A DNA stretch of 64,000 bases from Thermoleophilia bacterium (lineage in GTDB: Bacteria > Actinomycetota > Thermoleophilia > Miltoncostaeales > Miltoncostaeaceae): positions 1-64,000 of the forward strand of contig JANQPH010000011.1 of the NCBI GenBank assembly GCA_028285405.1. Reading direction: 5' to 3'. Below are positions 1 to 64,000 of this stretch, piece by piece. Under the pieces are notes generated by a model. The model was not told the origin of the DNA. It saw nothing but the letters and a program-made list of their open reading frames with translations, and made no database searches. How positions within the stretch are numbered: the first letter of the stretch is position 1; the number at the start of each line of letters is the position of its first letter. The position numbers and the translations under genes are program-made.

Positions 1-2
1 AC

Positions 3-3000
3 TGGAACGCCGCCGACGGCGCCAGCCCGGCGCCCACCATCAGCCGCGCCACCTCGACGGCGATCGTCGAGCCGAACGTGGGCGTCGCCAAGAGCGTGAA
101 CCGCACCGGTAGCCGCTTCGTCGGCGACTCGTTGCGCTATACGGTCACGATCACCAATGCGCCGGGACGCGCAACGGCGCACGGCGTGGGGCTCGCCGAC
201 TCCATCCCGGCTGGGCTGACCTATACCGCTGGCTCGGCGACGCTGGCGCAGCCGGCTGGCTCGAGCGGCGCGATCACCGACCTCGCCACGTCGCCGAACG
301 CGACCGGCCTCACCCTCGCCGCGGGCGAGTCGGCCACGATCGAGTACGACGTCACGGTCACCGGCTCGACCGGCGTCGCGCTGACCAACACCGCCCGTGC
401 GACAACTGAGAGCCTGCCGAGCGGTGGGCGCACGTCCGCGAGTGCTCCGGGCGACAATCCGAACCCCGACTTCTACGAGGAGACGGCGTCGGTCGTCGTC
501 GACGTGGTGGCGCTGAGTCTCGCGAAGGGGGTGGCGACGTCGGTCGTCGAGGCGGGCAACGACGGCCCCTCCCAGGCGGCGGTCGGTGAAGGGGTCGTCT
601 ACACGCTCAGCACCACGATCCCGGCGGCGACGACGATCTCGCCGCACGGGACGATCGCGGCGTTCATCGGCGATGAGCTTCCGAGCAACCTGACGCTGAC
701 CGACGCCACCGCGACCTTCTCGGACCCGGTGATCGGGACGATCGGGCCGGTCGCGCCGGGCGGCTCCGCGACGAGCGCGGACTGGAGGCTCGCGAGCTCC
801 GGCGTCGAGGATCGTACGATTGCTCTGTCGCTCGGGCCCGGCACCTCGTACGCGACGACGGGCGCCGTGGACGTCGTGGTCACGATCCGGGGCACGCTCG
901 ACGACGAGCAGCAGAACGTGGACGGGGTCACCTTCGGCAACGTCGGCCAGTTGGCCTTCGGTACGGGATCGCAGTCGATCGACGAGACGGCCGGGGCCGA
1001 TCTGACGATCGTCGAGCCGGACGTCGAGGTCGGGAAGTCGAACGATGCCGCGGGCGAGGTCGGTCCCGGTGGCACGGTGACCTACACCGTGACGTCGACC
1101 AACTCCGGCACCTCGACCGCGCATGCGGTCAGCCTCGAGGACACGCTGCCAGCCGGGCTCAGCTTCGGGGCGATCGTGAGCAGCGAGGTCGACGGCGTGC
1201 CGACCGGGACTCCCACGCACGACGGCAGCGCGAGCGGCGGCGCGCTCACCTGGGTGGTCCCCGCGCTCGAGCCGGGCGCGAGCGCGGTCCTCGTCTACAC
1301 CGCTGCGGTGACCACGGGCGCCGGCTCGGGGGCGGCCCTCGACAACGTCGTGACCGCGACCGTCGAGAGCTTGGCGGGCGCTGATGACCCGGGCGGGAAC
1401 CGGCGAACGAACGCAAGCGGCCAGGGCATCGACCCGCCGAACCTCAACCCCGAGCGTTACGGGGAGCAGGCGCGCAGCACGGTGACCGTCTCGAGCGCCG
1501 GCGTGACCAAGCGGCTCGAGAGCGCGGTCGACGATGCCGCCGGCGGAAACCTGGGCGCGGACGAGTTCACGATCGGCGAGCGCGTGACATACACGATCAC
1601 CGGCCTGATCGCGGCCGACACGACGATCGAGCGGCACAGCACGACGCCGCACCTCCTGGTGGACCGTCTGCCCGAGGGTCTCGCGTTCGTCCGGGCGTCC
1701 GCGACCGTCGGCGTGCCCGGGGTCCCGCGGATCGGGCCGGTCGACAACCTCGGCGGTGCCGCAACCGAGGGCTCGTGGACGCTTCCGACATCGGCGACCG
1801 ACCGTTCCGTCGGGCTCGCCCTGGCGCCAGGCACGGCGTTCAACACGCCGCCTGGGGCAGACGTGCCGATTGCGCTCACGGTCGAGGCGGTCGTCACCGA
1901 CGCGCCGGCGCACGCTGCGGGTGTGTCCCTCGACAACGAGGTGATCCTGGCTTGGAGCGACGGCACGAGCGACCGGACCGCGCGCGCGACCGCGAGCGGA
2001 CGGATCGTCGAGCCGCGGATCTCGATCGAGAAGACGCACGACGCGGCCGGCTCGCGCAATGTCGGCGACACCGTCACGTTCACCGCCGTCCTTCGAAACG
2101 GCACTGGCGAGCACGTCTTGGTGGCCGAGTCGGCAGCGATGACGGACATGCTGCCGCGGGGGCTCACGTTGGTGCCAGGCTCGCTCGTCGGTTCGGCGCC
2201 CGGTTCGCCGCCCGCGCCGACGTACGACGCCGCGACGCGGCGGATCGAGTGGCAGGGCCTGCGGCTCGCCCCGGGCGAGGCCGCCACGCTCACCTACCGG
2301 ACGACGATCGACGAGGGCGTGTCTGGATCGCTGACGAACAGTGCGACCGCGAGCGCGCGCACGCTGCCTGACGGCGAGGGGCGGGCGTACTCGGTTTCGA
2401 GCGACAGCGCTGTCGCGGTCGCGCCGCCCGCGCGATCCACCGCCGAGTCGGGCGCCGCCGCCGCCCAGGCGGCGCTCCATGCGGTCGGCGACTGCCGAGT
2501 CGGGGCGGGCGTGCAGGTCTCGCGCCGAGTCGTCCGCGTCGGCGTGCAGATGGGCCTCGTCGCGACGGTCCAAGACGCGCAAGGGCGGCCGGTCGTCGGG
2601 CATTCCCTGGTATTGGTCAGGGAGAGCGGGAAGGCCGGCATTCGGTCGCGGCGCGCGGTCACCGACGCCAACGGCCAGGCGCGGTTCTCGCTCCGAGCGC
2701 TGAGCCCCGCGGCTCGGCTTCGGGTCCTTGGCGCGGAATGCGGCGACAGTCCGCGGATCGTCGCGCGGCGCACGGCGACCTGCCGGGCCGTGCGGTCCTC
2801 GCGCAAGCACGTCGCGGTCGGTCGGGCCACCAGGGTTCGGATCGTCGCGCGAAGCGGCCGCGCACCCATCCGTGCCACCCGGGTCGTCGCACGCGGCGCG
2901 GGCGTCAAGGCGACCGGTCGCACGAACGCCAAGGGCGTTGTCAGCCTGCGTGTGCGACCGACGAAGGCCGGGGTGATTCGCGTCACGGCGCCGAGGGCGC

Positions 3001-3065
3001 TCGGCTGTCAGTTCCGGATCGGGGCGGCCCGGGCCAATGGAACCGGTGCCGGTCTCACGGGCTGA
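3..3065 (+). CDS. Secreted DUF11-repeat surface protein, 5' end outside window
   Basis: The frame is open from the first complete codon, so the gene begins upstream of the window and only about 1020 residues are seen. The visible protein is a chain of DUF11-like beta-sandwich units. Each starts with a core such as VGDSLRYTVTITN, ends in TNTARA or DNVVTA-like strands, and is joined by IVEP linkers (near residues 25, 340 and 680 of the visible part). After about residue 830 there are two bacterial Ig-like units, recognisable from GRPVVGHSLVLV and TNAKGVVSLRVRP. These units usually form rigid stalks of exported proteins, which suggests an extracellular or wall-associated role. No LPXTG motif or membrane anchor is visible at the C terminus. 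The last 29 bp overlap the L,D-transpeptidase gene, which fits an envelope role. A GTG at 78 is only an internal codon. Confidence 0.8.
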   Translation, partial: WNAADGASPAPTISRATSTAIVEPNVGVAKSVNRTGSRFVGDSLRYTVTITNAPGRATAHGVGLADSIPAGLTYTAGSATLAQPAGSSGAITDLATSPNATGLTLAAGESATIEYDVTVTGSTGVALTNTARATTESLPSGGRTSASAPGDNPNPDFYEETASVVVDVVALSLAKGVATSVVEAGNDGPSQAAVGEGVVYTLSTTIPAATTISPHGTIAAFIGDELPSNLTLTDATATFSDPVIGTIGPVAPGGSATSADWRLASSGVEDRTIALSLGPGTSYATTGAVDVVVTIRGTLDDEQQNVDGVTFGNVGQLAFGTGSQSIDETAGADLTIVEPDVEVGKSNDAAGEVGPGGTVTYTVTSTNSGTSTAHAVSLEDTLPAGLSFGAIVSSEVDGVPTGTPTHDGSASGGALTWVVPALEPGASAVLVYTAAVTTGAGSGAALDNVVTATVESLAGADDPGGNRRTNASGQGIDPPNLNPERYGEQARSTVTVSSAGVTKRLESAVDDAAGGNLGADEFTIGERVTYTITGLIAADTTIERHSTTPHLLVDRLPEGLAFVRASATVGVPGVPRIGPVDNLGGAATEGSWTLPTSATDRSVGLALAPGTAFNTPPGADVPIALTVEAVVTDAPAHAAGVSLDNEVILAWSDGTSDRTARATASGRIVEPRISIEKTHDAAGSRNVGDTVTFTAVLRNGTGEHVLVAESAAMTDMLPRGLTLVPGSLVGSAPGSPPAPTYDAATRRIEWQGLRLAPGEAATLTYRTTIDEGVSGSLTNSATASARTLPDGEGRAYSVSSDSAVAVAPPARSTAESGAAAAQAALHAVGDCRVGAGVQVSRRVVRVGVQMGLVATVQDAQGRPVVGHSLVLVRESGKAGIRSRRAVTDANGQARFSLRALSPAARLRVLGAECGDSPRIVARRTATCRAVRSSRKHVAVGRATRVRIVARSGRAPIRATRVVARGAGVKATGRTNAKGVVSLRVRPTKAGVIRVTAPRALGCQFRIGAARANGTGAGLTG

Positions 3066-3804
3066 TCGGCGCGCTGTGAGCGTCGGGGTGCTCGCGGCCA
3101 TGGTGCTCGCGGGCACCGCGGCCGCGTCGCCTGCCGATGTCGAGGCGCCAGAGCACTCCGAGGCGTCGGAGCCGCGAGCTGCGCCCGCACGCCTCCGCGC
3201 TCCCCAGCCGGCCCATCTCGTCGAGCCCGCCGTCAGGGTCCGCGCCAAGCCGCGCCCGGGCGCGAGGATCGTCCGCACGCTCCGCGACCTGCGCCGTGAC
3301 TTCCGCGTTCAGGTCGTGCAGATCCTCGGCCAGACCCGCGGGTCAGACGGCGAGATCTGGTTCCGGGTGGCGCTTCCCGGGCGACCGAACGGAAGCTCGG
3401 GGTTCATCCCCGCCGATCGGGTGGATCTGCGATCACCGATCCCCACGCGGATCCTGATCGACCGAAGCGACCGTCGGCTCGAGGTGCGCCGCAAGGGGCG
3501 CACGATCATGCGCACGACGGTCGCGGTCGGAAAGCCCGGTGCCGAGACCCCACTCGGGAGCTTCCACGTCACGGCGTCCTTCCGACCGACGGAGCCGATT
3601 CTCGGCGCCCACGCGATCGAGACGAGCGCCTACTCGCGAGTGACCGATTGGCCGCAGGGTGGGATCGTTGGAATCCACGGCACGCCGAACCCCGAGCAGC
3701 TCGGTCGAGCGGTCTCGCATGGCTGCGTCCGCCTGCACAACCGCGACATCAACCGCCTCAAGCGGCTCGCCCCGCCAGGCACACCGATCCGCATCGTTCG
3801 CTAG
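3037..3804 (+). CDS. L,D-transpeptidase (YkuD domain), exported
   Basis: This 255-residue protein has a short basic N terminus and a hydrophobic stretch (about residues 13-30) that acts as a signal peptide. An SH3-like region follows (about 60-130), then a C-terminal YkuD domain (about 135-255). The catalytic signature is visible as HGTPN followed by SHGCVRLHN, with the nucleophilic cysteine in SHGCVR. YkuD enzymes make 3-3 cross-links in peptidoglycan or attach proteins to it, outside the membrane. The ATG at 3037 lies inside the end of the DUF11 gene, a 29-bp overlap that suggests coupled translation. The 3' end overlaps the convergent fasciclin gene by about 47 bp. Confidence 0.9.
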   Translation: MEPVPVSRADRRAVSVGVLAAMVLAGTAAASPADVEAPEHSEASEPRAAPARLRAPQPAHLVEPAVRVRAKPRPGARIVRTLRDLRRDFRVQVVQILGQTRGSDGEIWFRVALPGRPNGSSGFIPADRVDLRSPIPTRILIDRSDRRLEVRRKGRTIMRTTVAVGKPGAETPLGSFHVTASFRPTEPILGAHAIETSAYSRVTDWPQGGIVGIHGTPNPEQLGRAVSHGCVRLHNRDINRLKRLAPPGTPIRIVR

Positions 3805-4401
3805 ACCGCGACGGGCCCGGGCGCAGCCCGTCAGCCTTGGACTCGGGCGGCGACATCGGGTCGACGAGGCCCGGGGATCCGCGCCGATCCGGCTTCGGTA
3901 GGGCGATGTTCGTCTGGTAGACCCAGCCGTTGGCGACCCGTGTCCCCTTGATCGAGACCTTGGCGCCGTGATTCAGCTCGACCTGGACGCCGTCTCGGCT
4001 CAGACGAACGGACGAGCCCAAGGTGCTCCGGAGCGGGCGTGCCGTCAGCGAGCGCAACCGGCTGGGGGCGTAGGGGCGATCGAGCGCGCCGCCCATGAGC
4101 TCGCGCCGAAGCCGATCCCGGTGGCGGACCGAGTGCAGCTCGCGCAGGCGGCGCTGGCTGTGGCGCTCGAACGCGGCGTTCGTCGGGATGATCCACGTCC
4201 GCTCCCGCTCCGCCTCGAGGAACGGCATGACGCCTGCGCGCTCGGCGAGAGCGAGGAACGTCGAGTACTGACCGGGCCGGCCCTCGATGAACTCGGCGAT
4301 GTCTGCGTGGACGGAGGCGCTCCCGAGGCCAGCGCGGCAGGGGCGACGGCGACGAGCGCGGCGCCCAGTCCAACGGTCAGCGCGCGGAGGGGGCTTGGCA
4401 C
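3758..4401 (-). pseudogene. Exported fasciclin (FAS1) domain protein, frameshifted
   Basis: A GTG start at 4401 preceded by GAGGTGG opens a signal peptide (VPSPLRALTVGLGAALVAVA, then ending near ALASG). The FAS1 domain that should follow lies in another frame: its start ADIAEFIEG, the core FLALAERAG, WIIPTNAAFE and the C-terminal VNHGAKVSIKGTRV-like strands run on to the stop at 3758. The two parts would join if one base were added near 4321-4330. FAS1 domains occur in secreted or surface adhesion proteins. Either the gene has a 1-bp deletion or there is a sequencing error; the signal peptide and domain are otherwise intact (about 210 residues). The 3' end overlaps the convergent L,D-transpeptidase gene. 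Confidence 0.7.
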
Positions 4402-4470
4402 CGGACCACCTCGGCTCGGACCGCCGCGGCGTTTTCCCGACCGACCCCCGCCTTTCGTAGGATCCGTCCG

Positions 4471-5871
4471 TCAGGCAAAGACGCGCAGGTGCTGCCAGCG
4501 CACGAACGCTTCGAGGCCCGGTCGGCCGAGCTCGGTCCCCACCCCTGACCCGTTCCAGCCGGCGTAGGGCGCGAACGGCGTCACGACCCGCCAGCCGTTG
4601 ATGACGACCGTGCCCGAGTCGATCGACTGGGCGACCTCGAGCGTGCGCCGCAGGTCCGTTCCGCAGACGTAGCCGACGAGCCCGTAGTCGGGCCGGTTCG
4701 CCTCGGCGACCGCCGCGTCGACGTCGTCCATCTCCATGACCGTGACGATCGGGGTGAACGGCTCCTCGTCGACGACCATCGTGCCCGGGCCCGCTCCGGT
4801 CACGAGCGCCGGCGCCAGCCGGTTCGGCCCGACGGGCTCGCCGCCCTCGACCGTCGCGCCCCGCTCCCGAGCGTCGGCTACGAGGGTCTCGTGGCGCGCG
4901 AATCCCCGGTCGGTCGCCATCGGGCCGAGCTCGAGCGCGGCGATCCGCTCGCGCATGCGCTCCAGCAGGTCTCCGGCGAGCGCGGGAGGCGCCAGTACTC
5001 GGTTGACCGAATAGCAGGCCTGTCCGGCGTTGGCGTATCCCTGCATCACCGCGACCTCGGCGGTGACGTCGAGGTCGGCGTCCGGGAGCACCACGAGCGG
5101 CCCGTGGCCGCCCAGCTCGAGCGAGAGCGCCTTCAGCCGGGGAGCGGTCCACGCCGCGATCTGCTCGGCCACGCGCCGCGATCCGGTGAAGGCGACCTTG
5201 GCGACGCCCGGGTGCGTTGCCAGCGCCTCGCCGAGCGGCGGGCCGTCGCCAGTCAGGCAGTTGACGAGCCCGGGGGGCAGCTCGGCCTCGATCGCCATCT
5301 CGCAGACCCGGCGAGCGGCGAGCGGGGCCTCGATGGCCGGCTTGGAGATGACGGCACATCCTGCGGCCAGCGCCGGGCCGAGCTTCCAGCTCACGAGCGC
5401 GACGGGGAAGTTCCAGGGTGTGATGGCCGCGACGACGCCGATCGGGGCCGGCCGGATCCACGAGCCGCTCGCAACGGTCGCGCCGGGGACCTGGCTGACC
5501 AGCACGCGCTCGGCTTCCGCCGCGAAGTACGTCATCACCTCTCCGGCGCGCGCGACCTCGGCCTGGGCCTCCGGCAGGGGCTTTCCCATCTCGGCGTGCA
5601 TCAGCTCGGCGAGCTCGCCGAGCCCGGCGTTGAACACCTGCGCGTACCGCTCGAGCGCCCGGGCGCGGCCGACCGGTCCCAGCGCCTGCCACTCGACCAT
5701 CGCGGCGGCGGCAGACTCGACCGCCGCGTCGACATCACGATCCGTGCCGGCGGCGACCTCGGCGATCGTGGTGCCGTCACCGGGGTCGGTGACCGCCATC
5801 CACTCCTCGGTCTCGACCTCGCGACCACCGATGAGCAGCGGCAGCCGACGCACTCGAGCGGCCGCGCTCAC
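4471..5871 (-). CDS. NAD(P)-dependent aldehyde dehydrogenase
   Basis: The 466-residue protein covers the full aldehyde dehydrogenase fold. The oxyanion Asn154 is in TPWNFP, the cofactor-binding Lys177 in ISKPA, the general base Glu252 in LELGGHGP and the nucleophile Cys286 in NAGQACYS. These dehydrogenases oxidise an aldehyde to its acid with NAD(P)+ in the cytoplasm. The sequence looks closest to the succinate-semialdehyde/aliphatic group, but the substrate cannot be read from the sequence. The start at 5871 is an AUG a few bases from the next gene in the same direction (ends 5882), so it may be the last gene of a minus-strand set with the two genes upstream. Confidence 0.92.
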   Translation of the reverse strand: MSAAARVRRLPLLIGGREVETEEWMAVTDPGDGTTIAEVAAGTDRDVDAAVESAAAAMVEWQALGPVGRARALERYAQVFNAGLGELAELMHAEMGKPLPEAQAEVARAGEVMTYFAAEAERVLVSQVPGATVASGSWIRPAPIGVVAAITPWNFPVALVSWKLGPALAAGCAVISKPAIEAPLAARRVCEMAIEAELPPGLVNCLTGDGPPLGEALATHPGVAKVAFTGSRRVAEQIAAWTAPRLKALSLELGGHGPLVVLPDADLDVTAEVAVMQGYANAGQACYSVNRVLAPPALAGDLLERMRERIAALELGPMATDRGFARHETLVADARERGATVEGGEPVGPNRLAPALVTGAGPGTMVVDEEPFTPIVTVMEMDDVDAAVAEANRPDYGLVGYVCGTDLRRTLEVAQSIDSGTVVINGWRVVTPFAPYAGWNGSGVGTELGRPGLEAFVRWQHLRVFA

Positions 5872-5881
5872 GGGATCCGCA

Positions 5882-6328
5882 TCACTCGCCGTCGAACTCG
5901 CTCGAGCGGCGGGCCTTCGGCCCCGTGGCGCGAGCCACGCGGCGGATCCTCCAGGAGGGCAGGTACGCCTCGACCTGCTGGATCTCCTGCTGCGCGAGGC
6001 GGCGTGCGCTCGTCGCGTCGGTCGCCCAGACCTCGAGGGTGTGGACGTCGTGACGGACGAAGCGGTCCCCGGTGGACTCCCACAGCGCGAAGGTCACCGC
6101 GTACAGGTGCGTACCCGGCGCGAACGGGGTGAGCGGCCGCAGCACGCCGAGCGACCAGCTGTCGTCGGAGCTCCTCGATCGGTGCTCGAGCGCCTTCTCG
6201 GCGGCCTGCTTGGCACCGGGCGCGTCCGGCGCCTCCACAACGACACGTCCTGCCACACGGGCTTTGCCGCGCTTCGAGCCGCGGCGAAGGAGGGTGACCT
6301 CCCAGGAGTGTCGCTCCTTGGTGTTCAG
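5882..6328 (-). CDS. Conserved hypothetical protein, about 148 residues
   Basis: I do not recognise the family. The protein-like part begins LNTKERHSWEVTLLRRG and contains a mixed alpha/beta region (VTFALWES, DVHTLEVWA, AQQEIQQVEAYLPSWRI). The reading frame stays open far upstream, but that part is the shadow of the cyclophilin gene. The best start is a CTG at 6328-6326 that shares bases with the TGA of the cyclophilin gene (CTGA). This is the same geometry as the usual ATGA/GTGA coupling, and no ATG, GTG or TTG lies nearby. The product is basic at its C terminus (VARATGPKARRSSE). A cytoplasmic location is likely because no signal or membrane segment is seen. Confidence 0.6.
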   Translation of the reverse strand: MNTKERHSWEVTLLRRGSKRGKARVAGRVVVEAPDAPGAKQAAEKALEHRSRSSDDSWSLGVLRPLTPFAPGTHLYAVTFALWESTGDRFVRHDVHTLEVWATDATSARRLAQQEIQQVEAYLPSWRIRRVARATGPKARRSSEFDGE

Positions 6329-6825
6329 TCTTCGTCCTCGATGCTGACCGAGATCACGCGCTGGTCCTCGCGCGGACGATCGCGCCGATCGGTCGGTGAG
6401 GCCTCGATGGCGTCGACGACGTCCTGTCCCGCGATGACCTTGCCGAAGCCGGTGTGCGCGCCGTCGAGCCACGGCGTGGCCGGCGCGGTGATCACGAAGA
6501 ACTGGCTGCCGTTCGTGTTGGGGCCGGCGTTCGCCATCGCGAGCACCCCGCGCACGAGCTTCTCGTCATTGATCTCGTCGGCGAAGTTGTACCCCGGGCC
6601 GCCGGTGCCGGTGCCCTGCGGGCAGCCGCCCTGCAGCATGAAGTCCTTGATGACGCGGTGGAAGATCGTCCCGTCGTAGAACCCCTGCCGAGCCAGGCCG
6701 ACGAAGTTTCCAACGGTCTCGGGCGCCTTGTCGGCCCAGAGCTCGCACCGGAACTCCCCGGCGCTCGTCTCGAAGACTGCGGTGTAGCGGGCGGCCGGGT
6801 CGGCGGCGGGGGGCTGCTCAGGCAT
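6325..6825 (-). CDS. Peptidyl-prolyl cis-trans isomerase, cyclophilin type
   Basis: This 166-residue, single-domain cyclophilin has the family landmarks: FHRVIKDFMLQGG with the catalytic arginine, GTGTGGPGY, the MANAGPNTNGSQFFI-like core and the closing LDGAHTGFGKV. It catalyses cis-trans isomerisation of prolyl bonds during protein folding. No signal peptide is visible, so it should be cytoplasmic. The N terminus (MPEQPPAADPAARYT) is short and disordered. Its stop overlaps the start of the following hypothetical gene, suggesting a transcription unit running on toward the aldehyde dehydrogenase. Confidence 0.93.
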   Translation of the reverse strand: MPEQPPAADPAARYTAVFETSAGEFRCELWADKAPETVGNFVGLARQGFYDGTIFHRVIKDFMLQGGCPQGTGTGGPGYNFADEINDEKLVRGVLAMANAGPNTNGSQFFVITAPATPWLDGAHTGFGKVIAGQDVVDAIEASPTDRRDRPREDQRVISVSIEDED

Positions 6826-6940
6826 CGGACCTCGTCATCGTGGGCACGACGTCCATGCTACGGGTGGAGGGGGAGCTTGTGTCCCGCGGGGCGTTGCAGT
6901 TGCGAGACCCCCGACCGGTGTGACCGTCGCCGGGGCGGCC

Positions 6941-7702
6941 TCAGCCGGCGGCGAGGCGTCCGCCGTCGGCCACGAGCACCTGCCCCGTGACGAACGAGGC
7001 CGCGTCGCTCAGGAGGAACACGATCGGCCAGACGGCCTCGGGCGTCTCGGCGACACGGCCGATCGGGGTCTTCGCGACGAGCCGCTCCCGGAGCGCCGGA
7101 TTCGCCTCGAGCAGCTCGTCGACCATGTCCGTCGAGATCGTCCCTGGCGCGACCGAGTTGACCAGGATCCCGTGCGGCCCGAGCTCGACCGCCAGCGTGC
7201 GGGTCATCGCGTCGAGGGCGGCCTTGCTGGCGTTGTAGGGACCGATGTTCGGAAGACCCGTGAGGCCCGCGATCGAGCCGATGTTGATGATCCGCCCGCC
7301 CGTCGACTGGTCGACGAGCGCCCGCGCGACGGCCCGGGCGAACGCGGCGGCACCGAGCAGGTTCACCTGCAGGACCTCGTCCCATTCCGAGAGCGGCGTG
7401 TCGAGCAGGGGGTGGTAGTAGGGGTTGATGCCCGCGTTGTTGACGAGCCCCCAGAGCTCGCCGATCTCGGTCGCCGCTTCCACGGCGCGGGCGGCCACCT
7501 CGCTGTCGGCCACATCGCCGACGACGACTGCGCTCTCGGTCGGGAGCTCGGCCGACAGGGCGTCGATCGCGTTCGCCGTGCGCGCGACCAACACGACGGA
7601 GCCGCCCTGGGACGCGATGCATCGGGCGAGCTCCGCGCCGATCCCGCGCGAGGCACCGGTCACGACCACGGTTCGCCCGTCGAGGCGGAAGGGGTCCTGC
7701 AT
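6941..7702 (-). CDS. Short-chain dehydrogenase/reductase (SDR)
   Basis: This classical 253-residue SDR has the cofactor loop TGASRGIG (residues 15-22), the NNAG motif (about 88-91), Ser143, and the catalytic Tyr156/Lys160 pair in YNASK. The ending [12 protein letters not shown] is typical of 3-oxoacyl-ACP reductase-like and polyol/sugar dehydrogenase-like members. It transfers hydride between NAD(P)H and a carbonyl or alcohol; the substrate is not predictable. It diverges from the acyl-CoA dehydrogenase gene at 7855, so a role in acyl-CoA or alcohol metabolism is possible, but that is inference from location only. Confidence 0.92.
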
Positions 7703-7854
7703 GCGGGCAGTCTATGGAACGCCCGACCGAGCGCCCCGAGCGCCCCGGTTCGACGACATTGTCGGCCGGGAACCGGTGTACGGCGGCCATCGCACCACTA
7801 GACTCCGCTGTCGCTCACGAGACGAATCCGATTGATCGACCAGAGGTTCCACAG

Positions 7855-8997
7855 ATGCTGAGTTATGCGTTCACCGAGGAGCAAGAGGATCTGCGCGCGA
7901 TGGTGCGCGAGTTCGCAGAGGCCGAGGTCGCTCCGCTGGTCGAGGATGCCGAGCGGGAGGAGAAGTTCCCGGTCGAGCTCCTCCCGAAGCTCGGTGAGCT
8001 CGGGCTGCTCGGGATCGTGTTCCCGGAGGAGTACGGCGGGATCGGCCTCGACAAGATCACCGAGTGCATCTTCGTCGAGGAGATGGCGAAGGTCTCGGCG
8101 GGCATGACCGCCTCGGTCAACGCCCACGCCGACCTGGCCGCCTTCCCGATCTACAAGTTCGGCACCGACGAGCAGAAGAACAAGTACCTGCCCCAGTCGA
8201 TCGAGGGCAACATCATCGGCGCCTACGCGATCACCGAGCCGAACACGGGCTCTGACGCCGCCGGCCTCGCCAGCCGGGCCGAGAAGAAGAACGGCGGCTA
8301 CGTCATCAACGGCCGCAAGAACTTCATCACCAACGGGACGATCTGCGACTACTGCCTCGTCGCCGCCTACACGGACAAGACCAAGCGCGGCGAGGGCATC
8401 AGCGTGTTCATCGTCGACCGCGACACGCCCGGGTTCGAGGTCACGCGCAAGCTCGAGAAGATGGGCCACCGCTCGTCCGACACGGCCGAGCTGGTCTTCG
8501 AGGACTGCGAGGTCCCCGAGGAGGCGCTGCTTGGCGGCAAGGAAGGCGCGTTCGGGGCGCTCATGGAGGCGCTCATCACGGGCCGCGTCAGCCACGGCGT
8601 CAAGTCGGCGGCCATCGCCGAGGCGGCCTTCGAGGCGGCGCTGCAGTACGCCCAGGAGCGCGAGGCCTTCGGCCGGAACCTGTCCAAGTTCCAGGCGATC
8701 CGGTTCAAGCTCTCAGAGATGGCGACCCGGATCGAGGCCGCCAAGAGCCTCGCCTACAAGGCCGCGTGGCTCTACTCGACCGGCCAGCCGTGCGTGAAGG
8801 AAGCGTCGATGGCCAAGTACTTCTCGGCCGAGGTCGCCGACTTCGTGACGCGCGAGGCCGTGCAGATCCACGGCGGCTACGGGTACATCATCGAGTACCC
8901 GGTCGAGCGCTACTACCGCGACGCCAAGCTCGCCTCGATCACCGAGGGCACGAGCGAGATCCAGCAACTGATCATCGGGCGCGAGCTCGGGTTGTAG
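7855..8997 (+). CDS. Acyl-CoA dehydrogenase
   Basis: The ATG at 7855 ([14 protein letters not shown]) is chosen because the acyl-CoA dehydrogenase fold starts there and an AGAGG lies about ten bases upstream; the frame is open further 5' without homology. The 380-residue length is standard. Visible marks are the FAD-contact region [15 protein letters not shown], the fatty-acyl signature [21 protein letters not shown], and the catalytic glutamate Glu364 in ITEGTSEIQ. It introduces the alpha-beta double bond into an acyl-CoA and passes electrons to ETF. It resembles short-chain (butyryl-CoA-type) enzymes. It is transcribed away from the SDR gene. Confidence 0.93.
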
Positions 8998-9091
8998 ACG
9001 AGGGGCGCACGTCCGCCTCGGGGGTTGACGTCGTCGGCGACTCCGGCGAGTCTGCTGCCGTCGTTACCGTGCCCCGATCACTGGAGAACTC

Positions 9092-9898
9092 GTGAGACGC
9101 GCCCTTGGGGTTGCCGCAGTCACCTGCGTCGCGGCGCTTGCCGCCGCCGCCGTGCTCCCAGAGGCTGCGGACGCAGCGTCGGTCAAGCCCTCGAAGACGC
9201 GGGCGGCGTACTACGCCCAAGAGGTCAGCATCCCGCTGAAGTGGCGGACGAACTACGCCGGGTGCTCGAATCCGCAGCGGTTCATCCTGAACGTGACGCC
9301 GAGGAAGAGCCTCCGAGCGCCGAAGCGGATCACTGCTCGGCGCAAGCGACCGGTGCTCACGGCGCGCGTGCGGATCACCGGCAACATCAGGAAGGCGACC
9401 ACGGCCAGGTGGCGGGTCACGCTGGTGTGCGGCAACCGCAGGGTCAAGTCGCCGCCTCGGACGTTCAAGCTCCTCCCGGTCGGGCCGGAGATCAACGGCA
9501 CCTACAGCTTCTCTGGGCAACTCGCGCAGTTCGGTTCGTGGAACGCCTTCAAGAGCGACTGCGCCCAGGGCTGCGAGTCGAACATCGAGATCGGCGACGA
9601 CGGGGACCTTCTCGTCCTGCGCGGTGATGTCAACCGCACGAACGTGCGATACAGAGTCCAGCACCTGACCGATGGGTTCACGTGTACCGGCCCGGGCGGA
9701 ACGGTCTTCAAGGGCAACAGTCCGAGGTGGACGTTCCAGCCCCTCGTCGTGATCGCGACCGAGGTCGAGAACGGGAAGACCTTCGCCAAGCGGGTGAGGG
9801 TTCGTGGGACGGTCGAGTCACAGCTGAACTCGTTTGCGCAGCGGGCAGGATGCCCAGCTCCGAGCTTCGCGTTCAATTCGATCGGCGTGCGCGCCTAG
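9092..9898 (+). CDS. Secreted basic protein of unknown function
   Basis: The GTG at 9092 opens a clear signal peptide (about residues 1-28, cleaved near ADAAS). The mature part of about 240 residues is rich in lysine/arginine and beta-strand patterns. It contains six cysteines (CSNPQ, LVCGNR, DCAQGCE, TCTGPGG, AGCPAP) that may form disulfides outside the cell. I do not recognise a named family. Basic secreted proteins of this look recur in the window (63515-63985), so this may be a lineage-specific exported family. It stands alone, with gaps on both sides. Confidence 0.7.
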   Translation: MRRALGVAAVTCVAALAAAAVLPEAADAASVKPSKTRAAYYAQEVSIPLKWRTNYAGCSNPQRFILNVTPRKSLRAPKRITARRKRPVLTARVRITGNIRKATTARWRVTLVCGNRRVKSPPRTFKLLPVGPEINGTYSFSGQLAQFGSWNAFKSDCAQGCESNIEIGDDGDLLVLRGDVNRTNVRYRVQHLTDGFTCTGPGGTVFKGNSPRWTFQPLVVIATEVENGKTFAKRVRVRGTVESQLNSFAQRAGCPAPSFAFNSIGVRA

Positions 9899-10048
9899 GC
9901 GGACTGACCCCGCGCTCGCCGTACTCGGCCAGGACGTTGTCGACCGCGTGACCGGGTGAGGACCCCCCGTGTGCTGTGGAGGTGCTCGAGCCTTCCCGGC
10001 CTGTCGCCGCCCACCGCCCTCCGGGTGCGCTGACTCAATGCCGGCGCC

Positions 10049-10600
10049 ATGCCCGCCGATAGCGGGGGCATGGGCGCCGAACCGCCCACTCTCACACCGT
10101 TTCGCCCGAGGCTGGCACTCGCGTGGCGCCCCGGCGTCGAGATCGTGCGCTGTGCGCCCGCCGCGATCATCGGTCACCGCATCGCGGTGCTCGAGGCCAA
10201 CGGCGCCGAGGCCGAGACGGCGTTCATCGAGGACGCGGATCCGGAGAGCATCCACCTGAGCGCGTCGATCGCGGGCGTCGGGGTCGTGGGCTGCGCCTCG
10301 TACCTTCCATCCTGGTGGGAGCGACGGCCGGCGTGGCGACTGCGCGGCATGGCTGTCGCGACGCCCCATCGCGGTCTTGGAATCGGGTCGGGGCTGCTGG
10401 GGGCCATGGAGCGTGAGCTCCAGGCCGGCGACTCGAGCAGGCCGCTCGCGTGGTGTACGGCTCGGCTTGCGGCCGTCGGCTTCTACGAGCGCATGGGCTG
10501 GCGCGCCGCATCGACCATCTTCGACGCCGGCTGGGCGGGGCCGTCGATCGTGATGACGACACCCTGCGCCCGCCCGCTCGGCACGCCGTTCGCCGCCTGA
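10049..10600 (+). CDS. GNAT-family N-acetyltransferase
   Basis: This 183-residue protein shows the GNAT acetyl-CoA binding core: RLRGMAVATPHRGLGIGSGL gives the strand-P-loop (Q/RxxGxG/A), and AVGFYERMGWRA is the usual C-terminal motif. It should transfer an acetyl group from acetyl-CoA to an amine; the substrate cannot be told. The start is ATG 10049 or ATG 10070 (MGAEPP), neither with a strong ribosome binding site. It converges with the YibE/F gene (ends 10631). Confidence 0.82.
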   Translation: MPADSGGMGAEPPTLTPFRPRLALAWRPGVEIVRCAPAAIIGHRIAVLEANGAEAETAFIEDADPESIHLSASIAGVGVVGCASYLPSWWERRPAWRLRGMAVATPHRGLGIGSGLLGAMERELQAGDSSRPLAWCTARLAAVGFYERMGWRAASTIFDAGWAGPSIVMTTPCARPLGTPFAA

Positions 10601-10630
10601 CCGTTCGGCCGCGCCCGGCCGGCGAGCCGG

Positions 10631-11806
10631 TCAGTGCGCGTGGGCGGACCCCTCCAGCGCGTCGTCCGGCACCTGCGTCGCCAGGTACGCCGCCGCCGCC
10701 GTCGTGAGCGGCGCCGCCAGGATGAGCCCGATCGACCCGACCAGGGTCGCCACGATCGGGGCGGCGACCACCTCGCTCGTCGCCGCCTCGGCGATCGACG
10801 TGTCGCCGATGGCGAACACGATCAGCGTGGGGAGCGAGGCGCCCACGTAGGCGAGCACCAGCGTGTTCACGGTGGCGGCGATGTGGTCGTGGCCGACGCC
10901 GAGGCCACGCCGGAACAGGTCGCGACCGCCGAGCGACGGGTTGGCCGCGCGCAGCGCCATCACCGTGGAGGCCTGGCTCACCGTGAGGTCGTCGAGCACG
11001 CCGAGGGTCGCGATCACGATGCCGGCGATGAGGAGCCCCTGCAGGTCGAGGTCTCCCGTCGCGGCGAGCAGCGTCGCCTCGTCGCTGTCGAAGCCCGTGA
11101 TGTGGGCGGCATCGACGGCGAAGACGGCGATCCCCAGCGTGATCACGAGCGCGACCGAGGTGCCGATGCAGGCGGCGACCGCGCGAGGGCCGATCCCGTG
11201 GGTGAGCGGGATCGTGCCGAGCATGATCGCCAGCGCTCCGATGAACGCGACCGCCACGGGTGCGCTGCCGTCCACGATCGCCGGGACGACGAAGCCGACG
11301 GCGACCGCGACGCTCAGGACGAGGCCGCCGAGCGCCCGCAGCCCCTTCAGCCGGGCGGTCAGGACGACGAGCAGCGCGAAGGCGATACTGAGCCAGATGA
11401 GCGGTGTCTGGCGCTCGAAGTCGACGAACTGGAACTGATCGGCTCCCGCCAGGTCCGCGGGTGCTCCAGACGGCGTCACGCGCACCGAGTCGCCGACGCT
11501 CACGTCGAAGGCCGCCGCCGCCAGGTCGAAGGACGCCTCCTCGCCGGAGCGCTCGCCCTCCTCGATGAGCACCGTGACGCGCAGGCAGTTGTCGGACTCC
11601 TCGGGCAACACGGCCCGGCAGCCGCCCGCCTGGACCGCGACGACCTCGGCCCGGACGGTGTCCAGTCGCGGGACCGACGACTCGGTCGTGCCCGACGGCC
11701 ACAGCGCGATCACGCCGAAGATCGTCAGCAGCACGAGCGCTCCGAGCAGCGCCACGAGCGCGACCGCGCCGGGTGCGCGATATGGCCAGCGCCAGCGCGT
11801 GCTCAC
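10631..11806 (-). CDS. YibE/F family membrane protein
   Basis: The protein has 391 residues. An N-terminal membrane segment (about 14-35) is followed by an extracytoplasmic domain (about 40-130; VRAEVVAVQAGGCRAVLPEE). At least seven further hydrophobic segments then run from LIWLSIAFALLVVLTA to the end. The polar motif GVLDDLTVSQAS between two membrane helices and the DLFRRGLGVGHDHIAATVNTLVLAY region are typical of YibE/F proteins. Family function is poorly defined; some members sit beside transport or defence genes. It is a single gene here, ending in a histidine-containing tail (SAHAH). Confidence 0.85.
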   Translation of the reverse strand: MSTRWRWPYRAPGAVALVALLGALVLLTIFGVIALWPSGTTESSVPRLDTVRAEVVAVQAGGCRAVLPEESDNCLRVTVLIEEGERSGEEASFDLAAAAFDVSVGDSVRVTPSGAPADLAGADQFQFVDFERQTPLIWLSIAFALLVVLTARLKGLRALGGLVLSVAVAVGFVVPAIVDGSAPVAVAFIGALAIMLGTIPLTHGIGPRAVAACIGTSVALVITLGIAVFAVDAAHITGFDSDEATLLAATGDLDLQGLLIAGIVIATLGVLDDLTVSQASTVMALRAANPSLGGRDLFRRGLGVGHDHIAATVNTLVLAYVGASLPTLIVFAIGDTSIAEAATSEVVAAPIVATLVGSIGLILAAPLTTAAAAYLATQVPDDALEGSAHAH

Positions 11807-11887
11807 GCGCGAGTCCTTCCTCCTCGTCCCACGCGCCTCACGACGCCGCCCGTGCTCGGAGCGGCGCCATGGTGCGGCGGGTGAGGG

Positions 11888-12301
11888 CTACGCCCGGCGG
11901 CCGTCTGGCGAGGGGATGCCGACGCGGGTCATCGCGCCGGTGACCTTGTCGACGAAGCCGCCGACCGGTGAGCGCCGACGGGCGACCGCCTGCTGCAGGG
12001 TCCGCACGCGTGCCGCGAGGGCGTCGCGCTCGGCCTGCGTGGTGGTGAGCTCGACGGCGAGCCGGTCGCGCTCGGCGCGGAGCGCGTCGACCTCGGGTCC
12101 GCCGCTGCGCTCGTTGCGCAGCGACTCGACGGACTCGGGATCGATCAGCGTGCGCTGAGAGCCGATCTCGCCGATCGTCTCGCCATCGAGACGGCCGGAC
12201 TTGAGGTAGCGCCACACCGTCCGCTCCGAGACCCCCAGCGAGGTGGCCGCGTCAGCGACGGTCAGGTGTTGGGTGATGTCAATGGTTGTCGTCACGGCCA
12301 C
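11888..12301 (-). CDS. Helix-turn-helix DNA-binding protein with coiled-coil tail
   Basis: In this 137-residue protein, residues about 12-50 form a MerR/excisionase-type winged HTH (LTVADAATSLGVSERTVWRYL, then LDGETIG). Residues about 68-105 form a heptad-rich coiled coil (VDALRAERDRLAVELTTTQA), and a short basic tail follows. It should bind DNA as a dimer in the cytoplasm. HTH-plus-coiled-coil architecture resembles chromosome-anchoring or small regulatory proteins rather than a metabolite-sensing MerR, which would carry an effector domain. Starts are GTG 12301 or GTG 12295. It is alone, upstream of a GC-rich hairpin. Confidence 0.7.
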   Translation of the reverse strand: MAVTTTIDITQHLTVADAATSLGVSERTVWRYLKSGRLDGETIGEIGSQRTLIDPESVESLRNERSGGPEVDALRAERDRLAVELTTTQAERDALAARVRTLQQAVARRRSPVGGFVDKVTGAMTRVGIPSPDGRRA

Positions 12302-12368
12302 CGTTTTCGTCGTGGGGCGCGCGACTCCTTGTCACGGGACCGAAAAAAGTCCACAGCAACGACAAGGG

Positions 12369-12389
12369 CCCGCGCCGTTGCGGCGCGGG
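12369..12389 (-). terminator. GC-rich perfect hairpin between HTH and MaoC genes
   Basis: The sequence forms a 9-bp perfect stem (cccgcgccg / cggcgcggg) with a 3-base loop. Read on the minus strand it is followed by a T-containing stretch, so it may end transcription of the MaoC-aminotransferase operon coming from the right. A second small hairpin (ggggtc-cggaa-gacccc) lies at 12460-12476. There is no long T tract, so the call is moderate. Confidence 0.45.
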
Positions 12390-12523
12390 TGAGCTGAACC
12401 CGAGAACGACCGAGGCCGAGCGTCGGTCGGTCGCAGGTGTTCAGCGAGAGGACGCAGCGGGGGTCCGGAAGACCCCGACCGTCCGGTCAGGGCCCCCCTT
12501 GTGACAAGCGATGCCGGCGGGCG

Positions 12524-12988
12524 CTACTGCTTGCGCCGGATCAGCATGTTCCACTGACCCTTCTGCACGACCTTGTCGTCGCCGTCCGCCACCTTCTTCA
12601 GGACCTCGATGTCGTAGACCACGAAGCCCTGTGCGGGGTTCTTGTGCTCCGACTTCTCGCCGATCGTCCGCTTGACGTAGATCGTGTCGCCGAAGAAGAC
12701 GGCGCCGCGGAACTGCCACTCCTTCAGCCCCATGAACGCCGCGGTGGCGATCTTGGGCTCCATCGAGCCCACCTGCAGGCCCGTGGCGATGGATGCGACG
12801 AGCATCCCGTGAGCGACCCGCTGCCCGAACACGGACTCCTCGGCAGCCACCTTGTCCACGTGGAACCAGTTGAAGTCCCCCGACAGGCCGCAGAAGTTCA
12901 CGACGTCGGTTTCGGTGATGGTCCGACCCGCCGAGACGGCGGTGTCACCCTCGTTGAGTTCCTCCCACAGCAGCCGCTCTTCAGCCAC
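12524..12988 (-). CDS. MaoC-like hot-dog fold dehydratase/hydratase
   Basis: The GTG at 12988 is chosen because AAGGAAGG lies just upstream and the hot-dog fold begins with ELNEGDTAVSAGRTITETDVVNF. The frame is open further 5' only as a shadow of the aminotransferase. The 154-residue product has the MaoC hydratase core (GDFNWFHVD, then FGQRVAHGMLVASI) with the active-site aspartate and histidine. Members hydrate enoyl-CoA esters or form the dehydratase unit of fatty-acid-like systems. It lies 37 bp downstream of the aminotransferase on the same strand, probably co-transcribed. Confidence 0.85.
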   Translation of the reverse strand: MAEERLLWEELNEGDTAVSAGRTITETDVVNFCGLSGDFNWFHVDKVAAEESVFGQRVAHGMLVASIATGLQVGSMEPKIATAAFMGLKEWQFRGAVFFGDTIYVKRTIGEKSEHKNPAQGFVVYDIEVLKKVADGDDKVVQKGQWNMLIRRKQ

Positions 12989-13025
12989 GAGCCTTCCTTT
13001 GTCCGAACTGCGAAACGGCCTGAGG

Positions 13026-14219
13026 CTACAGGTTCTCGACAGCCTGCTTGATGCGGTCGAGGCCCTCCTCGAGGACATCGTCGGGAGCCGCGTAGGTGAG
13101 CCGGATGTGGCCCTCTCCGCGGTCGCCGAACGCGCTTCCGGCCACGACACCGACGCCGTAGCTCTCGACCAGGTAGTCGGCGAACTGCTGCGCCGTCATG
13201 CCCGTGTCGCGGATGCTCGGGAAGACGTAGAACGAGCCCTCCGGCGTCGGGCACTCGACACCCGGCAGCTCGTTCAGGAACGCCACGACCTTGTCCCGCT
13301 TGGCCTGGAGCCGGTTGCGCTGCTCGATGACGTGGTCCTGGGGACCGGTGATCGCGGCGAGCGCGGCCAGCTGCACGAACGCCGGCACGTTGGTCACCGA
13401 GTTCTGCTGGAAGATGTCCATCGTGGTGATGAGCTCTTCGTTGCCGACGCACCAGCCGATCCGGAAGCCGGTCATGATGTACGTCTTCGAGAACGTGTCG
13501 ACGAGCACCGAGCGGTCGGCCATTCCGTCGACGGCCGCGATCGTCGTGTGCTCCGACGGCGGGTAGACCATCTTGCTGAAGATCTCGTCCGTCAGCACGG
13601 TGATGTCGTGCTCGATGGCGATCGCCGCGATCTCGTCGAGCTGGCGAATGGTCATGCCGTTCGGCCGCTGCGGCGAGTTCAGGATCAGCATCTTGGTCTT
13701 GGGCGTGATCAGGCCCTTCAGCGAGTCGAGGTCGAAGTGGAAGTCCGGCTCGACGAGCGGGGCGTAGACGACCTGGCCGCCGGCGTACGCGATCCAGAAC
13801 TCGTCCGGCGGGTAGCCGGGGTTCGGGAAGATCACCTCGTCGCCCTGATCGACGATCGTCAGCAGCGACTGCGTGAGCGCGTGCTTGGCGCCCATGGTGA
13901 CGAGGACTTCCTCGCGCTTGGTCGGGCGGCCACGGTTGGTGGCCTCTTCAGCGATCGCGTCGCGGAGCTCGGGAAGACCCGGGCCCGGCACGTAGCGGAC
14001 GTGCCCATCGGTGAGCGCCTTCGCCGCCGCCTCGAAGATGTGAGGAGCGGGCTTGAACTCGTCACCCTGGAAGTCGCCCTTCTCGAAATGGATGATCGCC
14101 TTGCCGGTCTCCTTCTCGAGCGCCTGGGCCTTGCGCATCGAAGCCCACTGCTTCGGAAGGACGAAATGCGACGTACGGCTCGAGAGCCGCACTCCGGACT
14201 TCGCTGCGGTGGTCGCCAT
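13026..14219 (-). CDS. Class I/II PLP-dependent aminotransferase
   Basis: This is a 397-residue fold-type I aminotransferase. Asn181 (NSPQRPNG), Asp211 (VLTDEIF) and the Schiff-base Lys245 (DTFSKTYIMTGFRIGW) are present, as is the C-terminal arginine in GHIRLTYA. It is of the aspartate/aromatic aminotransferase type that moves amino groups between an amino acid and a 2-oxo acid in the cytoplasm. The exact substrate is not evident. It is the likely first gene of a short operon with the MaoC-like gene. IclR is encoded 70 bp further upstream in the same direction. Confidence 0.92.
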   Translation of the reverse strand: MATTAAKSGVRLSSRTSHFVLPKQWASMRKAQALEKETGKAIIHFEKGDFQGDEFKPAPHIFEAAAKALTDGHVRYVPGPGLPELRDAIAEEATNRGRPTKREEVLVTMGAKHALTQSLLTIVDQGDEVIFPNPGYPPDEFWIAYAGGQVVYAPLVEPDFHFDLDSLKGLITPKTKMLILNSPQRPNGMTIRQLDEIAAIAIEHDITVLTDEIFSKMVYPPSEHTTIAAVDGMADRSVLVDTFSKTYIMTGFRIGWCVGNEELITTMDIFQQNSVTNVPAFVQLAALAAITGPQDHVIEQRNRLQAKRDKVVAFLNELPGVECPTPEGSFYVFPSIRDTGMTAQQFADYLVESYGVGVVAGSAFGDRGEGHIRLTYAAPDDVLEEGLDRIKQAVENL

Positions 14220-14289
14220 CGTTTGTGTTCTCCTTCGGTTTCGTTCTCAGATGGTTTTCTACGGATCCTGGGCGAGGCTCGCCCGGTGA

Positions 14290-15207
14290 CTAGCTTGCGC
14301 TCCTTCGCTCGAGGGGCGCTTGGACCTCGCCGAGGCTGGTCTTCGTCCCTCCGTGGTCCTGAGAAAGGCGTGCGTCAGCGGGCGCTCCGAGCCGGCGAGA
14401 GAGTCCGCCGGCGGCGCGCAGGACGCGCTCGGCGAGCGGCTCGACCCGTTCCGGGGTGACCCGGTTGGCCGGCCCGCCGATCCCGAGCGCGGCGATCGCG
14501 CGCCCGCTGTGGTCGAAGACCGGCGCGCCGATGCAGCGCAGGCCCTCGTCGTACTCCTCGTCGTCGATCCCGAACCCCTGCTCGCGGATTCGCTCGAGCT
14601 CTTCGTCGAGCGCGAGCCGGGTGGTGATCGTGTTGGGCGTGAACCGCGCGAGGCCGCGCTTCTCGACGATCCGGCCGACGCTGGTGGGCGGCAGGTCGGC
14701 CAGAAGCACCTTGCCGAGGTTGGTTGCATGGGCCGGGTAGCCGGTTCCCACCGCGGCGTTGATCCGAAGCGCGCGACGCGCCTCCACGCGCTCGATGTAG
14801 ATCGCCTCGCCGTCCTCCAGGACCGCGAGGTGCCCGGTCTCGCCGGTGTCGCCGACCAGCTCCTCGAGGAAGGGCAGCGCCTCCTCCCACAGGTTCATCC
14901 GCTGCATCACGAGCCCGCCGAGCTCGAGGACGCGGAGCCCGAGCCGGTAGCGACCGCTGCGCGGGCTCCGCTCGACGAAGCCACCGGCCTCCAGGTTGAC
15001 CATGAAGCGGTGGACCGTGGACTTGTGGAGGCCGACCCGTCCCGCCAGCTCGGTGACGCCGAGCTCCGGCTCGTCGGCGGTGAACGAGTTGAGGAGCGCG
15101 ACCGCCCGCTCGATCGCCTGGATCCGATACCGCTCGGGCACGGTGTCCCGCTCGGGTTCGGTCGCCCCGACGAGGGCGGAATCGATGACAGCGGCCTCGG
15201 TGCTCAT
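14290..15207 (-). CDS. IclR-family transcriptional regulator
   Basis: This 305-residue protein has an N-terminal winged HTH (about residues 28-90; AVALLNSFT, LGVTELAGRVGLHKSTVHRFM) and the IclR effector domain (about 105-275; GYPAHATNLGKVLLADLP, DDEEYDEGLRCIGAPVFDHSG, AALGIGGP). Such regulators are small-molecule-responsive repressors or activators, often of aromatic or acyl-CoA catabolism. The gene diverges from the crotonase-cofG-cofH operon across a 284-bp gap. The gap contains GTTT-rich half-sites near 15229-15275 that could be operators, so it may control that operon; this is inference. Confidence 0.9.
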   Translation of the reverse strand: MSTEAAVIDSALVGATEPERDTVPERYRIQAIERAVALLNSFTADEPELGVTELAGRVGLHKSTVHRFMVNLEAGGFVERSPRSGRYRLGLRVLELGGLVMQRMNLWEEALPFLEELVGDTGETGHLAVLEDGEAIYIERVEARRALRINAAVGTGYPAHATNLGKVLLADLPPTSVGRIVEKRGLARFTPNTITTRLALDEELERIREQGFGIDDEEYDEGLRCIGAPVFDHSGRAIAALGIGGPANRVTPERVEPLAERVLRAAGGLSRRLGAPADARLSQDHGGTKTSLGEVQAPLERRSAS

Positions 15208-15491
15208 GTCTCGTATCGTGAACTACCGTTTCGTTACACCTGCGACAAACTGGTTTCTACCAATCTGCGACGGGGATGGGTAGCCGGTTCGCCTCCACGC
15301 GAGACGTGGTCTCGGATCATGAGACAGGCCGGACACGCGGACGGCTCGGGGCCGTGGCAACGGCCGGCGGCGGGTCTGCTCGCCGTGTCCGATCGCGAGG
15401 CGGGCGGTCGAGCTCGACCGGGAGCGCGGAAGGCCATTTTCGGCGCGCGCCCTGCCGGTAGGATCGGGTTCTCGGCGCGCAAAGGAACGGG

Positions 15492-16316
15492 GTGGGCGAA
15501 GTGGGCTTCGAGGACATCCTCTACGAGGTCGCCGACGGTCGGGCGACGATCACCATCAACCGGCCCGATCGGCTGAACGCGTTTCGGGTCCAGACCGTCC
15601 GCGAGCTGGCCGAGGCGTTCGAGGCGGCCGCCGACGACGAGGCCGTCGGGATCATTGTCCTGACCGGCGCCGGGGACCGCGCCTTCTGTGTGGGCGGCGA
15701 CGTTCGGGACCCCACGCAGACGCTGAAGGAGAAGCGCAGCCTGCACCACCTGCACGAGCGGCTCGCGCTGGGCATGCGCAACAACGGCAAGCCGGTGTTG
15801 GCTCGGGTGCGGGGGTACTGCATCGGGGGTGGCAACGAGCTGAACACCCTGTGTGACCTCAGCATCGCCAGCGACAAGTCCCGGTTCGGCCAGGCGGGCC
15901 CGAAGATCGGCTCCGCGCCGCTGTGGTGGGGCTGCCAGCTGCTGCCGCTCGTCGTCGGCGAGAAGCGGGCTCGGGAGGTGCTGTTCCTGACCCGCCAGTA
16001 CTCGGCGCAGGAGGCGCTCGACTGGGGCCTCTGCAATGCCGTGGTCCCCGACGAGGAGCTCGACGCCGAGGTCGATCGCTGGTGCACCGAGATCCTGCGG
16101 CGCTCGCCGCAGGGCCTGCGGTTCGCCAAGCTCGCGATGAACGCCCAGAGCGACCTCCTGAGCGGCGCCGTCGCGCACGGGATGGAGCTGGTCGCCCTCA
16201 ACCACGTCCACGGGCCGGAGCCCAAGGAGGGCATCGCCAGCTTCCAGGAGAAGCGCCCGGCCGACTGGCGCAAGTTCCGCGAGGGCCAGGGCCCGGAGCC
16301 GGAAGCCAAGAAGTGA
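15492..16316 (+). CDS. MenB-like crotonase-superfamily enzyme
   Basis: This 274-residue enoyl-CoA hydratase/isomerase family member has the oxyanion-hole segment GDRAFCVGGDVRD and the RVRGYCIGGGNEL region. RQYSAQEALDWGL closely resembles 1,4-dihydroxy-2-naphthoyl-CoA synthase-type and ring-hydrolase crotonases. FGQAGPKIGS is another MenB-like mark, but WWGCQLLP replaces the usual MenB segment, so menaquinone synthesis is not certain. The GTG start is at 15492. Its stop TGA overlaps the GTG of cofG (GTGA), which places it in the F420 operon and suggests a linked role or simple co-regulation. Confidence 0.85.
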   Translation: MGEVGFEDILYEVADGRATITINRPDRLNAFRVQTVRELAEAFEAAADDEAVGIIVLTGAGDRAFCVGGDVRDPTQTLKEKRSLHHLHERLALGMRNNGKPVLARVRGYCIGGGNELNTLCDLSIASDKSRFGQAGPKIGSAPLWWGCQLLPLVVGEKRAREVLFLTRQYSAQEALDWGLCNAVVPDEELDAEVDRWCTEILRRSPQGLRFAKLAMNAQSDLLSGAVAHGMELVALNHVHGPEPKEGIASFQEKRPADWRKFREGQGPEPEAKK

Positions 16317-17512
16317 CCACCAGCCCACCCAGCGTCGCCGACGGCGTCCGGCCGGAGGTCGCCGAGGCCCTCGAGCGCACCCGCGCCGGTGAGCGCCTCG
16401 GCGAGCGCGACGCGAAGCTGCTCGTGATGGCGCGCGGGGCAGAGCACCCCGCGATCTGGGCCGCGGCCGCGGCGCTGCGCGATCAGGGCAAGCCGCCGAT
16501 CGTCACGTACTCGCGGAAGGTCTTCATCCCGCTCACGAACCTCTGCCGCGACATCTGCAGCTACTGCACCTTCGCCAAGGAGGACGGCACACCCGCGGCG
16601 CACACGATGAGCCCGGACGAGGTGCTGGCCGTGGCCGAGGCCGGCGCGCGGCTCGGTTGCAAGGAGGTGCTCTTCACGCTCGGCGACCGGCCGGAGGCGC
16701 GGTACGAGTCGTACCGCCTCCAGCTGCGCCGCTACGGCTACGAGTCCACGCAGCAGTACCTGCGGGCGATGTGCGAGCTGGTGCTCGAGCAGACGGGTCT
16801 GCTCCCGCACCCCAACTGCGGGATCCTCGGCCGGCGCGAGCTGTCCGAGCTGCGCGAGGTCTCACCGAGCCAGGGGATGATGCTCGAGTCGACCTCGGAG
16901 CGGCTCTGCGGCCCCGGCGGCCCGCACGAGCACGCGCCCGACAAGCGACCCGCCACGCGCCTGGCGATGATCAAGCGCGCCGGCGAGCTCGGAATCCCGT
17001 TCACCTCGGGGATCCTGATCGGGATCGGCGAGAACCTCGAGGAGCGGGTCGATGCGCTTCTCGCTCTCAGGGAGCTGCACGAGCAGTACGGTCACATCCA
17101 GGAGCTGATCGTGCAGAACTTCCGCGCCAAGCCCGAGACCCCGATGGCCGAGTCCGGCGAGCCCGGGCTGCTCGAGCTGATGACCACGTGCGCGATCGCG
17201 CGCCTGGTCATGGGTCCGGACGCCAACATCCAGGCGCCGCCGAACCTCTCTGCCGACTACGGCCCGCTGCTCGCGGCGGGCATCAACGACTGGGGCGGCG
17301 TGTCGCCGCTCACGCCCGACTTCGTCAACCCCGAGGCCCCCTGGCCGCAGATCGATCGCCTCGCAGAGCTCACTCGGGAAGCGGGATACACGCTGACCGA
17401 GCGGCTCACGATCTACCCCGAGTACGTCTGGGACGATCGGTTTCTCGCTCCGGCGATGCGGGAGCCCACCAGGCGCCTCGCCGACGTGGAAGGACTCGCA
17501 AGTGCCGCATGA
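16313..17512 (+). CDS. cofG: 7,8-didemethyl-8-hydroxy-5-deazariboflavin synthase subunit CofG
   Basis: The GTG at 16313 overlaps the crotonase stop by 4 bp; the longer open frame upstream is a shadow. The 399-residue radical-SAM enzyme has the cluster-binding cysteines C78, C82 and C85 in CRDICSYCTF. It also has the CofG landmarks LFTLGDRPE, HPNCGILG, MLESTSERL and DWGGVSPLTPDFVNPE. With CofH it builds the deazaflavin FO, the redox core of coenzyme F420, from tyrosine and a ribityl pyrimidine. It overlaps cofH by 11 bp. In many actinobacteria the two are fused as FbiC; here they are separate genes. Confidence 0.95.
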   Translation: MTTSPPSVADGVRPEVAEALERTRAGERLGERDAKLLVMARGAEHPAIWAAAAALRDQGKPPIVTYSRKVFIPLTNLCRDICSYCTFAKEDGTPAAHTMSPDEVLAVAEAGARLGCKEVLFTLGDRPEARYESYRLQLRRYGYESTQQYLRAMCELVLEQTGLLPHPNCGILGRRELSELREVSPSQGMMLESTSERLCGPGGPHEHAPDKRPATRLAMIKRAGELGIPFTSGILIGIGENLEERVDALLALRELHEQYGHIQELIVQNFRAKPETPMAESGEPGLLELMTTCAIARLVMGPDANIQAPPNLSADYGPLLAAGINDWGGVSPLTPDFVNPEAPWPQIDRLAELTREAGYTLTERLTIYPEYVWDDRFLAPAMREPTRRLADVEGLASAA

Positions 17513-19367
17513 CTCGCTGGACACCGCGTCGCGCCGGATCACGATCCTGCGCCGAGCCGCGCACCGCGGCGACGAGCTCGCGACCGTCGTGGAGGTCGAC
17601 CGGACCGACGACGCCACGGTCTCCGACTGCATCTCGCGGGGCGTGCTACCCGTCGCGCTCGGGCACGAGCCCGGGGACGCCCCGGCGTGCGTGCTCCCGC
17701 CGGAGGCCGCGCTCGCGGCGGGCGAGGGGGGACTGCCCGGGTGGCGACTGACGGTGCTCGCCGACGGGGCGCGTGAGGAGATCCTCGACGCCGTGTGCCG
17801 CACCGAGGCCGCGTACCTGCGGGCCGACGCCGCGGTGCTCGAGGAGGCGGTCGACATCGCCGGCCTGCCGGCTGTGGACGTCGCGGTCTCGTGCGAGGTG
17901 GCCGATCTCGACGCCGCCCTCGAGGCGGTGCGGCTGGGTGCCGACGACCTGGTGGTCGACGGCTGGAGCGACGAGACGCTCGGCGAGCTCCGCGACGCCC
18001 TTGCGCCGGTTCGGCTCCACGAGCGCGTGGCGCTGCCGGGGCACACCGAGATCGACGACGCCCGGGCCACGCTGGCCGCCCCGATCTTCAAGGCGTACCT
18101 GGACCAGATCGACGGCTCCGGTCTGGCGCGGCCCCGGTACGAGTGGGCCCCGGGCAAGGACATGGAGCCACCGATGCCCGCCCGTCGCCTGTCCGCGGCC
18201 TACGAGGACCAGGAGTGGCGCGAGCGCCCGAACGAGCCGGCGCTCGACGCGCTTCGGCCCGAGCTCGGAGCGGTGCTCGACCGCTCGCTCGACGGCATCG
18301 CGCCCACCAGGGACGAGGTCGAGCTCCTCTTCGGCGCGCGCGGGTCGGAGGTCGAGGCGATCGCCCATGTCGCGGACGTCCTGCGCGAGCGGACGAACGG
18401 CGACGTCGTCACCTACGTCATCAACCGGAACATCAACTACACGAACCAGTGCTACTTCCGGTGTGGCTTCTGCGGCTTCTCGAAGGGCCCGAAGAGCCTC
18501 AACATGAAGGGCGACCCGTACATCCTCGAGATCCACGAGGTGGTCCACCGATCGGTCGAGGCGGCCGAGCGCGGCGCGACCGAGGTGTGCCTGCAGGGCG
18601 GCATCCACCCGGACTTCACCGGCGACTTCTACGTCGGCGTGCTCGAGGCGATCAAGCGGCGCCTCCCGAACATGCACGTCCACGGCTTCACCCCGCTCGA
18701 GGTGTGGCAGGGGGCCAACACGCTGGGTGTCCCGGTCAAGGATTTCCTCACGCGACTGCGCGACGCCGGCCTCGGCACGCTCCCCGGCACGGCCGCCGAG
18801 GTGCTGGACGACGACGTGCGCAAGTTCCTCTGCCCGGACAAGGTCCGCACGCCCGAGTGGGCCGAGGTGATGATCACCGCGCACGAGCTCGGCCTGCGGT
18901 CGACCTCGACGCTGATGTTCGGCCACATCGACCACCCGCGCGCGTGGGCCAACCACTTCGAGGTCCTGCGTGACATCCAGCGGCGCACCGGCGGGCTGAC
19001 CGAGTTCGTCCCGCTGCCGTTCGTCCACATGGGCTCACCGATCTACCTGCAGGGCAAGTCCCGGCCCGGGCCGACGTGGGACGAGGTCATCCTCGTGCAC
19101 GCCGTCGCGCGACTCGCGTTCGACGGCCTCATCCCGAACATCCAGGCGTCGTGGGTCAAGCTTGGCCTCGAGGGCGGCGAGCGCCTGCTCGCCTCCGGCT
19201 GCAACGACCTCGGCGGCACGCTGATGGACGAGAACATCTCGCGCGCGTCGGGAGCGTCACACGGGCAGCTCGCGACGCCGGAGGAGCTCGAGGCGACGAT
19301 CCGGGCGGCCGGCCGCATGCCGGCCCGCCGCAACACGGTCTACGACGTGATCGAGGTGCCCGCCTAG
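17502..19367 (+). CDS. cofH: FO synthase subunit CofH with a long N-terminal extension
   Basis: The radical-SAM CofH part starts near residue 240. It carries C317, C321 and C324 (CYFRCGFCGF), VCLQGGIHP, GTLPGTAAEVL, LMFGHIDHP and the C-terminal GGTLMDENISRASGA. It attacks the ribityl-pyrimidine precursor with a tyrosine-derived radical to make the CofG substrate. At 621 residues it is roughly 230 longer than usual CofH. The extra N-terminal part is alpha/beta (ELATVVEVDRTDDATVSDCI, DAALEAVRLGADDLVVDGW) and looks faintly like dehydroquinate-synthase-II or a TIM-barrel half. Its function is unknown. It overlaps cofG, so both should be made together. No frameshift or internal stop separates the two parts. 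Confidence 0.93.
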   Translation: MPHDSLDTASRRITILRRAAHRGDELATVVEVDRTDDATVSDCISRGVLPVALGHEPGDAPACVLPPEAALAAGEGGLPGWRLTVLADGAREEILDAVCRTEAAYLRADAAVLEEAVDIAGLPAVDVAVSCEVADLDAALEAVRLGADDLVVDGWSDETLGELRDALAPVRLHERVALPGHTEIDDARATLAAPIFKAYLDQIDGSGLARPRYEWAPGKDMEPPMPARRLSAAYEDQEWRERPNEPALDALRPELGAVLDRSLDGIAPTRDEVELLFGARGSEVEAIAHVADVLRERTNGDVVTYVINRNINYTNQCYFRCGFCGFSKGPKSLNMKGDPYILEIHEVVHRSVEAAERGATEVCLQGGIHPDFTGDFYVGVLEAIKRRLPNMHVHGFTPLEVWQGANTLGVPVKDFLTRLRDAGLGTLPGTAAEVLDDDVRKFLCPDKVRTPEWAEVMITAHELGLRSTSTLMFGHIDHPRAWANHFEVLRDIQRRTGGLTEFVPLPFVHMGSPIYLQGKSRPGPTWDEVILVHAVARLAFDGLIPNIQASWVKLGLEGGERLLASGCNDLGGTLMDENISRASGASHGQLATPEELEATIRAAGRMPARRNTVYDVIEVPA

Positions 19368-19392
19368 CGGCTCTCGCCGACCGGGCGGCCCG

Positions 19393-20076
19393 TCAGCCGC
19401 CGCTCGGTCGGAGCCGATCCAGGGTGCGCCGGTCGCCGTGCAGGACGACGGTCTCACCGGGCAGGTAGGTCGTGGCGCCGTTCGGTGCCCACACCCGGCG
19501 ATAGCCGCCGTCGCGCTCCTTCACGCCGAGCACGAGGACCGACCCTGCCGGCAGGTCGAGGCGGCCGCGCGTGTGGGGATCGTCGTCCTCGGCGATCGTG
19601 ATCTCGACGAGCACGTGGTCGTCGTCGATCTCGGCCACCTCGATCGGGGCCCCGGCGAGGTCCGCTCCCGCCCAGCGCCGGCCGGTGCGCAGGCCGACTC
19701 GCGTGAAGACCCGGTCGATCGGCGCCAGCCTGAGGATCAGGAACAGGACGACGAGTGCACCGAGCACGACGAGGAACCTGGTGTTGGCCTCGAGCGGCCC
19801 GGGCGCGATGAGGCCGACGACCAGCGACGCGAGCACGGTTGCCGTGCCGAGGTTGCCGAGGATCATCAGCTGGTAGGCGATCTTGCGGCGCTGGGGATGG
19901 CGCACGATCAGCGACGACTCGTCGGTGGTGAAGCCCACGCCGGTGAAGGCCGACCGTGCCTGGAAGCGGGCGGTCTCGGCGGGCAGACCCGTCGCGATGT
20001 AGGCGCCCGTCGCGATGCGCGTGACGATCATCGAGATGAGGGCGACGACGACGAGCGCTGCGAGCGCGGCGAACAT
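19393..20076 (-). CDS. Membrane protein with TrkA C-terminal (RCK-C) domain
   Basis: This 227-residue protein starts at ATG 20076. Three hydrophobic segments lie in the first 110 residues (MFAALAALVVVALISMIV, YQLMILGNLGTATVLASLVV, FLVVLGALVVLFLIL). A cytoplasmic TrkA-C/RCK-C ligand-binding domain fills about 135-225 (AGAPIEVAEI, AGSVLVLGVKE, YLPGETVVLHGDR). Between helices 1 and 2, ARSAFTGVGFTTDES recalls the pore loop of TrkH/KtrB-type potassium transporters. A role in K+ or other cation flux is therefore plausible but unproven. It follows cofE by 38 bp on the same strand, with no obvious metabolic tie. Confidence 0.8.
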   Translation of the reverse strand: MFAALAALVVVALISMIVTRIATGAYIATGLPAETARFQARSAFTGVGFTTDESSLIVRHPQRRKIAYQLMILGNLGTATVLASLVVGLIAPGPLEANTRFLVVLGALVVLFLILRLAPIDRVFTRVGLRTGRRWAGADLAGAPIEVAEIDDDHVLVEITIAEDDDPHTRGRLDLPAGSVLVLGVKERDGGYRRVWAPNGATTYLPGETVVLHGDRRTLDRLRPSGG

Positions 20077-20114
20077 GCCCCCGTCTTCGCACTTCTTCGC
20101 GCAGACCCTCCGAG

Positions 20115-20888
20115 CTACCGGAAGAGGTCGAGCTCGGGGTCCCGCAGCAGGTCGCCGACACCACCCGGCGAGGCGATCGTGTCGACGCCGCTGACGACCG
20201 CCGCCGGCGTGCCCGCGGCCTTGCCCATCAGCGATCCCGCGGCTGCGGCGATCTCGTCGGCGAGGCCCTGGTCGGTCGCTACGAGCAGCCGCCCCTCCCG
20301 GTCGCGCCCGCCGCGGTAGTCGATGATCGGGGCGAACCCGGCCACCCCGATGGCCAGGTTGATCAGCCCCCGCCGCCAGGCGCGCCCGTGCGTGTCGGTC
20401 ACGACGACGCCGACCCGGCCGCCGACGGCGGCTGCGACGGCGGCCTGGATGTGGCGCGCCGAGCGGTCCGGATCCCTGGGGAGCAGCACCACGGTTCCGT
20501 CGGCCACGTTCGAGCTGTCGATGCCGGCGTTGGCGCAGATGAAGCCGTGGTGGGTCTCGGCGATCACCACCGCGTTGCGCTGGCGGACGATCGCCCGGCT
20601 CTCGGACAGGATCAGCTCGCACAGCGCCGGGTCCTTGTTGGTCTGCTCGGCGAGCCGGCGGGCGGCCACCCCCGGCGACACGTCGGCCAGCCGCACGACC
20701 TGGCCTTCGGCCTTGCTCACGACCTTGTGCGCGACGACGAGCACGTCCCCCGGCTCCATGCCATCGGCGGCGGCGAGAGCGGCGAGTCGGGCCGGCAGGG
20801 GATCACCCGGAGCGATCTCCGGGATGCCGGTGAGCAGGCGGGCGTTCAGCGCGTACCCGAGTCTCGGGTCTGGCTCACGAGCGCCCAA
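20115..20888 (-). CDS. cofE: Coenzyme F420-0:L-glutamate ligase CofE
   Basis: This 257-residue protein has CofE motifs: GDVLVVAHKVVSKAEGQ, ETHHGFICANAGIDSSN, VVVTDTHGRAWRRGLINLAIG and IIDYRGGRD. It adds glutamate residues to F420-0 with GTP, completing the cofactor tail. It lacks the C-terminal nitroreductase-type domain found in FbiB fusions. The best start is TTG 20888 (MGAREPDPRLGYALNARL), overlapping the 3' end of cofC by 14 bp. The beginning of the gene lies in one copy of a 31-bp direct repeat shared with cofC, so the true start may have shifted. It is the third gene of the minus-strand cofD-cofC-cofE unit. Confidence 0.93.
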   Translation of the reverse strand: MGAREPDPRLGYALNARLLTGIPEIAPGDPLPARLAALAAADGMEPGDVLVVAHKVVSKAEGQVVRLADVSPGVAARRLAEQTNKDPALCELILSESRAIVRQRNAVVIAETHHGFICANAGIDSSNVADGTVVLLPRDPDRSARHIQAAVAAAVGGRVGVVVTDTHGRAWRRGLINLAIGVAGFAPIIDYRGGRDREGRLLVATDQGLADEIAAAAGSLMGKAAGTPAAVVSGVDTIASPGGVGDLLRDPELDLFR

Positions 20889-20988
20889 CCGGACGGTCCT
20901 GGTCGTCCGGACCCGGCTGCGTCCTCTCGCCAGACACCTGCGACTCGGCCACGCGAGGCGTACCCGAGTCTCGGGTCTGGCTCACGAG
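20851..20988. repeat. 31-bp direct repeat (20851-20881 and 20958-20988) at the cofC/cofE junction
   Basis: An identical 31-base sequence occurs twice, 107 bp apart, once in the 5' end of cofE and once in the 3' part of cofC. Each copy contains an inverted repeat with 7-base arms (acccgag / ctcgggt) around one base. Slippage between the copies would delete or add 107 bp and change the cofC tail and the cofE start. Confidence 0.9.
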
Positions 20989-21624
20989 GCCCCGCTCCCG
21001 GGTGAGCTCGGCGGCGCGGCCCTTGCTGGGCGACCGGGCGAGGTCGGCCAGATCCTGGGCGGTGTCGACGTCGAGGGCCAGCTCTGAGACCTCGAGCTCG
21101 ACCAGCCGCACCTCGAGCTGCGCGGCGTGGGCGAGGTGCTTGGCACGCGAGTTCGCCCCGAGCTGCGGCACGAGCGCCCGCGGCGGCTCGAGGAGGAGCG
21201 CGTTCGTCCCGGTGCCGTCGCGGGAGGGCACCAGCACCGCCCCGCGACCGCCGGGCGCCGCGTCGATGACCGCGTCGATCGCCGGACCGCTCGCGAGCGC
21301 GAGATCCGAGACGAGGATCAGCGCCGCGTCGGCGCCGTGCTCGTCGACGGTCTGGAGCCCGATCTCGACCGCGGCGTTCATCCCCTCGGGGGGATCGTGG
21401 TCGGGCACGGCGGCGGCGCCCGAGTCCTGGGCGAGCATGGCCGCGTCAGGGTCCTCGGTCACGACGACGATCCCGTCGAGCCGTTCGGCCGCCCGGCATG
21501 CGGCCAGCACGTCCTCGAGCATCGCGATCTGGAGCTCGCGGCGATCGTCGGGCTGGAGGATGCGCGAGAGCCGCCGCAGCGCTCGGCCCAGCCGCTTCAC
21601 CGGGATGACGGCCACGGTGCTCAC
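20875..21624 (-). CDS. cofC: Phosphoenolpyruvate/2-phospho-L-lactate guanylyltransferase CofC
   Basis: The GTG at 21624 gives MSTVAVIPVKRLG, the standard CofC start, and overlaps the cofD stop (GTGA). The 249-residue protein shows nucleotidyltransferase features: the VTEDPDAAMLAQ strand, LILVSDLALASG and VLVPSRDGTGTNALLL. It activates phosphoenolpyruvate or phospholactate with GTP for CofD (also called FbiD in actinobacteria). The last about 40 residues (SQTRDSGTPRVAESQ, GPDDQDRPVGRS) look non-conserved and lie in the 31-bp repeat region, suggesting a duplicated or extended tail. Confidence 0.92.
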   Translation of the reverse strand: MSTVAVIPVKRLGRALRRLSRILQPDDRRELQIAMLEDVLAACRAAERLDGIVVVTEDPDAAMLAQDSGAAAVPDHDPPEGMNAAVEIGLQTVDEHGADAALILVSDLALASGPAIDAVIDAAPGGRGAVLVPSRDGTGTNALLLEPPRALVPQLGANSRAKHLAHAAQLEVRLVELEVSELALDVDTAQDLADLARSPSKGRAAELTRERGLVSQTRDSGTPRVAESQVSGERTQPGPDDQDRPVGRS

Positions 21625-22547
21625 GCGGTCACGGCGTTCAGCGCGAATTCGGCGAGGCGGGGGCGGTCCGCGGGCTCGCGCATCACGATCTCGGTCGCCC
21701 GGGCCCGGACGCCGAAGTCCTCGAGCACGGGGACGCGGGCGACATCCTGCTCGTCGAGGACGAACGTGCCGGCCACATCGGCATACAGGCGGGCCATCTG
21801 CACGGCCGAGCACTCGCGGTAGCCCGCGCCCGCCAGAAAGCGGGCCGCCGGTCCCTCGACCGGCGCGTTGACGACGATCGGGCTGATCGCGACGACCTCG
21901 TCGCGTCGTGCGGCGAGCGCCGGGCGCACCCCGGGCACCGCCAGGATGGTCCCGATCGAGACGATCGGGCTTGAGGGGCAGATCACCACCCGGTCCGCTG
22001 CCTCGATGGCCTCGATCACTCCCGGCGCCGGGTGCGAGGAGGCGACGCCGCGCATCTCGATCCGCTCGATGTCTTCCGACGCGCCGTCGCGGACGAGGTA
22101 CTCCTGGAAGGAGTGCTCGCCGCTCGTGGTTCTGATCCGGGTGCGGACCGTGTCGTCGGTCATGGGCAGCAGGCGCGCCGCGACGCCCAGCCGGTCGCAC
22201 AGCTCTCGGGTGACCTCGGAGAGGGGCAGTCCCTCGGCGAGCCGCGCGGTGCGATGCAGATGGGTCGCAAGATCGCGATCACCGAGCCCGAACCACGCCT
22301 CGTTCCCGTAGGTCTCGAGGCCCTCGAGGCAGCGGAAGGTGTCGTCGGCGAAGCCCCATCCGCGGCCATCGACCACCCGGGCGAGCACGTACATGTTGAT
22401 GTCGAGATCGGGGCAGACCCGAAGCCCGTAGAAGTCGCCGTCGTCGCCGGTGTTGACGATCGCCACGAGATCGTCCTGGCCGACGACCTGCGCCAGCCCA
22501 TCGACGATCTTTGAGCCGCCGGTGCCTCCGGCGAGGGCGAGGATCAC
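21621..22547 (-). CDS. cofD: 2-phospho-L-lactate transferase CofD
   Basis: The 308-residue protein begins with LALAGGTGGSKI, the nucleotide-binding signature of CofD/FbiA, and has INMYVLARVVDGRGWGFADDT and PSSPIVSIGTILAVPG. It transfers the phospholactate (or phosphoenolpyruvate-derived) moiety from the GDP-activated donor to FO, giving F420-0 or its dehydro form. It is the first gene of the minus-strand unit. cofC overlaps by 4 bp and cofE follows, so the enzymes of the tail part of F420 synthesis are translated together, facing the FO-making cofG-cofH operon. Confidence 0.95.
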   Translation of the reverse strand: MILALAGGTGGSKIVDGLAQVVGQDDLVAIVNTGDDGDFYGLRVCPDLDINMYVLARVVDGRGWGFADDTFRCLEGLETYGNEAWFGLGDRDLATHLHRTARLAEGLPLSEVTRELCDRLGVAARLLPMTDDTVRTRIRTTSGEHSFQEYLVRDGASEDIERIEMRGVASSHPAPGVIEAIEAADRVVICPSSPIVSIGTILAVPGVRPALAARRDEVVAISPIVVNAPVEGPAARFLAGAGYRECSAVQMARLYADVAGTFVLDEQDVARVPVLEDFGVRARATEIVMREPADRPRLAEFALNAVTA

Positions 22548-22689
22548 CGCGGTGTTCGGATTGCGGGCTGCACGCGGCCACCGAGTCTAGTCCGGCGAGG
22601 GCCGACGCCTCGGTCGCACCAGTGCCTGCGGTGGACCTTCGCGGGCGACAGGACGAACACGCGGGCGCCACGGCGCCGCCGCGGGTTGG

Positions 22690-23796
22690 CTACGCCCGGC
22701 AGCTCGCCGGGACGTCGGGTGACGGCGATCCGGTCAGACCCTTCTTCTCCTTGAGGGCCTGAATCCGCTCGATGAAGCGTGCCGTCTGCGCGTCCTTCGA
22801 CAGCTCCTCGATCGCCGCCTGTCCGGATGCCTCGAGGGCCTCCCGGTCCGCCTCGGTGGCCTCGGCGAACCGGAGGCCCTCCTCGCAGAGGGTGTCCGCG
22901 AGCGCGCTCGGCTGGCCGAAGATCTCGGTGAAGACGAAGTTCGGCACCTCCTCGCCGGCGTCGATGATCGCCTGCTGGTCCTCGTCGGACAGCTGGTTGA
23001 ACGCGTCCTCGTTCATGACCAGCGCCGCCGGGAACGGCCAGAGCGTGACGTTGCCGGTCACGTAGTCGGCCACCTCGTAGTACCCCTGGCCCTGGATCAG
23101 GCCGAGGTTGGCCTCCATGCCCCCCACCGTGCCGTCGCGCAGCGCGTTGTAGACGTCCGGCAGCGGGATCGGCGTCGGGTCGGCGCCGAGCGCGCGCAAA
23201 CCGGTCGCGAGCACGTTCGACTCGACCGACCTGATCTTGAGGCCGTCGAAGTCGGCGGGGGTGACGAGGGGCGTGTTCTCGCCGAGCGGCTGGCGCAGCC
23301 CGCCCTCTTGGAGCGCGAGGCCGACGAGGCCGATCTCACCGACCGCCTCGAGCATCTCGTCGCCGATGCGGCTCTCGATGACCTCGCGCTCGAGCTCGTA
23401 GTTGGTGATCAGGAACGGCGCTTGGAGCGCTTCGAAGGCGGACACCCCCTGGGTGTCCCAGACGGCGGTCGACACCGCGGCCATGTCGACGACGCCTGCG
23501 CGGACATCCTCGAGCAGCGGCACGTCGCCGCCGTCGTAGACCGGGATGGTGTCGATCTCGATGCGGCCACCACTGTGCTCGGCCACCCGCTGGGCGAAGA
23601 AGTCGACCGCCTGGCCCTTCGGGTGCTGCTGGGTGGTGTTGTACCCGAGTCGAAGCGTGACCTCGGCGGCCTCGCCGCCCGCCGTGCCGCTGCCCCCGGA
23701 GTCACCGTCGTCGCCGCAGGCGGCGAACGCGCCGACGGCGATCGCAATGCCCATGAACAGGGCGCCGGTCCTCCAGAGCCGCTGGCGTCGTGTCAC
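22690..23796 (-). CDS. TRAP-type solute-binding lipoprotein (DctP family)
   Basis: The GTG at 23796 has a GAAGGAG 6 bases upstream and is preferred over the earlier in-frame ATG. The 368-residue product has a basic start, a hydrophobic helix and the lipobox AFAAC followed by a DDGDSGGSG linker, so it should be a lipid-anchored extracellular protein. The DctP fold is clear (LRLGYNTTQQHPKGQAVDFF, GLKIRSVESNVLATGLRALG, GTVGGMEANL). DctP proteins bind organic acids or similar ligands and deliver them to DctQ/DctM membrane subunits. No DctQ or DctM gene is present within the window, so this gene is an orphan. It diverges from the acetoacetate-decarboxylase-like pair. Confidence 0.9.
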   Translation of the reverse strand: MTRRQRLWRTGALFMGIAIAVGAFAACGDDGDSGGSGTAGGEAAEVTLRLGYNTTQQHPKGQAVDFFAQRVAEHSGGRIEIDTIPVYDGGDVPLLEDVRAGVVDMAAVSTAVWDTQGVSAFEALQAPFLITNYELEREVIESRIGDEMLEAVGEIGLVGLALQEGGLRQPLGENTPLVTPADFDGLKIRSVESNVLATGLRALGADPTPIPLPDVYNALRDGTVGGMEANLGLIQGQGYYEVADYVTGNVTLWPFPAALVMNEDAFNQLSDEDQQAIIDAGEEVPNFVFTEIFGQPSALADTLCEEGLRFAEATEADREALEASGQAAIEELSKDAQTARFIERIQALKEKKGLTGSPSPDVPASCRA

Positions 23797-23884
23797 CGGC
23801 ACACTCCTTCGTCGAGAGGTCTCCAGCGCCTGCCAAACCAGCACAGCACTCGGGCGAGGGCGGGTCCAGGACGCGTCCTGTCAG

Positions 23885-23910
23885 GAGTTTGTCAACATCC
23901 GCACAAACTC
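23885..23910. promoter_or_regulatory. Inverted repeat, candidate operator
   Basis: Two perfect 8-base arms, gagtttgt and acaaactc, are separated by 10 bases. The size and AT content, unusual for this GC-rich window, fit a dimeric repressor site. It lies in the divergent gap, about 90 bp from the TRAP start. Confidence 0.45.
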
Positions 23911-23986
23911 TTCGGGATGTCGCGAGACGGCCCTGCCGATGGGGTTCTTCACTGCCCCGGATTGCCCTGTCTGGGCCGAGGAGTCG

Positions 23987-24015
23987 TTGCGACCCGAAAG
24001 CTCGTGACATATGGT
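23987..24015 (+). promoter_or_regulatory. Candidate promoter for the decarboxylase-like pair
   Basis: TTGCGA at 23987-23992 and TATGGT at 24010-24015 are spaced by 17 bases, matching a vegetative-type promoter at four or more positions in each box. The start codon at 24137 would leave a leader of about 115 bases ending in a GGGGGAAG ribosome binding site. Confidence 0.35.
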
Positions 24016-24136
24016 GCATACATCGTTCGCTCGGCGGCTCAGCCTCCCGCAGACGCTGGGGGCCGACGTCCCGACGGGCGCTGTTGCGATTCGTGTGCAG
24101 CCACCTCTCCATCCATCCATAGGGGGAAGCCCGTAA

Positions 24137-25162
24137 ATGGCTGAGATCTTCGAGGTCTCCCAGATCCCCGGCGCCGAGACTGGCGAGATTCCGCCGTCTC
24201 CGGTTGACCGGGACGAGAAGACCGCGTTCATCTACCCGCTTGTCGACCCACTGTGGGACATCGACACGCTTCCGCTGACCTACACGAACTCGCGCTGGTC
24301 TGCCTTCTTCTACCGTTGCGATGAGAAGGCGCTTCGGCGCGTCGTTCCCGACTGTCTCGACATCGAGGACGACATTGTCGAGTTCTGGTACGTCGACCAC
24401 AACCACACCATGCTCGGCCCGTACGGCGAGATGGGTGTCACCGTGGCCGCGAGCCACAAGGCTGGCGACGGCAACACGTACTACGCCGGGTACTACCCGT
24501 ACATGTACCTGACGCAGGACGCGGCCATCGACGCCGGTCGTGTGCTTGGTTTCCCGAAGAAGGAAGCCTTCATTCGCGTTGTGGAGCACGGCGGTAACCC
24601 GGACGACGGTTACGGCACGTACGACACCAAGATCTACGGGTTCGACTACTTCTCGTTCCTCATGATTCGGAACGGGTACGTCATCCACTCGGCGACTGGT
24701 AAGTACGACGACGCCGACCTGTCGGCCAAGCCCGCGTTCTACGGCAACACGGACTACGGCCGTATGAACATGAAGGTGGTCACGGCTCCGGACATCTCGG
24801 AGTCCCGCTGGGAGCTCATCTACCTCCCGTCGACCGTGACCAAGGACCTCGCGACGCTCATGGGTCGTCCCGACTCCGAGGGCTCGCACCGCTTCCAGGT
24901 CAAGCCGGAGTCGATCCGGACCGCTGGCCCGGACAGCATCAACTGGTTCATGCAGGCGACGCCGTTCGACAACCTCGGGGCAGAGATGCCGCCGACGGAG
25001 ATGATCGGGCTGATGACCTTCAGCTTCGACCTCATCATTCCGGCCGGCGTCAACCTCTGGAACGAGACCTACACCCGGGACGCCACCTGGGCCGGCGCGG
25101 CCAAGCCGTACCGGTTCGGTCTGCGTCACCGGTTCCCCAAGCCCATCGGTCTGGGTGCGTAG
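24137..25162 (+). CDS. Acetoacetate decarboxylase-family protein, copy 1
   Basis: This 341-residue protein resembles the acetoacetate decarboxylase family: NSRWSAFFYR, EFWYVDHNHT, GPYGEMGVTV and the Schiff-base lysine candidates Lys141/Lys142 in LGFPKKEAF. True decarboxylases split acetoacetate to acetone and CO2. Many relatives act on other beta-keto or enol substrates, so the reaction is not certain. The second copy (25236) is clearly paralogous, with roughly half of the residues identical by eye. Codons here favour GGT, CGT and ACG-type choices more than the neighbours, and the leader carries a strong ribosome binding site, so high expression is likely. Confidence 0.82.
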   Translation: MAEIFEVSQIPGAETGEIPPSPVDRDEKTAFIYPLVDPLWDIDTLPLTYTNSRWSAFFYRCDEKALRRVVPDCLDIEDDIVEFWYVDHNHTMLGPYGEMGVTVAASHKAGDGNTYYAGYYPYMYLTQDAAIDAGRVLGFPKKEAFIRVVEHGGNPDDGYGTYDTKIYGFDYFSFLMIRNGYVIHSATGKYDDADLSAKPAFYGNTDYGRMNMKVVTAPDISESRWELIYLPSTVTKDLATLMGRPDSEGSHRFQVKPESIRTAGPDSINWFMQATPFDNLGAEMPPTEMIGLMTFSFDLIIPAGVNLWNETYTRDATWAGAAKPYRFGLRHRFPKPIGLGA

Positions 25163-25181
25163 GAGCCAAACCACGTCGTGC

Positions 25182-25211
25182 GCCCGACGCGGCGAGTTGG
25201 TTGCGTCGGGC
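25182..25211 (+). promoter_or_regulatory. Intercistronic hairpin between the two decarboxylase-like genes
   Basis: A 9-bp perfect stem (gcccgacgc / gcgtcgggc) closes a 12-base loop. The outer bases aggagcc (25161-25167) and ggctcct (25209-25215) can pair instead and enclose it. It ends just before the AAGGAGG of copy 2. It could stabilise or trim the mRNA; there is no T tract, so a terminator is less likely. Confidence 0.5.
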
Positions 25212-25235
25212 TCCTGTCAAGGAGGAAACGCCTAA

Positions 25236-26252
25236 ATGGCACAGCTGAACGTCACGAGCGTTCCGTGGATTGACAGCGGTGACGCACCGCCGCTCGCCCT
25301 GGACCGCGACAAGCGAGACATCATCTCGCAGGGTATTGCGGACCCGCTTGTCGATTACGACATCGTTCCGCTCACCTACACGAACTCCCGTTGGTCGGCA
25401 TTCTTCTACCGGCCCGACGAGGCGAACCTTCGTCGGATCATGCCGAAGTGCCTCGAGCTCGAGGACGATGTCGTCGAGTTCTGGTACGTCGACCACCTCC
25501 ACACCGGTCTCGGCCCGTACGGCGAGATGGGTGTCACCGTCTCGGCCTCCTGCAAGGCTGGCGACGGGAAGACCTACTACGGTGGGTACTACCCGTACAT
25601 GTACCTGACGCAGGACGCCGCGGTGTTCGCCGGTCGCGAGCCCTTCGGTTTCCCGAAGAAGATCGCGTACATCGTCACCACCGAGCACGGTGGCAAGGAG
25701 GACGACGGTTACGGCGGATTCGGCAACGACTACTTCAACTTCACGTTGGAGCGTCGTGGCTACCTGATCCACACCGCCACCGGTCGTTACGACGACGCGG
25801 AGCTGCCGGCCAAGCCGAAGTTCTACGGCGACCCGACCTACGGTCGCATGAACCTCCGGCTGATCACCGACGCTTCGCTCAAGACCACGAAGTGGGACCT
25901 GACCTACCTCCCGTCGGAGGTCACGGCGGCCACCGCTGCGGCCATGGGCCGTCCGGAGACCGAGGGTCAGCACCGCTTCCAGCTCAAGCCAGAGTCGATT
26001 CGTACCGCTTCGGCGGGTGCGATCCGGACGTGGGCGATGCAGGCCACGCCGTTCGACAACCTTGGCGCGATGCTGCCGGTCAAGGAGCTGATCGGGCTGA
26101 TGAGCTTCAACTTCGACCTCATCATCCCGGGTGCGGACACGCTGTGGACGCAGACGATCGAGCGTTCCGACGAGGACCTCGGCGACCTGCTGTTCGCGAC
26201 GCCGTACCAGTACACGATGCGTCACCGCTTCCCGAAGCCTCCGGGCGTCTGA
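25236..26252 (+). CDS. Acetoacetate decarboxylase-family protein, copy 2
   Basis: This 338-residue paralogue of the preceding gene shares NSRWSAFFYRPDE, EFWYVDHLHT, GPYGEMGVTVSAS, YYPYMYLTQDAA and the lysine pair (141/142) in FGFPKKIAY. An unusually perfect AAGGAGG sits 10 bases before the ATG. It ends at a strong terminator 31 bp further on. The two proteins may form a heteromer or act on two substrates. No CoA-transferase gene, which usually accompanies acetoacetate decarboxylase in acetone formation, is adjacent. The cytoplasmic location is inferred from the lack of any signal peptide. Confidence 0.82.
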   Translation: MAQLNVTSVPWIDSGDAPPLALDRDKRDIISQGIADPLVDYDIVPLTYTNSRWSAFFYRPDEANLRRIMPKCLELEDDVVEFWYVDHLHTGLGPYGEMGVTVSASCKAGDGKTYYGGYYPYMYLTQDAAVFAGREPFGFPKKIAYIVTTEHGGKEDDGYGGFGNDYFNFTLERRGYLIHTATGRYDDAELPAKPKFYGDPTYGRMNLRLITDASLKTTKWDLTYLPSEVTAATAAAMGRPETEGQHRFQLKPESIRTASAGAIRTWAMQATPFDNLGAMLPVKELIGLMSFNFDLIIPGADTLWTQTIERSDEDLGDLLFATPYQYTMRHRFPKPPGV

Positions 26253-26283
26253 GCCTCGAGCTCACGGAAGCATCCGCATCACG

Positions 26284-26312
26284 CAACGGCCGGGCCCTGT
26301 GCCCGGCCGTTG
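26284..26312 (+). terminator. Strong rho-independent-like terminator after the decarboxylase-like pair
   Basis: A perfect 12-bp stem (caacggccgggc / gcccggccgttg) with a 5-base loop, followed by TTCGTT, lies 31 bp after the stop of copy 2. Confidence 0.8.
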
Positions 26313-26431
26313 TTCGTTAATGACTCGGGGCCGGGGCGTCGAGTCCCGTTGATGTGTCGGCCGGACCGCACCGACCTGCCTGCCGCGCCACGCTAGCCTG
26401 AGTCGGACCCCGACCCGGGAGTGACCTCCGA

Positions 26432-27334
26432 GTGACGCTGCCACACCCGTACCGCCGGATCGCATGCTTCGTCGACGAATCCGACGACGACCTGGCTCGA
26501 GAGGTCGTCGCTGCCGGGCTGCGCCTTCGCTTCGACGAGCGCGTCAAGCTCTACGTCGTTTACGTCGCGCCGGACTCCGCGGTGCTCCGCGGGGGCTTCT
26601 CGGGCTGGGAGGTCGACGAGGAGGATCCGTTCCGCCCGGTCCGCAACTGGCTGGCCGGGATCACCGCCGGCGATGGGGTCGAGGCCGTCGTGCTGTCGGG
26701 TCGGGAGCCGGTCGATGTCGCGCTGCGCTGGTCGAGCGAGGTCGGCGTCGATCTCCACGTCGCCGCGGCCGCCAAGACGCGGCTGCAGCGCCGCGTGCTC
26801 GGCAGCTTCGTCGAGGGCCTGGCGAGGAACACGAAGGTGCCGACCCTCGTCTTTCCCCCCGAGGTCGAGGTGCGGGACCCCATGCCGGACGATGGCGAGT
26901 CGCTCGCGCCGCCCGGGAACATCGCCTGCTGCATCGACGGCAGCCCAGCCGCTGCCGCGGCGCTCGAGGAGTCGCGCCGGATTCTCGGCAGCCAGGAGGG
27001 CGGGAGGCTGACCGCGATTCACGCCGTGATCCCTCCCCGGCCCGCCCGGCTGCGGGCGCTGACGCGCCTGCTTCCGGCCCCCCGGGCGGCGGTGAGACGC
27101 GGACGCGAGTGGCTCGCGGGACAGCAGGCGGATCTCGGCGACGCGCGCGGCGTGCTCGTCACCGGGCATCCGCGCGACGTCAGCTCGTGGGCCGCCCGGC
27201 ACGACATCGAGCTGCTCGTGTGCGGCAGCCGGGCCGGCGGCGTCGGCGCTCGGACCATCGGCAGCTTCGCGCATCAGCTCTGCCGGCACGCCGAGGTCCC
27301 CGTGCTGCTCGTCCCGCCGGAGGCCGCGGACTGA
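26432..27334 (+). CDS. Tandem universal stress protein (two USP domains)
   Basis: The 300-residue protein has two USP halves. The first covers about 1-155 (YRRIACFVDESDDDLAREVV, VVLSGREPVDVALRWSSE, RRVLGSFVEGLARNTKVPTLV). The second covers about 162-300 (NIACCIDGSPAAAAALEESR, IELLVCGSRAGGVGARTIGSF, CRHAEVPVLLVPPE). The second half keeps the G-x2-G-x8-10-S-type ATP-binding end (SRAGGVGARTIGS). Such proteins bind ATP and support survival under stress, but the exact role is unknown. The start is GTG 26432. It stands alone between the decarboxylase terminator and the OpuB-type operon, convergent with the latter. Confidence 0.85.
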   Translation: MTLPHPYRRIACFVDESDDDLAREVVAAGLRLRFDERVKLYVVYVAPDSAVLRGGFSGWEVDEEDPFRPVRNWLAGITAGDGVEAVVLSGREPVDVALRWSSEVGVDLHVAAAAKTRLQRRVLGSFVEGLARNTKVPTLVFPPEVEVRDPMPDDGESLAPPGNIACCIDGSPAAAAALEESRRILGSQEGGRLTAIHAVIPPRPARLRALTRLLPAPRAAVRRGREWLAGQQADLGDARGVLVTGHPRDVSSWAARHDIELLVCGSRAGGVGARTIGSFAHQLCRHAEVPVLLVPPEAAD

Positions 27335-27460
27335 CCTGACGCGGCGGCGTTCGGCGGCGGTCTCTCGTCGCCGCCGGTCCACGCGGGGCTCGGATGGAAC
27401 CCACCCGATGCGCCGGGATCAGAGGTGCGACGCCCGCCGGCGTCGCACCTCGAGTCCTTC

Positions 27461-28417
27461 CTAGAGCAGTCCGGCCTCGGTGAGGAACTGGTTCGCCACG
27501 TCTTCCGGGTCCTCGTTGTCGAAGTCGACCTGGGCGTTCAGCCCGCGGATCACGTCGGCCTCGAGCGCCTCGTCGACCGCGCCCAGCGAGTCCTCGATCG
27601 CGCTCTGCTGGTCATCGGTCAGGCCCTCGAACCAATCGGTGTTCACCACCGGGTAGATCTGGAACGAGACACCGCCGGTGAAGAGGCCCTTCCCGTCCTC
27701 CAGCACGACGAGCTCCTGCTGGGCGATGGCGGGGTCGGTGCCGAAGGCGTAGACGCACTGAGCGTCGCCGTCCTCGATCGGCTGGTACCGCAGCGAGATG
27801 TCGACGGTCTTGATGTCGCCGAACTCGATGCCGTACTCCTCCTGCAGCAGCGGCAGCCCGTCGGGCCGGGTCAGGTGCTCGGCGTTCGCCGAGTACGTGA
27901 TGTCACCGGCCTGCTCGGCCAGCTCCTCGAGCGTCGTGATGCCCGACTCCTGCGTGCAGGCGACCTCGTTGCCGTTGTTGTACGGCGCCGGCTCGAGGGC
28001 GGTCAAGCCCCGCTCGGCTGATGCCTCCTGGATGAACGTGAACTGCTCCTCCCGGGTCTCGGGCGCGTCCTCGGGGGCCTCCCCCAGGACGTTCAGATAC
28101 GTCGTGCCCGTGTACTCCGGGTAGATGTCGATCTCGCCACCCGTGATCGCGCCGTCGGCGATCTCGGTCGACGCCAGGCTCGTCACCTCGGTGTCGAAGC
28201 CCTGGGCGTCGAGCGCCTGGGCGTAGGCGTTGGCGACGATGAAGCTCTCGGTGAAGCCCTTGTCGGCGATCGTCACCGAGACGCCGTCGCCGACGTCCGA
28301 GGTCGTGCTGCCGTCGTCATCGTCGTCGCCTCCGCAACCGGCCGCGATCAGGACGCCACCGGCGATGACGGCCGTCGCGATCGCCATGGGAACAGCGCGC
28401 GATCTGATCAGCTTCAT
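27461..28417 (-). CDS. OpuB/OpuC-type osmoprotectant-binding lipoprotein
   Basis: The ATG at 28417 starts a 318-residue lipoprotein with lipobox LIAAGCGG and an acidic DDDDDGSTTSD spacer. The binding-protein signature KGFTESFIVANAYAQAL and IDIYPEYTGTTYLNVLG is that of OpuBC/ProX-like proteins that bind glycine betaine, choline, carnitine or related quaternary amines. It lies 8 bp after the second permease gene. It is the last gene of a four-gene importer encoded in the order ATPase, permease, permease, binding protein. Confidence 0.9.
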   Translation of the reverse strand: MKLIRSRAVPMAIATAVIAGGVLIAAGCGGDDDDDGSTTSDVGDGVSVTIADKGFTESFIVANAYAQALDAQGFDTEVTSLASTEIADGAITGGEIDIYPEYTGTTYLNVLGEAPEDAPETREEQFTFIQEASAERGLTALEPAPYNNGNEVACTQESGITTLEELAEQAGDITYSANAEHLTRPDGLPLLQEEYGIEFGDIKTVDISLRYQPIEDGDAQCVYAFGTDPAIAQQELVVLEDGKGLFTGGVSFQIYPVVNTDWFEGLTDDQQSAIEDSLGAVDEALEADVIRGLNAQVDFDNEDPEDVANQFLTEAGLL

Positions 28418-28425
28418 GGACACAG

Positions 28426-29106
28426 TCAGCCTTTCTGTTCGGAGAGGTCCGCCCGCTCGAGGCGCAGGCCCCGGGGCGTCGCGAGCCGCTGGCCTGCGAC
28501 GAAGATGAGCTGTGCGGACATCGCAAGCAGGGCGATCGGAATCGCGCCTGCCAGCAGGACAGGGTCTTGGTTGGTTGTGAGTCCGGACAAGACGAGCACG
28601 CCGAGGCCACCGGCCCCGACGAGGCCCGCTAGGGCCGCGGTCGCGACGATCTGGACCGCCGCGACGCGCAGCCCGACGAACAGGCTTGGTACCGCGATCG
28701 GAACCTCGATGCGGGCGGTGATCTGGGGGGCGGTCATCCCCATGCCGCGGGCGGCGCCGATCACGTCGCGATCGACGTTCGCGATCCCGGTGTAGACGTT
28801 CAGCAGGATCGGTGGGATGCCGAGCGCCACGAGCCCGACGACCGCGGGCCAGAACCCGATCGAGCTGAGGGCGACGACGAGCGCCATGATCGCGAACTCC
28901 GGGACCGTGCGGCCCAGGTTCGCGACGGCGATGACCAGGAAGGACGCGACCTTCCCGACCTTCGCCGAGATGACGCCGAGCGTGATCCCGATCGCCGCCG
29001 CGATCGCCAGCGACACGAGCGACAGCTCGATGTGGGTGACCAGCTGCCCCCAGCCGTCGTTGATCGGGTTGTTGAACGCATCCCAGGTCTCCTGCCACAG
29101 GCTCAT
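28426..29106 (-). CDS. OpuB-type ABC transporter permease, second subunit
   Basis: The start at ATG 29106 (MSLWQETWDAFNNPINDGW) overlaps the stop of the first permease by 4 bp; an earlier in-frame ATG lies inside that gene. The 226-residue protein has about five or six hydrophobic helices. The permease coupling loop is seen in ARGMGMTAPQITARIEVPIAVPSL, which contacts the ATPase. With the first permease it forms the membrane channel for compatible solutes. Confidence 0.9.
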   Translation of the reverse strand: MSLWQETWDAFNNPINDGWGQLVTHIELSLVSLAIAAAIGITLGVISAKVGKVASFLVIAVANLGRTVPEFAIMALVVALSSIGFWPAVVGLVALGIPPILLNVYTGIANVDRDVIGAARGMGMTAPQITARIEVPIAVPSLFVGLRVAAVQIVATAALAGLVGAGGLGVLVLSGLTTNQDPVLLAGAIPIALLAMSAQLIFVAGQRLATPRGLRLERADLSEQKG

Positions 29107-29756
29107 GCGCCGGCCCGCTTCCATCGGGAGAGCCCGCGCTCGGTGAGGGCGAGCATCCCGTCGAGCACCAGCGCCATGGCGGTGGCGATGACCGCCCCGA
29201 CGACGATCGGCGTCAGGAAGAGCCCGCGCTGGATCCCGTCGTTGAAGATCAGGACGCCGAGTCCACCGGCGCCGATCAGCACGGCGATCGTGGCGATCCC
29301 GACGGTGCTCACCGTGGCCAGGCGGATCCCGGTGATGATCGAGGGCAGCGCCATCGGCAGCTCGACGCGATAGAGGATCTGCCAGGAGGTCATGCCCATG
29401 CCGCGCGCGGCGTCCTTCACGCTCCGCGGCACGCTCTGCAGGCCGACGACGGTGTTCTCGATCAGGATCAGCATCGCGTAGGCCACGAGGCCGATGACCG
29501 CCGGCGTGCGGCCGATGCCGACGATCGGGACCAGGATCGCGAACATCGCGAGGCTGGGGATCGTGTAGAGGATCGTGCCGGTTTGCGAGGCGAGTACGTA
29601 GGGCAGGCCGCCGCGGCGCACCAGGATCCCGATCGGGATCGCGATGCCGACCGCGATCGCGATCGAGATGCCGACGATCTCGGCGTGCTGCTGGGTCAGC
29701 GCCCCGATCTCATCCAGGTTGCGGTCGATCCAATCCCAGTCGATGGGCTCAGCCAT
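29103..29756 (-). CDS. OpuB-type ABC transporter permease, first subunit
   Basis: This 217-residue integral membrane protein has five to six hydrophobic segments (ISIAIAVGIAIPIGILV, TIPSLAMFAILVPIVGI) and the EAA-type coupling loop DAARGMGMTSWQILYRVELPMALP. It overlaps the ATPase gene by 8 bp and the second permease by 4 bp, so the transporter is translated as one coupled unit. The loop sequences of the two permeases are close, as expected for a heterodimeric channel. Confidence 0.92.
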   Translation of the reverse strand: MAEPIDWDWIDRNLDEIGALTQQHAEIVGISIAIAVGIAIPIGILVRRGGLPYVLASQTGTILYTIPSLAMFAILVPIVGIGRTPAVIGLVAYAMLILIENTVVGLQSVPRSVKDAARGMGMTSWQILYRVELPMALPSIITGIRLATVSTVGIATIAVLIGAGGLGVLIFNDGIQRGLFLTPIVVGAVIATAMALVLDGMLALTERGLSRWKRAGA

Positions 29757-30939
29757 GTGGGGCCATCGCCGACTCGGACTGGGCGTTCCACGAGCCCTGG
29801 ATGTGGTCGACGCTCACGAGCCCGACGCAGCGTCCCTCCGCGTCCACCACCGCGCCGGTCCGGGCGTTGGCGTCGAGGAGGGCCGAGAGCGCGTCGCGCA
29901 GCGTGGCCAGCCGGTCGACGATCGGCCCGGGGCTGCCCACCGGCCCACGAGGCACCTCGTCACCGTCGGTGACCCGCTCGACCGACATCCACGCCCGCGG
30001 TCGACCCTCGACCGTCACGAGCAGGTCGCCGTCGACCGGCACCAGCAGTCCGGAGGCGATTCGATCGAGCACGTCCGAGCTCGGCGCGCCGGCCTCGACG
30101 AGCGGCGCATCGTCGAGCTCGATCTCCTCGATGCGGGTGAGGCTCAGGCCCTTCAGTGCCCGATCGGCACCGACGAAGTCCGCGACGAAGTCGTCGGCGG
30201 GCGAGGCGAGGAGCTCGGCCGGCCGGGCGTACTGGACGAGGCGCCCGTCCCGCATCACGGCGATCCGGTCGGCCATCTTCACGGCCTCGTCGATGTCGTG
30301 GCTCACGAACACGACGGTCTTCGGGACCGTGCGGTGGAGCCGCAGAAAGTCGTTCTGCAGCCGCTCGCGCGTGATCGGATCGACGGCTGAGAACGGCTCG
30401 TCCATCAGCATGAGCGGCGGATCGCTGGCAAGCGCCCGGGCGAGCCCGACCCGCTGCTGCTGCCCGCCCGACAGCTGCGCCGGGTAGCGGTTCGCGTACT
30501 CGGCCGGATCGAGGCCGACCAGCTCGAGCATCTCCGCCACGCGGGCCTTCGTCTCGCCTCGACGCCAGCCGACGAGCCGCGGCACCGTGGCGACGTTCTT
30601 GGCGATCGTCTGGTGGGGAAGGAGCCCGACCTGCTGGATCACGTAGCCGATCTCTCGCCGCAGTGAGGCCGCGTTCCGGTTCCGGGTGCTCTCCCCGTCG
30701 AGCAGGATGTCGCCGGCCGAGGGCTCGATCAGCCGGTTGATCATCCGCAGCGCCGTGGTCTTGCCGCACCCGGACGGACCGACGAGCACGCAGACCTGTC
30801 CGGCCTCGACGATCAGCGAGAGGTCGTCGACGGCGGGTCGGTCGCTGCCGGGGTACCGCTTCGTGACCCCCTGGAGCTCCAGCCGACCCGCGTCATGTCG
30901 AACATGGCCGCGGTTGGCGTTCCCGGGCAGAACCACCAT
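29749..30939 (-). CDS. OpuB-type ABC transporter ATPase with CBS domains
   Basis: In this 396-residue protein, Walker A is GPSGCGKTT, followed by QQVGLLPHQT (Q-loop), LSGGQQQRVGLARAL (signature), LLMLMDEP-type Walker B (PPLMLMDEPF) and the switch histidine in VFVSHD. The C-terminal region (about 265-390) contains a CBS pair (DLLVTVEGRPRAWMSVERV, ARTGAVVDAEGRCVGLVSVD). Related OpuA/OpuC ATPases use such domains to sense ionic strength or nucleotides. Its ATG lies next to a divergent promoter region shared with the gene at 31113. It powers osmolyte uptake. Confidence 0.93.
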   Translation of the reverse strand: MVVLPGNANRGHVRHDAGRLELQGVTKRYPGSDRPAVDDLSLIVEAGQVCVLVGPSGCGKTTALRMINRLIEPSAGDILLDGESTRNRNAASLRREIGYVIQQVGLLPHQTIAKNVATVPRLVGWRRGETKARVAEMLELVGLDPAEYANRYPAQLSGGQQQRVGLARALASDPPLMLMDEPFSAVDPITRERLQNDFLRLHRTVPKTVVFVSHDIDEAVKMADRIAVMRDGRLVQYARPAELLASPADDFVADFVGADRALKGLSLTRIEEIELDDAPLVEAGAPSSDVLDRIASGLLVPVDGDLLVTVEGRPRAWMSVERVTDGDEVPRGPVGSPGPIVDRLATLRDALSALLDANARTGAVVDAEGRCVGLVSVDHIQGSWNAQSESAMAPHG

Positions 30940-31112
30940 TGAGCGACGCTACAGCACTCCGATGTCACGGTCGGCGTGAGGAAACTCACACACAGTCCCG
31001 GCCGTCCATTTCGACCAGATCCCCAGTCAAGCCCCGGTCTGGACTCAGGGTCCTCCAAGGGGGGCTTGGTGCACTCGAAGACGTCCACGCACCAGACCTT
31101 CGAGGAGACGAA

Positions 31113-31859
31113 ATGGGCATCAACCTCAAGCAGCGTTCCAGGCTCTGGCTGGCGGCCGCTGGAAGCGTTCTCGCGCTCGGCGCCGTCGGAGGGGCCGCCA
31201 TCGCGGCCGGTGATGGCAGCGACGGTCCCCGCGCCGAGCGCGCGGCCGCAGTCAGCGAGTACCTCGGCCTCTCGTCCGAGGACATCCGCGAGGCCCGACA
31301 CGGAGGCACGTCGCTCGCGCAGCTCGCCGAGCAGCAGGGCGTCTCGGTCGACGGCCTCGAGCGCGTCATTGTGAGCCAGGCGATGGAGCACCTCGACGAG
31401 GCGGCCGCCGACGGGCGCATCAGCGAGGAGCGCGCCGAGGACATGCTGAGCGAGCTCGAGAGCCGCGTGTCCGAGATGGTCCAGTCGACCGACGCGCCGG
31501 AGCGCGATGGACGGCGCGGTGGCGGCGCGGTCCGCGAGGCCGTCGCCGGCTACCTGGACACCCCGGTCGAGGAGATCCGCGAGCAGCGCCACAACGGCAC
31601 GTCGCTCGCGCAGATCGCCGAGTCCGAGGGCAAGTCCGTCGAGGGCCTCGAGCAGGCGATCGTCGCGGCGGCGCAGGAGAAGACCGCCGACGCGGTCGAG
31701 AGTGGCCGGATCACACAGGCCGAGGCCGACGAGCGCCTGTCCGAGCTCCAGAGCCGTGTGTCCGAGATGGTCCAGTCCACCGACGCCCCCGAGCGCGGCG
31801 ACAAGGGTCCGCGCGGGTCGGCGCCCGACGACGGCGACGACGCTGGGAGCACGGCTTAG
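31113..31859 (+). CDS. Exported or membrane-anchored helical protein with a duplicated unit
   Basis: The ATG at 31113 has CGAGGAG upstream; the longer frame begins in non-coding sequence. The 248-residue protein has one hydrophobic segment (about 10-32, LWLAAAGSVLALGAVGGAAI). Two similar helical units of about 85 residues follow, around 40-128 and 135-225. Both contain EIREQRHNGTSLAQIAE-type and GRI-A-A-E-LSEL-type stretches and end in the identical SRVSEMVQSTDAPER. The acidic C-terminal tail is disordered (GSAPDDGDDAGSTA). I recognise no named family. The duplication is almost exact at DNA level near the ends of both units, so it is fairly recent. Confidence 0.75.
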   Translation: MGINLKQRSRLWLAAAGSVLALGAVGGAAIAAGDGSDGPRAERAAAVSEYLGLSSEDIREARHGGTSLAQLAEQQGVSVDGLERVIVSQAMEHLDEAAADGRISEERAEDMLSELESRVSEMVQSTDAPERDGRRGGGAVREAVAGYLDTPVEEIREQRHNGTSLAQIAESEGKSVEGLEQAIVAAAQEKTADAVESGRITQAEADERLSELQSRVSEMVQSTDAPERGDKGPRGSAPDDGDDAGSTA

Positions 31860-31893
31860 GGGGAATCTCCGCGGCACGACCAGCAGCGCCACG

Positions 31894-31923
31894 CGAACGC
31901 CCGGCCGATTGGCTGGGCGTTCG
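31894..31923 (+). terminator. Hairpin terminator after the duplicated helical protein
   Basis: A 13-bp stem with one G-T pair (cgaacgcccggcc / ggctgggcgttcg) closes a GATT loop 34 bp after the stop at 31859 and is followed by TCGTTG. Confidence 0.7.
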
Positions 31924-31975
31924 TCGTTGCCGGCACTAGGCTCGCGCAATCCCGTCCCACCACAGGGGGAGCCCC

Positions 31976-32944
31976 ATGCGCATCTCTCGCCTGCTGGCCG
32001 GTGGTCTGGTCGGCCTCACCCTCGGCCTTGGCGGCGTTCTCGCCGCCGATCTGGTCACCGAGCCCGCCGAGGCCCAGCGCGGCTCGAGTCAGTTCGTCAC
32101 CAAGGCCGAGTTCAACGCGGCCAACAAGTCGGCCAACCAGCGCGCCAGCGCGGCCATCAACGGCTACAAGATCGCCAACAACGCCCTCACCAAGTACTTC
32201 CTGAAGGAGGGTGAGCTGATCGGCGCAGGATCGGGCCCGATCACCCAGGATCGGGGTACCGGTGCCAACGGGCTCCCCGGCTCCACGATCCAGGACGGAG
32301 CGATCGACTCCCGGAAGATCGCCCCCGGTGGCGTGACCTCAGGAGACCTGGCCGACGGCTCGGTGACCAACCCCAAGCTGCAGGCCGGAGCCGTCTCGAC
32401 GGCCAAGATCGGCGTGGGTGCCGTGACCGGCGAGAAGATCGCCGACGACGCCGTCACCCAGGCCAAGGTGGCCGATCGGGCCGTTGGCCCGGCGCAGCTC
32501 GACACCCCGATCGCGGGCGGCTTCGGATTCGGCGGAGCCGTTTCGCTCGCCGACAACGTCTCCCAGCTGCTGCCCGTCGGTCAGACCCCCGACTTCGCCC
32601 TGGGTGGGCTCACGGTCTCGTCCGGCAAGGTGGTCGCCCCGCGGGCCGGTGTCTACGAGATCACGGCCGTCGTCGCCTTCCTGCACAACGCCAACGGTGG
32701 CTGGCGACAGCTGGCGATCCGCCACACCACGTCGTCGGGTGATCTGGACCAGACGGTCTCGCGTGTCGTGGCCCTGACCGCCCCTGGATCCTTCGCGACC
32801 TTCGTCACCGGCACCCGGGTGGTTGCGGCACAGGCGGGTGACTCATTCGGCGCGGTGGGCCTACAGCGCACCGACCCGGCCTCCAACCTCAACGCGAACG
32901 TCGCGACCTTCTCCGTCTCCTACATCGGTCCGCTCGCCAGCTGA
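31976..32944 (+). CDS. Secreted protein with repetitive stalk and C1q/TNF-like head
   Basis: The signal peptide (about residues 1-33, cleaved near AEAQ) is preceded by GGGGAG. The middle part (about 100-175) is built of short repeats such as GAIDSRKIAPGGVTSGDLADGSV and GAVTGEKIADDAV, the kind of beta-helical stalk seen in phage tail-fibre-like and surface proteins. The C-terminal 130 residues resemble the C1q/TNF-like jelly roll (AGVYEITAVVAFL, WRQLAIRHTT, VVAAQAGDSFGAV, FSVSYIGPL). A trimeric, extracellular stalk-and-head particle is likely. Ligand and role are unknown. Confidence 0.75.
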   Translation: MRISRLLAGGLVGLTLGLGGVLAADLVTEPAEAQRGSSQFVTKAEFNAANKSANQRASAAINGYKIANNALTKYFLKEGELIGAGSGPITQDRGTGANGLPGSTIQDGAIDSRKIAPGGVTSGDLADGSVTNPKLQAGAVSTAKIGVGAVTGEKIADDAVTQAKVADRAVGPAQLDTPIAGGFGFGGAVSLADNVSQLLPVGQTPDFALGGLTVSSGKVVAPRAGVYEITAVVAFLHNANGGWRQLAIRHTTSSGDLDQTVSRVVALTAPGSFATFVTGTRVVAAQAGDSFGAVGLQRTDPASNLNANVATFSVSYIGPLAS

Positions 32945-32965
32945 TCACATCGGCTGGAGCGGCAC

Positions 32966-32990
32966 GGGCGGCGGACACGCGCCGCCGCCC
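32966..32990. terminator. Bidirectional terminator-like hairpin
   Basis: GC-rich arms gggcggcg and cgccgccc lie between the convergent C1q-like gene (ends 32944) and HtrA-like gene (ends 32998) and can serve both strands. Confidence 0.5.
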
Positions 32991-32997
32991 GCCGGAG

Positions 32998-34128
32998 TCA
33001 GCCCGCGTCCGGTCGGCTGCCGAGCGTCGCGTCGATCGTCAGCGTCTCGCCACCACGAACGACGGTGAGCGAGACCTGGTCGCCGACGCCCTTGGAGAGG
33101 ATCGCCGCGGTGAGCTCGCCCGGATCGTTGACGGCCTCGCCGTTGACGGCGGTCACGACGTCACCGGACTCGAGGCCGGCAGCGGCGGCCCCCGAGCCGG
33201 CGGTGACCTCATCGATCAGGACGCCGTCCTGGTTGCTCTCGGCCGGGGCGCTCTGCACGCCGAGGTAGGCCAGCTCGGCCTCGCCGTTTGCGATCAGCTG
33301 GTCGGCGACACGGGTGACCGTGTTGCTCGGGACCGCGAAGCCGACGCCGTCGTTGCCGCCACCGGACGAGGCGATCTGGGTGTTGATGCCGATGACCCGT
33401 CCGGCCGCGTCGAGCAGCGGGCCTCCCGAGTTGCCGGGGTTGATCGCCGCGTCGGTCTGGATCACGTCGGTGATCGGCGCGCCGTCGGGTGCCTGGATCT
33501 CACGCTGGAGCGCCGAGACGATGCCGGTGGTGACGGTCCGCTCGAGGCCGAAAGGGTTGCCGATGGCGATCGCCGTGTCGCCGACCGTGACCGCGTCCGA
33601 GTCGGCGATCGGGAGGGCGTCGGCCGGGATCTCGGCCGGGTCGACCGACAGCACGGCCACGTCCGTCGACTCGAGGGTGCCGCGCACCTCCGCCGGGATC
33701 TCACGAGCGCCGTCGAACGAGACCTGCACCTCGGTGGCGCCTTCGACCACATGGGCGTTGGTGATGATGTGGCCCTGGTCGTCGTAGACGAAGCCCGACC
33801 CGCTGGCCTGGCCTCCGCCACCGCCGGGTCCGAACGGCGAGTCGCTCGGCCCGGAGACCGTCGCCTCGATCAGCGCGACGCTCGGCGACGCGCTCGCGTA
33901 GACCTCGCCGACGCTCGTGCGCTCGATCGTCGGTGCCGGCTGCGATTCGGACTCCTCGGCGGCGCGGGCCGCGTCGCTCGGGTCGACCGCAGGTCGGATC
34001 GACGCGGCGGGCTCGCTCGAGCCGTCGTCGCCCTGGGCGATCAGCACAACCCCGGCGGACGCCGCTCCTCCGACGACCGCGGCGACCGTCGCCACCGCCA
34101 CAGTGCTCAGCCGACCTCGCTCCGCCAT
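32998..34128 (-). CDS. HtrA/DegP-type serine protease with PDZ domain
   Basis: The ATG at 34128 follows GAGGG; an upstream in-frame ATG is not protein-like. In the 376-residue protein, one membrane helix (about 8-33) anchors it. A linker follows, then a trypsin-like domain with the triad His (HIITNAHVVEGA), Asp (TDVAVLSVD) and Ser (NPGNSGGPLLD), and a C-terminal PDZ domain (about 280-370; VQSAPAESNQDGVLIDEVT, LESGDVVTAVNGEAV). HtrA proteases degrade or remodel misfolded proteins outside the membrane. It is a single gene divergent from the GH65 gene across 247 bp. Confidence 0.93.
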   Translation of the reverse strand: MAERGRLSTVAVATVAAVVGGAASAGVVLIAQGDDGSSEPAASIRPAVDPSDAARAAEESESQPAPTIERTSVGEVYASASPSVALIEATVSGPSDSPFGPGGGGGQASGSGFVYDDQGHIITNAHVVEGATEVQVSFDGAREIPAEVRGTLESTDVAVLSVDPAEIPADALPIADSDAVTVGDTAIAIGNPFGLERTVTTGIVSALQREIQAPDGAPITDVIQTDAAINPGNSGGPLLDAAGRVIGINTQIASSGGGNDGVGFAVPSNTVTRVADQLIANGEAELAYLGVQSAPAESNQDGVLIDEVTAGSGAAAAGLESGDVVTAVNGEAVNDPGELTAAILSKGVGDQVSLTVVRGGETLTIDATLGSRPDAG

Positions 34129-34375
34129 TGCGCCCTCCCTGGATTGCACGGACGCAGTCCAGGATGGCCCCGCCACGTAAAGCCCGTGTTCAGGCGCGTT
34201 GGTGCCTGTGTGAAGGGTCCGTTTCGAGTGGCCGGCAGCGGGGTCAGCGGCCGCGATGACTCGGCAGAATCACCCGGTATGGCGATGGTCCCGCACGCGC
34301 GCATACCCGGTCCCCCCGAACGATGGCGGACGGTGGGTAACGTGCCCGACGTCGTCGTCATGCTGTGAGTGCTCG

Positions 34376-36811
34376 ATGAGTGAGAACCCAGGCACCAGCC
34401 TTCGTCCACCGCTCCACCCGGTGCCGGCGCCGCCCGACCCGCGCCCCGGCCGGCGGGAGCTGCCCGACACCGACCTCTACCCGATCGAGCCCTTCCGGCT
34501 GGTCGAGACCAGGTTCACCCCCTCGCGGATCCCCCAGACCGAGACGCTCTTCGCGCTGAGCAACGGCTACATGGGGATCAGGGGCGCGTTCGAGGAGGCA
34601 ACGCCCGTCTACCGGCCCGGGTGTTACCTGAACGGCTTCTACGAGACCTGGCCGATCGTCTACGGGGAAGAGGCGTACGGGTACGCCAAGAACGGGCAGA
34701 CCGCCGTCGCCGTGCCCGACGCGTCGATCATCCGGCTCTTCATCGACGACGAGCCGATGCGGCTCGACTACGTCCATCTGCTCGAGTTCGAGCGGATCCT
34801 CGACCAGCGCTCCGCGACGCTCACCCGTGAGGTCCTGTTCGAGACCCACGACGGGCGGCGGATCGGGATGCGCTCGATCCGCATGGTCTCGCTCGAGCAC
34901 CGCCACATGGCGCTCTTTCGCTACGAGATCACCGCCCTCGACGCGCACGCCTCGCTCGGGATCTCCTCCGAGCTGAGCTTCCATCGGCGCGGGCGACCCC
35001 GCGTCAAGGACGACCCGAGGGTCGGGCCGCAGTTCGCCGAGAACGCGCTGGTGCCCGGCGCGCGCGACACCGAGGGCTCGCGCGTGATCCGCGACTACGA
35101 GACCAAGCGCAGTGGGCTGCGCATGGCGTGCGGGATCGACCACTACGTCGAGACGGTCAACGACACCGATCTGCGACCCGAGATCGACGACGGCACCGCC
35201 CGCGTGATGATCGCCGTCGACGCCTCGCCCGGGGTGCCGATCCGGATCGACAAGTACGCCGGCTACCACTACTCGGCCGAGGCGCCCGCAGACGACCTGC
35301 GCTTTCGCGTGCGCGCCACGCTCGACACCGGGCTGCACGAGGGCTTCGACCAGATCCGCGAGGCCCAGCGGCGCAGCGTCAACTCGTTCTGGCGCGCGGC
35401 CGACGTCGAGGTCGAGGGCGACGACGAGGTGCAGCACGGTCTTCGGTTCAACCTGTTCCAGGTGATGCAGGCCGCCTCGCGGGCCGAGGGGCGCGGCATC
35501 CCCGCCAAGGGCCTGACTGGTGAGGGGTACGAGGGGCACTGCTTCTGGGACGCCGACGTCTACGTCACGCCGGTCCTCATCTACACCCAGCCGCACCTGG
35601 CGAGGAACCTGCTCCGCTTTCGGTACAACATGCTCGAGGAGGCGCGGGAGCGCGCCCGCGAGCTCGGCCACGCGGGCGTCCTCTTTCCGTGGCGGACGAT
35701 CGACGGCCACGAGGCCTCCGCGCACTGGGCGGCGGGCACAGCGCAGTACCACATCAACGCCGACATCGTCTACGCGCTGCGCAAGTACACGCAGGTCACC
35801 GGGGACACGGACTTCATGTTCCGCTACGGCGCCGAGATCCTCGTCGAGACCGCGCGCCTCTGGGTCGACCTCGGCTTCTTCTCGGACCGGCACGGCGGCC
35901 AGTTCGCCATCAACAAGGTGACCGGCCCGGACGAGTACACGACCGTCGTCGAGAACAACGCCTTCACCAACCTGATGGCCAAGGAGAACCTGCTCTACGC
36001 CGCGCAGGTGATCGACTGGCTGCGCGAGGAGCACCCCGAGGAGTACCGGGTGCTCGCGCGGCGCACCGGGTTCGACGTCGGTGAGGTCGACGAGTGGGTC
36101 GAGGCCGGGCACAAGATGTACGTGCCCTACGACGAGCGGGCCGGGGTCCACCTGCAGGACGACGACTTCCTGCAGCTCGAGCCGTGGGACTTCGCGGGCA
36201 CCCCGCCCGACAAGTACCCGCTACTGCTGCACTATCACCCGCTGACGATCTATCGCCACCAGGTGATCAAGCAGGCCGACGTGGTCATGGCCGTCTTCCT
36301 GCTCGGGCACCACTTCTCGATCGAGGAGAAGCGCCGGGTCTTCGACTACTACGACCCGCTCACGACGATGGACTCCTCGCTGTCAGCCTGTGTGCAGAGC
36401 ATCGTCGCCAACGAGGTGGGCCACCACGACAAGGCCGACGAGTACTTCTGGGACAACCTCGTCGTCGACCTGGCCGACTCGGCCGGGAACGTCAAGGACG
36501 GCGCCCACCTAGCCGCCGCCGCCGGCTCCTGGATGGCGATGGTCTACGGCTACGCCGGCATGCAGGACTTCGACGCGCGCCTGCGGTTCTCGCCGCGCCT
36601 CAACGAGCGGTGGAAGCGGCTGAAGTTCCCGCTCCTCCTGCGCGACCGCCGGCTCGTCGTCGACATCGAGCAGGAGCAGACGAGCTACACCGTCGAGTAC
36701 GGGGGCAAGCTGCCGATCTCGCACGACGGCGAGCCGCTCGTGGTCACGCCGGGAGAGGTCATCACCCGCCCGAACCGCAGGGTGGTCGGTGATGACGAGG
36801 AATCGAGCTAG
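34376..36811 (+). CDS. Glycoside hydrolase family 65 disaccharide phosphorylase
   Basis: The ATG at 34376 (MSENPGTSLRPP) is used; the frame is open upstream without homology. The 811-residue protein shows GH65 features: FALSNGYMGIRGAFEE, LTGEGYEGHCFWDADVYVTP and the general-acid Glu520 in KVTGPDEYTT, followed by ENNAFTNLMAKENL and YDPLTTMDSSLSACVQSIVA. Family members reversibly phosphorolyse alpha-linked disaccharides (maltose, trehalose, kojibiose) to beta-glucose-1-phosphate and glucose with inversion. Which disaccharide cannot be told. The convergent neighbour is a ROK kinase, overlapping by 4 bp. No beta-phosphoglucomutase gene is present nearby. Confidence 0.93.
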   Translation: MSENPGTSLRPPLHPVPAPPDPRPGRRELPDTDLYPIEPFRLVETRFTPSRIPQTETLFALSNGYMGIRGAFEEATPVYRPGCYLNGFYETWPIVYGEEAYGYAKNGQTAVAVPDASIIRLFIDDEPMRLDYVHLLEFERILDQRSATLTREVLFETHDGRRIGMRSIRMVSLEHRHMALFRYEITALDAHASLGISSELSFHRRGRPRVKDDPRVGPQFAENALVPGARDTEGSRVIRDYETKRSGLRMACGIDHYVETVNDTDLRPEIDDGTARVMIAVDASPGVPIRIDKYAGYHYSAEAPADDLRFRVRATLDTGLHEGFDQIREAQRRSVNSFWRAADVEVEGDDEVQHGLRFNLFQVMQAASRAEGRGIPAKGLTGEGYEGHCFWDADVYVTPVLIYTQPHLARNLLRFRYNMLEEARERARELGHAGVLFPWRTIDGHEASAHWAAGTAQYHINADIVYALRKYTQVTGDTDFMFRYGAEILVETARLWVDLGFFSDRHGGQFAINKVTGPDEYTTVVENNAFTNLMAKENLLYAAQVIDWLREEHPEEYRVLARRTGFDVGEVDEWVEAGHKMYVPYDERAGVHLQDDDFLQLEPWDFAGTPPDKYPLLLHYHPLTIYRHQVIKQADVVMAVFLLGHHFSIEEKRRVFDYYDPLTTMDSSLSACVQSIVANEVGHHDKADEYFWDNLVVDLADSAGNVKDGAHLAAAAGSWMAMVYGYAGMQDFDARLRFSPRLNERWKRLKFPLLLRDRRLVVDIEQEQTSYTVEYGGKLPISHDGEPLVVTPGEVITRPNRRVVGDDEESS

Positions 36812-37746
36812 CGAACGACCACGCTCTTGGCGAGGTTTGCGGCGCCGACCACACCCGAGTCGTCGCCGAGCTTGGCCGGCACGATCGTGAGGTTCGGGCT
36901 CGGTCGGAGCATCAGCGGCTGCGCGACCTCCTCGATCGACGACGTCAGATCGGTGCCGAGCTTCTCGGCGAAGCCGCCCCCGATCACCACGCGATCCAGG
37001 TCGAGCAGGTTGATCGCCGACGCCACTCCGACGCCGACCGCGGTGACCGCGTCGCGGAACATCGCCGTCGCCAGCGGGTCCTTCGACTCGAGCGCCTCCT
37101 GCCACACGCCCGACGTGAAGTGGCCCTTGTGCTTCTTCTGGCGGATCTCGTCGATCGACGTCTCGAACCCTGCGTCGATGCGGTGCTCAATCGTCCGCTC
37201 CATCGCTCGCCGCCCGCCGTAGCCCTCAACGCAGCCGCGCCGGCCGCAGGTACAGAGGGCGCCGTCGTGGTGGATGATCACGTGCCCGAACTCGCCGGCT
37301 CCGCCGCTCACGCCGTGGTACGGCTGACCGTCGAGGATCAGGCTCCCGCCGACGCCGGTGCCCATCCAGACGCCGAGCACGAAGTCGCCGCCCTTGGCGG
37401 CGCCGGCGACCCACTCGCCGAGCAGGCCGACGTCGACGTCGTTGCCGAGTCCGACCGGGATCCCCAGCTTCTTGGCGAGCATGCCGCGGAAGTCGGTCTT
37501 CTCGGACCAGCCCGGCAGGTTCGGGGCCTTCACCAGCACGTTGTCGCTGATGACCCCCGGCACGCCGACGCCGAGCGCGGCGGGCTCTCCGCCGACCTCG
37601 TCCACGAGCTTGGAGATCAGCTTGACGAACTCCTTGGGCCCCGCGCTCGGGGTGGCGGCCTTCGCCCGGGCCGAGACCTTGTGCTTCTGATCGACGAGAC
37701 CGACCTCGATGTTGGTCCCGCCGATGTCGACGCCGATGGTGTGCAT
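36808..37746 (-). CDS. ROK-family sugar kinase, probable glucokinase
   Basis: The 312-residue protein has the ROK marks: the N-terminal phosphate loop VDIGGTNIEVGLVD, the zinc-binding CTCGRRGCVEGYGG, the catalytic GNDVDVGLLGEW, GTGVGGSLIL and GGAGEFGHVI. ROK kinases phosphorylate glucose or related sugars with ATP, and some are repressors; here no HTH domain is present, so it is an enzyme. It faces the GH65 phosphorylase gene and would consume the glucose this enzyme releases. The pairing is suggestive because both sit on opposite strands and touch by 4 bp. Confidence 0.9.
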   Translation of the reverse strand: MHTIGVDIGGTNIEVGLVDQKHKVSARAKAATPSAGPKEFVKLISKLVDEVGGEPAALGVGVPGVISDNVLVKAPNLPGWSEKTDFRGMLAKKLGIPVGLGNDVDVGLLGEWVAGAAKGGDFVLGVWMGTGVGGSLILDGQPYHGVSGGAGEFGHVIIHHDGALCTCGRRGCVEGYGGRRAMERTIEHRIDAGFETSIDEIRQKKHKGHFTSGVWQEALESKDPLATAMFRDAVTAVGVGVASAINLLDLDRVVIGGGFAEKLGTDLTSSIEEVAQPLMLRPSPNLTIVPAKLGDDSGVVGAANLAKSVVVR

Positions 37747-37830
37747 CTCACGCCTCCCGTGCGTGGGTCACTCGTCTGGTTGCGAGCCTGACAGGCAGTC
37801 GTGACGTCGTCGTCTCGAGCGCCATGAGCC

Positions 37831-38520
37831 TCAGGGCAGGTAGTACATGGGGTTCGGCAGCTTGAACCGCGCCTCCGAGAAGCCGCCGCGCAGGTCGCTC
37901 CACTGGTCGCCCATGTTGGCGATGATCGTGTACCCGTCCCGTTCGATCGCCTTGCGGCGGGCCACCTTGTACGGGACGGCGGACGAGCGCGTGTCGGAGA
38001 CCGGCCGCAGGTCGAGTCGCTCCCACCTCGTGTAGCCGTGCCGTCGCAGGTTCCTGACGGTTCCGGCGCGCACGCTTCGCGTGTTCCCCCGTCCCGAGAC
38101 GAAGAAGACGGCCACGCCCTCTCGGAGAGCCATGCGATAGGTGTCGAGGGTCGGCCCGATCGCCGGCAACGTGCCTCGCAGCACGGACCGCACGACGTCC
38201 GCTTCGGATGGCCGGAAGCCGGAGCGTCGTTGGATGCGGTAGCTCGACAGCGACGTGTCGTCGATGTCGAGGACGAGCGCCGGGTTCTCGACGGCGTCGG
38301 CCCGTCGGGCGATTCGGCGCTGGGCCCGGGTGGCCACGGCCCAGCGGTCGCTGAGCCACTCACCGGAGTTCTGGTAGGCGACGATGTCGGCCTTGGCGAA
38401 GTCGAGGTTGCGCGGTGGTCCGGCCAGTGCCGCGCTCGGCACGGCCGCACCCGCCACGACGGCCACCGCGGTGGTGGCGAGGATCGCCGCCGTGCCACTC
38501 GGTCGGATCTTGGCGCTCAC
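37831..38520 (-). CDS. Secreted HAD-superfamily acid phosphatase (subfamily IIIB)
   Basis: The GTG at 38520 follows GAGGAG by five bases and opens a signal peptide (MSAKIRPSGTAAILATTAVA, cleaved near ALAG). In the 229-residue protein the HAD motifs are motif I LVLDIDDTSLSSY (DxDxT), motif II FFVSGRGNTRS, a lysine in the YKVARRKAI helix, and motif III IIANMGDQWSDLRGG. Class B/HAD IIIB acid phosphatases hydrolyse phosphomonoesters outside the cell. The GH65/ROK pair nearby is cytoplasmic, so a direct link is doubtful. Confidence 0.88.
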   Translation of the reverse strand: MSAKIRPSGTAAILATTAVAVVAGAAVPSAALAGPPRNLDFAKADIVAYQNSGEWLSDRWAVATRAQRRIARRADAVENPALVLDIDDTSLSSYRIQRRSGFRPSEADVVRSVLRGTLPAIGPTLDTYRMALREGVAVFFVSGRGNTRSVRAGTVRNLRRHGYTRWERLDLRPVSDTRSSAVPYKVARRKAIERDGYTIIANMGDQWSDLRGGFSEARFKLPNPMYYLP

Positions 38521-38642
38521 GTTCACTCCTCGGTGTTGAGGATCACCCGCCCCGTCCAGTCGCCTCATCGGCAGGTTTCGCGGTTTGCTCAAGCCGATTG
38601 CGTCCGACGCGCCGGCGACCGCCGGGGCGGTACGCTCAGCAC

Positions 38643-39068
38643 ATGGCGAGCACGATCGTCTGCCCGAGCTGTGGCACCGCCAACTCCGTGAAGCCGAATC
38701 CCACGGGGCGACCGAAGTGCTCCGCCTGCGGCGAGCGGCTCCCGTGGATGGTCGACGTGCTCGGCGTGGACGAGTTCGAGGCCGAGGCCGAGACGCCGCT
38801 GATGGTGGTCATCGACCTGTGGGCGCCGTGGTGCGGGCCGTGCCGGGCGGTCAGCCCGGTGCTCGAGAAGTTCACGACCGATCACGCGGGCGACGTCAAG
38901 CTGATCAAGATCAACGTGGACGACAACCCCGAGCTGTCGCAGCGCTTCCAGGCCATGAGCATCCCGACCATGCTGGTGACCAAGCGGGGGCAGGTGCTCG
39001 ACCACATCGTGGGTGCGCCGCCGGGCAACCAGCTCCGGGACAAGCTCGAGTCTCACCTGGCCGCGTGA
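38643..39068 (+). CDS. Thioredoxin with N-terminal zinc ribbon (Trx2/TrxC-like)
   Basis: In this 141-residue protein, residues 1-35 form a zinc ribbon with CPSC and CSAC pairs. The thioredoxin domain follows with the active site WAPWCGPCR and the cis-Pro in SIPTMLVTKRG. Such proteins reduce disulfides in the cytoplasm and respond to oxidative stress. The GTG of the SRPBCC gene overlaps its stop, so both are translated together. Confidence 0.93.
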   Translation: MASTIVCPSCGTANSVKPNPTGRPKCSACGERLPWMVDVLGVDEFEAEAETPLMVVIDLWAPWCGPCRAVSPVLEKFTTDHAGDVKLIKINVDDNPELSQRFQAMSIPTMLVTKRGQVLDHIVGAPPGNQLRDKLESHLAA

Positions 39069-39508
39069 GCGTCCGGGTCAGCGGGCTCGTCGACGCCACG
39101 CCCGAGGCGGCGTTCGCCGTCGTCTCCGACCCCGAGCAGGACCCGCTCTGGCGCGAGACCGTCCAGGCCGTCGAGCTCACCTCGGGAGACGCGCGAGCCG
39201 TTGGCGCCGTCTACACCGCCCACGTCGAGGTGATGGGACGAAAGGTCGACGCCGACGTGAGGCTCGTCTCGCTCGATCCGCCCCGAACGGTCGGCTACTC
39301 GCTCATCACGCCCGTCCGGGCCAGCGCCACCTACACCGTCGAGCCCGAGGGCACCGGTGCGCGGGTGACCTTCGAGCTCGACATGCAGTCCTCGGGCGGG
39401 ATGGCCGCCGTCCGCGAGCGCGTCATCGCGGGGTTCATCGCCAAGGGTGCCGAGCGCGACCTGCGCTCGCTCGCTCAGCTGCTCGCATCCCAGCAAGCCG
39501 AGCGGTAG
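39065..39508 (+). CDS. SRPBCC/START-like protein (polyketide cyclase family)
   Basis: This 147-residue helix-grip fold protein (VRVSGLVDATPEAAFAVVSD, PLWRETVQAVELTSG, LVSLDPPRTVGYSLI, VTFELDMQSSGGM) starts at GTG 39065 with a 4-bp overlap on the thioredoxin stop. SRPBCC proteins bind hydrophobic ligands; the ligand is unknown. An HD-domain gene follows after 56 bp on the same strand, so the three probably form one operon. Confidence 0.85.
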   Translation: MSVRVSGLVDATPEAAFAVVSDPEQDPLWRETVQAVELTSGDARAVGAVYTAHVEVMGRKVDADVRLVSLDPPRTVGYSLITPVRASATYTVEPEGTGARVTFELDMQSSGGMAAVRERVIAGFIAKGAERDLRSLAQLLASQQAER

Positions 39509-39564
39509 GAGTCCCGAGTGGCGCCGAGTGTGATGGACTGCGGCGCGACGAGCGGAGGAGGGCG

Positions 39565-40227
39565 ATGGAGGCTGTAGACCACCCGTCGGTGGACGCAACG
39601 GAGCGCTTCGAGCAGGCGTTCACGCTCGCGGCCGAGTGGCACCGAGGTCAGGTCCGCAAGGGCAGCACCGTTCCGTACGTGTCGCACCTGATCGCGGTGT
39701 CGGCGCTCGTGCTCGAGGACGGTGGCGACCTGGATCAGGCTGCCGCGGCCCTGCTTCACGACGCCGTCGAGGACGCCGGCGGTCTGCCCCGGCTCGCGCA
39801 GATCGAGGACCAGCTCGGTCCCCGCGTGGCCGAGATCGTCGACAGCTGCACCGACGCCTACACCCAGCCGAAGCCCCCCTGGCCCGAGCGCAAGCTCGCC
39901 TACCTGGACCGGATCCGGGACGAGACCGACGAGGGCGCCCTCCGGGTCAGCGCCGCCGACAAGCTCCACAACGTGCGCGCGATCATGTGGGACCTGAAGC
40001 GCCGCGGCGACAGCGTGTGGGAGATCTTCAACGCGCCCGCTGAGCTGGTGGTCGGCTACTACGTGGCCCTGTCGGAGGTCTACAGCGATCGCCTCCGCGA
40101 CAGCTTCCTCCCGGCCTCGCTCGACAAGGTCCTCGGCGAGCTGCGCCGGCAGACCGGTATCCAGCCAGCTGCGCCGGAGACCTGGGAGACCTTGTTCAAC
40201 CTCGAGCGCGAGGTCGAGGGCTCCTAG
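39565..40227 (+). CDS. HD-domain phosphohydrolase, RelA/SpoT-like
   Basis: The ATG at 39565 lies behind GGAGGAGGG. The 220-residue protein has HD signature residues: the histidine in WHRGQVRKGSTVPYVSHLI, the HD pair in LLHDAVEDAGG, and a downstream aspartate in SAADKLHNVRAI. This is the metal-dependent hydrolase half of RelA/SpoT-type (p)ppGpp hydrolases, here without synthetase, TGS or ACT domains. It may be a small alarmone hydrolase or act on other nucleotides. It is the last of the thioredoxin-SRPBCC-HD unit. Confidence 0.88.
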   Translation: MEAVDHPSVDATERFEQAFTLAAEWHRGQVRKGSTVPYVSHLIAVSALVLEDGGDLDQAAAALLHDAVEDAGGLPRLAQIEDQLGPRVAEIVDSCTDAYTQPKPPWPERKLAYLDRIRDETDEGALRVSAADKLHNVRAIMWDLKRRGDSVWEIFNAPAELVVGYYVALSEVYSDRLRDSFLPASLDKVLGELRRQTGIQPAAPETWETLFNLEREVEGS

Positions 40228-40277
40228 GCGAGAGGGGCTGCGTCCGACTCGGTGTCCCCGCGACCCAGCGGAGCGTT

Positions 40278-40865
40278 CTAGCTCTCACACCCCACGCCGT
40301 CGCCGTCACCGTCGAAGCGATGGATGTCCGTGCCGACGACCGTCACAGTGAATCCGATGTCCGAGCAGTTGAGGTCACTACTGGTGATGGGCACGCAACC
40401 GCCTGAGTAGTTCGGATCACAGCGCTGGACCGGAGGTCTTGGTGGCCTTGGAGGCTTGGGCGGTCGAGGGCGCCGAACGACCTCGCAGTTCCTGACGCGA
40501 TCGTTCCTGTCGACGATGCAGACGTCGCGGCCAGTCCCACCGTTGACTGTCTCGCGGTTTCCGTCTCGGCTGTTCAGGGTGTCTCGGCCGGGGCCACCAG
40601 CGAGGCCATCGACGCCGCTGCCGCCATTCAACCTGTCGTTCCCGGGGCCGCCCCGCAAGACGTCCTTGCCGGGTCCACCGAACAGTCGGTCGTTTCCGGC
40701 ACGTCCGCTGATCGAGTCATTTCCGGCCTTGCCGCGCATGACATCGGCGGATGCCGTTCCTCGAAGTGTGTTGTTCCTGCTGTCGCCGCTGATCACGGCG
40801 CCGTAAGCCGTCGACGCAAGCAGCAACCCCGCTGCGCCCACGGCGAGGAACCTGCCTGCCCTCAT
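40278..40865 (-). CDS. Secreted RTX-repeat protein with excalibur domain
   Basis: The 195-residue protein has a signal peptide (about 1-23), then nonapeptide-like repeats (MRGKAGNDSISGRAGNDRLFG, GGPGNDRLNGGSGVDGL), the glycine/aspartate calcium-binding RTX pattern. A proline-rich linker (RPRPPKPPRPPRPP) leads to a C-terminal excalibur domain (CDPNYSGGCVP, DCSDIG-like, DIHRFDGDGDGVGCE) that also binds calcium. It is likely a secreted or wall-located protein of unknown function. It forms the last ordinary gene before the accessory island. Confidence 0.85.
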   Translation of the reverse strand: MRAGRFLAVGAAGLLLASTAYGAVISGDSRNNTLRGTASADVMRGKAGNDSISGRAGNDRLFGGPGKDVLRGGPGNDRLNGGSGVDGLAGGPGRDTLNSRDGNRETVNGGTGRDVCIVDRNDRVRNCEVVRRPRPPKPPRPPRPPVQRCDPNYSGGCVPITSSDLNCSDIGFTVTVVGTDIHRFDGDGDGVGCES

Positions 40866-40979
40866 CGAGTCGTCCCCCCTGCTGGCCTCGGGTCAGTGGC
40901 GCAATCCTCCCAAGTGCCCCGGATCTGAATAGTCACAACGGCGGCTCGAAGACGGCACGATTACGGCTAGAAGCTCGCG

Positions 40980-41434
40980 ATGTATCAGCCGGTGCGCTCA
41001 GGCGGGCAGCGCAACGCCAGTGGCCGGGTCAGCTATAGCGACGGGAGCATCGAGAACGTCACCGACAACGCCGACTGCCTCGACGACGACCTCGGTCTCG
41101 TCGCTGGCACGTCGTGGCTGTTCGCCCGCGAGGAGTTCGACGGTGCGCTCGACTACCTGGTCGTTGACGAGGCCGGGCAGATCGCGCTCGCGGATGTCGT
41201 CGCGGCTGGTGCCGCGGCCCGGAACCTCATCATCCTGGGTGACCCGCAACAGCTTCGGCACGTGACCCAGGCCATCCATCCCGAGGGTGTGGGCGGCTCT
41301 GTACTCGAGCACGTGTTGGGCGAGGATGAGACGGTGCGGCCCGAGCGTGGGCTGTTCCTGCCGACGACATGCGGCCGATCTCGGGCCTCTCCGGGCTGGT
41401 CGAAGAAGCGGAGCGTCAGCGCGTCGACCTGTGA
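40980..41434 (+). pseudogene. Remnant of a TM0106-type nuclease/helicase gene
   Basis: The frame 40980-41362 encodes only the middle of an SF1 helicase: SWLFAREEF, then YLVVDEAGQIALADVV (Walker B) and NLIILGDPQQLRHVTQAIHP (motif III), ending at ERGLF. It matches the full enzyme at 55859-59302 at about half of the positions. After a frame jump near 41357-41363, ADDMRPISGLSGLVEEAERQ aligns with the very C terminus of that enzyme (VDDMVLIATLCAFVEYAEVV). The nuclease domains, motif I and about 200 residues of the second helicase half are missing. It is a decayed, diverged paralogue, not a recent copy. Confidence 0.8.
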
Positions 41435-41468
41435 GGAGCGCCGAGCCCGCCACTAGCCTCGGCTCGCC

Positions 41469-43466
41469 GTGACGGTCGAGACCCAGCTCGGAATGCTCGA
41501 AGCCGCCTTGGATGAGTGCGACCTCGAGTCCGCAGACGTGGCGCTTGAGGGCCTTCGTGCTGCCTGGCGCCGTGCCCCGGCCGAAGAGCGTCTCGGGATC
41601 GCGAGCCGTGTGGCCCCGCTCCGCGCGCGCCGTGACGATCTCGCCAGCGAGCCAGCGCGGGCCGAGTCCCAGCGCCATCGGGGTCTCGCTGTGGAGCCCC
41701 GTCCGCTGGCGAATGCACTCGAGGCGCTCGGGGTCTTGGAGCTTCGCCCAGGTCAGGCTGAGGCGATCCAGGCGGCGATGGACGGCCGGGACTGTCTGGC
41801 GATCATGCCGACCGGGTCGGGCAAGTCGCTCTGCTACATGGCGCCCGCGCTCGCCCTCGGCGGCCTCACGCTCGTGATCTCGCCGCTGATCGCGCTGATC
41901 GCGGACCAGCACCGGCGCTTGGTCGAGCGGGACGTCGCGTCGGTGATGCTCGCCGGCACGCTTAGCCTCGAGGAGAACCGTGAGGGGATTGCGCGAATCC
42001 GTCGAGGTGAGACCCGGATCGCGTTCTGTGCCCCCGAGCGACTCGGCTCCGGTGAGCTCCTGGCGGCCTTGCGGGCCAATCGGCTCGACCTCTTTGTCGT
42101 CGACGAAGCGCACTGCCTGGTCGAGTGGGGCGACGACTTCCGGCCCGAGTACCTGCGGCTCGCCGAGTGGCGGGACCAGCTCGGCGCTCGGGCGACGATG
42201 GCGCTGACCGCCTCAGCGACGAAGCCGGTGGCGGCGATGATCGAGTCCTCGCTCGGGCTGCGCGACGTCGAGCGCGTGCGGCTGAGCGTCGATCGTCCCA
42301 ACATCAGCTTCGAGGTCCACGTGAGCGAGGGAAAGGGCTCTCTCGCGCGCCGGCACCGGGCTCTTGCCGCGGCGCTTGCGGCCGAGGATTCGCGCCCAGC
42401 CATCGTCTACACGCGAACGCGACGCGACGCCGAGGAGCTTCCGGAGCGACTCTCGTCCGACGGGATCAACGCGACGGCGTACCACGCAGGGCTGGCCGAC
42501 GACGTTCGCCAGCGGGCGCACGACGGGTTCATGGCCGGGGACGTCGAGGTGATCTGCGCGACGAACGCGTTCGGGCTCGGGGTCGACAAGCCGGATATCC
42601 GGTCAGTCCTCCACTGGGGCCTGCCGGTCTCGATCGAGGGCTACTACCAAGAGGCCGGTCGCGCCGGCCGCGACGGGCGACCCGCCCGCGCGGCGCTCCT
42701 TGGTTCACCCGCCGACCTGCGGTTGCTCCGCCATTTGATCGACGAGTCGCGGATCCCCGTGGCGAGCGTCGAGCGGACCTTCAACCGAGTCGCTGCACGG
42801 GCCGGCGAGGCGGGGGAGTTCGAGGTCAGTCGGGAGGAGCTCGAGCGAAACGATCGGATGGCGATCGAGCTCGACATCGCCGTGCGGATCGGCGCGATCG
42901 TGCTCCGTCGCGGAGGGGGTGGGCTCGTCGGAGAGCTTCGGATCAGCTCGCTCGAGCCGCGTCATCGCTCGCTCGCGATGCGGGCCGCGAAGATGGCCGA
43001 GTCGCGTCGATGGGAGGCGTATCGGGCGATCCGTGACTTCGCGCTGACGCCCGGCTGTCCGCGCGCCAAGCTCCTTCGCCACTTTGACGATCCCGCCCGG
43101 TGCTCGGAGGACTGCGACGGAAGCGACTGCAACCTGCTCCCTCGTCTCGACGTCGCGCCCGCGACCAGGTCCTCGGCGAACCATCGACCGGCCGCGTCAC
43201 GTTCCCCAGCGGAGATCGGGGGCGAGGACGGGGCCCTCCTCGACGTCCTGAAGGCGTGGCGACGCGAACGTGCCGATGGCAAGCCCGCGTACACGGTGTG
43301 CAAGAACGCTGTTCTGCTCGAGATCATCGCCAGGCGGCCAACAGACCCGTCGGGCCTTGCCGAGATCCCCGGCGTCGGCGCGACCTTTCTGGAGCGGCAT
43401 GCAGAGGACTTGCTTGCCACGCTGGCCGACGAGTCGCTCATGACGACGGCATCGCGTAGCTGGTGA
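41469..43466 (+). CDS. RecQ-like superfamily 2 DNA helicase with HRDC-like end
   Basis: This 665-residue protein has a 75-residue N-terminal extra region. The RecQ core follows: Walker A Lys119 in PTGSGKSLCYMAPAL, SPLIALIADQ, DEAH box VVDEAHCLVEWGDDFRPEY (canonical RecQ has SQWGHDFRP), TASAT, YTRTRRDAEELPERL, ATNAFGLGVDKPDIR and YYQEAGRAGRDG. A zinc region (CPRAKLLRHFDDPARCSEDCDGSDC) and an HRDC-like C terminus (WRRERADGKPAYTVCKNAVL) complete it. It unwinds DNA in repair or defence. The GTG start is close to the stop of the fragment upstream. It heads the plus-strand island genes. Confidence 0.9.
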   Translation: MTVETQLGMLEAALDECDLESADVALEGLRAAWRRAPAEERLGIASRVAPLRARRDDLASEPARAESQRHRGLAVEPRPLANALEALGVLELRPGQAEAIQAAMDGRDCLAIMPTGSGKSLCYMAPALALGGLTLVISPLIALIADQHRRLVERDVASVMLAGTLSLEENREGIARIRRGETRIAFCAPERLGSGELLAALRANRLDLFVVDEAHCLVEWGDDFRPEYLRLAEWRDQLGARATMALTASATKPVAAMIESSLGLRDVERVRLSVDRPNISFEVHVSEGKGSLARRHRALAAALAAEDSRPAIVYTRTRRDAEELPERLSSDGINATAYHAGLADDVRQRAHDGFMAGDVEVICATNAFGLGVDKPDIRSVLHWGLPVSIEGYYQEAGRAGRDGRPARAALLGSPADLRLLRHLIDESRIPVASVERTFNRVAARAGEAGEFEVSREELERNDRMAIELDIAVRIGAIVLRRGGGGLVGELRISSLEPRHRSLAMRAAKMAESRRWEAYRAIRDFALTPGCPRAKLLRHFDDPARCSEDCDGSDCNLLPRLDVAPATRSSANHRPAASRSPAEIGGEDGALLDVLKAWRRERADGKPAYTVCKNAVLLEIIARRPTDPSGLAEIPGVGATFLERHAEDLLATLADESLMTTASRSW

Positions 43467-43527
43467 GCTCGACCGCGGCTGTAGGCCAGTTGCCCCGGTC
43501 TGCGTCGAGGCGAAAGAGGCTGCGGGC

Positions 43528-44229
43528 GTGAGGATCGTCACCTGGAACGTGCGCTGGGTCCTCGAACGCAGGTGGGAGCTGCTGGACCGCCTGCAGCCCG
43601 ACATCGCCGTGATCCCCGAAGCGCGACATTGGGCGCGAAGCGGCCTGCCGATTCCCGAGCCGCTCTCGCGCCCCGAGATCGGCGGCCGACTGATGGAGGG
43701 AGATCTCCTCGTCGAAGTGCGCCGTGGTTGGCGAATGGCGAGGGACGAGACCGCCGATGCCACGCTCGAGCGACACATCGTCGTGTCTGTGAGCGGTCCG
43801 GCAGAGTTCGACCTGGTCGCCCTCGTCGCTCGGCCCGATGGGAGCCGCCAGCGCCGCTATCTGCAGCGGATCGAGGCCATCATCGACGCAAACCGGCACC
43901 GAATCACCGCCGGACGCTGCCTCGTGGTTGGCGACTTCAACGTGGAACCGCGTCGCGGTGCAACTGACCACCGGGGCGAGTTCGTGGAGCTGATCGAGTC
44001 AATGGATCTGGTGAGTGCGTACCACGTCCATACGGGCGAGGACTTCGGTGAGGAGACACGGCCTACACATCACCACGTCTCCGGGAACGACTTCCACATC
44101 GACATGTGCCTGCTCCCGGCGAAGCTGGCATCGACAGTTCGATCCGTCGGGGTCGGCGATCCGGGTGGTTCTGACCACCGTCCGTTGATCGTCGACCTCG
44201 ACTGGGACGCAGCTCCTCTCTCGGACTAA
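43528..44229 (+). CDS. Endonuclease/exonuclease/phosphatase family enzyme
   Basis: This 233-residue metal-dependent hydrolase of the EEP fold has WNVRW (motif with the catalytic Asn), a metal-binding glutamate in VIPEARHW, GDFNV, the HIDMCLLP region and the terminal SDHRPLIVDLD with catalytic His. Members cleave phosphodiesters in DNA, RNA or lipids, so a nuclease is likely in this context. The start is GTG 43528, 61 bp after the RecQ-like gene. The length is near the minimal fold. Confidence 0.85.
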   Translation: MRIVTWNVRWVLERRWELLDRLQPDIAVIPEARHWARSGLPIPEPLSRPEIGGRLMEGDLLVEVRRGWRMARDETADATLERHIVVSVSGPAEFDLVALVARPDGSRQRRYLQRIEAIIDANRHRITAGRCLVVGDFNVEPRRGATDHRGEFVELIESMDLVSAYHVHTGEDFGEETRPTHHHVSGNDFHIDMCLLPAKLASTVRSVGVGDPGGSDHRPLIVDLDWDAAPLSD

Positions 44230-44363
44230 GAGCTTGCGCAGGCGAAGGCCCTCGAGTGGCTGATCACGCAGGCGGGCGCGACCGGTGTTCCTCACTGCGG
44301 CCTCGAGTGCCGTCCCAGACGGCGAGGTAGTGTTACTTCAAGGAAGACACGGAGGGCCACTCG

Positions 44364-45890
44364 TTGGGGTTCCCGGACACAAGCGCTTGGCCTCCCGCGA
44401 GGCTCTTTCCAGTCGTCGGAATTCGCGGGCAAGAGGAGCAGGAGCGCCGCGCGACCTCGGCGCTGCTCGCGGTAATGGCGGCCGTACCCGAGTTCGCCAA
44501 GTCACTGCTCGGGTACCTGCGCGCCCCAGCCGGCCGTGTACACACCTATGCCGAGGTGCCCTTCGAGCTCCAAGACGGATCGAATCTTCGGCCCGATGGG
44601 GCCGTGGTCGTCGAGCGCGGCAAGACCCACTGGGGATGCCTCGTCGAGGTGAAGACCGGGCGCGCGCAGCTCGACTCGAAGCAGATCGAGGACTACTGCC
44701 GTGCGGCAAAGGAGCACGGACTCGATGCCGTGCTCACCATCAGCAACGAGATCGCAGCCATGCCCGGCGAGAGCCCGGTCTCTGTTGATGGGCGCCGGCT
44801 GCGCAGCCTCGATCTTGCGCACCTCTCGTGGTGGCGGATCCTCACCGAGGCGATCACGCAACATGGGTATCGCGGCGTCTCTGACCCCGATCAGGCATGG
44901 ATCCTCGCGGAGTTCATCGAGTACCTGCAGCACCCCAAGTCCGGCGCGGGCTCGTTCGAGGATCTGGGCTCGGACTGGGTCGCCGTCCGTGACGGTGCCC
45001 GCCATCAGACCCTTCGCCGAGGGTCCGAGGCTACCTCGGTCGTGGCCCGCTGGGAGGAGTTCGCCCAGTACCTGAGCCTGGGTCTGTCGCAGGAGCTCGG
45101 GCGGGATGTGCTGCCGGTGTACCCGCGGAAGCTCGACCAGGCATCGAGGCGCGACAAGACGATGGATGAGCTGGTCGAGGACGGTCGGCTCGCGACCCGG
45201 CTTCGGGTTCCGGATGCGGTTGGTCCAATCGACATTCGCGCCGACCTGAGGGCGCGCCAGCTGACGACGAGTGTCGCGGTCGATGCTCCCCGCGAGGGCC
45301 GAGCCAAGACCCGAGTGAACTGGCTTCTTCGGCAGCTGCGCGACGCCGATGGGGGTCTGCGGCTCGAGGCGAGCTTCGTGGGTTCGCGACACTCGGCCAG
45401 CTGTCTCCTTGATGTCTGTCGAGACCAACCCGAAGCCCTCCTTCTGGACGGTGACCACAAGAGGGAGCCCCGGGCGTTCACCGTTGCGCTGACGAAGGAG
45501 ATGGGCAGGAACAAGGGCCGGGGAGACGCATCGTTCGTACGCGAGACCGAGCGCCAGCTCCTCGGCTTCTATCGCGACATCGTGCAAGACCTCAGTCCCT
45601 GGACCCCGCGTGCGCCGCGTGTCCGCGAGGGTGCGCGGACGACGCAAACGAGAAGTCCGCGGGTGCCCGAAGACCCACCTCAGCCGACCGAGGGTGCTCC
45701 CCCGCGGGAATCTCGGGACGGACAGGTGGAGATCAGGGAGGGGTTTGCGCCCAGTAGCACGCCAAGCGAACCCCCGCCGGCGGCAGAGCCACCAAGTGGC
45801 GCGGTCAGCCCGTTCGTCCCCGTGACTCAGCAGGCCACCCAGAGCGACAGCGACGCGGCTCCGTCAGGTAGCGACCGTAACGGAGGGTAG
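44364..45890 (+). CDS. Probable PD-(D/E)XK nuclease with disordered tail
   Basis: The 508-residue protein has an N-terminal PD-(D/E)XK-like core: E64, D78 in LRPDGAVVV, the E95-x-K97 pair in CLVEVKTG, then QLDSKQIEDY and AVLTISNE. This is the restriction-endonuclease fold that cuts DNA with two metal ions. The middle region (about 190-410) is of unknown fold (FAQYLSLGLSQELGRDVLPV, ETERQLLGFYRDIVQDLSPW). The last 90 residues are proline/serine-rich and disordered. TTG 44364 is the start, weakly supported. No methylase accompanies it directly, so how the host is protected is unclear. Confidence 0.7.
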   Translation: MGFPDTSAWPPARLFPVVGIRGQEEQERRATSALLAVMAAVPEFAKSLLGYLRAPAGRVHTYAEVPFELQDGSNLRPDGAVVVERGKTHWGCLVEVKTGRAQLDSKQIEDYCRAAKEHGLDAVLTISNEIAAMPGESPVSVDGRRLRSLDLAHLSWWRILTEAITQHGYRGVSDPDQAWILAEFIEYLQHPKSGAGSFEDLGSDWVAVRDGARHQTLRRGSEATSVVARWEEFAQYLSLGLSQELGRDVLPVYPRKLDQASRRDKTMDELVEDGRLATRLRVPDAVGPIDIRADLRARQLTTSVAVDAPREGRAKTRVNWLLRQLRDADGGLRLEASFVGSRHSASCLLDVCRDQPEALLLDGDHKREPRAFTVALTKEMGRNKGRGDASFVRETERQLLGFYRDIVQDLSPWTPRAPRVREGARTTQTRSPRVPEDPPQPTEGAPPRESRDGQVEIREGFAPSSTPSEPPPAAEPPSGAVSPFVPVTQQATQSDSDAAPSGSDRNGG

Positions 45891-45972
45891 GAGCGGCCCG
45901 CGGCCGACTCGCGTAGAGGTGTCGCAGCCGACGCGCATTCCGTTTCGTTTGCGCGCCCGACAGAATCTGCCC

Positions 45973-46494
45973 GTGCACGACGACTCGGACGCGCACGACG
46001 AGCGGCTGCTGCAGGAGGGGCGAATCGGAGATGCCCTCGCCCGCTACCTGCCGGCGCTCCACGCGCGTGCGTTGGCGCGCCTCAAGCCACATCAGCGGGA
46101 CTACGCCGATGATGTCGTACAGAACGCGGTCCTTCGGGTCTGGCGGGAGTACGACGGCGGCAAGCGGTGGGACCACCCGTTTCGGGTGATCGTCCACCGT
46201 CGACTCTCGTGGACGCTGCTCGATTTCTTCGGCGGCCGTCCGGACGAGGTCCAGTTTCCGGAGGACTTCGACCCGAAGGACCTCACCGACCATGTGTCGG
46301 ACGTCGAGGATCGTCAGTACGTTGAGCAGATCATCGCCGAGTTACCCCCGCGCGAGCACGAAGTCGCCCGTATGCGAGTCATCGAGGATCGCACTCCCGC
46401 CGAGATCGCCGAGCTTCTCGGTATCGAGTCGAACGCCGTTCACCAGGCGCTCTTTCGTGCGTGGCGCCGACTCGAGGAGCGGCTTCGTGGCTGA
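45973..46494 (+). CDS. ECF-like sigma factor, module A
   Basis: GTG 45973 is chosen because it places the protein start as in the paralogue at 47825-48328; an upstream in-frame GTG at 45919 exists. The 173-residue protein resembles group-4 sigma-70 proteins: a region-2-like DDVVQNAVLRVWREYDGGKRW, then region-4-like IIAELPPREHEVARMRVIED and RTPAEIAELLGIESNAVHQA with an HTH. It should direct RNA polymerase. It ends RLRG* and overlaps the partner gene by 8 bp (GTGGCTGA). Shared opening DERLL-EG marks it as a paralogue of the opposite-strand sigma gene. Confidence 0.78.
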   Translation: MHDDSDAHDERLLQEGRIGDALARYLPALHARALARLKPHQRDYADDVVQNAVLRVWREYDGGKRWDHPFRVIVHRRLSWTLLDFFGGRPDEVQFPEDFDPKDLTDHVSDVEDRQYVEQIIAELPPREHEVARMRVIEDRTPAEIAELLGIESNAVHQALFRAWRRLEERLRG

Positions 46495-47062
46495 GCCGCC
46501 CGAGCAGCTCCTCGCGGAGTTCGCGGCCGCCTGGTCTCGTGGCGAGAACCCAGACCCGCGCAGCTTCCTCGAGCGTGCCGACGACTCCGAGGCGCTGGCG
46601 CGTCTGATCGACCGCTACCTCGTATCGGCACCCGCTCGCGAGCCAGCCCCCGAGCTCGTCGAGGCGATCGACGCCTGGCTGCAGGGAGAGCCGACGCTGT
46701 CGACGATCCGTGCGAGGCGCGGCCGGCGGGTCGACGATGTCGTTGCGGCGATCATCCGGGGCTGCGGCCTGGGGCGCGAGCGAGCCAGCAAGGTCAAGGA
46801 GTACTACCAGCGCCTCGAGTCGGGCTTGCTCGATCCCGCCGCCGTTCAGCCGCCGGTGTTCGCCGCGATCGGTGAGGTCCTCGGGATGCCCGTCGCCGAG
46901 CTCCCGATCTGGCCGGGAGCGCCGGCCGAGGGGGCGCCCGTCCTGCGACCCCGACCGGACGCGGCGGCTGAGGGCGCGCCTGCTCCCCTGGTCGCCGAGC
47001 TGATGTCCTTGGCCGCCGACCCACCCGACGAGGTTGACCGGCTCTTCGGGGTATCGCCCTGA
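46487..47062 (+). CDS. Sigma partner protein, module A (possible anti-sigma/HTH regulator)
   Basis: The 191-residue protein starts GTG 46487, within the sigma gene. Residues 1-75 (MAEPPEQLLAEFAAAWSRGENPDPRSFLERA) form a helical domain shared with the short protein at 47599-47832. About 75-140 look like a divergent HTH (RARRGRRVDDVVAAIIRGCGLGRERASKVKEYYQ, ESGLLDPAAVQPPVFAAIGEVLGMP). The C terminus is acidic/proline-rich and partly disordered. It could be the anti-sigma, a repressor or a substrate of the ImmA/IrrE protease that follows. Function is not proven; the strong overlap implies stoichiometric production with the sigma factor. Confidence 0.65.
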   Translation: MAEPPEQLLAEFAAAWSRGENPDPRSFLERADDSEALARLIDRYLVSAPAREPAPELVEAIDAWLQGEPTLSTIRARRGRRVDDVVAAIIRGCGLGRERASKVKEYYQRLESGLLDPAAVQPPVFAAIGEVLGMPVAELPIWPGAPAEGAPVLRPRPDAAAEGAPAPLVAELMSLAADPPDEVDRLFGVSP

Positions 47063-47097
47063 CAGAGCGTCGCGTTGGTCACCCGGTCGGTGTCGCG

Positions 47098-47586
47098 GTG
47101 CTCGACGAGTACGCGGCGTGTTTCGGGGAACCGTCGGTCCCCGTGCCGATCGACGAGATCGCGGTCGATCTCCTCGGCCTCCGCGTGCATCTCGTGGAGG
47201 ACCTGCCCTTCTCCGGCGCTCTCTATCCCGCCGAGCGCCTCGTGTGCCTCTGCGCATCCGAGGCGCGCGAGAGCGAGGGCCGGCGACGCTTCACGCTCGC
47301 GCACGAGGTCGGCCACTGGGTCCTGCACCACCGCCGCCGCCCGGGGGCCGCGGGGGACGTTCACGTGCTCCATCGGGACCACACACCCGGAAGCCGTGAT
47401 CCCAAAGAGCGCGAGGCGAACACGTTTGCCGCGGAGCTGCTGATGCCGGAAGGCGACGTTCGCCGCGCCTTCTCGGACGGTCTTGATGTCGAGGTCGCCG
47501 CGGCGCGGTTCGTGGTCTCGCCCGTGGCGATGCACTGGCGGTACTTCAACCTCGCCCTCGTCGAGGACCCGCCCCCGCAGGCCTGA
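47098..47586 (+). CDS. ImmA/IrrE-family metallo-endopeptidase
   Basis: The 162-residue protein has the HExxH zinc motif in FTLAHEVGHWVLHH and the downstream EREANTFAAELLMP that supplies the third ligand. The rest matches ImmA/IrrE: VPIDEIAVDLLGLRV and RYFNLALVED. ImmA of conjugative elements and IrrE/PprI of Deinococcus cleave repressors upon DNA damage or stress. Here the nearest candidates are the sigma partners next door. The GTG start at 47098 could be preceded by a CTG at 47059 overlapping the partner stop, giving a longer N terminus. Confidence 0.85.
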   Translation: MLDEYAACFGEPSVPVPIDEIAVDLLGLRVHLVEDLPFSGALYPAERLVCLCASEARESEGRRRFTLAHEVGHWVLHHRRRPGAAGDVHVLHRDHTPGSRDPKEREANTFAAELLMPEGDVRRAFSDGLDVEVAAARFVVSPVAMHWRYFNLALVEDPPPQA

Positions 47587-47598
47587 CCGCACCGCGAG

Positions 47599-47832
47599 TC
47601 AGTCGTCTCCGTTCGGCGGCATCGAGACCTCTCGAAGCCACCTGACGACGAGCTCCCGTGTCTCCCGGCTCGGCGGCTGGCCCGGAGCTGTCCTGAGGTA
47701 CGCGTCGAGCATCCGCCGAAGGACGGGGGCCTCCTCGCCGGCGCGCTCCAGGCAGGGGCGCGGGTCGGGCGTCTGGCCACGCGCGTGAGCCATCGCGAAC
47801 TCGTGGAAGAGCTGTTCGACCGGTTCAGCCAA
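47599..47832 (-). CDS. Sigma partner protein, module B (short)
   Basis: The 77-residue protein starts at TTG 47832. Its sequence (MAEPVEQLFHEFAMAHARG, PDPRPCLERAGEEAPVLRRM) matches the N-terminal domain of the module-A partner at MAEPxEQL-EFA--RG---PDPR--LERA, with more conserved positions around it. It lacks the HTH-like half. It overlaps its sigma gene by 8 bp in the same TGGCTGA arrangement as module A, which strongly supports the TTG start. It should be made together with the sigma factor and may hold it inactive. Confidence 0.6.
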   Translation of the reverse strand: MAEPVEQLFHEFAMAHARGQTPDPRPCLERAGEEAPVLRRMLDAYLRTAPGQPPSRETRELVVRWLREVSMPPNGDD

Positions 47833-48328
47833 GGATGGACTCCCGCAGCCGCTCGTAGATGCGAAGCAGCTCTTGGCGGACCTCGGCCCGGGGCCTGCCG
47901 AGGCGACTCGCGACCGCGTCGACCGAACTCCCCTCGAAGAAGATCGCCTGGGCGATCTGCGTCTGTTCGGCCGTGAGCAACTCGAGGAACCGTTGGAACT
48001 GCTCGGTCGATGTGACGGCCCCCTCTGTGACCGTCTCTCCGTCGAGGCTCGAGCGCGACTCGCCCGACTGGCTGAGCGTGCAGCTCGCAAGGAGCGCACC
48101 GAGTCGTGCATGGAGGATGGCGCGGATCGGCCGCCCGAGCTCGCCGAGCCCGAGCCATTCTCGATGCACCTTGGTGACGCATTCGCGCACGATGCCCTCG
48201 GCGGCCTCGTCGTCGAGGCGCGTTCGCGCCCGGGCGATCAGCGAGCTGTAGTGGCGGGCGAATACCAAGGCGATCTCGCCCTCGGCCAGGAGTCGCTCAT
48301 CTTCTGCATCGTCCGGCCGAGGGGTCAT
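47825..48328 (-). CDS. ECF-like sigma factor, module B
   Basis: The 167-residue protein begins ATG 48328 with MTPRPDDAEDERLLAEGEIA, aligning with module A (DERLL-EG-I). Region-2-like residues are less typical (EGIVRECVTKVHREWLG). The C-terminal HTH is present (LLTAEQTQIAQAIFFEGSSV and AVASRLGRPRAEVRQELLRIYERL). It diverges from the methyltransferase-helicase genes across a gap with a perfect inverted repeat, and overlaps its partner downstream by 8 bp. It probably controls its own expression and/or the divergent operon, but this is inference. Confidence 0.65.
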   Translation of the reverse strand: MTPRPDDAEDERLLAEGEIALVFARHYSSLIARARTRLDDEAAEGIVRECVTKVHREWLGLGELGRPIRAILHARLGALLASCTLSQSGESRSSLDGETVTEGAVTSTEQFQRFLELLTAEQTQIAQAIFFEGSSVDAVASRLGRPRAEVRQELLRIYERLRESILG

Positions 48329-48365
48329 GGAGACGAATCCCCACCCGGGTTCGGCCGCCTTACGG

Positions 48366-48398
48366 CTCGCCTGGGTGTGTGCAACACACCCAGGCGAG
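48366..48398. promoter_or_regulatory. Perfect 15-bp-arm inverted repeat in divergent gap
   Basis: The arms are ctcgcctgggtgtgt and acacacccaggcgag with a 3-base GCA centre. It sits 37 bp upstream of the module B sigma start and 85 bp upstream of the methyltransferase start. It may be an operator for a dimer or tetramer, or a transcript hairpin. Confidence 0.75.
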
Positions 48399-48483
48399 GT
48401 CGATGCAGCTCGTGTCGTGGCGGGGTAGTGCGTAGACACAAGAGACCCACGACAGCCCACCGGACGGTCTCCACTCGGGGTCT

Positions 48484-51400
48484 GTGGTGTTCTTCCAAGC
48501 GGCTCGTTCCGTAGGATCCTCGTCGGTGGATGCCAGCGTCGTGACGTCGGCGATCGACGAGAGGTTTGGCGCCTCGCAAGAGGCGCCTGACGCTGGCCCA
48601 CTCGGGCGCCCGAAGATCTGGCGGACACCTGTCGGGGTTGAGCTCGCGGTGGTAGGTGCTCCGACAGCGGCTGGTGGAGCAATGACCGACGCATGGCGAC
48701 GCCAGCGGCGCGGGCGTGCTACTCCGCTCCTCCTCTTCGTCGGGACGGACGACGCGCTGTTTGCCCTGGGTCCCGAGGGCACCCATCCACGGCCAACCGA
48801 GGTGGACTCGGCCCTACTCGGGACCCTCGACTTCCTCGCTGAGGAGACTGATCTGCAGCGGGCTGTTGAACGCGTTGCAGACGCCGTCACCGAGAATGCA
48901 GTTCAGGCCGATGCGCAGCCCGGCATTCGTCCCTCAGGGTTGTTCACACCGCATTATCTGTTCTCTCGACTCCCGCGCACGGCGAGTTGGCCAGAGCTCG
49001 AGGAGCGGGCGCCCAATCGCATCCCTGCAGATTGGGCCGGGCTCATGTCTGCGCTCGCGTATGACCTTCAAGAAGTCGACGACGGATACGTCGCAGTTCA
49101 TGGCGGGCAGGAGTTGGCGGTACTTCGGGCTCACGAGGATCATCGGGCGCTCGACTCGCCGATCGAGCAGCTCGATGATCTTCCATACCGACGCCTTGGC
49201 GAGCTGATGCGAAGGCACCGCCTGTCTTCGGGGCTGCTCGTCGCCGGGAGCACCATCCGACTGTTCGCCAGCGAGGGCACGACACGCCTACCTGAGCGAT
49301 ACCTCGAGTTCCGCTTGGACCGTCTGGAGTCGTCCGAGCGGCCATACCTCGGGATCCTTGCGCCAGGAACCCTCTCAGGCGAGCCCGAGCTCCAGCGGCT
49401 CCTCGTCGATGCCCGTCGCTACGGAGCAGAGCTCAAGGATGGCGTCGAAGAGCAGATCCGAGACGCCGCGTTGCCGGCTCTGGTCCGGGGCCTACTGCCG
49501 TTCGCCGAAGGCGACCCCGCCGATCCAGCTGTGAGGCAGGGCGTGTCGGATGCCGCTCTGACACTGCTATTCCGGCTCGTCTTCCTACTCTATGCAGAGT
49601 CCGCCGACTATCTGCCCGTTCGCTCGAGCCGCTACGAGGCGCACTCCATCCAGCGCCTGGCCGCTGACGCGCGTGAGGCGGAGAAGATGGGGTTCGACGC
49701 CACGGCGACCGGCCTCTGGGACGCGAGCCGCACCCTCGTCAACGCAATCCGTACCGGCAACACGACGTGGGGAGTTCCTGCGTACAACGGCGCACTGTTT
49801 GCGCCATCAGGTTTTCCTGGCGCGGCCTTCCTCGCCCGAGCGAGCCTCAGCGATGCCGAGCTCGGGCCTGCACTCGTTGCGCTCGCCTACGGCGCGGGGA
49901 ACGACCTCGACAAGGGTGGACCAGGGATCGACTGGGCCGGACTCGGGGTCGCCCAGATCGGTTCGATCTACGAAGGCTTGCTTCACCTTCGGTTGGCCTA
50001 TGCCGAGCATGATCTCGGCTACGACAAGAGCCACGACCGGTACCAACTCGCCAAGTCGGACGATGAGGTCGCCCAGCCCGCAGGGTCGTGCTTTCTCCTC
50101 AGCGAGAGCGGGGGTCGCAAGTCCGGTGGCGTCTTTTACACGCAGGAGCTCTTTGTCGACCATCTCGTTGCTGGTGCAATAGGCCCGCCGCTTGGGGACC
50201 ATCTCCAGAGCGTGCGTGAAATCGCGGCGCGGAATCCGGAGGCCGCGTCCGAAACCCTGCTCGACTTCGCAGTCGTCGACCCTGCGATGGGCTCCGGGCA
50301 TTTTCTTGTCGGGGCGCTTGACTTCCTCGCCGCGGAGATCGGCGCGTTCCTCCGTGAGGTACCCCTCAAGGGGATCAGCGAGCGCCTTGACGCCCTCCGG
50401 CGTTCCGCGGTAGTGGGCGATGCTCCTGAGCCGACTGACAGACAGCTTCTACGTCGGCTCCTGGTGAAGCACATGGTGTTCGGGGTTGATCGGTCCGAGA
50501 TGGCCGTCGAGCTAGCGAGGATCAGTCTCTGGTTGAGCAGCTTCGTCCCGGGGCTGCCGCTCAGCGTCCTCGAGGCGAACCTCAAGTTCGGCGACAGCCT
50601 GATTGGCGTCGACCGAATCGAGCGGATCACCGAGCGCGTCGGCCTACTCGCGCCACTCATCGAGCAGCCTCTCGGTGAGGCGGTGCGGCGGGTGGCGGAA
50701 GCCGCCGAGCACGAGGATTTGACGCTCGATGAGGTCGAGCAGACGCGTACCGCACTCGAGGCAGCTACTGCAGCTGCTGCTCCTGCGGGGCGGCTACTCG
50801 ACGCATATACGGCAATCGCGTTCGGCGCTACTGGTGCATCCGACTTCGTGGACGACGACTCGCGGGCTCGTTCCCTCATTTCTGGGGATGTGCAGGACGC
50901 GACGCCCAGCTTCGTGTCGATCGCAGAGCTTCGTCAGCAGCTCGCGTTTCTTCACTGGCCCCTTGCATTCCCTCGAGTCTTCGCTCGCGAGAACCCAGGC
51001 TTTGACGCCGTTGTCGGCAACCCGCCCTGGAACGAGATCACGGTAGAGCGGACGGGGTTCTTCATTCAGCACGACCCCGGTCTGGGCAGCGTTCGACAAG
51101 CTGAGAAGCGCGAAGCGCGGATTGCGGCGCTGGCTGAGCGTTTCCCTGAGCTGGAACGCGACTACGAAGAGGCCGTCGAGACGACTGCCCTACTGCGGAG
51201 TTTCTTTCGTTCGCCCAGCGGGGACTACGAGTTGCAAGGATCGGGGGACCTGGACCTGTATGAACTCTTCTGTGAGCGCTACGGGGCACTGCTTCGCGAT
51301 GGCGGTGGCTTAGGGGTCGTTCTCCCGCGCAGCGCTTTCTATATCGAGGGAACGGTGGGCTTCCGACACTGGCTGTTTAGGTCCGCCTCGCCCCGCCACA

Positions 51401-52491
51401 TCGACACCATCCTCAATGCTGGTCGGTGGGCGTTTGATATGGAGCCGAGGTACACGATCGCGCTTACGGTGTCCCGACGGGCGACACCTGCGACGGACCA
51501 GGTGATCGCGCTGTCGGGACCTCACTCAAATGAAGCCGCCTTTGTAGAGCGCTCGCCGGTTCCGGTGGCTCATGGGGCGCTTCGTCGTTGGACGAGGCCG
51601 CACAAGGCAAGGCCATCGGATCCGTCCTCCTGGGAGGTGCCCCTGCTTGCCAGCCCACCCGCTCGAGATCTCTACGACGCGCTCATGACGTTGCCTCGCT
51701 TCGACGAGGGCGGCGCCGGCGATTGGCGAGCCTTCGCCGCGACAGAATTCCATGTGAGCAACGATCGCGACTACATCCGCCCGCAAGGCGACGCCGAGGT
51801 TTGGACCGGACGCACCTTTGAGCAGTTCCAGCCATGGTTCGGCGACGTCGCCGGCTACTTCGACTTCGACGAGGGATGTGAACGTCTCGAGCGGAAGCGG
51901 CAAGGCTCAGATGTCTGGAAGCGTGCGTGGCCGGAGGCGCTCGGCGATCCGGCTACGTTGCCAGCACGGGGATACCGGGTTGCCTTCCGGGATGTGACCC
52001 GCGCATCAGACACGTGGACGGTGCGCGCCTGCACCATTCCGCCACAGACCTTTCTCACCAACAAGGCACCGTATCTCGTGCTGCCCGAGGGTGGACGTCC
52101 GGCCGGGGCGCTGCTCCTAGGTGTCATGAACTCGTTGGTCTTCAACTGGATGGCCCGCCGCATCGTCGAGATCAGCCTGAACTTCTTCGTTCTGAACATG
52201 CTGCGGGTGCCGGAGATCGCGCTTGATTCCACGCACGCAGAGGCCGTCATTACCCCTGCTGCTCGCCTCCAGGCAGTTCACGAGGACTATCGGGAATGGG
52301 CGGAGAGTCTGAATGTCGACTGCGGCCCGCTATCGGGCGAGGAGGCCGACGAACTCCGGAGAGGGCTCGAGGTCGCTGTGTTCCGCGCATACGGTCTTGG
52401 TGCTGACGAGCTTGATGTTGTCTTGGAGGACTTCACAGAGAGGGCCGTCACGCCTGAGGCTCGCGCCGCGTTGCGGCAGGGCCTCTCATGA
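48484..52491 (+). CDS. Large Eco57I/PglX-like adenine-specific DNA methyltransferase
   Basis: This 1335-residue protein has a long N-terminal region (about 1-590; SGLLVAGSTIRLFASEG, LEFRLDRLESSERPYLGILA) as in large type IIG/PglX-like enzymes. Methyltransferase motif I, VVDPAMGSGHFLVG, is at about 597-610, and motif IV, VVGNPPWNE, has Asn846. A specificity-like C-terminal part follows (AFRDVTRASDTWTVRACTIPP, NSLVFNWMARRIVEISLNFFV). It should methylate adenine N6 in a target motif. No PD-(D/E)XK core is obvious, so cutting is presumably left to partners. The GTG 48484 start is weakly supported; ATG 48682 is an alternative. The helicase start overlaps its stop by 4 bp (ATGA). Confidence 0.88.
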   Translation: MVFFQAARSVGSSSVDASVVTSAIDERFGASQEAPDAGPLGRPKIWRTPVGVELAVVGAPTAAGGAMTDAWRRQRRGRATPLLLFVGTDDALFALGPEGTHPRPTEVDSALLGTLDFLAEETDLQRAVERVADAVTENAVQADAQPGIRPSGLFTPHYLFSRLPRTASWPELEERAPNRIPADWAGLMSALAYDLQEVDDGYVAVHGGQELAVLRAHEDHRALDSPIEQLDDLPYRRLGELMRRHRLSSGLLVAGSTIRLFASEGTTRLPERYLEFRLDRLESSERPYLGILAPGTLSGEPELQRLLVDARRYGAELKDGVEEQIRDAALPALVRGLLPFAEGDPADPAVRQGVSDAALTLLFRLVFLLYAESADYLPVRSSRYEAHSIQRLAADAREAEKMGFDATATGLWDASRTLVNAIRTGNTTWGVPAYNGALFAPSGFPGAAFLARASLSDAELGPALVALAYGAGNDLDKGGPGIDWAGLGVAQIGSIYEGLLHLRLAYAEHDLGYDKSHDRYQLAKSDDEVAQPAGSCFLLSESGGRKSGGVFYTQELFVDHLVAGAIGPPLGDHLQSVREIAARNPEAASETLLDFAVVDPAMGSGHFLVGALDFLAAEIGAFLREVPLKGISERLDALRRSAVVGDAPEPTDRQLLRRLLVKHMVFGVDRSEMAVELARISLWLSSFVPGLPLSVLEANLKFGDSLIGVDRIERITERVGLLAPLIEQPLGEAVRRVAEAAEHEDLTLDEVEQTRTALEAATAAAAPAGRLLDAYTAIAFGATGASDFVDDDSRARSLISGDVQDATPSFVSIAELRQQLAFLHWPLAFPRVFARENPGFDAVVGNPPWNEITVERTGFFIQHDPGLGSVRQAEKREARIAALAERFPELERDYEEAVETTALLRSFFRSPSGDYELQGSGDLDLYELFCERYGALLRDGGGLGVVLPRSAFYIEGTVGFRHWLFRSASPRHIDTILNAGRWAFDMEPRYTIALTVSRRATPATDQVIALSGPHSNEAAFVERSPVPVAHGALRRWTRPHKARPSDPSSWEVPLLASPPARDLYDALMTLPRFDEGGAGDWRAFAATEFHVSNDRDYIRPQGDAEVWTGRTFEQFQPWFGDVAGYFDFDEGCERLERKRQGSDVWKRAWPEALGDPATLPARGYRVAFRDVTRASDTWTVRACTIPPQTFLTNKAPYLVLPEGGRPAGALLLGVMNSLVFNWMARRIVEISLNFFVLNMLRVPEIALDSTHAEAVITPAARLQAVHEDYREWAESLNVDCGPLSGEEADELRRGLEVAVFRAYGLGADELDVVLEDFTERAVTPEARAALRQGLS

Positions 52492-55400
52492 CCTCGTCCT
52501 CCGATGCGACTCGACCGACGCTCGTCGACAACTTCGAGGACGGGTGGTCGCACGAGGCGGCGTTAGCGGCGCTGTTGGAGCGGGTCCCCGATCAGGAACT
52601 GTGCGTCGCGACCGGATACGTCAGCCTGGTCGGCCTTGACACACTCGCGCAAGTCGTCGATGAACCTCGCACCGTCCGAGTCCTGATCGGCGCCGTCTCA
52701 CGGCCCGATGAGGTGAACGTCGGTGTTCGGCTCCGGGTCGGGGCACAGTTTCGCGAGCAAGACGAGTCGCTGAGGCGGGAGCGTGACCGCGACAACTTCC
52801 CGCCAGCGCGACGGGCACGGCTTGAGCGAGCCCGCGCATTCCTTCAGCGCGAGGACGTCGAGGTCCGGCGCTACACACCGCAGTTTCTCCACGGCAAGAC
52901 TTTCATTGTTGGCGACGAGGTCACCCTGTGCGGATCGGCCAACCTCACCGCCGGGGGACTCAAGTCGAACCTGGAGCTTAGCCTGGTCGACTACAACGTC
53001 GGACCGACGAAGCTCTTTCGAAGCTGGTTTGACGCAAGGTGGTCAGAGGAAACCGAAGAGCTCACGGAGCAGCTAGTCGAGCTGCTCGCACCGCCCCCAG
53101 GCGATGCTCTGCCCTACGACGTGTTTCTTCGCGCTCTGGATGAGTTCTTCGGCGCGGAACCCGAGGATGAGCCGACGACGGCATCGAGGCTCGAGCTGGC
53201 TCGGTTTCAGCGGGATGGCTACGCACGCGCTGCGGCGATCGCTGACCGCTATGGCGGCGTGGTCTACGCCGACGGCACCGGTCTGGGCAAGACGTACATC
53301 GGTCTGCGCTTCGTTGAGGAGGCAGTCGAGAAGCGCAGAGAGCCGGCGGTGGTGATCGTCCCGGGGCAGCTCAAGCGGAGCTTTTGGGGCGCCGCTCCGG
53401 CTGAGCAGCAACTGCACTTCGATGTCGTCACTCATGACGAGCTTGCCCAGGATGTGCAGCTAGCCGAAGGTGTGTCGAGCAGACACCTGCTGCTCGACAA
53501 GGACCACTATCGCCTTGTCGTTGTCGACGAGGCGCAGGCATTCAGGAATCCGCAGACTGCACGACACCAAGCCCTGCTCCGGCTGATCGGGGGCAGTCAG
53601 AAGCGGGTCGTCCTGATGAGCGCGACCCCCGTCAACAACTCGCTGTGGGACCTCTATCACCTCATTTCGACATTCGCTGCTTCGGACAATGCGTTCGCCG
53701 AGTCCCCCCTGTTCATCCCAAGCCTTGAGCGCTTCTTCGTTCGATCCGGCGCGAACGATCCGAGCCAACTCTCCCCGTCTCGACTTTTCTCGCTCCTCGC
53801 CCGCGTAGCGGTTGGTCGTCCGCGGACGTTCGTCGAGCGCTACTACGAGGGCGACGAGATCGCGGGTCAGCCCGTGCGTTTCCCCTCTCCTGAGTACCAC
53901 ACAAGCCGCTATCAGCTTGACGAGGTCTACGGCGGGCTCTTCGAGGCAATCGACGACGTGCTTTCCCGACTCCGGTTTGCCCGGTACCAGCCGGCGCGCT
54001 ACCTGCGCCCCGAGGTGGTGCGGAACTTGCCTGTCGAAGAGCAAAAAGCTGCGCACGCCGCTGCCGCACGTGAACGATCTCTTGCCGGCCTGCTCCTCTC
54101 CGGGCTGCTCAAGCGATTCGAGTCGTCTGCCGCCGCAGCCCGGAAGACGGTAGAGGCGCTGATCGCGTCGCACACCGAGTTCCTGGCTGCGATCGAGCGC
54201 GGCCTTGTTCCCACCGCCGAGGAGCTCGGCGAGCTCGTCGATGGTGACGATGGGACCCTTGGCGCGCTGATGGACGCACTCCCCTCCAACTCGACGCGGC
54301 ACGCGCGCAATTACCGCGACGAGCTTGCCGCCCACACTTATGAGGACCTCAAGCTGCTGCAGGAGCTGCTGGAAGAGATCCGCGAGCCCGAGCCTGGTCG
54401 GGACCCGAAGGTGGCTGCCCTGGTGGAGATCCTCGGATCGGTGCCCGAGGGAGAAAAGGTGGTCGTGTTCGCAAGCTTCGCGGACACTGTCAACTACATC
54501 GATGCTGCGCTCTCGGACGACTCTTCGCTATCAGCCAGCCGAGACCGGATCACGATCGCCGGGCGGGACACGACTCCTGAGCAGCGCGTGCGGGCGACGG
54601 CGCGTTTCGCACCCGATACGTCTGGACTTGCCGGCGTCGGGCTTCCGCCTGGTGAGACGGAGGTCGACCTCCTCGTTTCGACTGATGTCTTGAGCGAAGG
54701 ACAGAACCTCCAGCAGGCATCGACGCTGGTCAACTTCGACCTGACCTGGAATCCGCAGCGAATGGTCCAGCGGAATGGCCGCATCAATCGCTTGGGAGGA
54801 CAGCCCACCATCCACCTCCACACCCTCGCGCCCGACGACGCAGAGCTCGAGCGGTTGCTACGCCTCGAGGCTCGCATTCGAGACAAGGTCCAGGCGGCCA
54901 ATGCCGCTCTTGGGATGGAGTCTCGGATCCTCGACATCGACCCTGAGGAGCGCGTGTTCAGTGATGTCAATCCGTTCGGAGGCGAGGGTTCCGACGCAGA
55001 TTCTGCGACGGCGGAGTTGCGCAAGGAGTTGCAGGCTGAGGCCGCTGCTGGGGAGGGCCTAGACATCGAGATCGAGGAGGCGGCTGGAGCGGCAGCCGAG
55101 CGCTATCGGCTCGAGCTCAAGCGCGCCCGAAAGGAGGGAGATCTCGACCGCGTACGGCAGCTTCCCTTCGGCATCGGCTCGTGCTTCAGCCAGGGAGCGG
55201 GGATCCCGTCGCGAGGCACCCCCGGTGTGTTCTTCGCGACTCGAGTTCACGGCGAGCGGGTCTGGCGGTACGTCACGCGCGGCGAGGTGCGGAGGGACGA
55301 GCTCCCGATGCTGCAGGCGATTGAGCCGGCGCGTGCGACTCGACCCGAGGAGTACGAGACCTCCGTCGTACTCGACGCCTGGGAACTCGCCGAGGCCGAC

Positions 55401-55760
55401 ATCCTTCGTGAGTTCAACGAGGAGCCGGTCGACGAGCCGACGATTCCACCAGCGCAGGCGTGGGCTCTGGAACTCCTTGCAGGGGTGAGTCTTCCGGGTG
55501 ATCAGCAGCGCGAAGCTGCCGCGTCTCTGCGTGTGGGGCGTCGCCATTCAGTTGTGAGGGCACTGGTCGTGATCCGCCGTCGGCTCGACGGAAACGAGAT
55601 CGATCGCTTCGAGGCAGCGCAGGAGGTCGCGGGGGTCGTAGATGACTTCGGACTGCGACCGACCGAGCCGGTCGAGATTGAGCGGCGGCACATCAATGCG
55701 GACGACATCGAGGTGGTCTGCTACTGCGTCGTCCGTCCGCCCGGGGGCGACACGGAGTAA
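52488..55760 (+). CDS. SNF2-family helicase with N-terminal PLD-like nuclease domain
   Basis: In this 1090-residue protein, residues about 15-210 are a phospholipase-D-like domain with the HKD motif (His135-x-Lys137 in FLHGKTFIVGDEVTLCGSANL, SNLELSL). The helicase core follows: Lys268 in ADGTGLGKTYIGLRF, DEAQ in VVVDEAQAFRNP, SATPVNNSLWDLYHL, then the second half with VVFASFADTVNYID, STDVLSEGQNLQQ and QRNGRINRLGG. One HKD is visible, so the nuclease would need to dimerise. It overlaps the methyltransferase by 4 bp. The pairing of a large adenine methylase with such a helicase resembles class 1 DISARM (drmMI/drmD) but no drmA, drmB or separate drmC was found. Confidence 0.85.
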   Translation: MTSSSDATRPTLVDNFEDGWSHEAALAALLERVPDQELCVATGYVSLVGLDTLAQVVDEPRTVRVLIGAVSRPDEVNVGVRLRVGAQFREQDESLRRERDRDNFPPARRARLERARAFLQREDVEVRRYTPQFLHGKTFIVGDEVTLCGSANLTAGGLKSNLELSLVDYNVGPTKLFRSWFDARWSEETEELTEQLVELLAPPPGDALPYDVFLRALDEFFGAEPEDEPTTASRLELARFQRDGYARAAAIADRYGGVVYADGTGLGKTYIGLRFVEEAVEKRREPAVVIVPGQLKRSFWGAAPAEQQLHFDVVTHDELAQDVQLAEGVSSRHLLLDKDHYRLVVVDEAQAFRNPQTARHQALLRLIGGSQKRVVLMSATPVNNSLWDLYHLISTFAASDNAFAESPLFIPSLERFFVRSGANDPSQLSPSRLFSLLARVAVGRPRTFVERYYEGDEIAGQPVRFPSPEYHTSRYQLDEVYGGLFEAIDDVLSRLRFARYQPARYLRPEVVRNLPVEEQKAAHAAAARERSLAGLLLSGLLKRFESSAAAARKTVEALIASHTEFLAAIERGLVPTAEELGELVDGDDGTLGALMDALPSNSTRHARNYRDELAAHTYEDLKLLQELLEEIREPEPGRDPKVAALVEILGSVPEGEKVVVFASFADTVNYIDAALSDDSSLSASRDRITIAGRDTTPEQRVRATARFAPDTSGLAGVGLPPGETEVDLLVSTDVLSEGQNLQQASTLVNFDLTWNPQRMVQRNGRINRLGGQPTIHLHTLAPDDAELERLLRLEARIRDKVQAANAALGMESRILDIDPEERVFSDVNPFGGEGSDADSATAELRKELQAEAAAGEGLDIEIEEAAGAAAERYRLELKRARKEGDLDRVRQLPFGIGSCFSQGAGIPSRGTPGVFFATRVHGERVWRYVTRGEVRRDELPMLQAIEPARATRPEEYETSVVLDAWELAEADILREFNEEPVDEPTIPPAQAWALELLAGVSLPGDQQREAAASLRVGRRHSVVRALVVIRRRLDGNEIDRFEAAQEVAGVVDDFGLRPTEPVEIERRHINADDIEVVCYCVVRPPGGDTE

Positions 55761-55858
55761 GTGTCAACGCTTGATGGCGGGACAATCGGCTGCTCAGCGA
55801 AGTGCGGCGCCGTGACCTACTAAGGACAACTGATGCAACTGGCCGAAGACTCATCGGC

Positions 55859-58800
55859 ATGAACCGAGAGTTCGCGCCGGAGCCGGAGGAAGGGGCGCCG
55901 CCTCGGCTGCTGACGCCGTCGAAGATCACGGCATGGCTCGACTGCCCCCACTACCTGACCCTGAAGCACGGGGGTGAGGGTGGCGGGGAACCGCGGGCGA
56001 GCTACACGGTGGGGTCGTTCGCTCGCCTACTGCAAGACAAGGGGCTCGAGCACGAGGCAGCGGTCGAGGCGGCCTACGTGGATTCCGGGGCACGTGTTCA
56101 CCGTGTCGACGCCAAGCAGCCCGACGAGACGTTCGCGCAATGGGCCGATCGTGTGGCGAGCGAGCTCGGGACCGACGCCGACGTGCTGTTCCAGATGCCG
56201 CTGGTCCACAACGGGATCCGCGGTGTCGCCGACTTCTTGGAGCGGGTGATCGAACCCGACTCCGGAGGGGTTCGGTGGGAGCCGGTTGACGCCAAGCTCG
56301 CGCGGCGCAGTGCCGCGCCCGGGCACGTGCTTCAGCTCTGCTTCTACGCGGAGGCACTTGGGGCCGCGACCGGTGAGGCTCCGCACCAACTCCAAGTGTC
56401 TTTGGGGTCCGGGGCCACGGACGCCGTCGGGTTCGAGGAGGTCCGCCCATATTGGGACCGTCTCCGAGGTCAGCTTGCAGCGGTGATGTCATCGGGCCCA
56501 GATGGTCGGACCCGACCCGAGCCCTGTGACCACTGCGGGTTCTGCGAGTTCCAACCCAGCTGCGAGCAGGTGTGGCGAGACGAGGACTCTCTCGTCTACG
56601 TGGCCGGCATTCGCAAGACGGATCGTGTCGCCCTCGAGGCGGCCGGCGTGTCCACGATGGCGGCGCTTGCCGATCGGGCGGGACCGGTTGGCGACCTGCG
56701 GGACGAGCGCCTCGAACAGCTGCAGGTCCAGGCCCAGCTTCAAGTGCAGGCGCGTGCCGCTCCAGAGAGGCCGCCGCCGATCCGATTGATCCCGGCGGGG
56801 GAGCATCCCGAGTGGGGCCACGGGATGGAACGGCTCCCGGCTCCCGACGATGGCGACGTCTTCCTCGACTTCGAGGGCCACCCGTTTTGGCGCCCGGATC
56901 GAGGCCTGTTCTTCCTGTTCGGCTACATCGCCCAAGACGACGCCGGGGCATGGCAGTACCACCAGGAGTGGGCGCACGACGAGGCCGAGGAGCGTGACCG
57001 GGTCCGCGAGCTGGTGCGCTTCATCCGGGATCGACGCGCGGCACATCCTGGGATGCACGTGTACCACTACAACCACACGGAGCGCTCGGCCCTGGAGACA
57101 CTTGCGGCCGAGCACGGGGTAGTCGAGCGGACGCTCGCCTCGCTCGTGGAGAGCGGCGTCTTCGTCGACCTCCTGGTCGTGGTTCGCAACGCGATGCAGG
57201 TCGGCGTCGAGTCCTACAGCCTCAAGAACCTCGAGGTGCTGACCGGCTATGAGCGCGACCACGAGATCGACAAGGGCGCCGGTGCTGTCGTCGCCTACAA
57301 CCAGTACACGCATGACCACAACGACGAGCACTTGGCCGCGATTGCCGCCTACAACGAGGACGACGTTCGGGCCACCCGTGCTCTTCGCGACTGGCTGATC
57401 GAGCAGCGCCCGAGCGGGATCGACTGGCGCGTCGATCCGGAGGCCAAGGCCGAAGACGAGGACGAGATCGACGCACTTGTCGAAGCTCTCGCGTCCCATC
57501 CGGACGGGTCACCTGAGCACCTCATGTCGGGCCTCCTCGGATACTGGCGCCGCGAGTGGCGCGCGTACATCGCGCCGCTGATCGGTCTCCTCGGCAGTGA
57601 CCTCGATGATCTACTTGCCGACGCCGATGTCCTCGCCGGTCTTGCGGACCCACAGCGGTTCGGCCGTACAACGCGCACCGGTAGGCCGGCGAAGTGGCCT
57701 GGCCTCCGGCTCTCGTTCCCGGCGCAGGAACTCGGCCGTGCCTTCGCCGAGGACTCCCCACCATCCGTGATCTACACGACACCGGATGGCCTCCTGGGGT
57801 TCGTCGAGGTCGACCGACTGGACATCGCCAACGGTGAGATCGATCTCGTTTGGACGGGCAAGGCCCAGGAGCTCGGCGCCGCGCCCAGCGCAGTGGTGCT
57901 CAACGAATGGGTGTCTCCGAGCTCGAAGTGGGACACCTTGCTCGATCTTGCTCGCCAAGTGCTCGACCCAACGGCGAACGGAGCGCCCAACCCGGTCACG
58001 ATGGCACTGCTCGAAGCCGCCCCACCTGTGTTCGCCGATCGATCCGGCATGGACAGCCTCTCCGACGGCGTTGACGAGCTCGCAGACCTCGCCTGCCATC
58101 TGCAGTCGAGCGTGCTCGGAGTACAAGGACCACCAGGCACAGGCAAGACCTTCCGCGGTGCACACATCGCAAAGGCACTCGTGGCCGAGGGCAAGCGGGT
58201 CGGGATCATGGCCATGAGCCACCACGCCATCGACAACTTCCTCGAGGAGATCGTCGACGTGTTCGCCGCCGACCCATCGGAGGAACTGCGCGCGATCCGA
58301 AGGAGGGGGGCGCCCCCCGATGGGGGACTGTCGGGTGTGACGTACACCACAAAGAACGACGCCCTTGCCCGCGAGGAGTTCAACGTTGTCGCGGCAACGG
58401 CATGGCAGTTCGCGGGTCGCGATCTCCGCGCTGCCCCGGTCGATGTGCTTCTGATCGACGAGGCGGGTCAGCTTGCCCTGATCGATGCGGTCGTCGCCTC
58501 GATGGCAGCCGAAAGCGTGGTGCTACTCGGTGACCCGCTCCAGCTCCCGCAGGTGGCTCAGGCGAAGCATCCTGGCGACAGCGGAGCCAGCGCCCTCGGT
58601 CACCTGCTCGGTGACCAGGTCACCATCTCGTCCGATCGAGGCGTCTTCATTGAGGAGACCCGGCGGATGCATCCGGATCTCTGTCGGTTCATCTCGGAAC
58701 GCATCTACGAGGGCCGGCTGTCGAGCCACGTCGATTGCGAGCGCCAGTCAACGGGTCACGGCACTGGCCTGCGCTGGATTCGGGCCGAGCATTCGGGGTG

Positions 58801-59302
58801 CTCCACCGAGTCGGACGTCGAGGCGACGATCGTTGCGAACCACGTCCGGTCGCTACTCGGCATCAACTGGGTCGACAAGTCGGGCGCCACGCGACATATC
58901 GAGCCCAGCGACATCATGGTCGTGGCTCCGTACAACGATCAAGTGCGACTCCTCCGCGAGTACCTCGACGCCGACCCGGCGACCCGCAGCGTCCAGGTGG
59001 GTACCGTCGACAAGTTCCAGGGGCGCCAAGCGCCCATCGTGTTCTTCACGATGGCGAGCTCGAGCGCCGAAGACATGCCGCGGGGAACGGAGTTCCTCTT
59101 CTCTCGGAACCGGCTCAACGTCGCCGTGAGCCGCGCCCAGTGCCTCGCCTACCTCGTCTGTACCGAGGATCTGCTTTCGAGCCGCGCTCGCACTGTGGAC
59201 GACATGGTCCTGATCGCGACACTCTGCGCGTTTGTCGAGTACGCAGAGGTCGTCAGCTATCCGGCACCGGCTGCTGCGGCATCCCGACGACCCGGTCGGT
59301 AG
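55859..59302 (+). CDS. TM0106-family RecB-like nuclease/DEDD exonuclease/SF1 helicase
   Basis: The ATG at 55859 (MNREFAPEPEE) is used. The 1147-residue protein shows three modules. Residues about 20-260 are RecB-like with GVADFLERV and VDAKLARR (catalytic acid and lysine), and a Cys cluster C223, C226, C229, C235 (CDHCGFCEFQPSC) likely holding an iron-sulfur or zinc site. About 330-540 is an RNase H-like DEDD exonuclease (Asp337 and Glu339 in FLDFEGHPFW; NEDDVRATRALRDWL). About 740-1147 is an SF1 helicase (Lys763 in GPPGTGKTF, LLIDEAGQLALIDA, LLGDPLQLPQV, QGRQAPIVFFT). Such proteins may process DNA ends in defence. It begins 98 bp after the PLD-helicase gene and probably belongs to the same unit. 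Confidence 0.85.
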   Translation: MNREFAPEPEEGAPPRLLTPSKITAWLDCPHYLTLKHGGEGGGEPRASYTVGSFARLLQDKGLEHEAAVEAAYVDSGARVHRVDAKQPDETFAQWADRVASELGTDADVLFQMPLVHNGIRGVADFLERVIEPDSGGVRWEPVDAKLARRSAAPGHVLQLCFYAEALGAATGEAPHQLQVSLGSGATDAVGFEEVRPYWDRLRGQLAAVMSSGPDGRTRPEPCDHCGFCEFQPSCEQVWRDEDSLVYVAGIRKTDRVALEAAGVSTMAALADRAGPVGDLRDERLEQLQVQAQLQVQARAAPERPPPIRLIPAGEHPEWGHGMERLPAPDDGDVFLDFEGHPFWRPDRGLFFLFGYIAQDDAGAWQYHQEWAHDEAEERDRVRELVRFIRDRRAAHPGMHVYHYNHTERSALETLAAEHGVVERTLASLVESGVFVDLLVVVRNAMQVGVESYSLKNLEVLTGYERDHEIDKGAGAVVAYNQYTHDHNDEHLAAIAAYNEDDVRATRALRDWLIEQRPSGIDWRVDPEAKAEDEDEIDALVEALASHPDGSPEHLMSGLLGYWRREWRAYIAPLIGLLGSDLDDLLADADVLAGLADPQRFGRTTRTGRPAKWPGLRLSFPAQELGRAFAEDSPPSVIYTTPDGLLGFVEVDRLDIANGEIDLVWTGKAQELGAAPSAVVLNEWVSPSSKWDTLLDLARQVLDPTANGAPNPVTMALLEAAPPVFADRSGMDSLSDGVDELADLACHLQSSVLGVQGPPGTGKTFRGAHIAKALVAEGKRVGIMAMSHHAIDNFLEEIVDVFAADPSEELRAIRRRGAPPDGGLSGVTYTTKNDALAREEFNVVAATAWQFAGRDLRAAPVDVLLIDEAGQLALIDAVVASMAAESVVLLGDPLQLPQVAQAKHPGDSGASALGHLLGDQVTISSDRGVFIEETRRMHPDLCRFISERIYEGRLSSHVDCERQSTGHGTGLRWIRAEHSGCSTESDVEATIVANHVRSLLGINWVDKSGATRHIEPSDIMVVAPYNDQVRLLREYLDADPATRSVQVGTVDKFQGRQAPIVFFTMASSSAEDMPRGTEFLFSRNRLNVAVSRAQCLAYLVCTEDLLSSRARTVDDMVLIATLCAFVEYAEVVSYPAPAAAASRRPGR

Positions 59303-59388
59303 GTGTCAGGGCACGCCGCAGCCGCGAACGTCGCGTCTCCTGACGCTCGCTGCCGATTGGTCCGGGAAGCCCCAACGGCTGGACTGAG

Positions 59389-61200
59389 CTAGAGCGTGTC
59401 GGGCTCCGCTTGGGCCAAGGAGCCGGGCTCGCGTCCAAGGACGGCCAGCAGGCGATCACGGATCCGTTCGCGCCTTGCATCGTAGAAGTCCAGGAAGCCC
59501 GACGCGTCCTCTGGCACATCGAGCATGTCGTTCTGCTCGAGATAGCCGCGGAGCCGATCGCGATCCGCAAAGGTGCTCCGAGCCCAGGCGAGCGGCATTC
59601 GGTCGCTCTTACCGATGTTCTCTCCGCCGGGTAGGAGCTGGAGATTCCCAAGACCGTCTCGTGCCACCCTGACGATTCTCTCCACTTGTGCCTCGTCGTA
59701 GCCGGCGTCGCGTAGGTGGTCGCGGCGCAGAATCGACCGCGGAAAGATGTGGTCGACGTGGAAGGCGCCCGCTGGATCGACATGGCTGTAGAGGATCGAA
59801 AGAAGGGAGTAGGTGTCGGGCCTGCCGTAGCTCGAGTCGGAGAGCTCTTCCACCAGCTCCCGATCGAACCGCAGGGACTTGCCCATGCTCGCCATCGCGT
59901 CCTCGATGGCATCGCTTGGGAACCCGGCAGCCCCATGGTCATCGATGGTGCGACGAAGCCTGCCGAGCACGGTGTCGAGTCCAGAACCGAACACGCCCGG
60001 CATGAGGAGTGCTCGCACCGTCCAGTCTCGGATCCGTGACCGATCACCCGCCGTCGTTGGAGAGGCGAGATACCGCTCGTCGAGCGCTCGACGGTGCAGG
60101 TAGTACGCAACGGGGATCAGGACCATCTTCGCGTCGATGTTGTCCCGGGACAGCCCGAACGACGCGAAGAGCTCCGCGGCCAGGTGAAGTCGCGCGGAGA
60201 TTTCGTCCCAGGCGTCCTCGAGCTGCTGCATGTTGCCTCGGTTGAAGACCTCAGCCCGAAAGCCGACGTCTGAGATCCCGGCGAGCACGAGCCCGGCCTT
60301 GAGGATGTGGTCTCGCTCGAACGCGAAGCCGGGCGCCACAGCATTCACGCGGCGGAGCGTCGCCGGGATCTCCTCCCGCGCGTCCTTCTTCTCCCACTGG
60401 GCGGTGGCGACGCTCATCAGCAGGTCCGATTTCGAGAGCGGCTGACCCTGGCTGTTGACGCGGATGAAGATGTCCAGCACCCGGTCGAGACTCTCCGTCG
60501 ACTCGGTGAAGTAGCTCAAGTGGCGCTGCTCGTGGACGGTTCTCCAGAGCTTCCAGAGCGTGTCGAACGCGCTCGGATGGCCGGCGAGGCCTGCGTCGGC
60601 GAGAAAGGCGTTGATGTGGGGCGGCGCGTTTGAGTCCGAGCCCCAAGCCAAGATCGTCGAGACCTGAAACCACAGAGGGCCCGACTCGTCCTCGTTTTCT
60701 TCCTGCGCGCGTGCTGGCTCAAGGAAGTCGAACCGAAAGAACTGATCCTCGTACTTATCCGTCCCCAGCCCCGGCTCAGCCGCGATGTCGAGATAGAGAT
60801 ACTTGGTCGGGTAGCTCTGCGGGTTGTTGACGCGCCGCCACTTCGTGCGTGCTGCGTGACTTCCGCGAAGGCCGATGTTCAGAGCTGTTAGACGCTGCTG
60901 CCCGTCGAGGACGGCAATTCTGTCCTCAGGGGGGAGACTGGCGTGGGGAGGGCAGCCGGGCCTCTCGAGCTCGTGGTAGTCGAGTACGAAGTCGTACCAG
61001 CGGTAGCCATCCCCGTGCTCCTTGTCGACCCTCCAGTAGAGGAGCGAGCTGATCGGGTAGTCGCGCATGAGGGAATCGAACAGCGAGCAGATGCGCGATG
61101 GTGACCACACGAACTCTCGCTGGATTGCCGGGAGCACGTATCGCCGCGAGGCGATCGCATCGAGCGCATCGGCGATTGTCTCGTCGTTGTAGTTCGGCAT
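59389..61200 (-). CDS. DUF262/HNH protein of the GmrSD type
   Basis: The ATG at 61200 (MPNYNDETIADAL) gives a 603-residue protein. The N-terminal DUF262 (GmrS-like) domain has ParB-like IAVLDGQQRLTALNIGL and FVWSPSRICSLFDSL. The C-terminal part has a DUF1524/HNH-type nuclease with DPAGAFHVDHIFPRSILRR and DGLGNLQLLPGGEN. GmrSD restricts modified phage DNA using nucleotides, with both halves sometimes fused, as here. It converges with the TM0106 gene and fits a type IV-like restriction role. The frame extends further 5' without any homology. Confidence 0.87.
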   Translation of the reverse strand: MPNYNDETIADALDAIASRRYVLPAIQREFVWSPSRICSLFDSLMRDYPISSLLYWRVDKEHGDGYRWYDFVLDYHELERPGCPPHASLPPEDRIAVLDGQQRLTALNIGLRGSHAARTKWRRVNNPQSYPTKYLYLDIAAEPGLGTDKYEDQFFRFDFLEPARAQEENEDESGPLWFQVSTILAWGSDSNAPPHINAFLADAGLAGHPSAFDTLWKLWRTVHEQRHLSYFTESTESLDRVLDIFIRVNSQGQPLSKSDLLMSVATAQWEKKDAREEIPATLRRVNAVAPGFAFERDHILKAGLVLAGISDVGFRAEVFNRGNMQQLEDAWDEISARLHLAAELFASFGLSRDNIDAKMVLIPVAYYLHRRALDERYLASPTTAGDRSRIRDWTVRALLMPGVFGSGLDTVLGRLRRTIDDHGAAGFPSDAIEDAMASMGKSLRFDRELVEELSDSSYGRPDTYSLLSILYSHVDPAGAFHVDHIFPRSILRRDHLRDAGYDEAQVERIVRVARDGLGNLQLLPGGENIGKSDRMPLAWARSTFADRDRLRGYLEQNDMLDVPEDASGFLDFYDARRERIRDRLLAVLGREPGSLAQAEPDTL

Positions 61201-61210
61201 ACGGTGGACG

Positions 61211-61516
61211 CTATCGAGGGAGCGGGACGAGCGGAGGAGGTGAGGCCCTCTCCGGCCTCCGCGGCTCTCGACGCGTTTCTCGGCGCCTGGCACTCGATGC
61301 GACCACTGCCGTTGAGTTGGCGCATCCCGGCGACTGGGTCGTGGTGCGTCGGCCGACCATTGGGTTGACAGAGACAGACGTGGGTGGTCGCGGACCTTCC
61401 TCTGCAGCCCTGCGGTAGAGCTCGACGACCCTCTCGAGAACACGCGCTCGCCAGTCGGCGAGGGTCTCCTCGGGGATCCGGGACTTGCCCACCGTAATGC
61501 TGCGCGCGTCTCTCAT
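61211..61516 (-). pseudogene. Truncated paralogue of the 62416-62805 gene
   Basis: The start MRDARSITVGKSRI, followed by EETLADWRARVLERVVELYRR, matches the gene at 62416-62805 (MRDERSITVDKLRLI, ALVGWRERVLERVEELYQQ). About 14 residues are missing between the two blocks, and everything after GPRPP is unrelated. The upstream DNA is also duplicated (see repeat). It is likely inactive or novel only by truncation. Confidence 0.65.
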
Positions 61517-61624
61517 CCGACTCCCGTCCGGTGAAGGTTCATCTCGCTCGACTCACACTCGCCCCACCAGTCCGGCGGATGGTTGGCACGCCTTACGGAT
61601 CCCGGAAGCTCAGCCGCTCCGAGG
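61485..61624. repeat. Diverged duplicate of 62774-62896
   Basis: The first part, including the start codon and ribosome binding site, is close to 90 percent identical by eye over about 67 bp to the region at 62774-62840. The rest, up to the common GCCTTACGGA and CGCTCCGAGG blocks, is more diverged. It shows a segmental duplication of promoter plus gene start. Confidence 0.7.
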
Positions 61625-61646
61625 GCAGCCTCGACAGCCTCGTCGA

Positions 61647-62225
61647 TCAGGCGCCCAGGGAACGGGAACTCGACGTTGGCGCAGACTCCATCCCCGCGGC
61701 GTCCTTACGAAGGGGCCTCGGTCTCTCGAGCCACCGGCGGATCGTCTGCGTGATGGTCCCGCCGCCGTGTCGCCGGCGAGCTGTCACCAACAGGCTGGCC
61801 ACCTGGGGCAGCCCGACCTCGAGGCGCTCGGCGACATCGAGGAGCGACGCCGCTCCGCCCGCCAGGGCTTCGAGCACAGCCGCTTCGGCAGCTTCCTCGG
61901 TCCGTCGTCGTGCCGCGCTCCACTCGTTGTCCGAGGTGAGGAGGAGTGCGACGTTTGCGCTCGGATCACAGACGACGGCACGACTCGGGAGGTGCGGCGC
62001 GATCGCCGACCACTCGTGCCTGGTCGACAGCACCACCGCTCGGACTTGGGCCAGGCGAGCGAGGCGCGCGGCGGCGCGCGGCCGGGGGACCCCGACGACG
62101 ACGGCATCAGCGGACTCGATTGGGCTCGGTCCGACTCGAGCCTTCCGAAGTCGCGCGAACAACTCCTGCTGGCGAGCCGGCTCTGCGAGCACGAAGACTC
62201 GTACCCCTCGTGACTTCCTCGACAT
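61647..62225 (-). CDS. Hypothetical receiver-like/HTH protein, 192 residues
   Basis: The ATG at 62225 has GGGAGA nearby. The N-terminal half (VFVLAEPARQQELFARLRK, DAVVVGVPRPRAAARLA, VRAVVLSTRHEWSAIAPHLP) has alternating strands and helices like a degenerate receiver domain. The C-terminal part (EAAVLEALAGGAASLLDVAE, LEVGLPQVASLLVTARRRHGG) reads as a winged or LuxR-like HTH. No phospho-acceptor Asp at a typical place is sure. A DNA-binding regulator is plausible. I do not recognise a named family. It lies between the truncated and the intact copies of a small gene. Confidence 0.5.
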   Translation of the reverse strand: MSRKSRGVRVFVLAEPARQQELFARLRKARVGPSPIESADAVVVGVPRPRAAARLARLAQVRAVVLSTRHEWSAIAPHLPSRAVVCDPSANVALLLTSDNEWSAARRRTEEAAEAAVLEALAGGAASLLDVAERLEVGLPQVASLLVTARRRHGGGTITQTIRRWLERPRPLRKDAAGMESAPTSSSRSLGA

Positions 62226-62415
62226 CAGCGTCTCCCGTTCGACGGCGCACCACTTCCGTGGTGCTGGACAGGAGGTCGCTCAGGTCAGGAGTCAGTCGCG
62301 AATGGTGTGCTTGCTCCGGGGGCTGGTGATGGTGACGACTCGGAGTCCGGTGTTCGCGCAGCCGGACTTACAGGGGCGTGGGGCTTCCGGATCGGTCCAC
62401 GGCTGGCGTTGAGAG

Positions 62416-62805
62416 CTACAGGCCGGCCGCTTGGGTGAGCCGGAGCGCCCGCTCCGAGTAGTCGGCGTTCGCCAGGAGGAAGCTCTTCTGCCAGCCCCAG
62501 TCGTCCTCGACGAACATGGCGTACTCGGAGGCAGTGAGCTCGACCTGGTCGTTGACGTCGAGCTGCAGCATCCCGATCACCCGGTCGTAGTCCCTCGTGT
62601 GATCCTCGGGACGGGGAAGGCTGAGGTAGGCGTTCTCGAGCTTGCCTTCACGGGCCTGCTGGTACAGCTCCTCCACTCGCTCGAGGACACGCTCCCGCCA
62701 GCCCACGAGCGCCTCCTCGAAGATCCGGCGATGCCCGTCGCGGTTCTTCTCGAGGATCTCGATCAGCCGGAGCTTGTCCACCGTGATGCTGCGCTCGTCT
62801 CTCAT
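62416..62805 (-). CDS. Small hypothetical helical protein, 129 residues
   Basis: ATG 62805 is preceded by AGGAG. The protein is rich in charged helices (IFEEALVGWRERVLERVEELYQ, LSLPRPEDHTRDYDRVIGML) and ends with VDNDQVELTASEYAMFVEDD-like acidic segments, in which WGWQKSFLLANADYS is distinctive. I recognise no named family, though the segment LQLDVNDQVELTASEY looks like proteins found in Gram-positive mobile or phage regions. A decayed copy lies at 61211-61516. Confidence 0.7.
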   Translation of the reverse strand: MRDERSITVDKLRLIEILEKNRDGHRRIFEEALVGWRERVLERVEELYQQAREGKLENAYLSLPRPEDHTRDYDRVIGMLQLDVNDQVELTASEYAMFVEDDWGWQKSFLLANADYSERALRLTQAAGL

Positions 62806-62896
62806 CCGACTCCTGTCCGGTGACGATTCGTCTCGCTCGACAGTCGGGCGGACGGTCTTCCGGCCTTACGGACTTCGGGATCTGACCGCTCCGAGG
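62774..62896. repeat. Partner copy of the duplication at 61485-61624
   Basis: The copy covers the upstream region and first codons of the small gene ending at 62416. The order of conserved blocks is the same as at 61485-61624, with several small gaps. Confidence 0.65.
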
Positions 62897-62958
62897 CCGT
62901 CACGTAAGGCGCCACCGAGCCACGCAGGACTCATCGATCAACAGTCGAGGAGGTCTTG

Positions 62959-63312
62959 GTGGCTCAACAGGAAGTGGGCGGTGCCCCCGTCGTGCAGCAG
63001 CGAGGCAACGGCCTGGCGGTTGCGGCACTCGTGGTCGGGATCGTCGGTGCCGCATTCGGGCTCATCCCGATCACGTTCTTCATCGCGTTGGTGCTTGGGG
63101 TGATCGCCGTCGCGCTCGGTGGTCCGGCCCTGCGCGCTGCCTACAGGGGTCGGGGCCGCAAGGTGATGGCCTGGATCGGGACGCTGCTGGGGGTGCTCGC
63201 CATCGTGCTCGGGATCGTCGGCGCAGTGATCGTCAACGACGTGTTCGAGGACACCGAGCAGGAGCTCGAGCGGATCGAGCGCAACCTCGAGCGCGACCTC
63301 GACGGGCGGTAG
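62959..63312 (+). CDS. DUF4190-type small membrane protein
   Basis: The GTG at 62959 follows GAGGAGG by five bases and is preferred over the TTG one codon upstream. The 117-residue protein has two membrane helices separated by a short loop (AVAALVVGIVGAAFGLIPITF, WIGTLLGVLAIVLGIVGAVI) and an acidic/basic coiled C-terminal tail (EQELERIERNLERDLDGR). This two-helix arrangement is typical of DUF4190-like proteins in actinobacteria, of unknown function. Confidence 0.8.
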   Translation: MAQQEVGGAPVVQQRGNGLAVAALVVGIVGAAFGLIPITFFIALVLGVIAVALGGPALRAAYRGRGRKVMAWIGTLLGVLAIVLGIVGAVIVNDVFEDTEQELERIERNLERDLDGR

Positions 63313-63320
63313 ACCGCGTC

Positions 63321-63464
63321 ATGGAGTGGTTCGGCATCCCGTGGTGGGTCTGGGTGTTCGTGATCCCGGAGGTGGTGATGGCGGCGATCTGGTTCGTGAT
63401 CGTCCTCCCGATTGCGGCCGTCGCCGCGCTCATCGAGCGCATGCGGGAGGACTGGGGCTCCTGA
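63321..63464 (+). CDS. Short membrane protein, 47 residues
   Basis: The ATG at 63321 lies 8 bp after the stop of the DUF4190-type gene, so co-translation is likely. The peptide reads MEWFGIPWWVWVFVIPEVVM and then a second hydrophobic stretch (AAIWFVIVLPIAAVAAL), followed by a charged end (IERMREDWGS). It is tryptophan-rich and almost wholly hydrophobic, so it should span the membrane. Its function is unknown. The gene is too short for most gene finders but has typical codon content. Confidence 0.6.
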   Translation: MEWFGIPWWVWVFVIPEVVMAAIWFVIVLPIAAVAALIERMREDWGS

Positions 63465-63514
63465 CCCCGGCCGCCCAAGGCTCGCCGACGGGTAGTCGTC
63501 CCCGTCGACGAGGC

Positions 63515-63985
63515 TCACAGCCCCGGTGAGCGAGAGCCTCGGTTCGAAGGGCGTGTCCGGTGGATCGTGAAGCGCTTGCACGCGATGTGCTTGCTCACCC
63601 GCCCGTTCACGCGCTGCGTGGCCGATACGCACGCACGCGCCTTCTGACGGCGCAGGTTGGCCGTGCCGGTGAAGCGGGTGTAGAAGCTGCCCGACGTCCA
63701 GCCGCGCGTCCCTCGCTGGCAGACGTTGATCCGGTGCGATCCCACGCGCTTGACCGTGCGCCATCCACCCGGCGCCCGCACCTGGAGCGTGGCGCGCACG
63801 ACGGCACGGCAGGTCGATGCGTTGGGGGGCGACAGGATGAACCCGCTGACCTGGATGGAGATGCGGTCGTTGCGGTCGAGGTCGGTCACACGGACCGGGA
63901 CCGAGGTCGCCGGAGCGACGGCGCTCGCCCACAGCCCGGCTCCGACGACGAGCGCGATGGCGGATGCCTTCGGGAGCCCGGTCAT
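63515..63985 (-). CDS. Secreted basic protein of unknown function
   Basis: The ATG at 63985 follows GGAG. The 156-residue protein has a signal peptide (MTGLPKASAIALVVGAGLWA, cleaved near APATS). The mature domain has alternating beta-strands and four cysteines (NASTCRAVVRATL, INVCQRGTRG, ARACVSATQ, HIACKRFTI), so it is likely disulfide-bonded and outside the cell. It resembles in style the protein at 9092-9898. The family is not recognised. Confidence 0.7.
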   Translation of the reverse strand: MTGLPKASAIALVVGAGLWASAVAPATSVPVRVTDLDRNDRISIQVSGFILSPPNASTCRAVVRATLQVRAPGGWRTVKRVGSHRINVCQRGTRGWTSGSFYTRFTGTANLRRQKARACVSATQRVNGRVSKHIACKRFTIHRTRPSNRGSRSPGL

Positions 63986-64000
63986 CACAGGCTCCACTGG

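Follow-up and report, generated by a model that had tools for sequence, protein, structure and literature searches.

A recurrent sigma factor, partner and protease gene unit in Thermoleophilia as a candidate protease-linked sigma switch

The stretch of DNA analysed here (positions 1 to 64,000 of contig JANQPH010000011.1 from a Thermoleophilia bacterium; 64,000 nucleotides, the window) contains two sigma/partner gene pairs on opposite strands, which flank the gene of an ImmA/IrrE-type protease. On the forward strand, the gene of the ECF-like sigma factor sigma A (45973..46494; GTG start at 45973, alternative GTG at 45919; protein start VHDDSDAHDERLLQEG) is followed by that of partner A (46487..47062; protein start VAEPPEQL), a protein with an N-terminal helical domain, an XRE-type HTH, a linker, and a C-terminal DEVDRLF tail, and by that of a CapP-like metalloprotease of the ImmA/IrrE (M78) type (47098..47586; GTG start at 47098, alternative CTG at 47059). 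On the reverse strand, sigma B (47825..48328; protein start MTPRPDDAEDERLLAEG) is a fast-diverging paralogue with a weak region 4, in which the conserved motif of the recognition helix is replaced, and its partner B (47599..47832; protein start LAEPVEQL) consists of the N-terminal domain only (77 aa), without the HTH and without the DxLF tail. The protease and partner B genes converge, with their ends 12 bp apart. The first-pass annotation had described two sigma-partner modules facing each other around an ImmA/IrrE protease downstream of module A, both with an 8-bp sigma/partner overlap and a matching junction, and the coordinates, the strands, and a reading of both junctions agree with this description (GTGGCTGA at 46487-46494 for module A; TTGGCTGA, the reverse complement of 47825-47832, for module B). 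The shared junction was rejected as a special signal and represents inherited gene order, because overlaps of 8 bp (13 of 55 called partner genes, the window pair included) or 4 bp (16 of 55) are widespread in the family.

Sigma A scored 64.6 bits with the NCBIfam sigma70-ECF profile TIGR02937, above the cut-off of 42.9, and matched Pfam Sigma70_r4_2 at 1.6e-12, with Pfam region 2 by itself below its cut-off. For sigma B, the same ECF profile gave 28.4 bits (cut-off 42.9), Pfam Sigma70_r4 remained below its cut-off (3.9e-4), and region 2 was without a match. The proposed paralogy of both module members was nonetheless confirmed by 54 of 170 identical residues (32%; E 4e-17) between the sigma factors and by 48% identity over 67 columns (E 4e-17) between the partners. 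In the phylogenetic tree, sigma B groups with sigma A with a support of 97, on a branch of 1.20 versus 0.49 for sigma A. The assignment of the protease is based on its HEVGH motif and a match to Pfam Peptidase_M78 (1.2e-17). Its best PADLOC model is capP (5.1e-28), of which positions 11-153 of 242 are covered, and the CapP structure 7t5t (8.9e-11) is its sole PDB match up to E 0.1.

Partner A (191 aa) comprises an N-terminal domain (about residues 1-62) and an HTH (about 63-149). Queried by itself, it had no match in Pfam or NCBIfam, and HTH_31 was touched by 9 of 21 relatives, with a best value of 3.8e-4. The partner sequence found no convincing match among solved structures, and an AF2 model (pLDDT 85.8) served for the fold comparison. 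The modelled HTH resembles XRE domains with Z scores of 5-7, including the N-terminal domain of CapH (7t5u; Z 6.2 over 62 residues) and the DdrO fold (6jq1, 6rnx, and 6rnz; Z 6.2-6.3); other XRE domains fit equally well, the best being 3kxa with Z 7.0. For the N-terminal domain, whose model has a pTM of 0.56, none of the 55 chains compared reached Z >=5, a result that does not establish a new fold. The partner found no anti-sigma family in Pfam or NCBIfam, also when its relatives were used as queries, and its N-terminal domain no anti-sigma domain by sequence among solved structures or by fold. The DxLF tail is present in 51 of the 55 called partners, and the partner had no match in the one phage and the one plasmid collection that were searched.

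Module A, i.e., sigma factor, partner, and protease, is a unit that recurs across Thermoleophilia. Among 299 genomes of the class, including the own genome of the window, the partner was detected in 77, a number that also counts weak matches, with E values as high as 0.009. Of the 55 called partner genes, 54 are immediately preceded by a sigma gene on the same strand, and 49 have an ImmA gene at a distance of <=3 kb. The additional genome_contigs scan was based on a single peptide pattern and is no census. A role of the triad as a LexA substitute was rejected, since the own genome has a LexA above the curated cut-off.

Upstream of the sigma genes, an ECF-like element was found that consists of [CT]GT[AC]AG and a GACT box 18-19 nt further. 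It occurs in 30 of 59 non-window sigma upstream rows with the first pattern used (shuffles: mean 0.8, maximum 4), and 29 of 59 rows by this pattern and 24 of 59 by a relaxed one are unmatched; genus g4, which belongs to the same family as the own genome, has the first box but a different second box. That the element precedes about half and not nearly all of the sigma genes counts somewhat against the sigma factor reading it and against the sigma switch set out below, and slightly in favour of a repressor-based alternative. A strict form of the element, derived from those same sigma upstream regions, had seven matches in 13 whole genomes, every one of which lies by its coordinates at a sigma gene, whereas the reversed control had no match. 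The own genome contains six exact CGTAAG-N19-GACT sites, five of which cluster in a 3.1-kb span of contig C26, and none of the control sequence. Across 20 genomes, the same sequence gave 47 matches versus 21 for the reversed control, with five in genomes without a partner, and hence is not rare everywhere; with two mismatches allowed, there were 159 matches versus 65 in the control and, in the own genome, 7 versus 10.

In the window, element sites lie before sigma B and before small genes between 61.5 and 62.9 kb. The best-ranking predicted promoter (62842..62870, reverse strand) is that of a 129-aa gene at 62416-62805, and the second (61569..61597, reverse strand; CGTAAG-N19-GACT) precedes a degenerate copy of the beginning of this 129-aa gene and is located upstream of a DUF262-like gene. 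Rank 3 is the predicted promoter of a 112-aa gene at 62974-63312 (62903..62931, forward strand), rank 5 that of sigma B-partner B (48336..48364, reverse strand; CGTAAG-N19-GATT), and rank 6 a degenerate predicted promoter of sigma A (45881..45909, forward strand; CGGAGG-N19-GACT), which is situated 9 nt before the GTG at 45919 and falls outside both the first and the relaxed pattern.

A recurrent candidate target outside the sigma operons is ARPP-1, which is known in this analysis by its Pfam name alone and was unmentioned in the literature examined, among the matches listed. It is absent from the own genome and present in 52 of the 299 genomes of the class, namely, in 32 of 77 partner genomes versus 20 of 222 others (Fisher 1.3e-9, kinship not corrected for). 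In partner-positive families, the first pattern detected the element in 28 of 40 ARPP-1 upstream regions (shuffles at most 4), compared to 0 of 10 in families f2 and f4, where no partner was found (shuffles at most 2). With the relaxed pattern, which was set after the first-pattern ARPP-1 results had been viewed, the numbers were 36 of 40 versus 0 of 10 (shuffles at most 6 and 4). The first box co-varies by family between the sigma and ARPP-1 upstream regions: GTAAG was found in all matching sigma rows of f3, f8, and f11 and before ARPP-1 in each of the 22 sites from f1, f3, f8, and f11, and GTCAG in all matching sigma rows of f5, f7, and f9 and in the six ARPP-1 sites of these three families. 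In one genome (G255), the element-bearing ARPP-1 gene sits on a different long contig and is separated from the triad by at least 250 kb. Eight f1/f3 genomes have ARPP-1 and no detected partner, and the element is present in three (first pattern) or seven (relaxed) of them; a profile search of these genomes returned one marginal HTH-only match (G244, 5e-4), and some of them are incomplete, but not G049 (98%), G230 (97%), and G100 (95%). For the second recurrent target, three of six intact homologues lack the element. On balance, the sigma factor probably reads the element.

Gene order, domain make-up, element, and distribution were established by computation, and the switch model builds on the genes travelling together, the DdrO/CapH-like HTH, and a protease nearest to CapP. 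In the resting cell, the N-terminal domain of the partner would bind sigma A and keep it inactive, and the HTH may additionally bind DNA. CapP is activated by single-stranded DNA and cleaves CapH (PMC13373217), and single-stranded DNA likewise stimulates DdrO cleavage by PprI/IrrE (PMC10904395). By analogy, the signal is plausibly single-stranded DNA, upon which the M78 protease would cleave the partner within its HTH/linker/tail part. The freed sigma factor would then guide the RNA polymerase to CGTAAG-N18/19-GACT promoters (GTCAG in some families), which are predicted before many sigma operons and a small set of targets, i.e., ARPP-1 in many genomes and other small genes in the own genome. 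We lean slightly towards module A being such a three-gene, protease-linked sigma switch across Thermoleophilia; sigma-partner binding, cleavage, signal, and the role of module B have less support within it than the reading of the element by the sigma factor.

The element could also be an operator of the partner HTH. The partner would then be a plain XRE repressor of the CapH/DdrO kind acting at CGTAAG...GACT, with the sigma factor as an accessory and a protease that relieves repression, as the fold of the HTH, the CapP-like protease, and the enrichment of the element at few genes might suggest. However, the element, read in the direction of the gene, is asymmetric and composed of two boxes at the usual spacing of sigma promoters, and partner B lost the HTH yet kept the N-terminal domain and its sigma factor, so that we consider a simple repressor unlikely.

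The description of paired modules holds with respect to paralogy, but module B is not an equal second switch: it is a fast-diverging, truncated duplicate, as judged from its sequence, and partner B aligns only to the first third of partner A. Since its element was retained, module B may be a target and perhaps a brake; sigma B-partner B is most likely a target of the element and possibly an uncuttable feedback inhibitor. There is an even chance that it is instead a decaying duplicate without a role, whose promoter was inherited from module A. Decay would fit the long sigma B branch, the altered recognition helix, the loss of HTH and tail from partner B, and the second module of G009, which is decayed further; it fits less well with two intact frames of coding-like codon use (according to a purpose-made gene caller) and an element closer to the consensus than that of sigma A. 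This reading concerns module B alone and is compatible with the sigma switch. The full proposal, that an ImmA/IrrE protease positively releases a sigma factor from an anti-sigma/XRE hybrid and thereby drives ARPP-1 and often the sigma gene itself across the class, with the duplicate pair of this lineage, which lacks the part to be cut and has the same promoter, as a protease-proof brake that terminates the response, is tentative and somewhat short of an even chance.

The first-pass annotation had further suggested that a protease-released sigma switch could control the neighbouring defence operon. The switch itself stands as an inference from the co-travelling genes, the DdrO/CapH-type HTH, and the CapP-like protease, but its assignment to the adjacent methyltransferase/SNF2/TM0106 operon does not. 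The element is absent upstream of this operon, where the best-scoring site ahead of the methyltransferase has rank 332 in the window, compared to ranks 1, 2, 3, and 5 for sites preceding other genes. The sequence CGTAGGATC near 48511 was rejected as a methyltransferase promoter, as it has no GACT box at the proper distance and no high-scoring site. Methyltransferase relatives were found in 12 of the 299 genomes (own included); the triad adjoins them in the window and in G009, where both have the same strand with an NYN gene in between, and lies 2.3 kb off in G213, but was not called in the stretches examined of 9 of the 12 loci, a few of them cut short by the end of the contig. A fixed tie between triad and operon was therefore rejected as a rule, with most relatives located away from a triad. 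In favour of the assignment, triads adjoin type III restriction genes in L036 and L040, and a PLD-HerA gene in L199 bears the element, but the neighbours of other triads, as far as scanned, include many unrelated genes, and control of the adjacent operon by the switch appears very improbable. In the explanation that we slightly favour, the methyltransferase/helicase operon would lie outside the predicted regulon.

Known systems share parts of this arrangement. CapH-CapP combines an HTH repressor and a protease beside immune operons. Among solved structures, CapP is the only relative found of the present protease, and the N-terminal domain of CapH resembles the HTH of the partner. Here, however, a sigma gene comes first in the unit, the HTH protein carries an additional N-terminal domain and ends in a DxLF tail, only part of the capP model is covered by the protease, and the predicted targets lie outside the adjacent operon. 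In ImmA-ImmR of ICEBs1, a mobile-element switch, the protease gene also adjoins that of its HTH substrate, but no sigma factor is involved. Regulated proteolysis of the RseP/RasP type controls pairs of ECF sigma and anti-sigma factors, with sigma factor and inhibitor co-encoded and a promoter before the sigma gene. The present locus likewise co-encodes a sigma factor with a presumed inhibitor behind a predicted promoter, but those are membrane proteases of other families, and the present partner matches no anti-sigma family. To our knowledge, the known ImmA/IrrE pathways (CapP-CapH and PprI-DdrO) relieve repression. IrrE/PprI-DdrO of Deinococcus resembles the present locus in its M78 protease and in an XRE-type HTH with the fold of DdrO, but DdrO is described as a repressor, with no sigma factor mentioned in the part of PMC10904395 consulted, and the present genome also has LexA. 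An ImmA-controlled sigma factor was not found in the literature on ImmA/IrrE and anti-sigma or ECF factors among the matches listed (PMC7593790 included); the ECF reclassification was outside this scope, and a previously published ECF group of this kind is possible.

The locus cautions that defence genes next door may mislead about the role of a regulator. ARPP-1 gains a candidate regulator, and the regulon can be predicted and tested, since the likely promoter is readable from the sequence. If the model is true, the coupling of an ImmA/IrrE protease to a dedicated sigma factor would represent a new route by which a cytosolic protease launches a transcription programme.

The first-pass annotation described two sigma-partner modules on opposite strands around an ImmA/IrrE-type (M78) protease, and the coordinates confirm this layout. 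Sigma A (45973-46494, plus strand) overlaps partner A (46487-47062, plus) by GTGGCTGA, and the protease gene, ending at 47586, comes next. Partner B (47599-47832, minus) is convergent to the protease gene, ends 12 bp away from it and shares with sigma B (47825-48328, minus) the overlap TTGGCTGA, so that the overlaps claimed for both modules are present. The paralogy of both members also holds, with 32% identity between sigma A and sigma B (E 4e-17) and 48% over 67 columns between partner B and the first part of partner A (E 4e-17), shortly beyond which partner B ends. Downstream, all on the plus strand, lie the genes of a type IIG-like methyltransferase (48682-52491), a PLD-SNF2 helicase (52488-55760) and a TM0106-type nuclease-helicase (55802-59302), a fragment homologous to the last of which (3e-23) is found at 40980-41456; the gene behind this fragment we take from its motifs to be a RecQ-like helicase.

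Module A, the triad of sigma, partner and protease, is conserved within the class. Partner A matches were obtained in 77 of 299 class genomes, own included (E up to 0.01, the tail of this list being weak), and the named records among the relatives belong to Miltoncostaeaceae, Gaiellaceae, Thermoleophilaceae and other Thermoleophilia. A phylum-wide family profile search gave 21 matches in 396 genomes: besides the own genome, 13 were to relatives within the class and one, a good match, was to a genome outside it (G373); the remaining six were marginal, with coverage only from position 105 on. A sigma gene is located directly upstream on the same strand for 54 of the 55 called partner genes (partner B counted), an ImmA gene within 3 kb for 49 (in 36 cases on the same strand), and 51 partners carry a D-x-L-F tail; the tail-less partners are partner B, a fragment in G009, one truncated where its contig stops and one that has DELDELLRGG at its end. 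HExxH is kept in all 48 ImmA-like genes of more than 120 aa in the called loci. In 12 loci (L102-L105, L108, L111, L113, L117-L119, L121 and L136), ImmA lies opposite to the sigma-partner pair. The surroundings vary, as a scan of about 20 neighbours revealed RecBCD/AddAB-like genes at L035 and L043, type III restriction genes at L036 and L040, and a transporter, a chaperonin, hydrolases and others elsewhere.

A two-box element, predicted to be a promoter, lies upstream of many sigma genes; in Gaiellaceae-like rows it consists of CGTAAGATC, 16 nt, GACT and about 10 nt before the start codon. The first pattern, [CT]GT[AC]AG-N17..20-GA[CT][TCG], occurred in 30 of 59 sigma upstream rows, the window rows being left out (shuffles: mean 0.8, maximum 4), and a relaxed pattern in 35 (mean 2.6, maximum 8). 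By family, the first pattern was present in 7/9 (f3), 3/3 (f11), 3/4 (f8), 6/8 (f7), 5/9 (f5), 2/6 (f9) and 2/18 rows (f1, the own family), and in 2/2 named Thermoleophilaceae records; most f1 misses fall in genus g4, where CGTAAGG is found and the second box reads otherwise. A search of 13 whole genomes with the strict form GTAAGAT-N16..18-GACT, derived from the same sigma upstreams, gave seven matches (reversed control, 0). Judged by coordinates, every one of them lies at a sigma gene; the remaining six genomes, own among them, had none. CGTAAG-N19-GACT matched 47 times versus 21 in the reversed control (20 genomes), with 33 versus 7 in eight f3 genomes with a partner and 5 versus 4 in six that had no partner match. 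At two mismatches the excess was smaller (159 versus 65), and the own genome showed none (7 versus 10).

Exact or near-exact sites precede ARPP-1 (PF20208) genes in G009, G236, G003, G051 and G055, a gene for a protein of ~225 aa in G009, G051 and G085, and a PLD-HerA gene in G003 (L199 1576-3027); slightly variant sites precede ARPP-1 in G106 and G162. Behind several exact or near-exact sites no gene was called, and the ~225-aa protein has three more remote homologues at which the element was absent. ARPP-1 was found in 52 of 299 class genomes, and the upstreams of 50 of its 53 matches were examined. The first pattern was present in 28 of 40 upstreams in f1, f3, f5, f7, f8, f9 and f11 versus 0 of 10 in f2 and f4, and the relaxed pattern, set after viewing the same rows, in 36 of 40 versus 0 of 10; in two of the four remaining misses the gene start is cut or misplaced. 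The ten f2 and f4 genomes yielded no partner, neither among the partner A matches nor by profile search. The main result against a strict coupling of element and triad is that eight of the 40 genes belong to f1 and f3 genomes in which no partner was found, apart from one marginal, HTH-only match by profile search, and which carry the element in three (first pattern) or seven cases (relaxed); possible reasons are lost contigs or a lost triad. The first box co-varies by family between ARPP-1 and sigma upstreams: before ARPP-1 it reads GTAAG at 22/22 sites (f1, f3, f8, f11) and GTCAG at 6/6 (f5, f7, f9), and before sigma it is GTCAG in all matching f5, f7 and f9 rows, GTAAG in all matching f3, f8 and f11 rows, and one of each in f1. 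In G255, the triad and ARPP-1 are located on separate contigs, with over 250 kb between either of them and the ends of its contig, so that adjacency does not account for the element they share in this genome.

The own genome, which has no ARPP-1 match, contains six exact CGTAAG-N19-GACT sites (reversed control, 0), five of them at 61569-64649 of contig C26, where the window has its right end, or shortly past it. The site at 61569 (minus) lies before a degenerate copy of a 129-aa gene's start, that at 62842 (minus) before the 129-aa gene itself (62416-62805), that at 62903 (plus) before a gene whose 112-aa product matches DUF4190 below threshold, that at 64573 (minus) before a DUF4352 protein gene, and that at 64621 (plus) before a gene for a 201-aa protein, behind which a trypsin-like protease is encoded; the only exact match outside C26 is at C40 10257-10285. 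A near-exact site (GATT) lies before sigma B (48336, minus). The degenerate copy, at about 61480-61520, includes the element. Further downstream of the predicted promoter at 61569, the protein encoded at 59389-61374 matches PADLOC HEC-05 at 3e-186; we take it to be DUF262-like, and its gene is possibly the one defence-type gene in the predicted regulon. CGTAAG-N18..20-GA[CT]T matched four times in the window versus 0.2 expected, and none of 100 shuffles reached four. A matrix from relatives placed 62842, 61569, 62903 and 48336 at ranks 1, 2, 3 and 5, with an unrelated place (24801, minus) at rank 4 and a degenerate site at sigma A (45881) at rank 6.

The proposal that the switch serves the adjoining defence operon found no support in this analysis. 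In the matrix ranking, the best site before the methyltransferase comes 332nd, that before the 44364 gene 393rd and that before the TM0106 gene 58th. The methyltransferase has relatives in 12 of the 299 genomes, own counted, and a triad was called near three: in the window the two lie side by side, as they do in G009 (on one strand, with an NYN gene between), and in G213 they are 2.3 kb apart. No triad was called in the remaining nine stretches, some of which stop at contig ends. Since the element is missing before the operon and the triad is usually not called beside the methyltransferase, the operon is unlikely to be the output. Between the divergent sigma B and methyltransferase genes, directly upstream of the sigma B element, lies a perfect 15-bp inverted repeat with a 3-nt loop (48366-48398), with no other copy in the window at fewer than three mismatches; it is a candidate operator, terminator or element end.

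Module B fits two readings, a decaying duplicate and, with low probability, a protease-proof brake. In a tree of sigma plus partner N-terminus it groups with A (support 97) on a branch of 1.20 versus 0.49; partner B has lost HTH and tail, and sigma B reads AEVRQ in place of the NAVDQ, NAVHQ or similar of most relatives compared. Besides the own genome, sigma B had four matches in 42 f1 genomes: those in G119 and G055 are triad sigmas, and those in G140 and G025 are weak and lie elsewhere. A comparable second module in G009 is further decayed. In G009, a second, broken triad of partner and protease fragments (C1, ~1390 kb; L050 / L206) adjoins genes for a SNF2-NOV helicase and a Schlafen/AlbA protein; an ARPP-1 gene and two divergent sites lie close by. 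Both frames of module B are still coding-like according to the gene caller and the element is retained.

Sigma A scores above the ECF superfamily cut-off. Partner A matches no family by itself, and HTH_31 was touched by 9 of 21 partner relatives (best 3.8e-4). Residues 63-149 of its AlphaFold model (pLDDT 85.8) align with XRE domains, best with 3kxa (Z 7.0), then SinR (6.2-6.4), DdrO (6.2-6.3) and the CapH N-terminal domain (6.2), values that reflect a common HTH fold, not specific kinship. CapP is the only solved relative of the protease up to E 0.1 (8.9e-11), and capP its best PADLOC model (5.1e-28, positions 11-153 of 242). PMC13373217 describes ssDNA-activated CapP cutting CapH, and PMC10904395 describes cleavage of DdrO by PprI, enhanced by ssDNA, in a loop of the DdrO C-terminal domain. 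The triad resembles CapH-CapP in its protease, nearest CapP, and in a partner HTH of the CapH N-terminal fold, and PprI-DdrO in the DdrO-type HTH fold. What the computation establishes is the unit with its conservation, the fold class of the HTH, the family of the protease, and the element with its distribution. Sigma A and its relatives probably direct transcription from the two-box element. The partner would quite likely hold sigma inactive, and by analogy with CapH and DdrO it may well be the substrate that the protease cuts upon a signal, for which ssDNA is a tentative candidate. In the literature searched, outside the ECF reclassification, no ImmA/IrrE system with an anti-sigma or ECF sigma factor was found. 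Switches of an ImmA-type protease and an HTH protein are already known; the variant predicted here would be wired to a sigma factor, and this wiring would be the new part.

What the first reader, a model, noticed from the sequence alone, without database searches (positions are those of the whole stretch)
48484..59302. Possible new defence cassette: large adenine methylase + PLD-SNF2 helicase + TM0106 nuclease/helicase
The methyltransferase (NPPW, DPAMGSGHF) and PLD-SNF2 helicase overlap by 4 bp, and the TM0106 gene follows 98 bp later. The pairing resembles class 1 DISARM (drmMI/drmD), but drmA, drmB and separate drmC are absent. A helicase carrying its own HKD nuclease could replace them. 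Placement in an island full of nucleases fits a defence role. The joint function is inference.
Basis: partly seen in the sequence, partly recalled or inferred. Interest (0 to 1): 0.85.

Follow-up and report, generated by a model that had tools for sequence, protein, structure and literature searches.

The report
Two-gene ATP-driven restriction system, sometimes phase-variable

Summary
The three genes exist as described, but the unit has two genes. M (48484-52491), a large N6-adenine-type methyltransferase, overlaps H (52488-55760), a PLD(HKD)-SNF2 helicase, by ATGA. M lies beside H in nearly every high-scoring relative with enough upstream sequence, on plasmids and chromosomes of Actinomycetota, haloarchaea, Gemmatimonadota, Planctomycetota, Pseudomonadota and Acidobacteriota. 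The window's H sits in a fully supported clade of 22 such helicases. The TM0106 gene neighbours none of the others.

It is not DISARM, ARMADA or a DUF499 'BR' system: the genome (97.6% complete) has no DUF1998/MZB or DUF499 gene. PADLOC files M as 'type IIG', but its N-terminal domain keeps no conserved acidic or lysine residue.

M core and H co-diverge (r=0.92). M's target-recognition domain (TRD) does not, and H shows no matching variable region. Best reading: an ATP-dependent restriction-modification system whose single TRD, in M, serves both activities.

Unexpected: in 18 of 52 loci examined the linker before the TRD carries non-triplet repeats (e.g. (CAGC)17, (CT)14, G13). Two near-identical loci differ in repeat length there, and some loci carry two TRD cassettes, suggesting phase-variable specificity. 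The window copy is intact and repeat-free. Defence is inferred, not shown.

The parts
48484..52491 (+). M: 1335-aa DNA adenine-type methyltransferase with C-terminal target-recognition domain; modification and (inferred) specificity subunit
   Evidence: PADLOC PDLC03620 382 bits; relative L041 matches the same profile over its full length at 989 bits
48484..49473 (+). M N-terminal domain (residues 1-330): weakly PD-(D/E)XK-like in a predicted model, no conserved D, E or K across 18 members; probably a dead nuclease or interaction domain
   Evidence: alignment; model pLDDT 82; weak Foldseek hits to Hjc resolvases, SPARDA and BpuSI, none E<0.001
50278..50304 (+). M motif I DPAMGSGHF (SAM binding)
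51019..51030 (+). M motif IV NPPW (amino-methyltransferase catalytic motif, invariant in 7 aligned relatives)
51626..51805 (+). Linker between M core and TRD: the position that carries frameshifting repeats in 18 of 52 loci; repeat-free and in frame here
51631..52443 (+). M target-recognition domain (residues about 1050-1320), the module that evolves independently of the rest
52488..55760 (+). H: 1090-aa PLD(HKD)-SNF2 helicase; restriction motor and nuclease (inferred)
   Evidence: tree
52641..53042 (+). PLD nuclease domain with one HKD-type site (HGKTFIVGD...GSANLT, residues 135-154)
   Evidence: Pfam PF13091, 44 bits; invariant residues
53280..53294 (+). Walker A GLGKT
53526..53537 (+). Walker B / motif II DEAQ
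54768..54791 (+). Helicase motif VI QRNGRINR
55802..59302 (+). TM0106-family RecB-like nuclease + RNase_H_2 + SF1 helicase protein; co-directional neighbour, NOT part of the conserved unit
   Evidence: beside no other M-H pair; relatives in the class lie elsewhere
59389..61443 (-). GmrSD/DUF262 protein, possible accessory type IV restriction gene; weak homologues near five other M-H loci
   Evidence: PF03235 95 bits

Best explanation
A two-gene, ATP-dependent restriction-modification system. M methylates adenine in a short motif chosen by its C-terminal TRD, so host DNA is marked. H docks on M (or on an M-DNA complex) at an unmarked motif, its SNF2 motor translocates along the duplex, and paired HKD domains of two H chains cut the DNA, as in SauUSI and the CglI/NgoAVII enzymes. 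Shown here: the two genes form a conserved, horizontally spread unit; the catalytic motifs of both are conserved; the recognition module varies independently only in M; no third gene is conserved. Inferred: complex formation, translocation, cleavage, the N6-adenine product and the anti-phage role. In several lineages the TRD is joined to M through a repeat tract of non-triplet units, so slippage should switch the TRD on, off or (where two TRD cassettes lie in tandem) possibly over. Losing the TRD is safe for the host only if H depends on the same TRD, which supports the shared-TRD model.
For: (1) M directly upstream of H in six plasmids and in nearly all high-scoring H loci with enough upstream sequence (one exception, L192); large N6-MTases also beside 24 of 25 more distant HKD-SNF2 helicases (the exception's contig ends at H) and upstream in a sister clade. 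(2) 22 of 50 pairs overlap by exactly 4 bp. (3) The pair helicases are one clade, SH-aLRT 100, including the window. (4) Distances of M core and H motor correlate at r=0.92 and M core with H C-terminus at 0.90, but TRD with H motor only at 0.44 and TRD with M core at 0.63. (5) HKD, Walker A/B, motif VI, MTase motifs I and IV conserved. (6) Own genome lacks DUF499 and MZB genes. (7) Hinge repeats in 18 of 52 loci; loci L169 and L170 differ by 18 substitutions in 8529 bp over M-H and by three indels, all in repeats. (8) Precedents: PLD+SF2 restriction (PMC7913695, PMC5737866); a single MTase TRD setting both methylation and defence in BREX (PMC11341690).
Against: No experiment. M-H contact was not modelled. 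H's C-terminal model was poor (pLDDT 68, no significant matches), so a recognition or reader domain there is not excluded. The distance correlations partly reflect shared descent of an operon. Most repeat-bearing loci are draft assemblies of one class (Acidimicrobiia), where tract lengths can be mis-assembled, and most assembled copies read as OFF. The single-chain PLD-SF2 enzyme SauUSI is modification-dependent, so H might in principle target modified DNA.
Confidence: 0.7

Rival explanations
1. Three-gene cassette: M, H and the TM0106 nuclease-helicase act together, the third gene replacing missing DISARM parts.
For: Same strand, 41-98 bp gap; TM0106 carries nuclease and helicase domains.
Against: No TM0106 homologue beside any other M-H pair, including the nearest relatives L039, L040, L057 and L193-L198. 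In G043 the pair lies at 2.21 Mb and TM0106 at 1.41 Mb.
Confidence: 0.06
2. A reduced or diverged DISARM / ARMADA / DUF499 (BR, Hma) system.
For: M hits DrmMI and H hits DrmD profiles. Type-2 BR helicases have the same HKD-SNF2 order and work with an N6-MTase (PMC12839542).
Against: No MZB/DUF1998 or DUF499 gene in the window's genome, and no DUF499 in 25 of 26 further genomes or records with related HKD helicases. The pair clade is separate from the no-PLD helicases, of which L086 is HmaA.
Confidence: 0.12
3. M is a self-contained type IIG restriction enzyme and H a separate accessory helicase.
For: PADLOC calls M 'REase_MTase_IIG' at 382 bits, relative L041 at 989 bits; weak PD-(D/E)XK-like fold in the N-terminus.
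Against: No conserved D, E or K in residues 1-330 across 18 members; M and H are adjacent throughout the sample; a functional-looking nuclease site is conserved in H.
Confidence: 0.07
4. Exclusion without cleavage, or mainly epigenetic regulation: M-H acts BREX-like or as a phase-variable regulator, with the PLD domain structural or sensory.
For: BREX uses an MTase as sole specificity factor (PMC11341690); repeat-switched methyltransferases regulate genes elsewhere (PMC8125046).
Against: HKD residues are invariant in the aligned pair helicases, which is hard to explain without catalysis; the helicase partner is kept throughout the sample.
Confidence: 0.15

Closest known systems
Type-2 BREX-Related (BR) systems, Rakesh & Krishnan 2026 (PMC12839542)
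   Same: Helicase with N-terminal HKD nuclease and SNF2 motor paired with an N6-adenine MTase; same proposed logic of marking self and cutting the rest
   Different: Defined by a DUF499 ATPase and usually DUF3780; no third gene recurs here, and DUF499 is absent from the window's genome
DISARM class 1 (DrmD + DrmMI + DrmA/B/C)
   Same: SNF2 helicase plus large adenine MTase, defence setting
   Different: No DrmB-type DUF1998 gene in the genome and no DrmA or separate DrmC found nearby; the nuclease is fused to the SNF2 protein
ARMADA (PMC12458937)
   Same: RapA/SNF2-type helicase plus PglX-like MTase pair
   Different: Requires a YprA-family helicase with DUF1998, absent here; no HKD domain is described in its SNF2 protein in the passages read
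CglI / NgoAVII (PMC4267653, PMC5737866)
   Same: ATP-dependent restriction by a PLD nuclease plus an SF2 motor, with a separate MTase
   Different: Nuclease and motor are separate proteins and the nuclease carries its own B3 recognition domain; here nuclease and motor are fused and the only variable recognition module found is in M
SauUSI (PMC7913695)
   Same: N-terminal PLD nuclease fused to an SF2 motor; dimer via the nuclease; translocates, then cuts
   Different: Single protein with an SRA reader that attacks 5mC DNA; here an MTase partner with a TRD suggests attack on unmodified DNA
Type III and type ISP R-M
   Same: One TRD used for methylation and restriction; type III mod genes are often repeat-switched
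   Different: From general knowledge, they use other nuclease and motor families; repeats lie before the TRD here, near the gene start in modS
PbeABCD / CxC-ABC systems (PMC10853773)
   Same: HKD fused to an SF2 helicase, sometimes with a DNA methylase
   Different: Centred on a CxC-ABC ATPase and a DndE homologue; no such third gene recurs beside the pair here

Membership tests
DISARM class 1 | DrmA/DrmB core (helicase plus DUF1998 protein) | tested here: not met
   No MZB/DUF1998 (PF09369) match in the whole genome; no DrmA or DrmB homologue among scanned neighbours
DISARM class 1 | DrmD + DrmMI as best family matches | tested here: not met
   M best hit is REase_MTase_IIG (382 vs 213 bits DrmMI), H best is C3a139 (146 vs 100 bits DrmD); NCBIfam DrmD 117 bits against cut-off 610
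DUF499 BR / Hma system, Type 2 | DUF499 ATPase in the locus | tested here: not met
   No PF04465 in own genome; on the six plasmids one weak match, about 83 kb from the pair; none in 25 of 26 other genomes/records
DUF499 BR / Hma system, Type 2 | N-terminal HKD + SNF2 helicase and N6-MTase | tested here: met
ARMADA | YprA-family helicase with DUF1998 | tested here: not met
BREX | PglZ, BrxC and MTase core | not tested
   PglZ/BrxC models not run on the genome; only sub-threshold PglX matches for M (30-32 bits vs cut-offs 500-900)
Type IIG R-M | Active nuclease and MTase in one chain | tested here: not met
   No conserved D/E/K in residues 1-330 of M; sequence inference only, no assay
ATP-dependent R-M (functional class) | Motor ATPase motifs plus nuclease plus MTase in one operon | tested here: met
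ATP-dependent R-M (functional class) | Methylation-blocked, ATP-driven cleavage | not testable with these tools
   needs biochemistry
Mokosh (for gene 3) | Full-length MkoA match with its partner genes | tested here: inconclusive
   MkoA 139 bits over part of the protein (best stretch residues 854-1134) only; partner genes not searched

The most novel reading that the evidence does not exclude
A widespread, unnamed type of R-M system: one adenine MTase and one PLD-SNF2 motor-nuclease sharing a single TRD in the MTase, in which several lineages place slippage-prone repeats exactly at the MTase-TRD joint and some add alternative TRD cassettes. A population would then switch both its DNA mark and its restriction target together, without endangering cells that switch off.
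Probability: 0.45. Interest if true: 0.78.

Novelty: new variant of a known kind. Interest (0 to 1): 0.63.

Why it matters
HKD-SNF2 helicases with a large MTase beside them are common (38 of 397 sampled genomes of this phylum carry an HKD-SNF2-type match), yet one database files the MTase alone as type IIG. Recognising the pair as one system would correct annotations, give a very small DNA-targeting defence with motor and nuclease in one chain, and offer a test of how one recognition domain directs both marking and cutting. If the repeats work as they look, target choice is switched at a domain joint rather than by turning a whole gene on or off.

Tried and rejected
TM0106 as a third component: rejected, never linked. 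DISARM, ARMADA and DUF499 BR membership: rejected on missing core genes. I expected the H-then-M clade (L058-L085) to be Type-2 BR; no DUF499 was found in the genomes tested, so that idea was dropped. I first read the split MTases as a separate 'S subunit' gene; the non-triplet repeats at each break made phase variation the better reading. GmrSD/DUF262 as a core component: rejected, weak homologues in only a few loci. H C-terminal structure search gave nothing usable. A 77-row mixture-model tree did not finish; a 59-row LG+G4 tree did. Literature searches found no description of the bare pair, but the library lacks most subscription papers and REBASE was not searchable.

Full report
WHAT IS THERE. 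The window is contig C26 of a 2.4-Mb, 97.6%-complete genome in a phylum that, judged from shared kinship groups and named relatives, is Actinomycetota. Three long plus-strand ORFs lie at 48484-52491, 52488-55760 and 55802-59302. The first (M, 1335 aa) carries an Eco57I-type methylase domain, DPAMGSGHF and NPPW. The second (H, 1090 aa) has PLDc_2, SNF2 and Helicase_C domains. The third (1166 aa) is a TM0106-family RecB-like nuclease with an RNase_H_2 domain and an SF1 helicase. M and H overlap by ATGA.

THE UNIT HAS TWO GENES. tblastn of M and of H against plasmids returned the same six records with the two genes adjacent: Euzebya, Rhodococcus, Paenarthrobacter, Mycobacterium, Halorubrum and Halalkalicoccus, three of them with the ATGA overlap as annotated. 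A genome-wide scan and a phylum survey gave many more. Where a high-scoring H has enough upstream sequence, M is normally upstream, whole or split; one locus with upstream sequence (L192) gave no M match. More distant HKD-SNF2 helicases also sit beside a large MTase, downstream in a broad bacterial clade (24 of 25 loci have the MTase in the locus, the last ends at a contig edge) and upstream in a sister clade. In a tree of 59 helicases the pair members, including the window, are one side of a branch at SH-aLRT 100; the nearest relatives are L039 and L040, and archaeal plasmid copies nest among bacterial ones, so the unit moves horizontally. TM0106 homologues lie beside none of the other pairs; relatives of that gene in the class lie elsewhere, in G043 about 0.8 Mb from the pair.

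WHAT IT IS NOT. The window's genome has no MZB/DUF1998 gene, hence no DrmB or YprA-type helicase, and no DUF499 gene. Profile scores agree: M is closest to PADLOC PDLC03620, labelled type IIG, and H to C3a139 'HKD+Snf2', both ahead of DISARM models. The type IIG label is doubtful. M's N-terminal 330 residues may have a PD-(D/E)XK-like fold (weak matches only) but keep no conserved acidic or lysine residue in 18 members, while a conserved nuclease site sits in H.

HOW IT PROBABLY WORKS. Pairwise distances of 19 complete pairs show M core and H motor diverging together (r=0.92), and M core with H C-terminus (0.90), but the TRD following neither well (0.44 with H, 0.63 with M core). The recognition module is therefore exchanged within an otherwise stable pair, and H has no region that varies in the same way. 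The simplest reading is that M's TRD sets both the mark and the restriction target, as shown for PglX in BREX (PMC11341690) and known for type III and ISP enzymes. PLD nucleases driven by SF2 motors are established in SauUSI and CglI/NgoAVII (PMC7913695, PMC5737866). Complex formation, translocation, cleavage and defence remain inference.

AN UNEXPECTED FEATURE OF THE FAMILY. In several relatives M is broken at the same place, the linker just before the TRD, and each such break carries a repeat whose unit is not a multiple of three: (GTCC)7 with (GACC)4 in L043, (CAGCACC)5 in L044, (CAGC)17 in L045, G13 in L046, (GATACTC)4 in L049. Fetching 30 more regions raised this to 18 of 52 loci whose M core end is present, with few such tracts elsewhere in M or H. 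Four of these loci (L173, L175, L179, L196) read through the repeat, that is, are ON. Two near-identical loci, L169 and L170, differ over M-H by 18 substitutions in 8529 bp and by three indels, all in repeats: G11/G9, CT14/CT11 and G12/G11. Five loci hold two tandem TRD cassettes 59-73% identical, typically with a G tract near the junction (L074 contains assembly artefacts, and L169 and L170 are near-copies). Three members of the window's own subclade (L194, L195, L196) carry hinge repeats; the window does not. This looks like phase variation of target recognition. Limits: most such loci are draft assemblies from one class that I sampled on purpose, so 18 of 52 is not a prevalence, and draft assemblies can misjudge tract length. 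L046 (Pseudomonadales) and L049 (Thermoanaerobaculia) are independent lineages. The design makes sense if H is harmless without the TRD, which adds indirect support to the shared-TRD model.

NOVELTY. The parts are known kinds. HKD-SNF2 helicases working with N6-MTases are published within DUF499 BR systems (PMC12839542), and HKD-SF2 helicases within CxC-ABC/Pbe systems (PMC10853773). I found no description of the stand-alone pair, of its breadth, or of repeats at the TRD joint, within an open-access library that lacks many papers. I rate it a new variant of a known kind: an ATP-dependent R-M system with motor and nuclease fused and recognition left to the MTase.

Noticed in passing
L043:8286-8329, L044:220-254, L045:6756-6823, L046:9073-9085, L049:8450-8477, L173, L175, L178, L179, L184, L189, L195 and others: Simple repeats with non-triplet units at the joint between MTase core and TRD, most leaving the TRD out of frame: probable phase variation.
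   Followed up: yes
L169, L170, L177, L187, L074: Two tandem TRD cassettes 59-73% identical downstream of one MTase core, typically with a G tract near the junction; possible specificity switching.
   Followed up: partly
window 40980-41456 (+): 158-aa ORF resembling part of the SF1 helicase of the TM0106 protein (77 bits), just upstream of a RecQ-like gene: probably a remnant.
   Followed up: no
window 41469-43466 (+): RecQ-family helicase with HRDC domain; also scores strongly against PADLOC DpdF, which is probably only RecQ similarity.
   Followed up: partly
window 43528-44229 (+): Endonuclease/exonuclease/phosphatase-family protein.
   Followed up: no
window 59389-61443 (-): GmrSD_N/DUF262 protein convergent to the cassette; weak homologues near M-H pairs in L029, L048, L159, L163 and L180, the L048 copy with a RAMA domain. 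Possible auxiliary type IV gene.
   Followed up: partly
L043:9124-9900: RAMA-domain protein between the MTase TRD and the helicase; possible reader of methylated DNA.
   Followed up: no
L166 (G043:C1, about 1.40-1.42 Mb): A TM0106-family gene about 5 kb from a DUF499 gene in a relative, so TM0106 proteins may be general defence-island residents.
   Followed up: no
L062:13080-16310, L067:13126-16833, L073:12907-16464, L080:13087-16614: A second MTase family (PADLOC PDLC03596, also labelled type IIG) directly downstream of HKD-SNF2 helicases in diverse bacteria: the same pairing in reverse order.
   Followed up: partly
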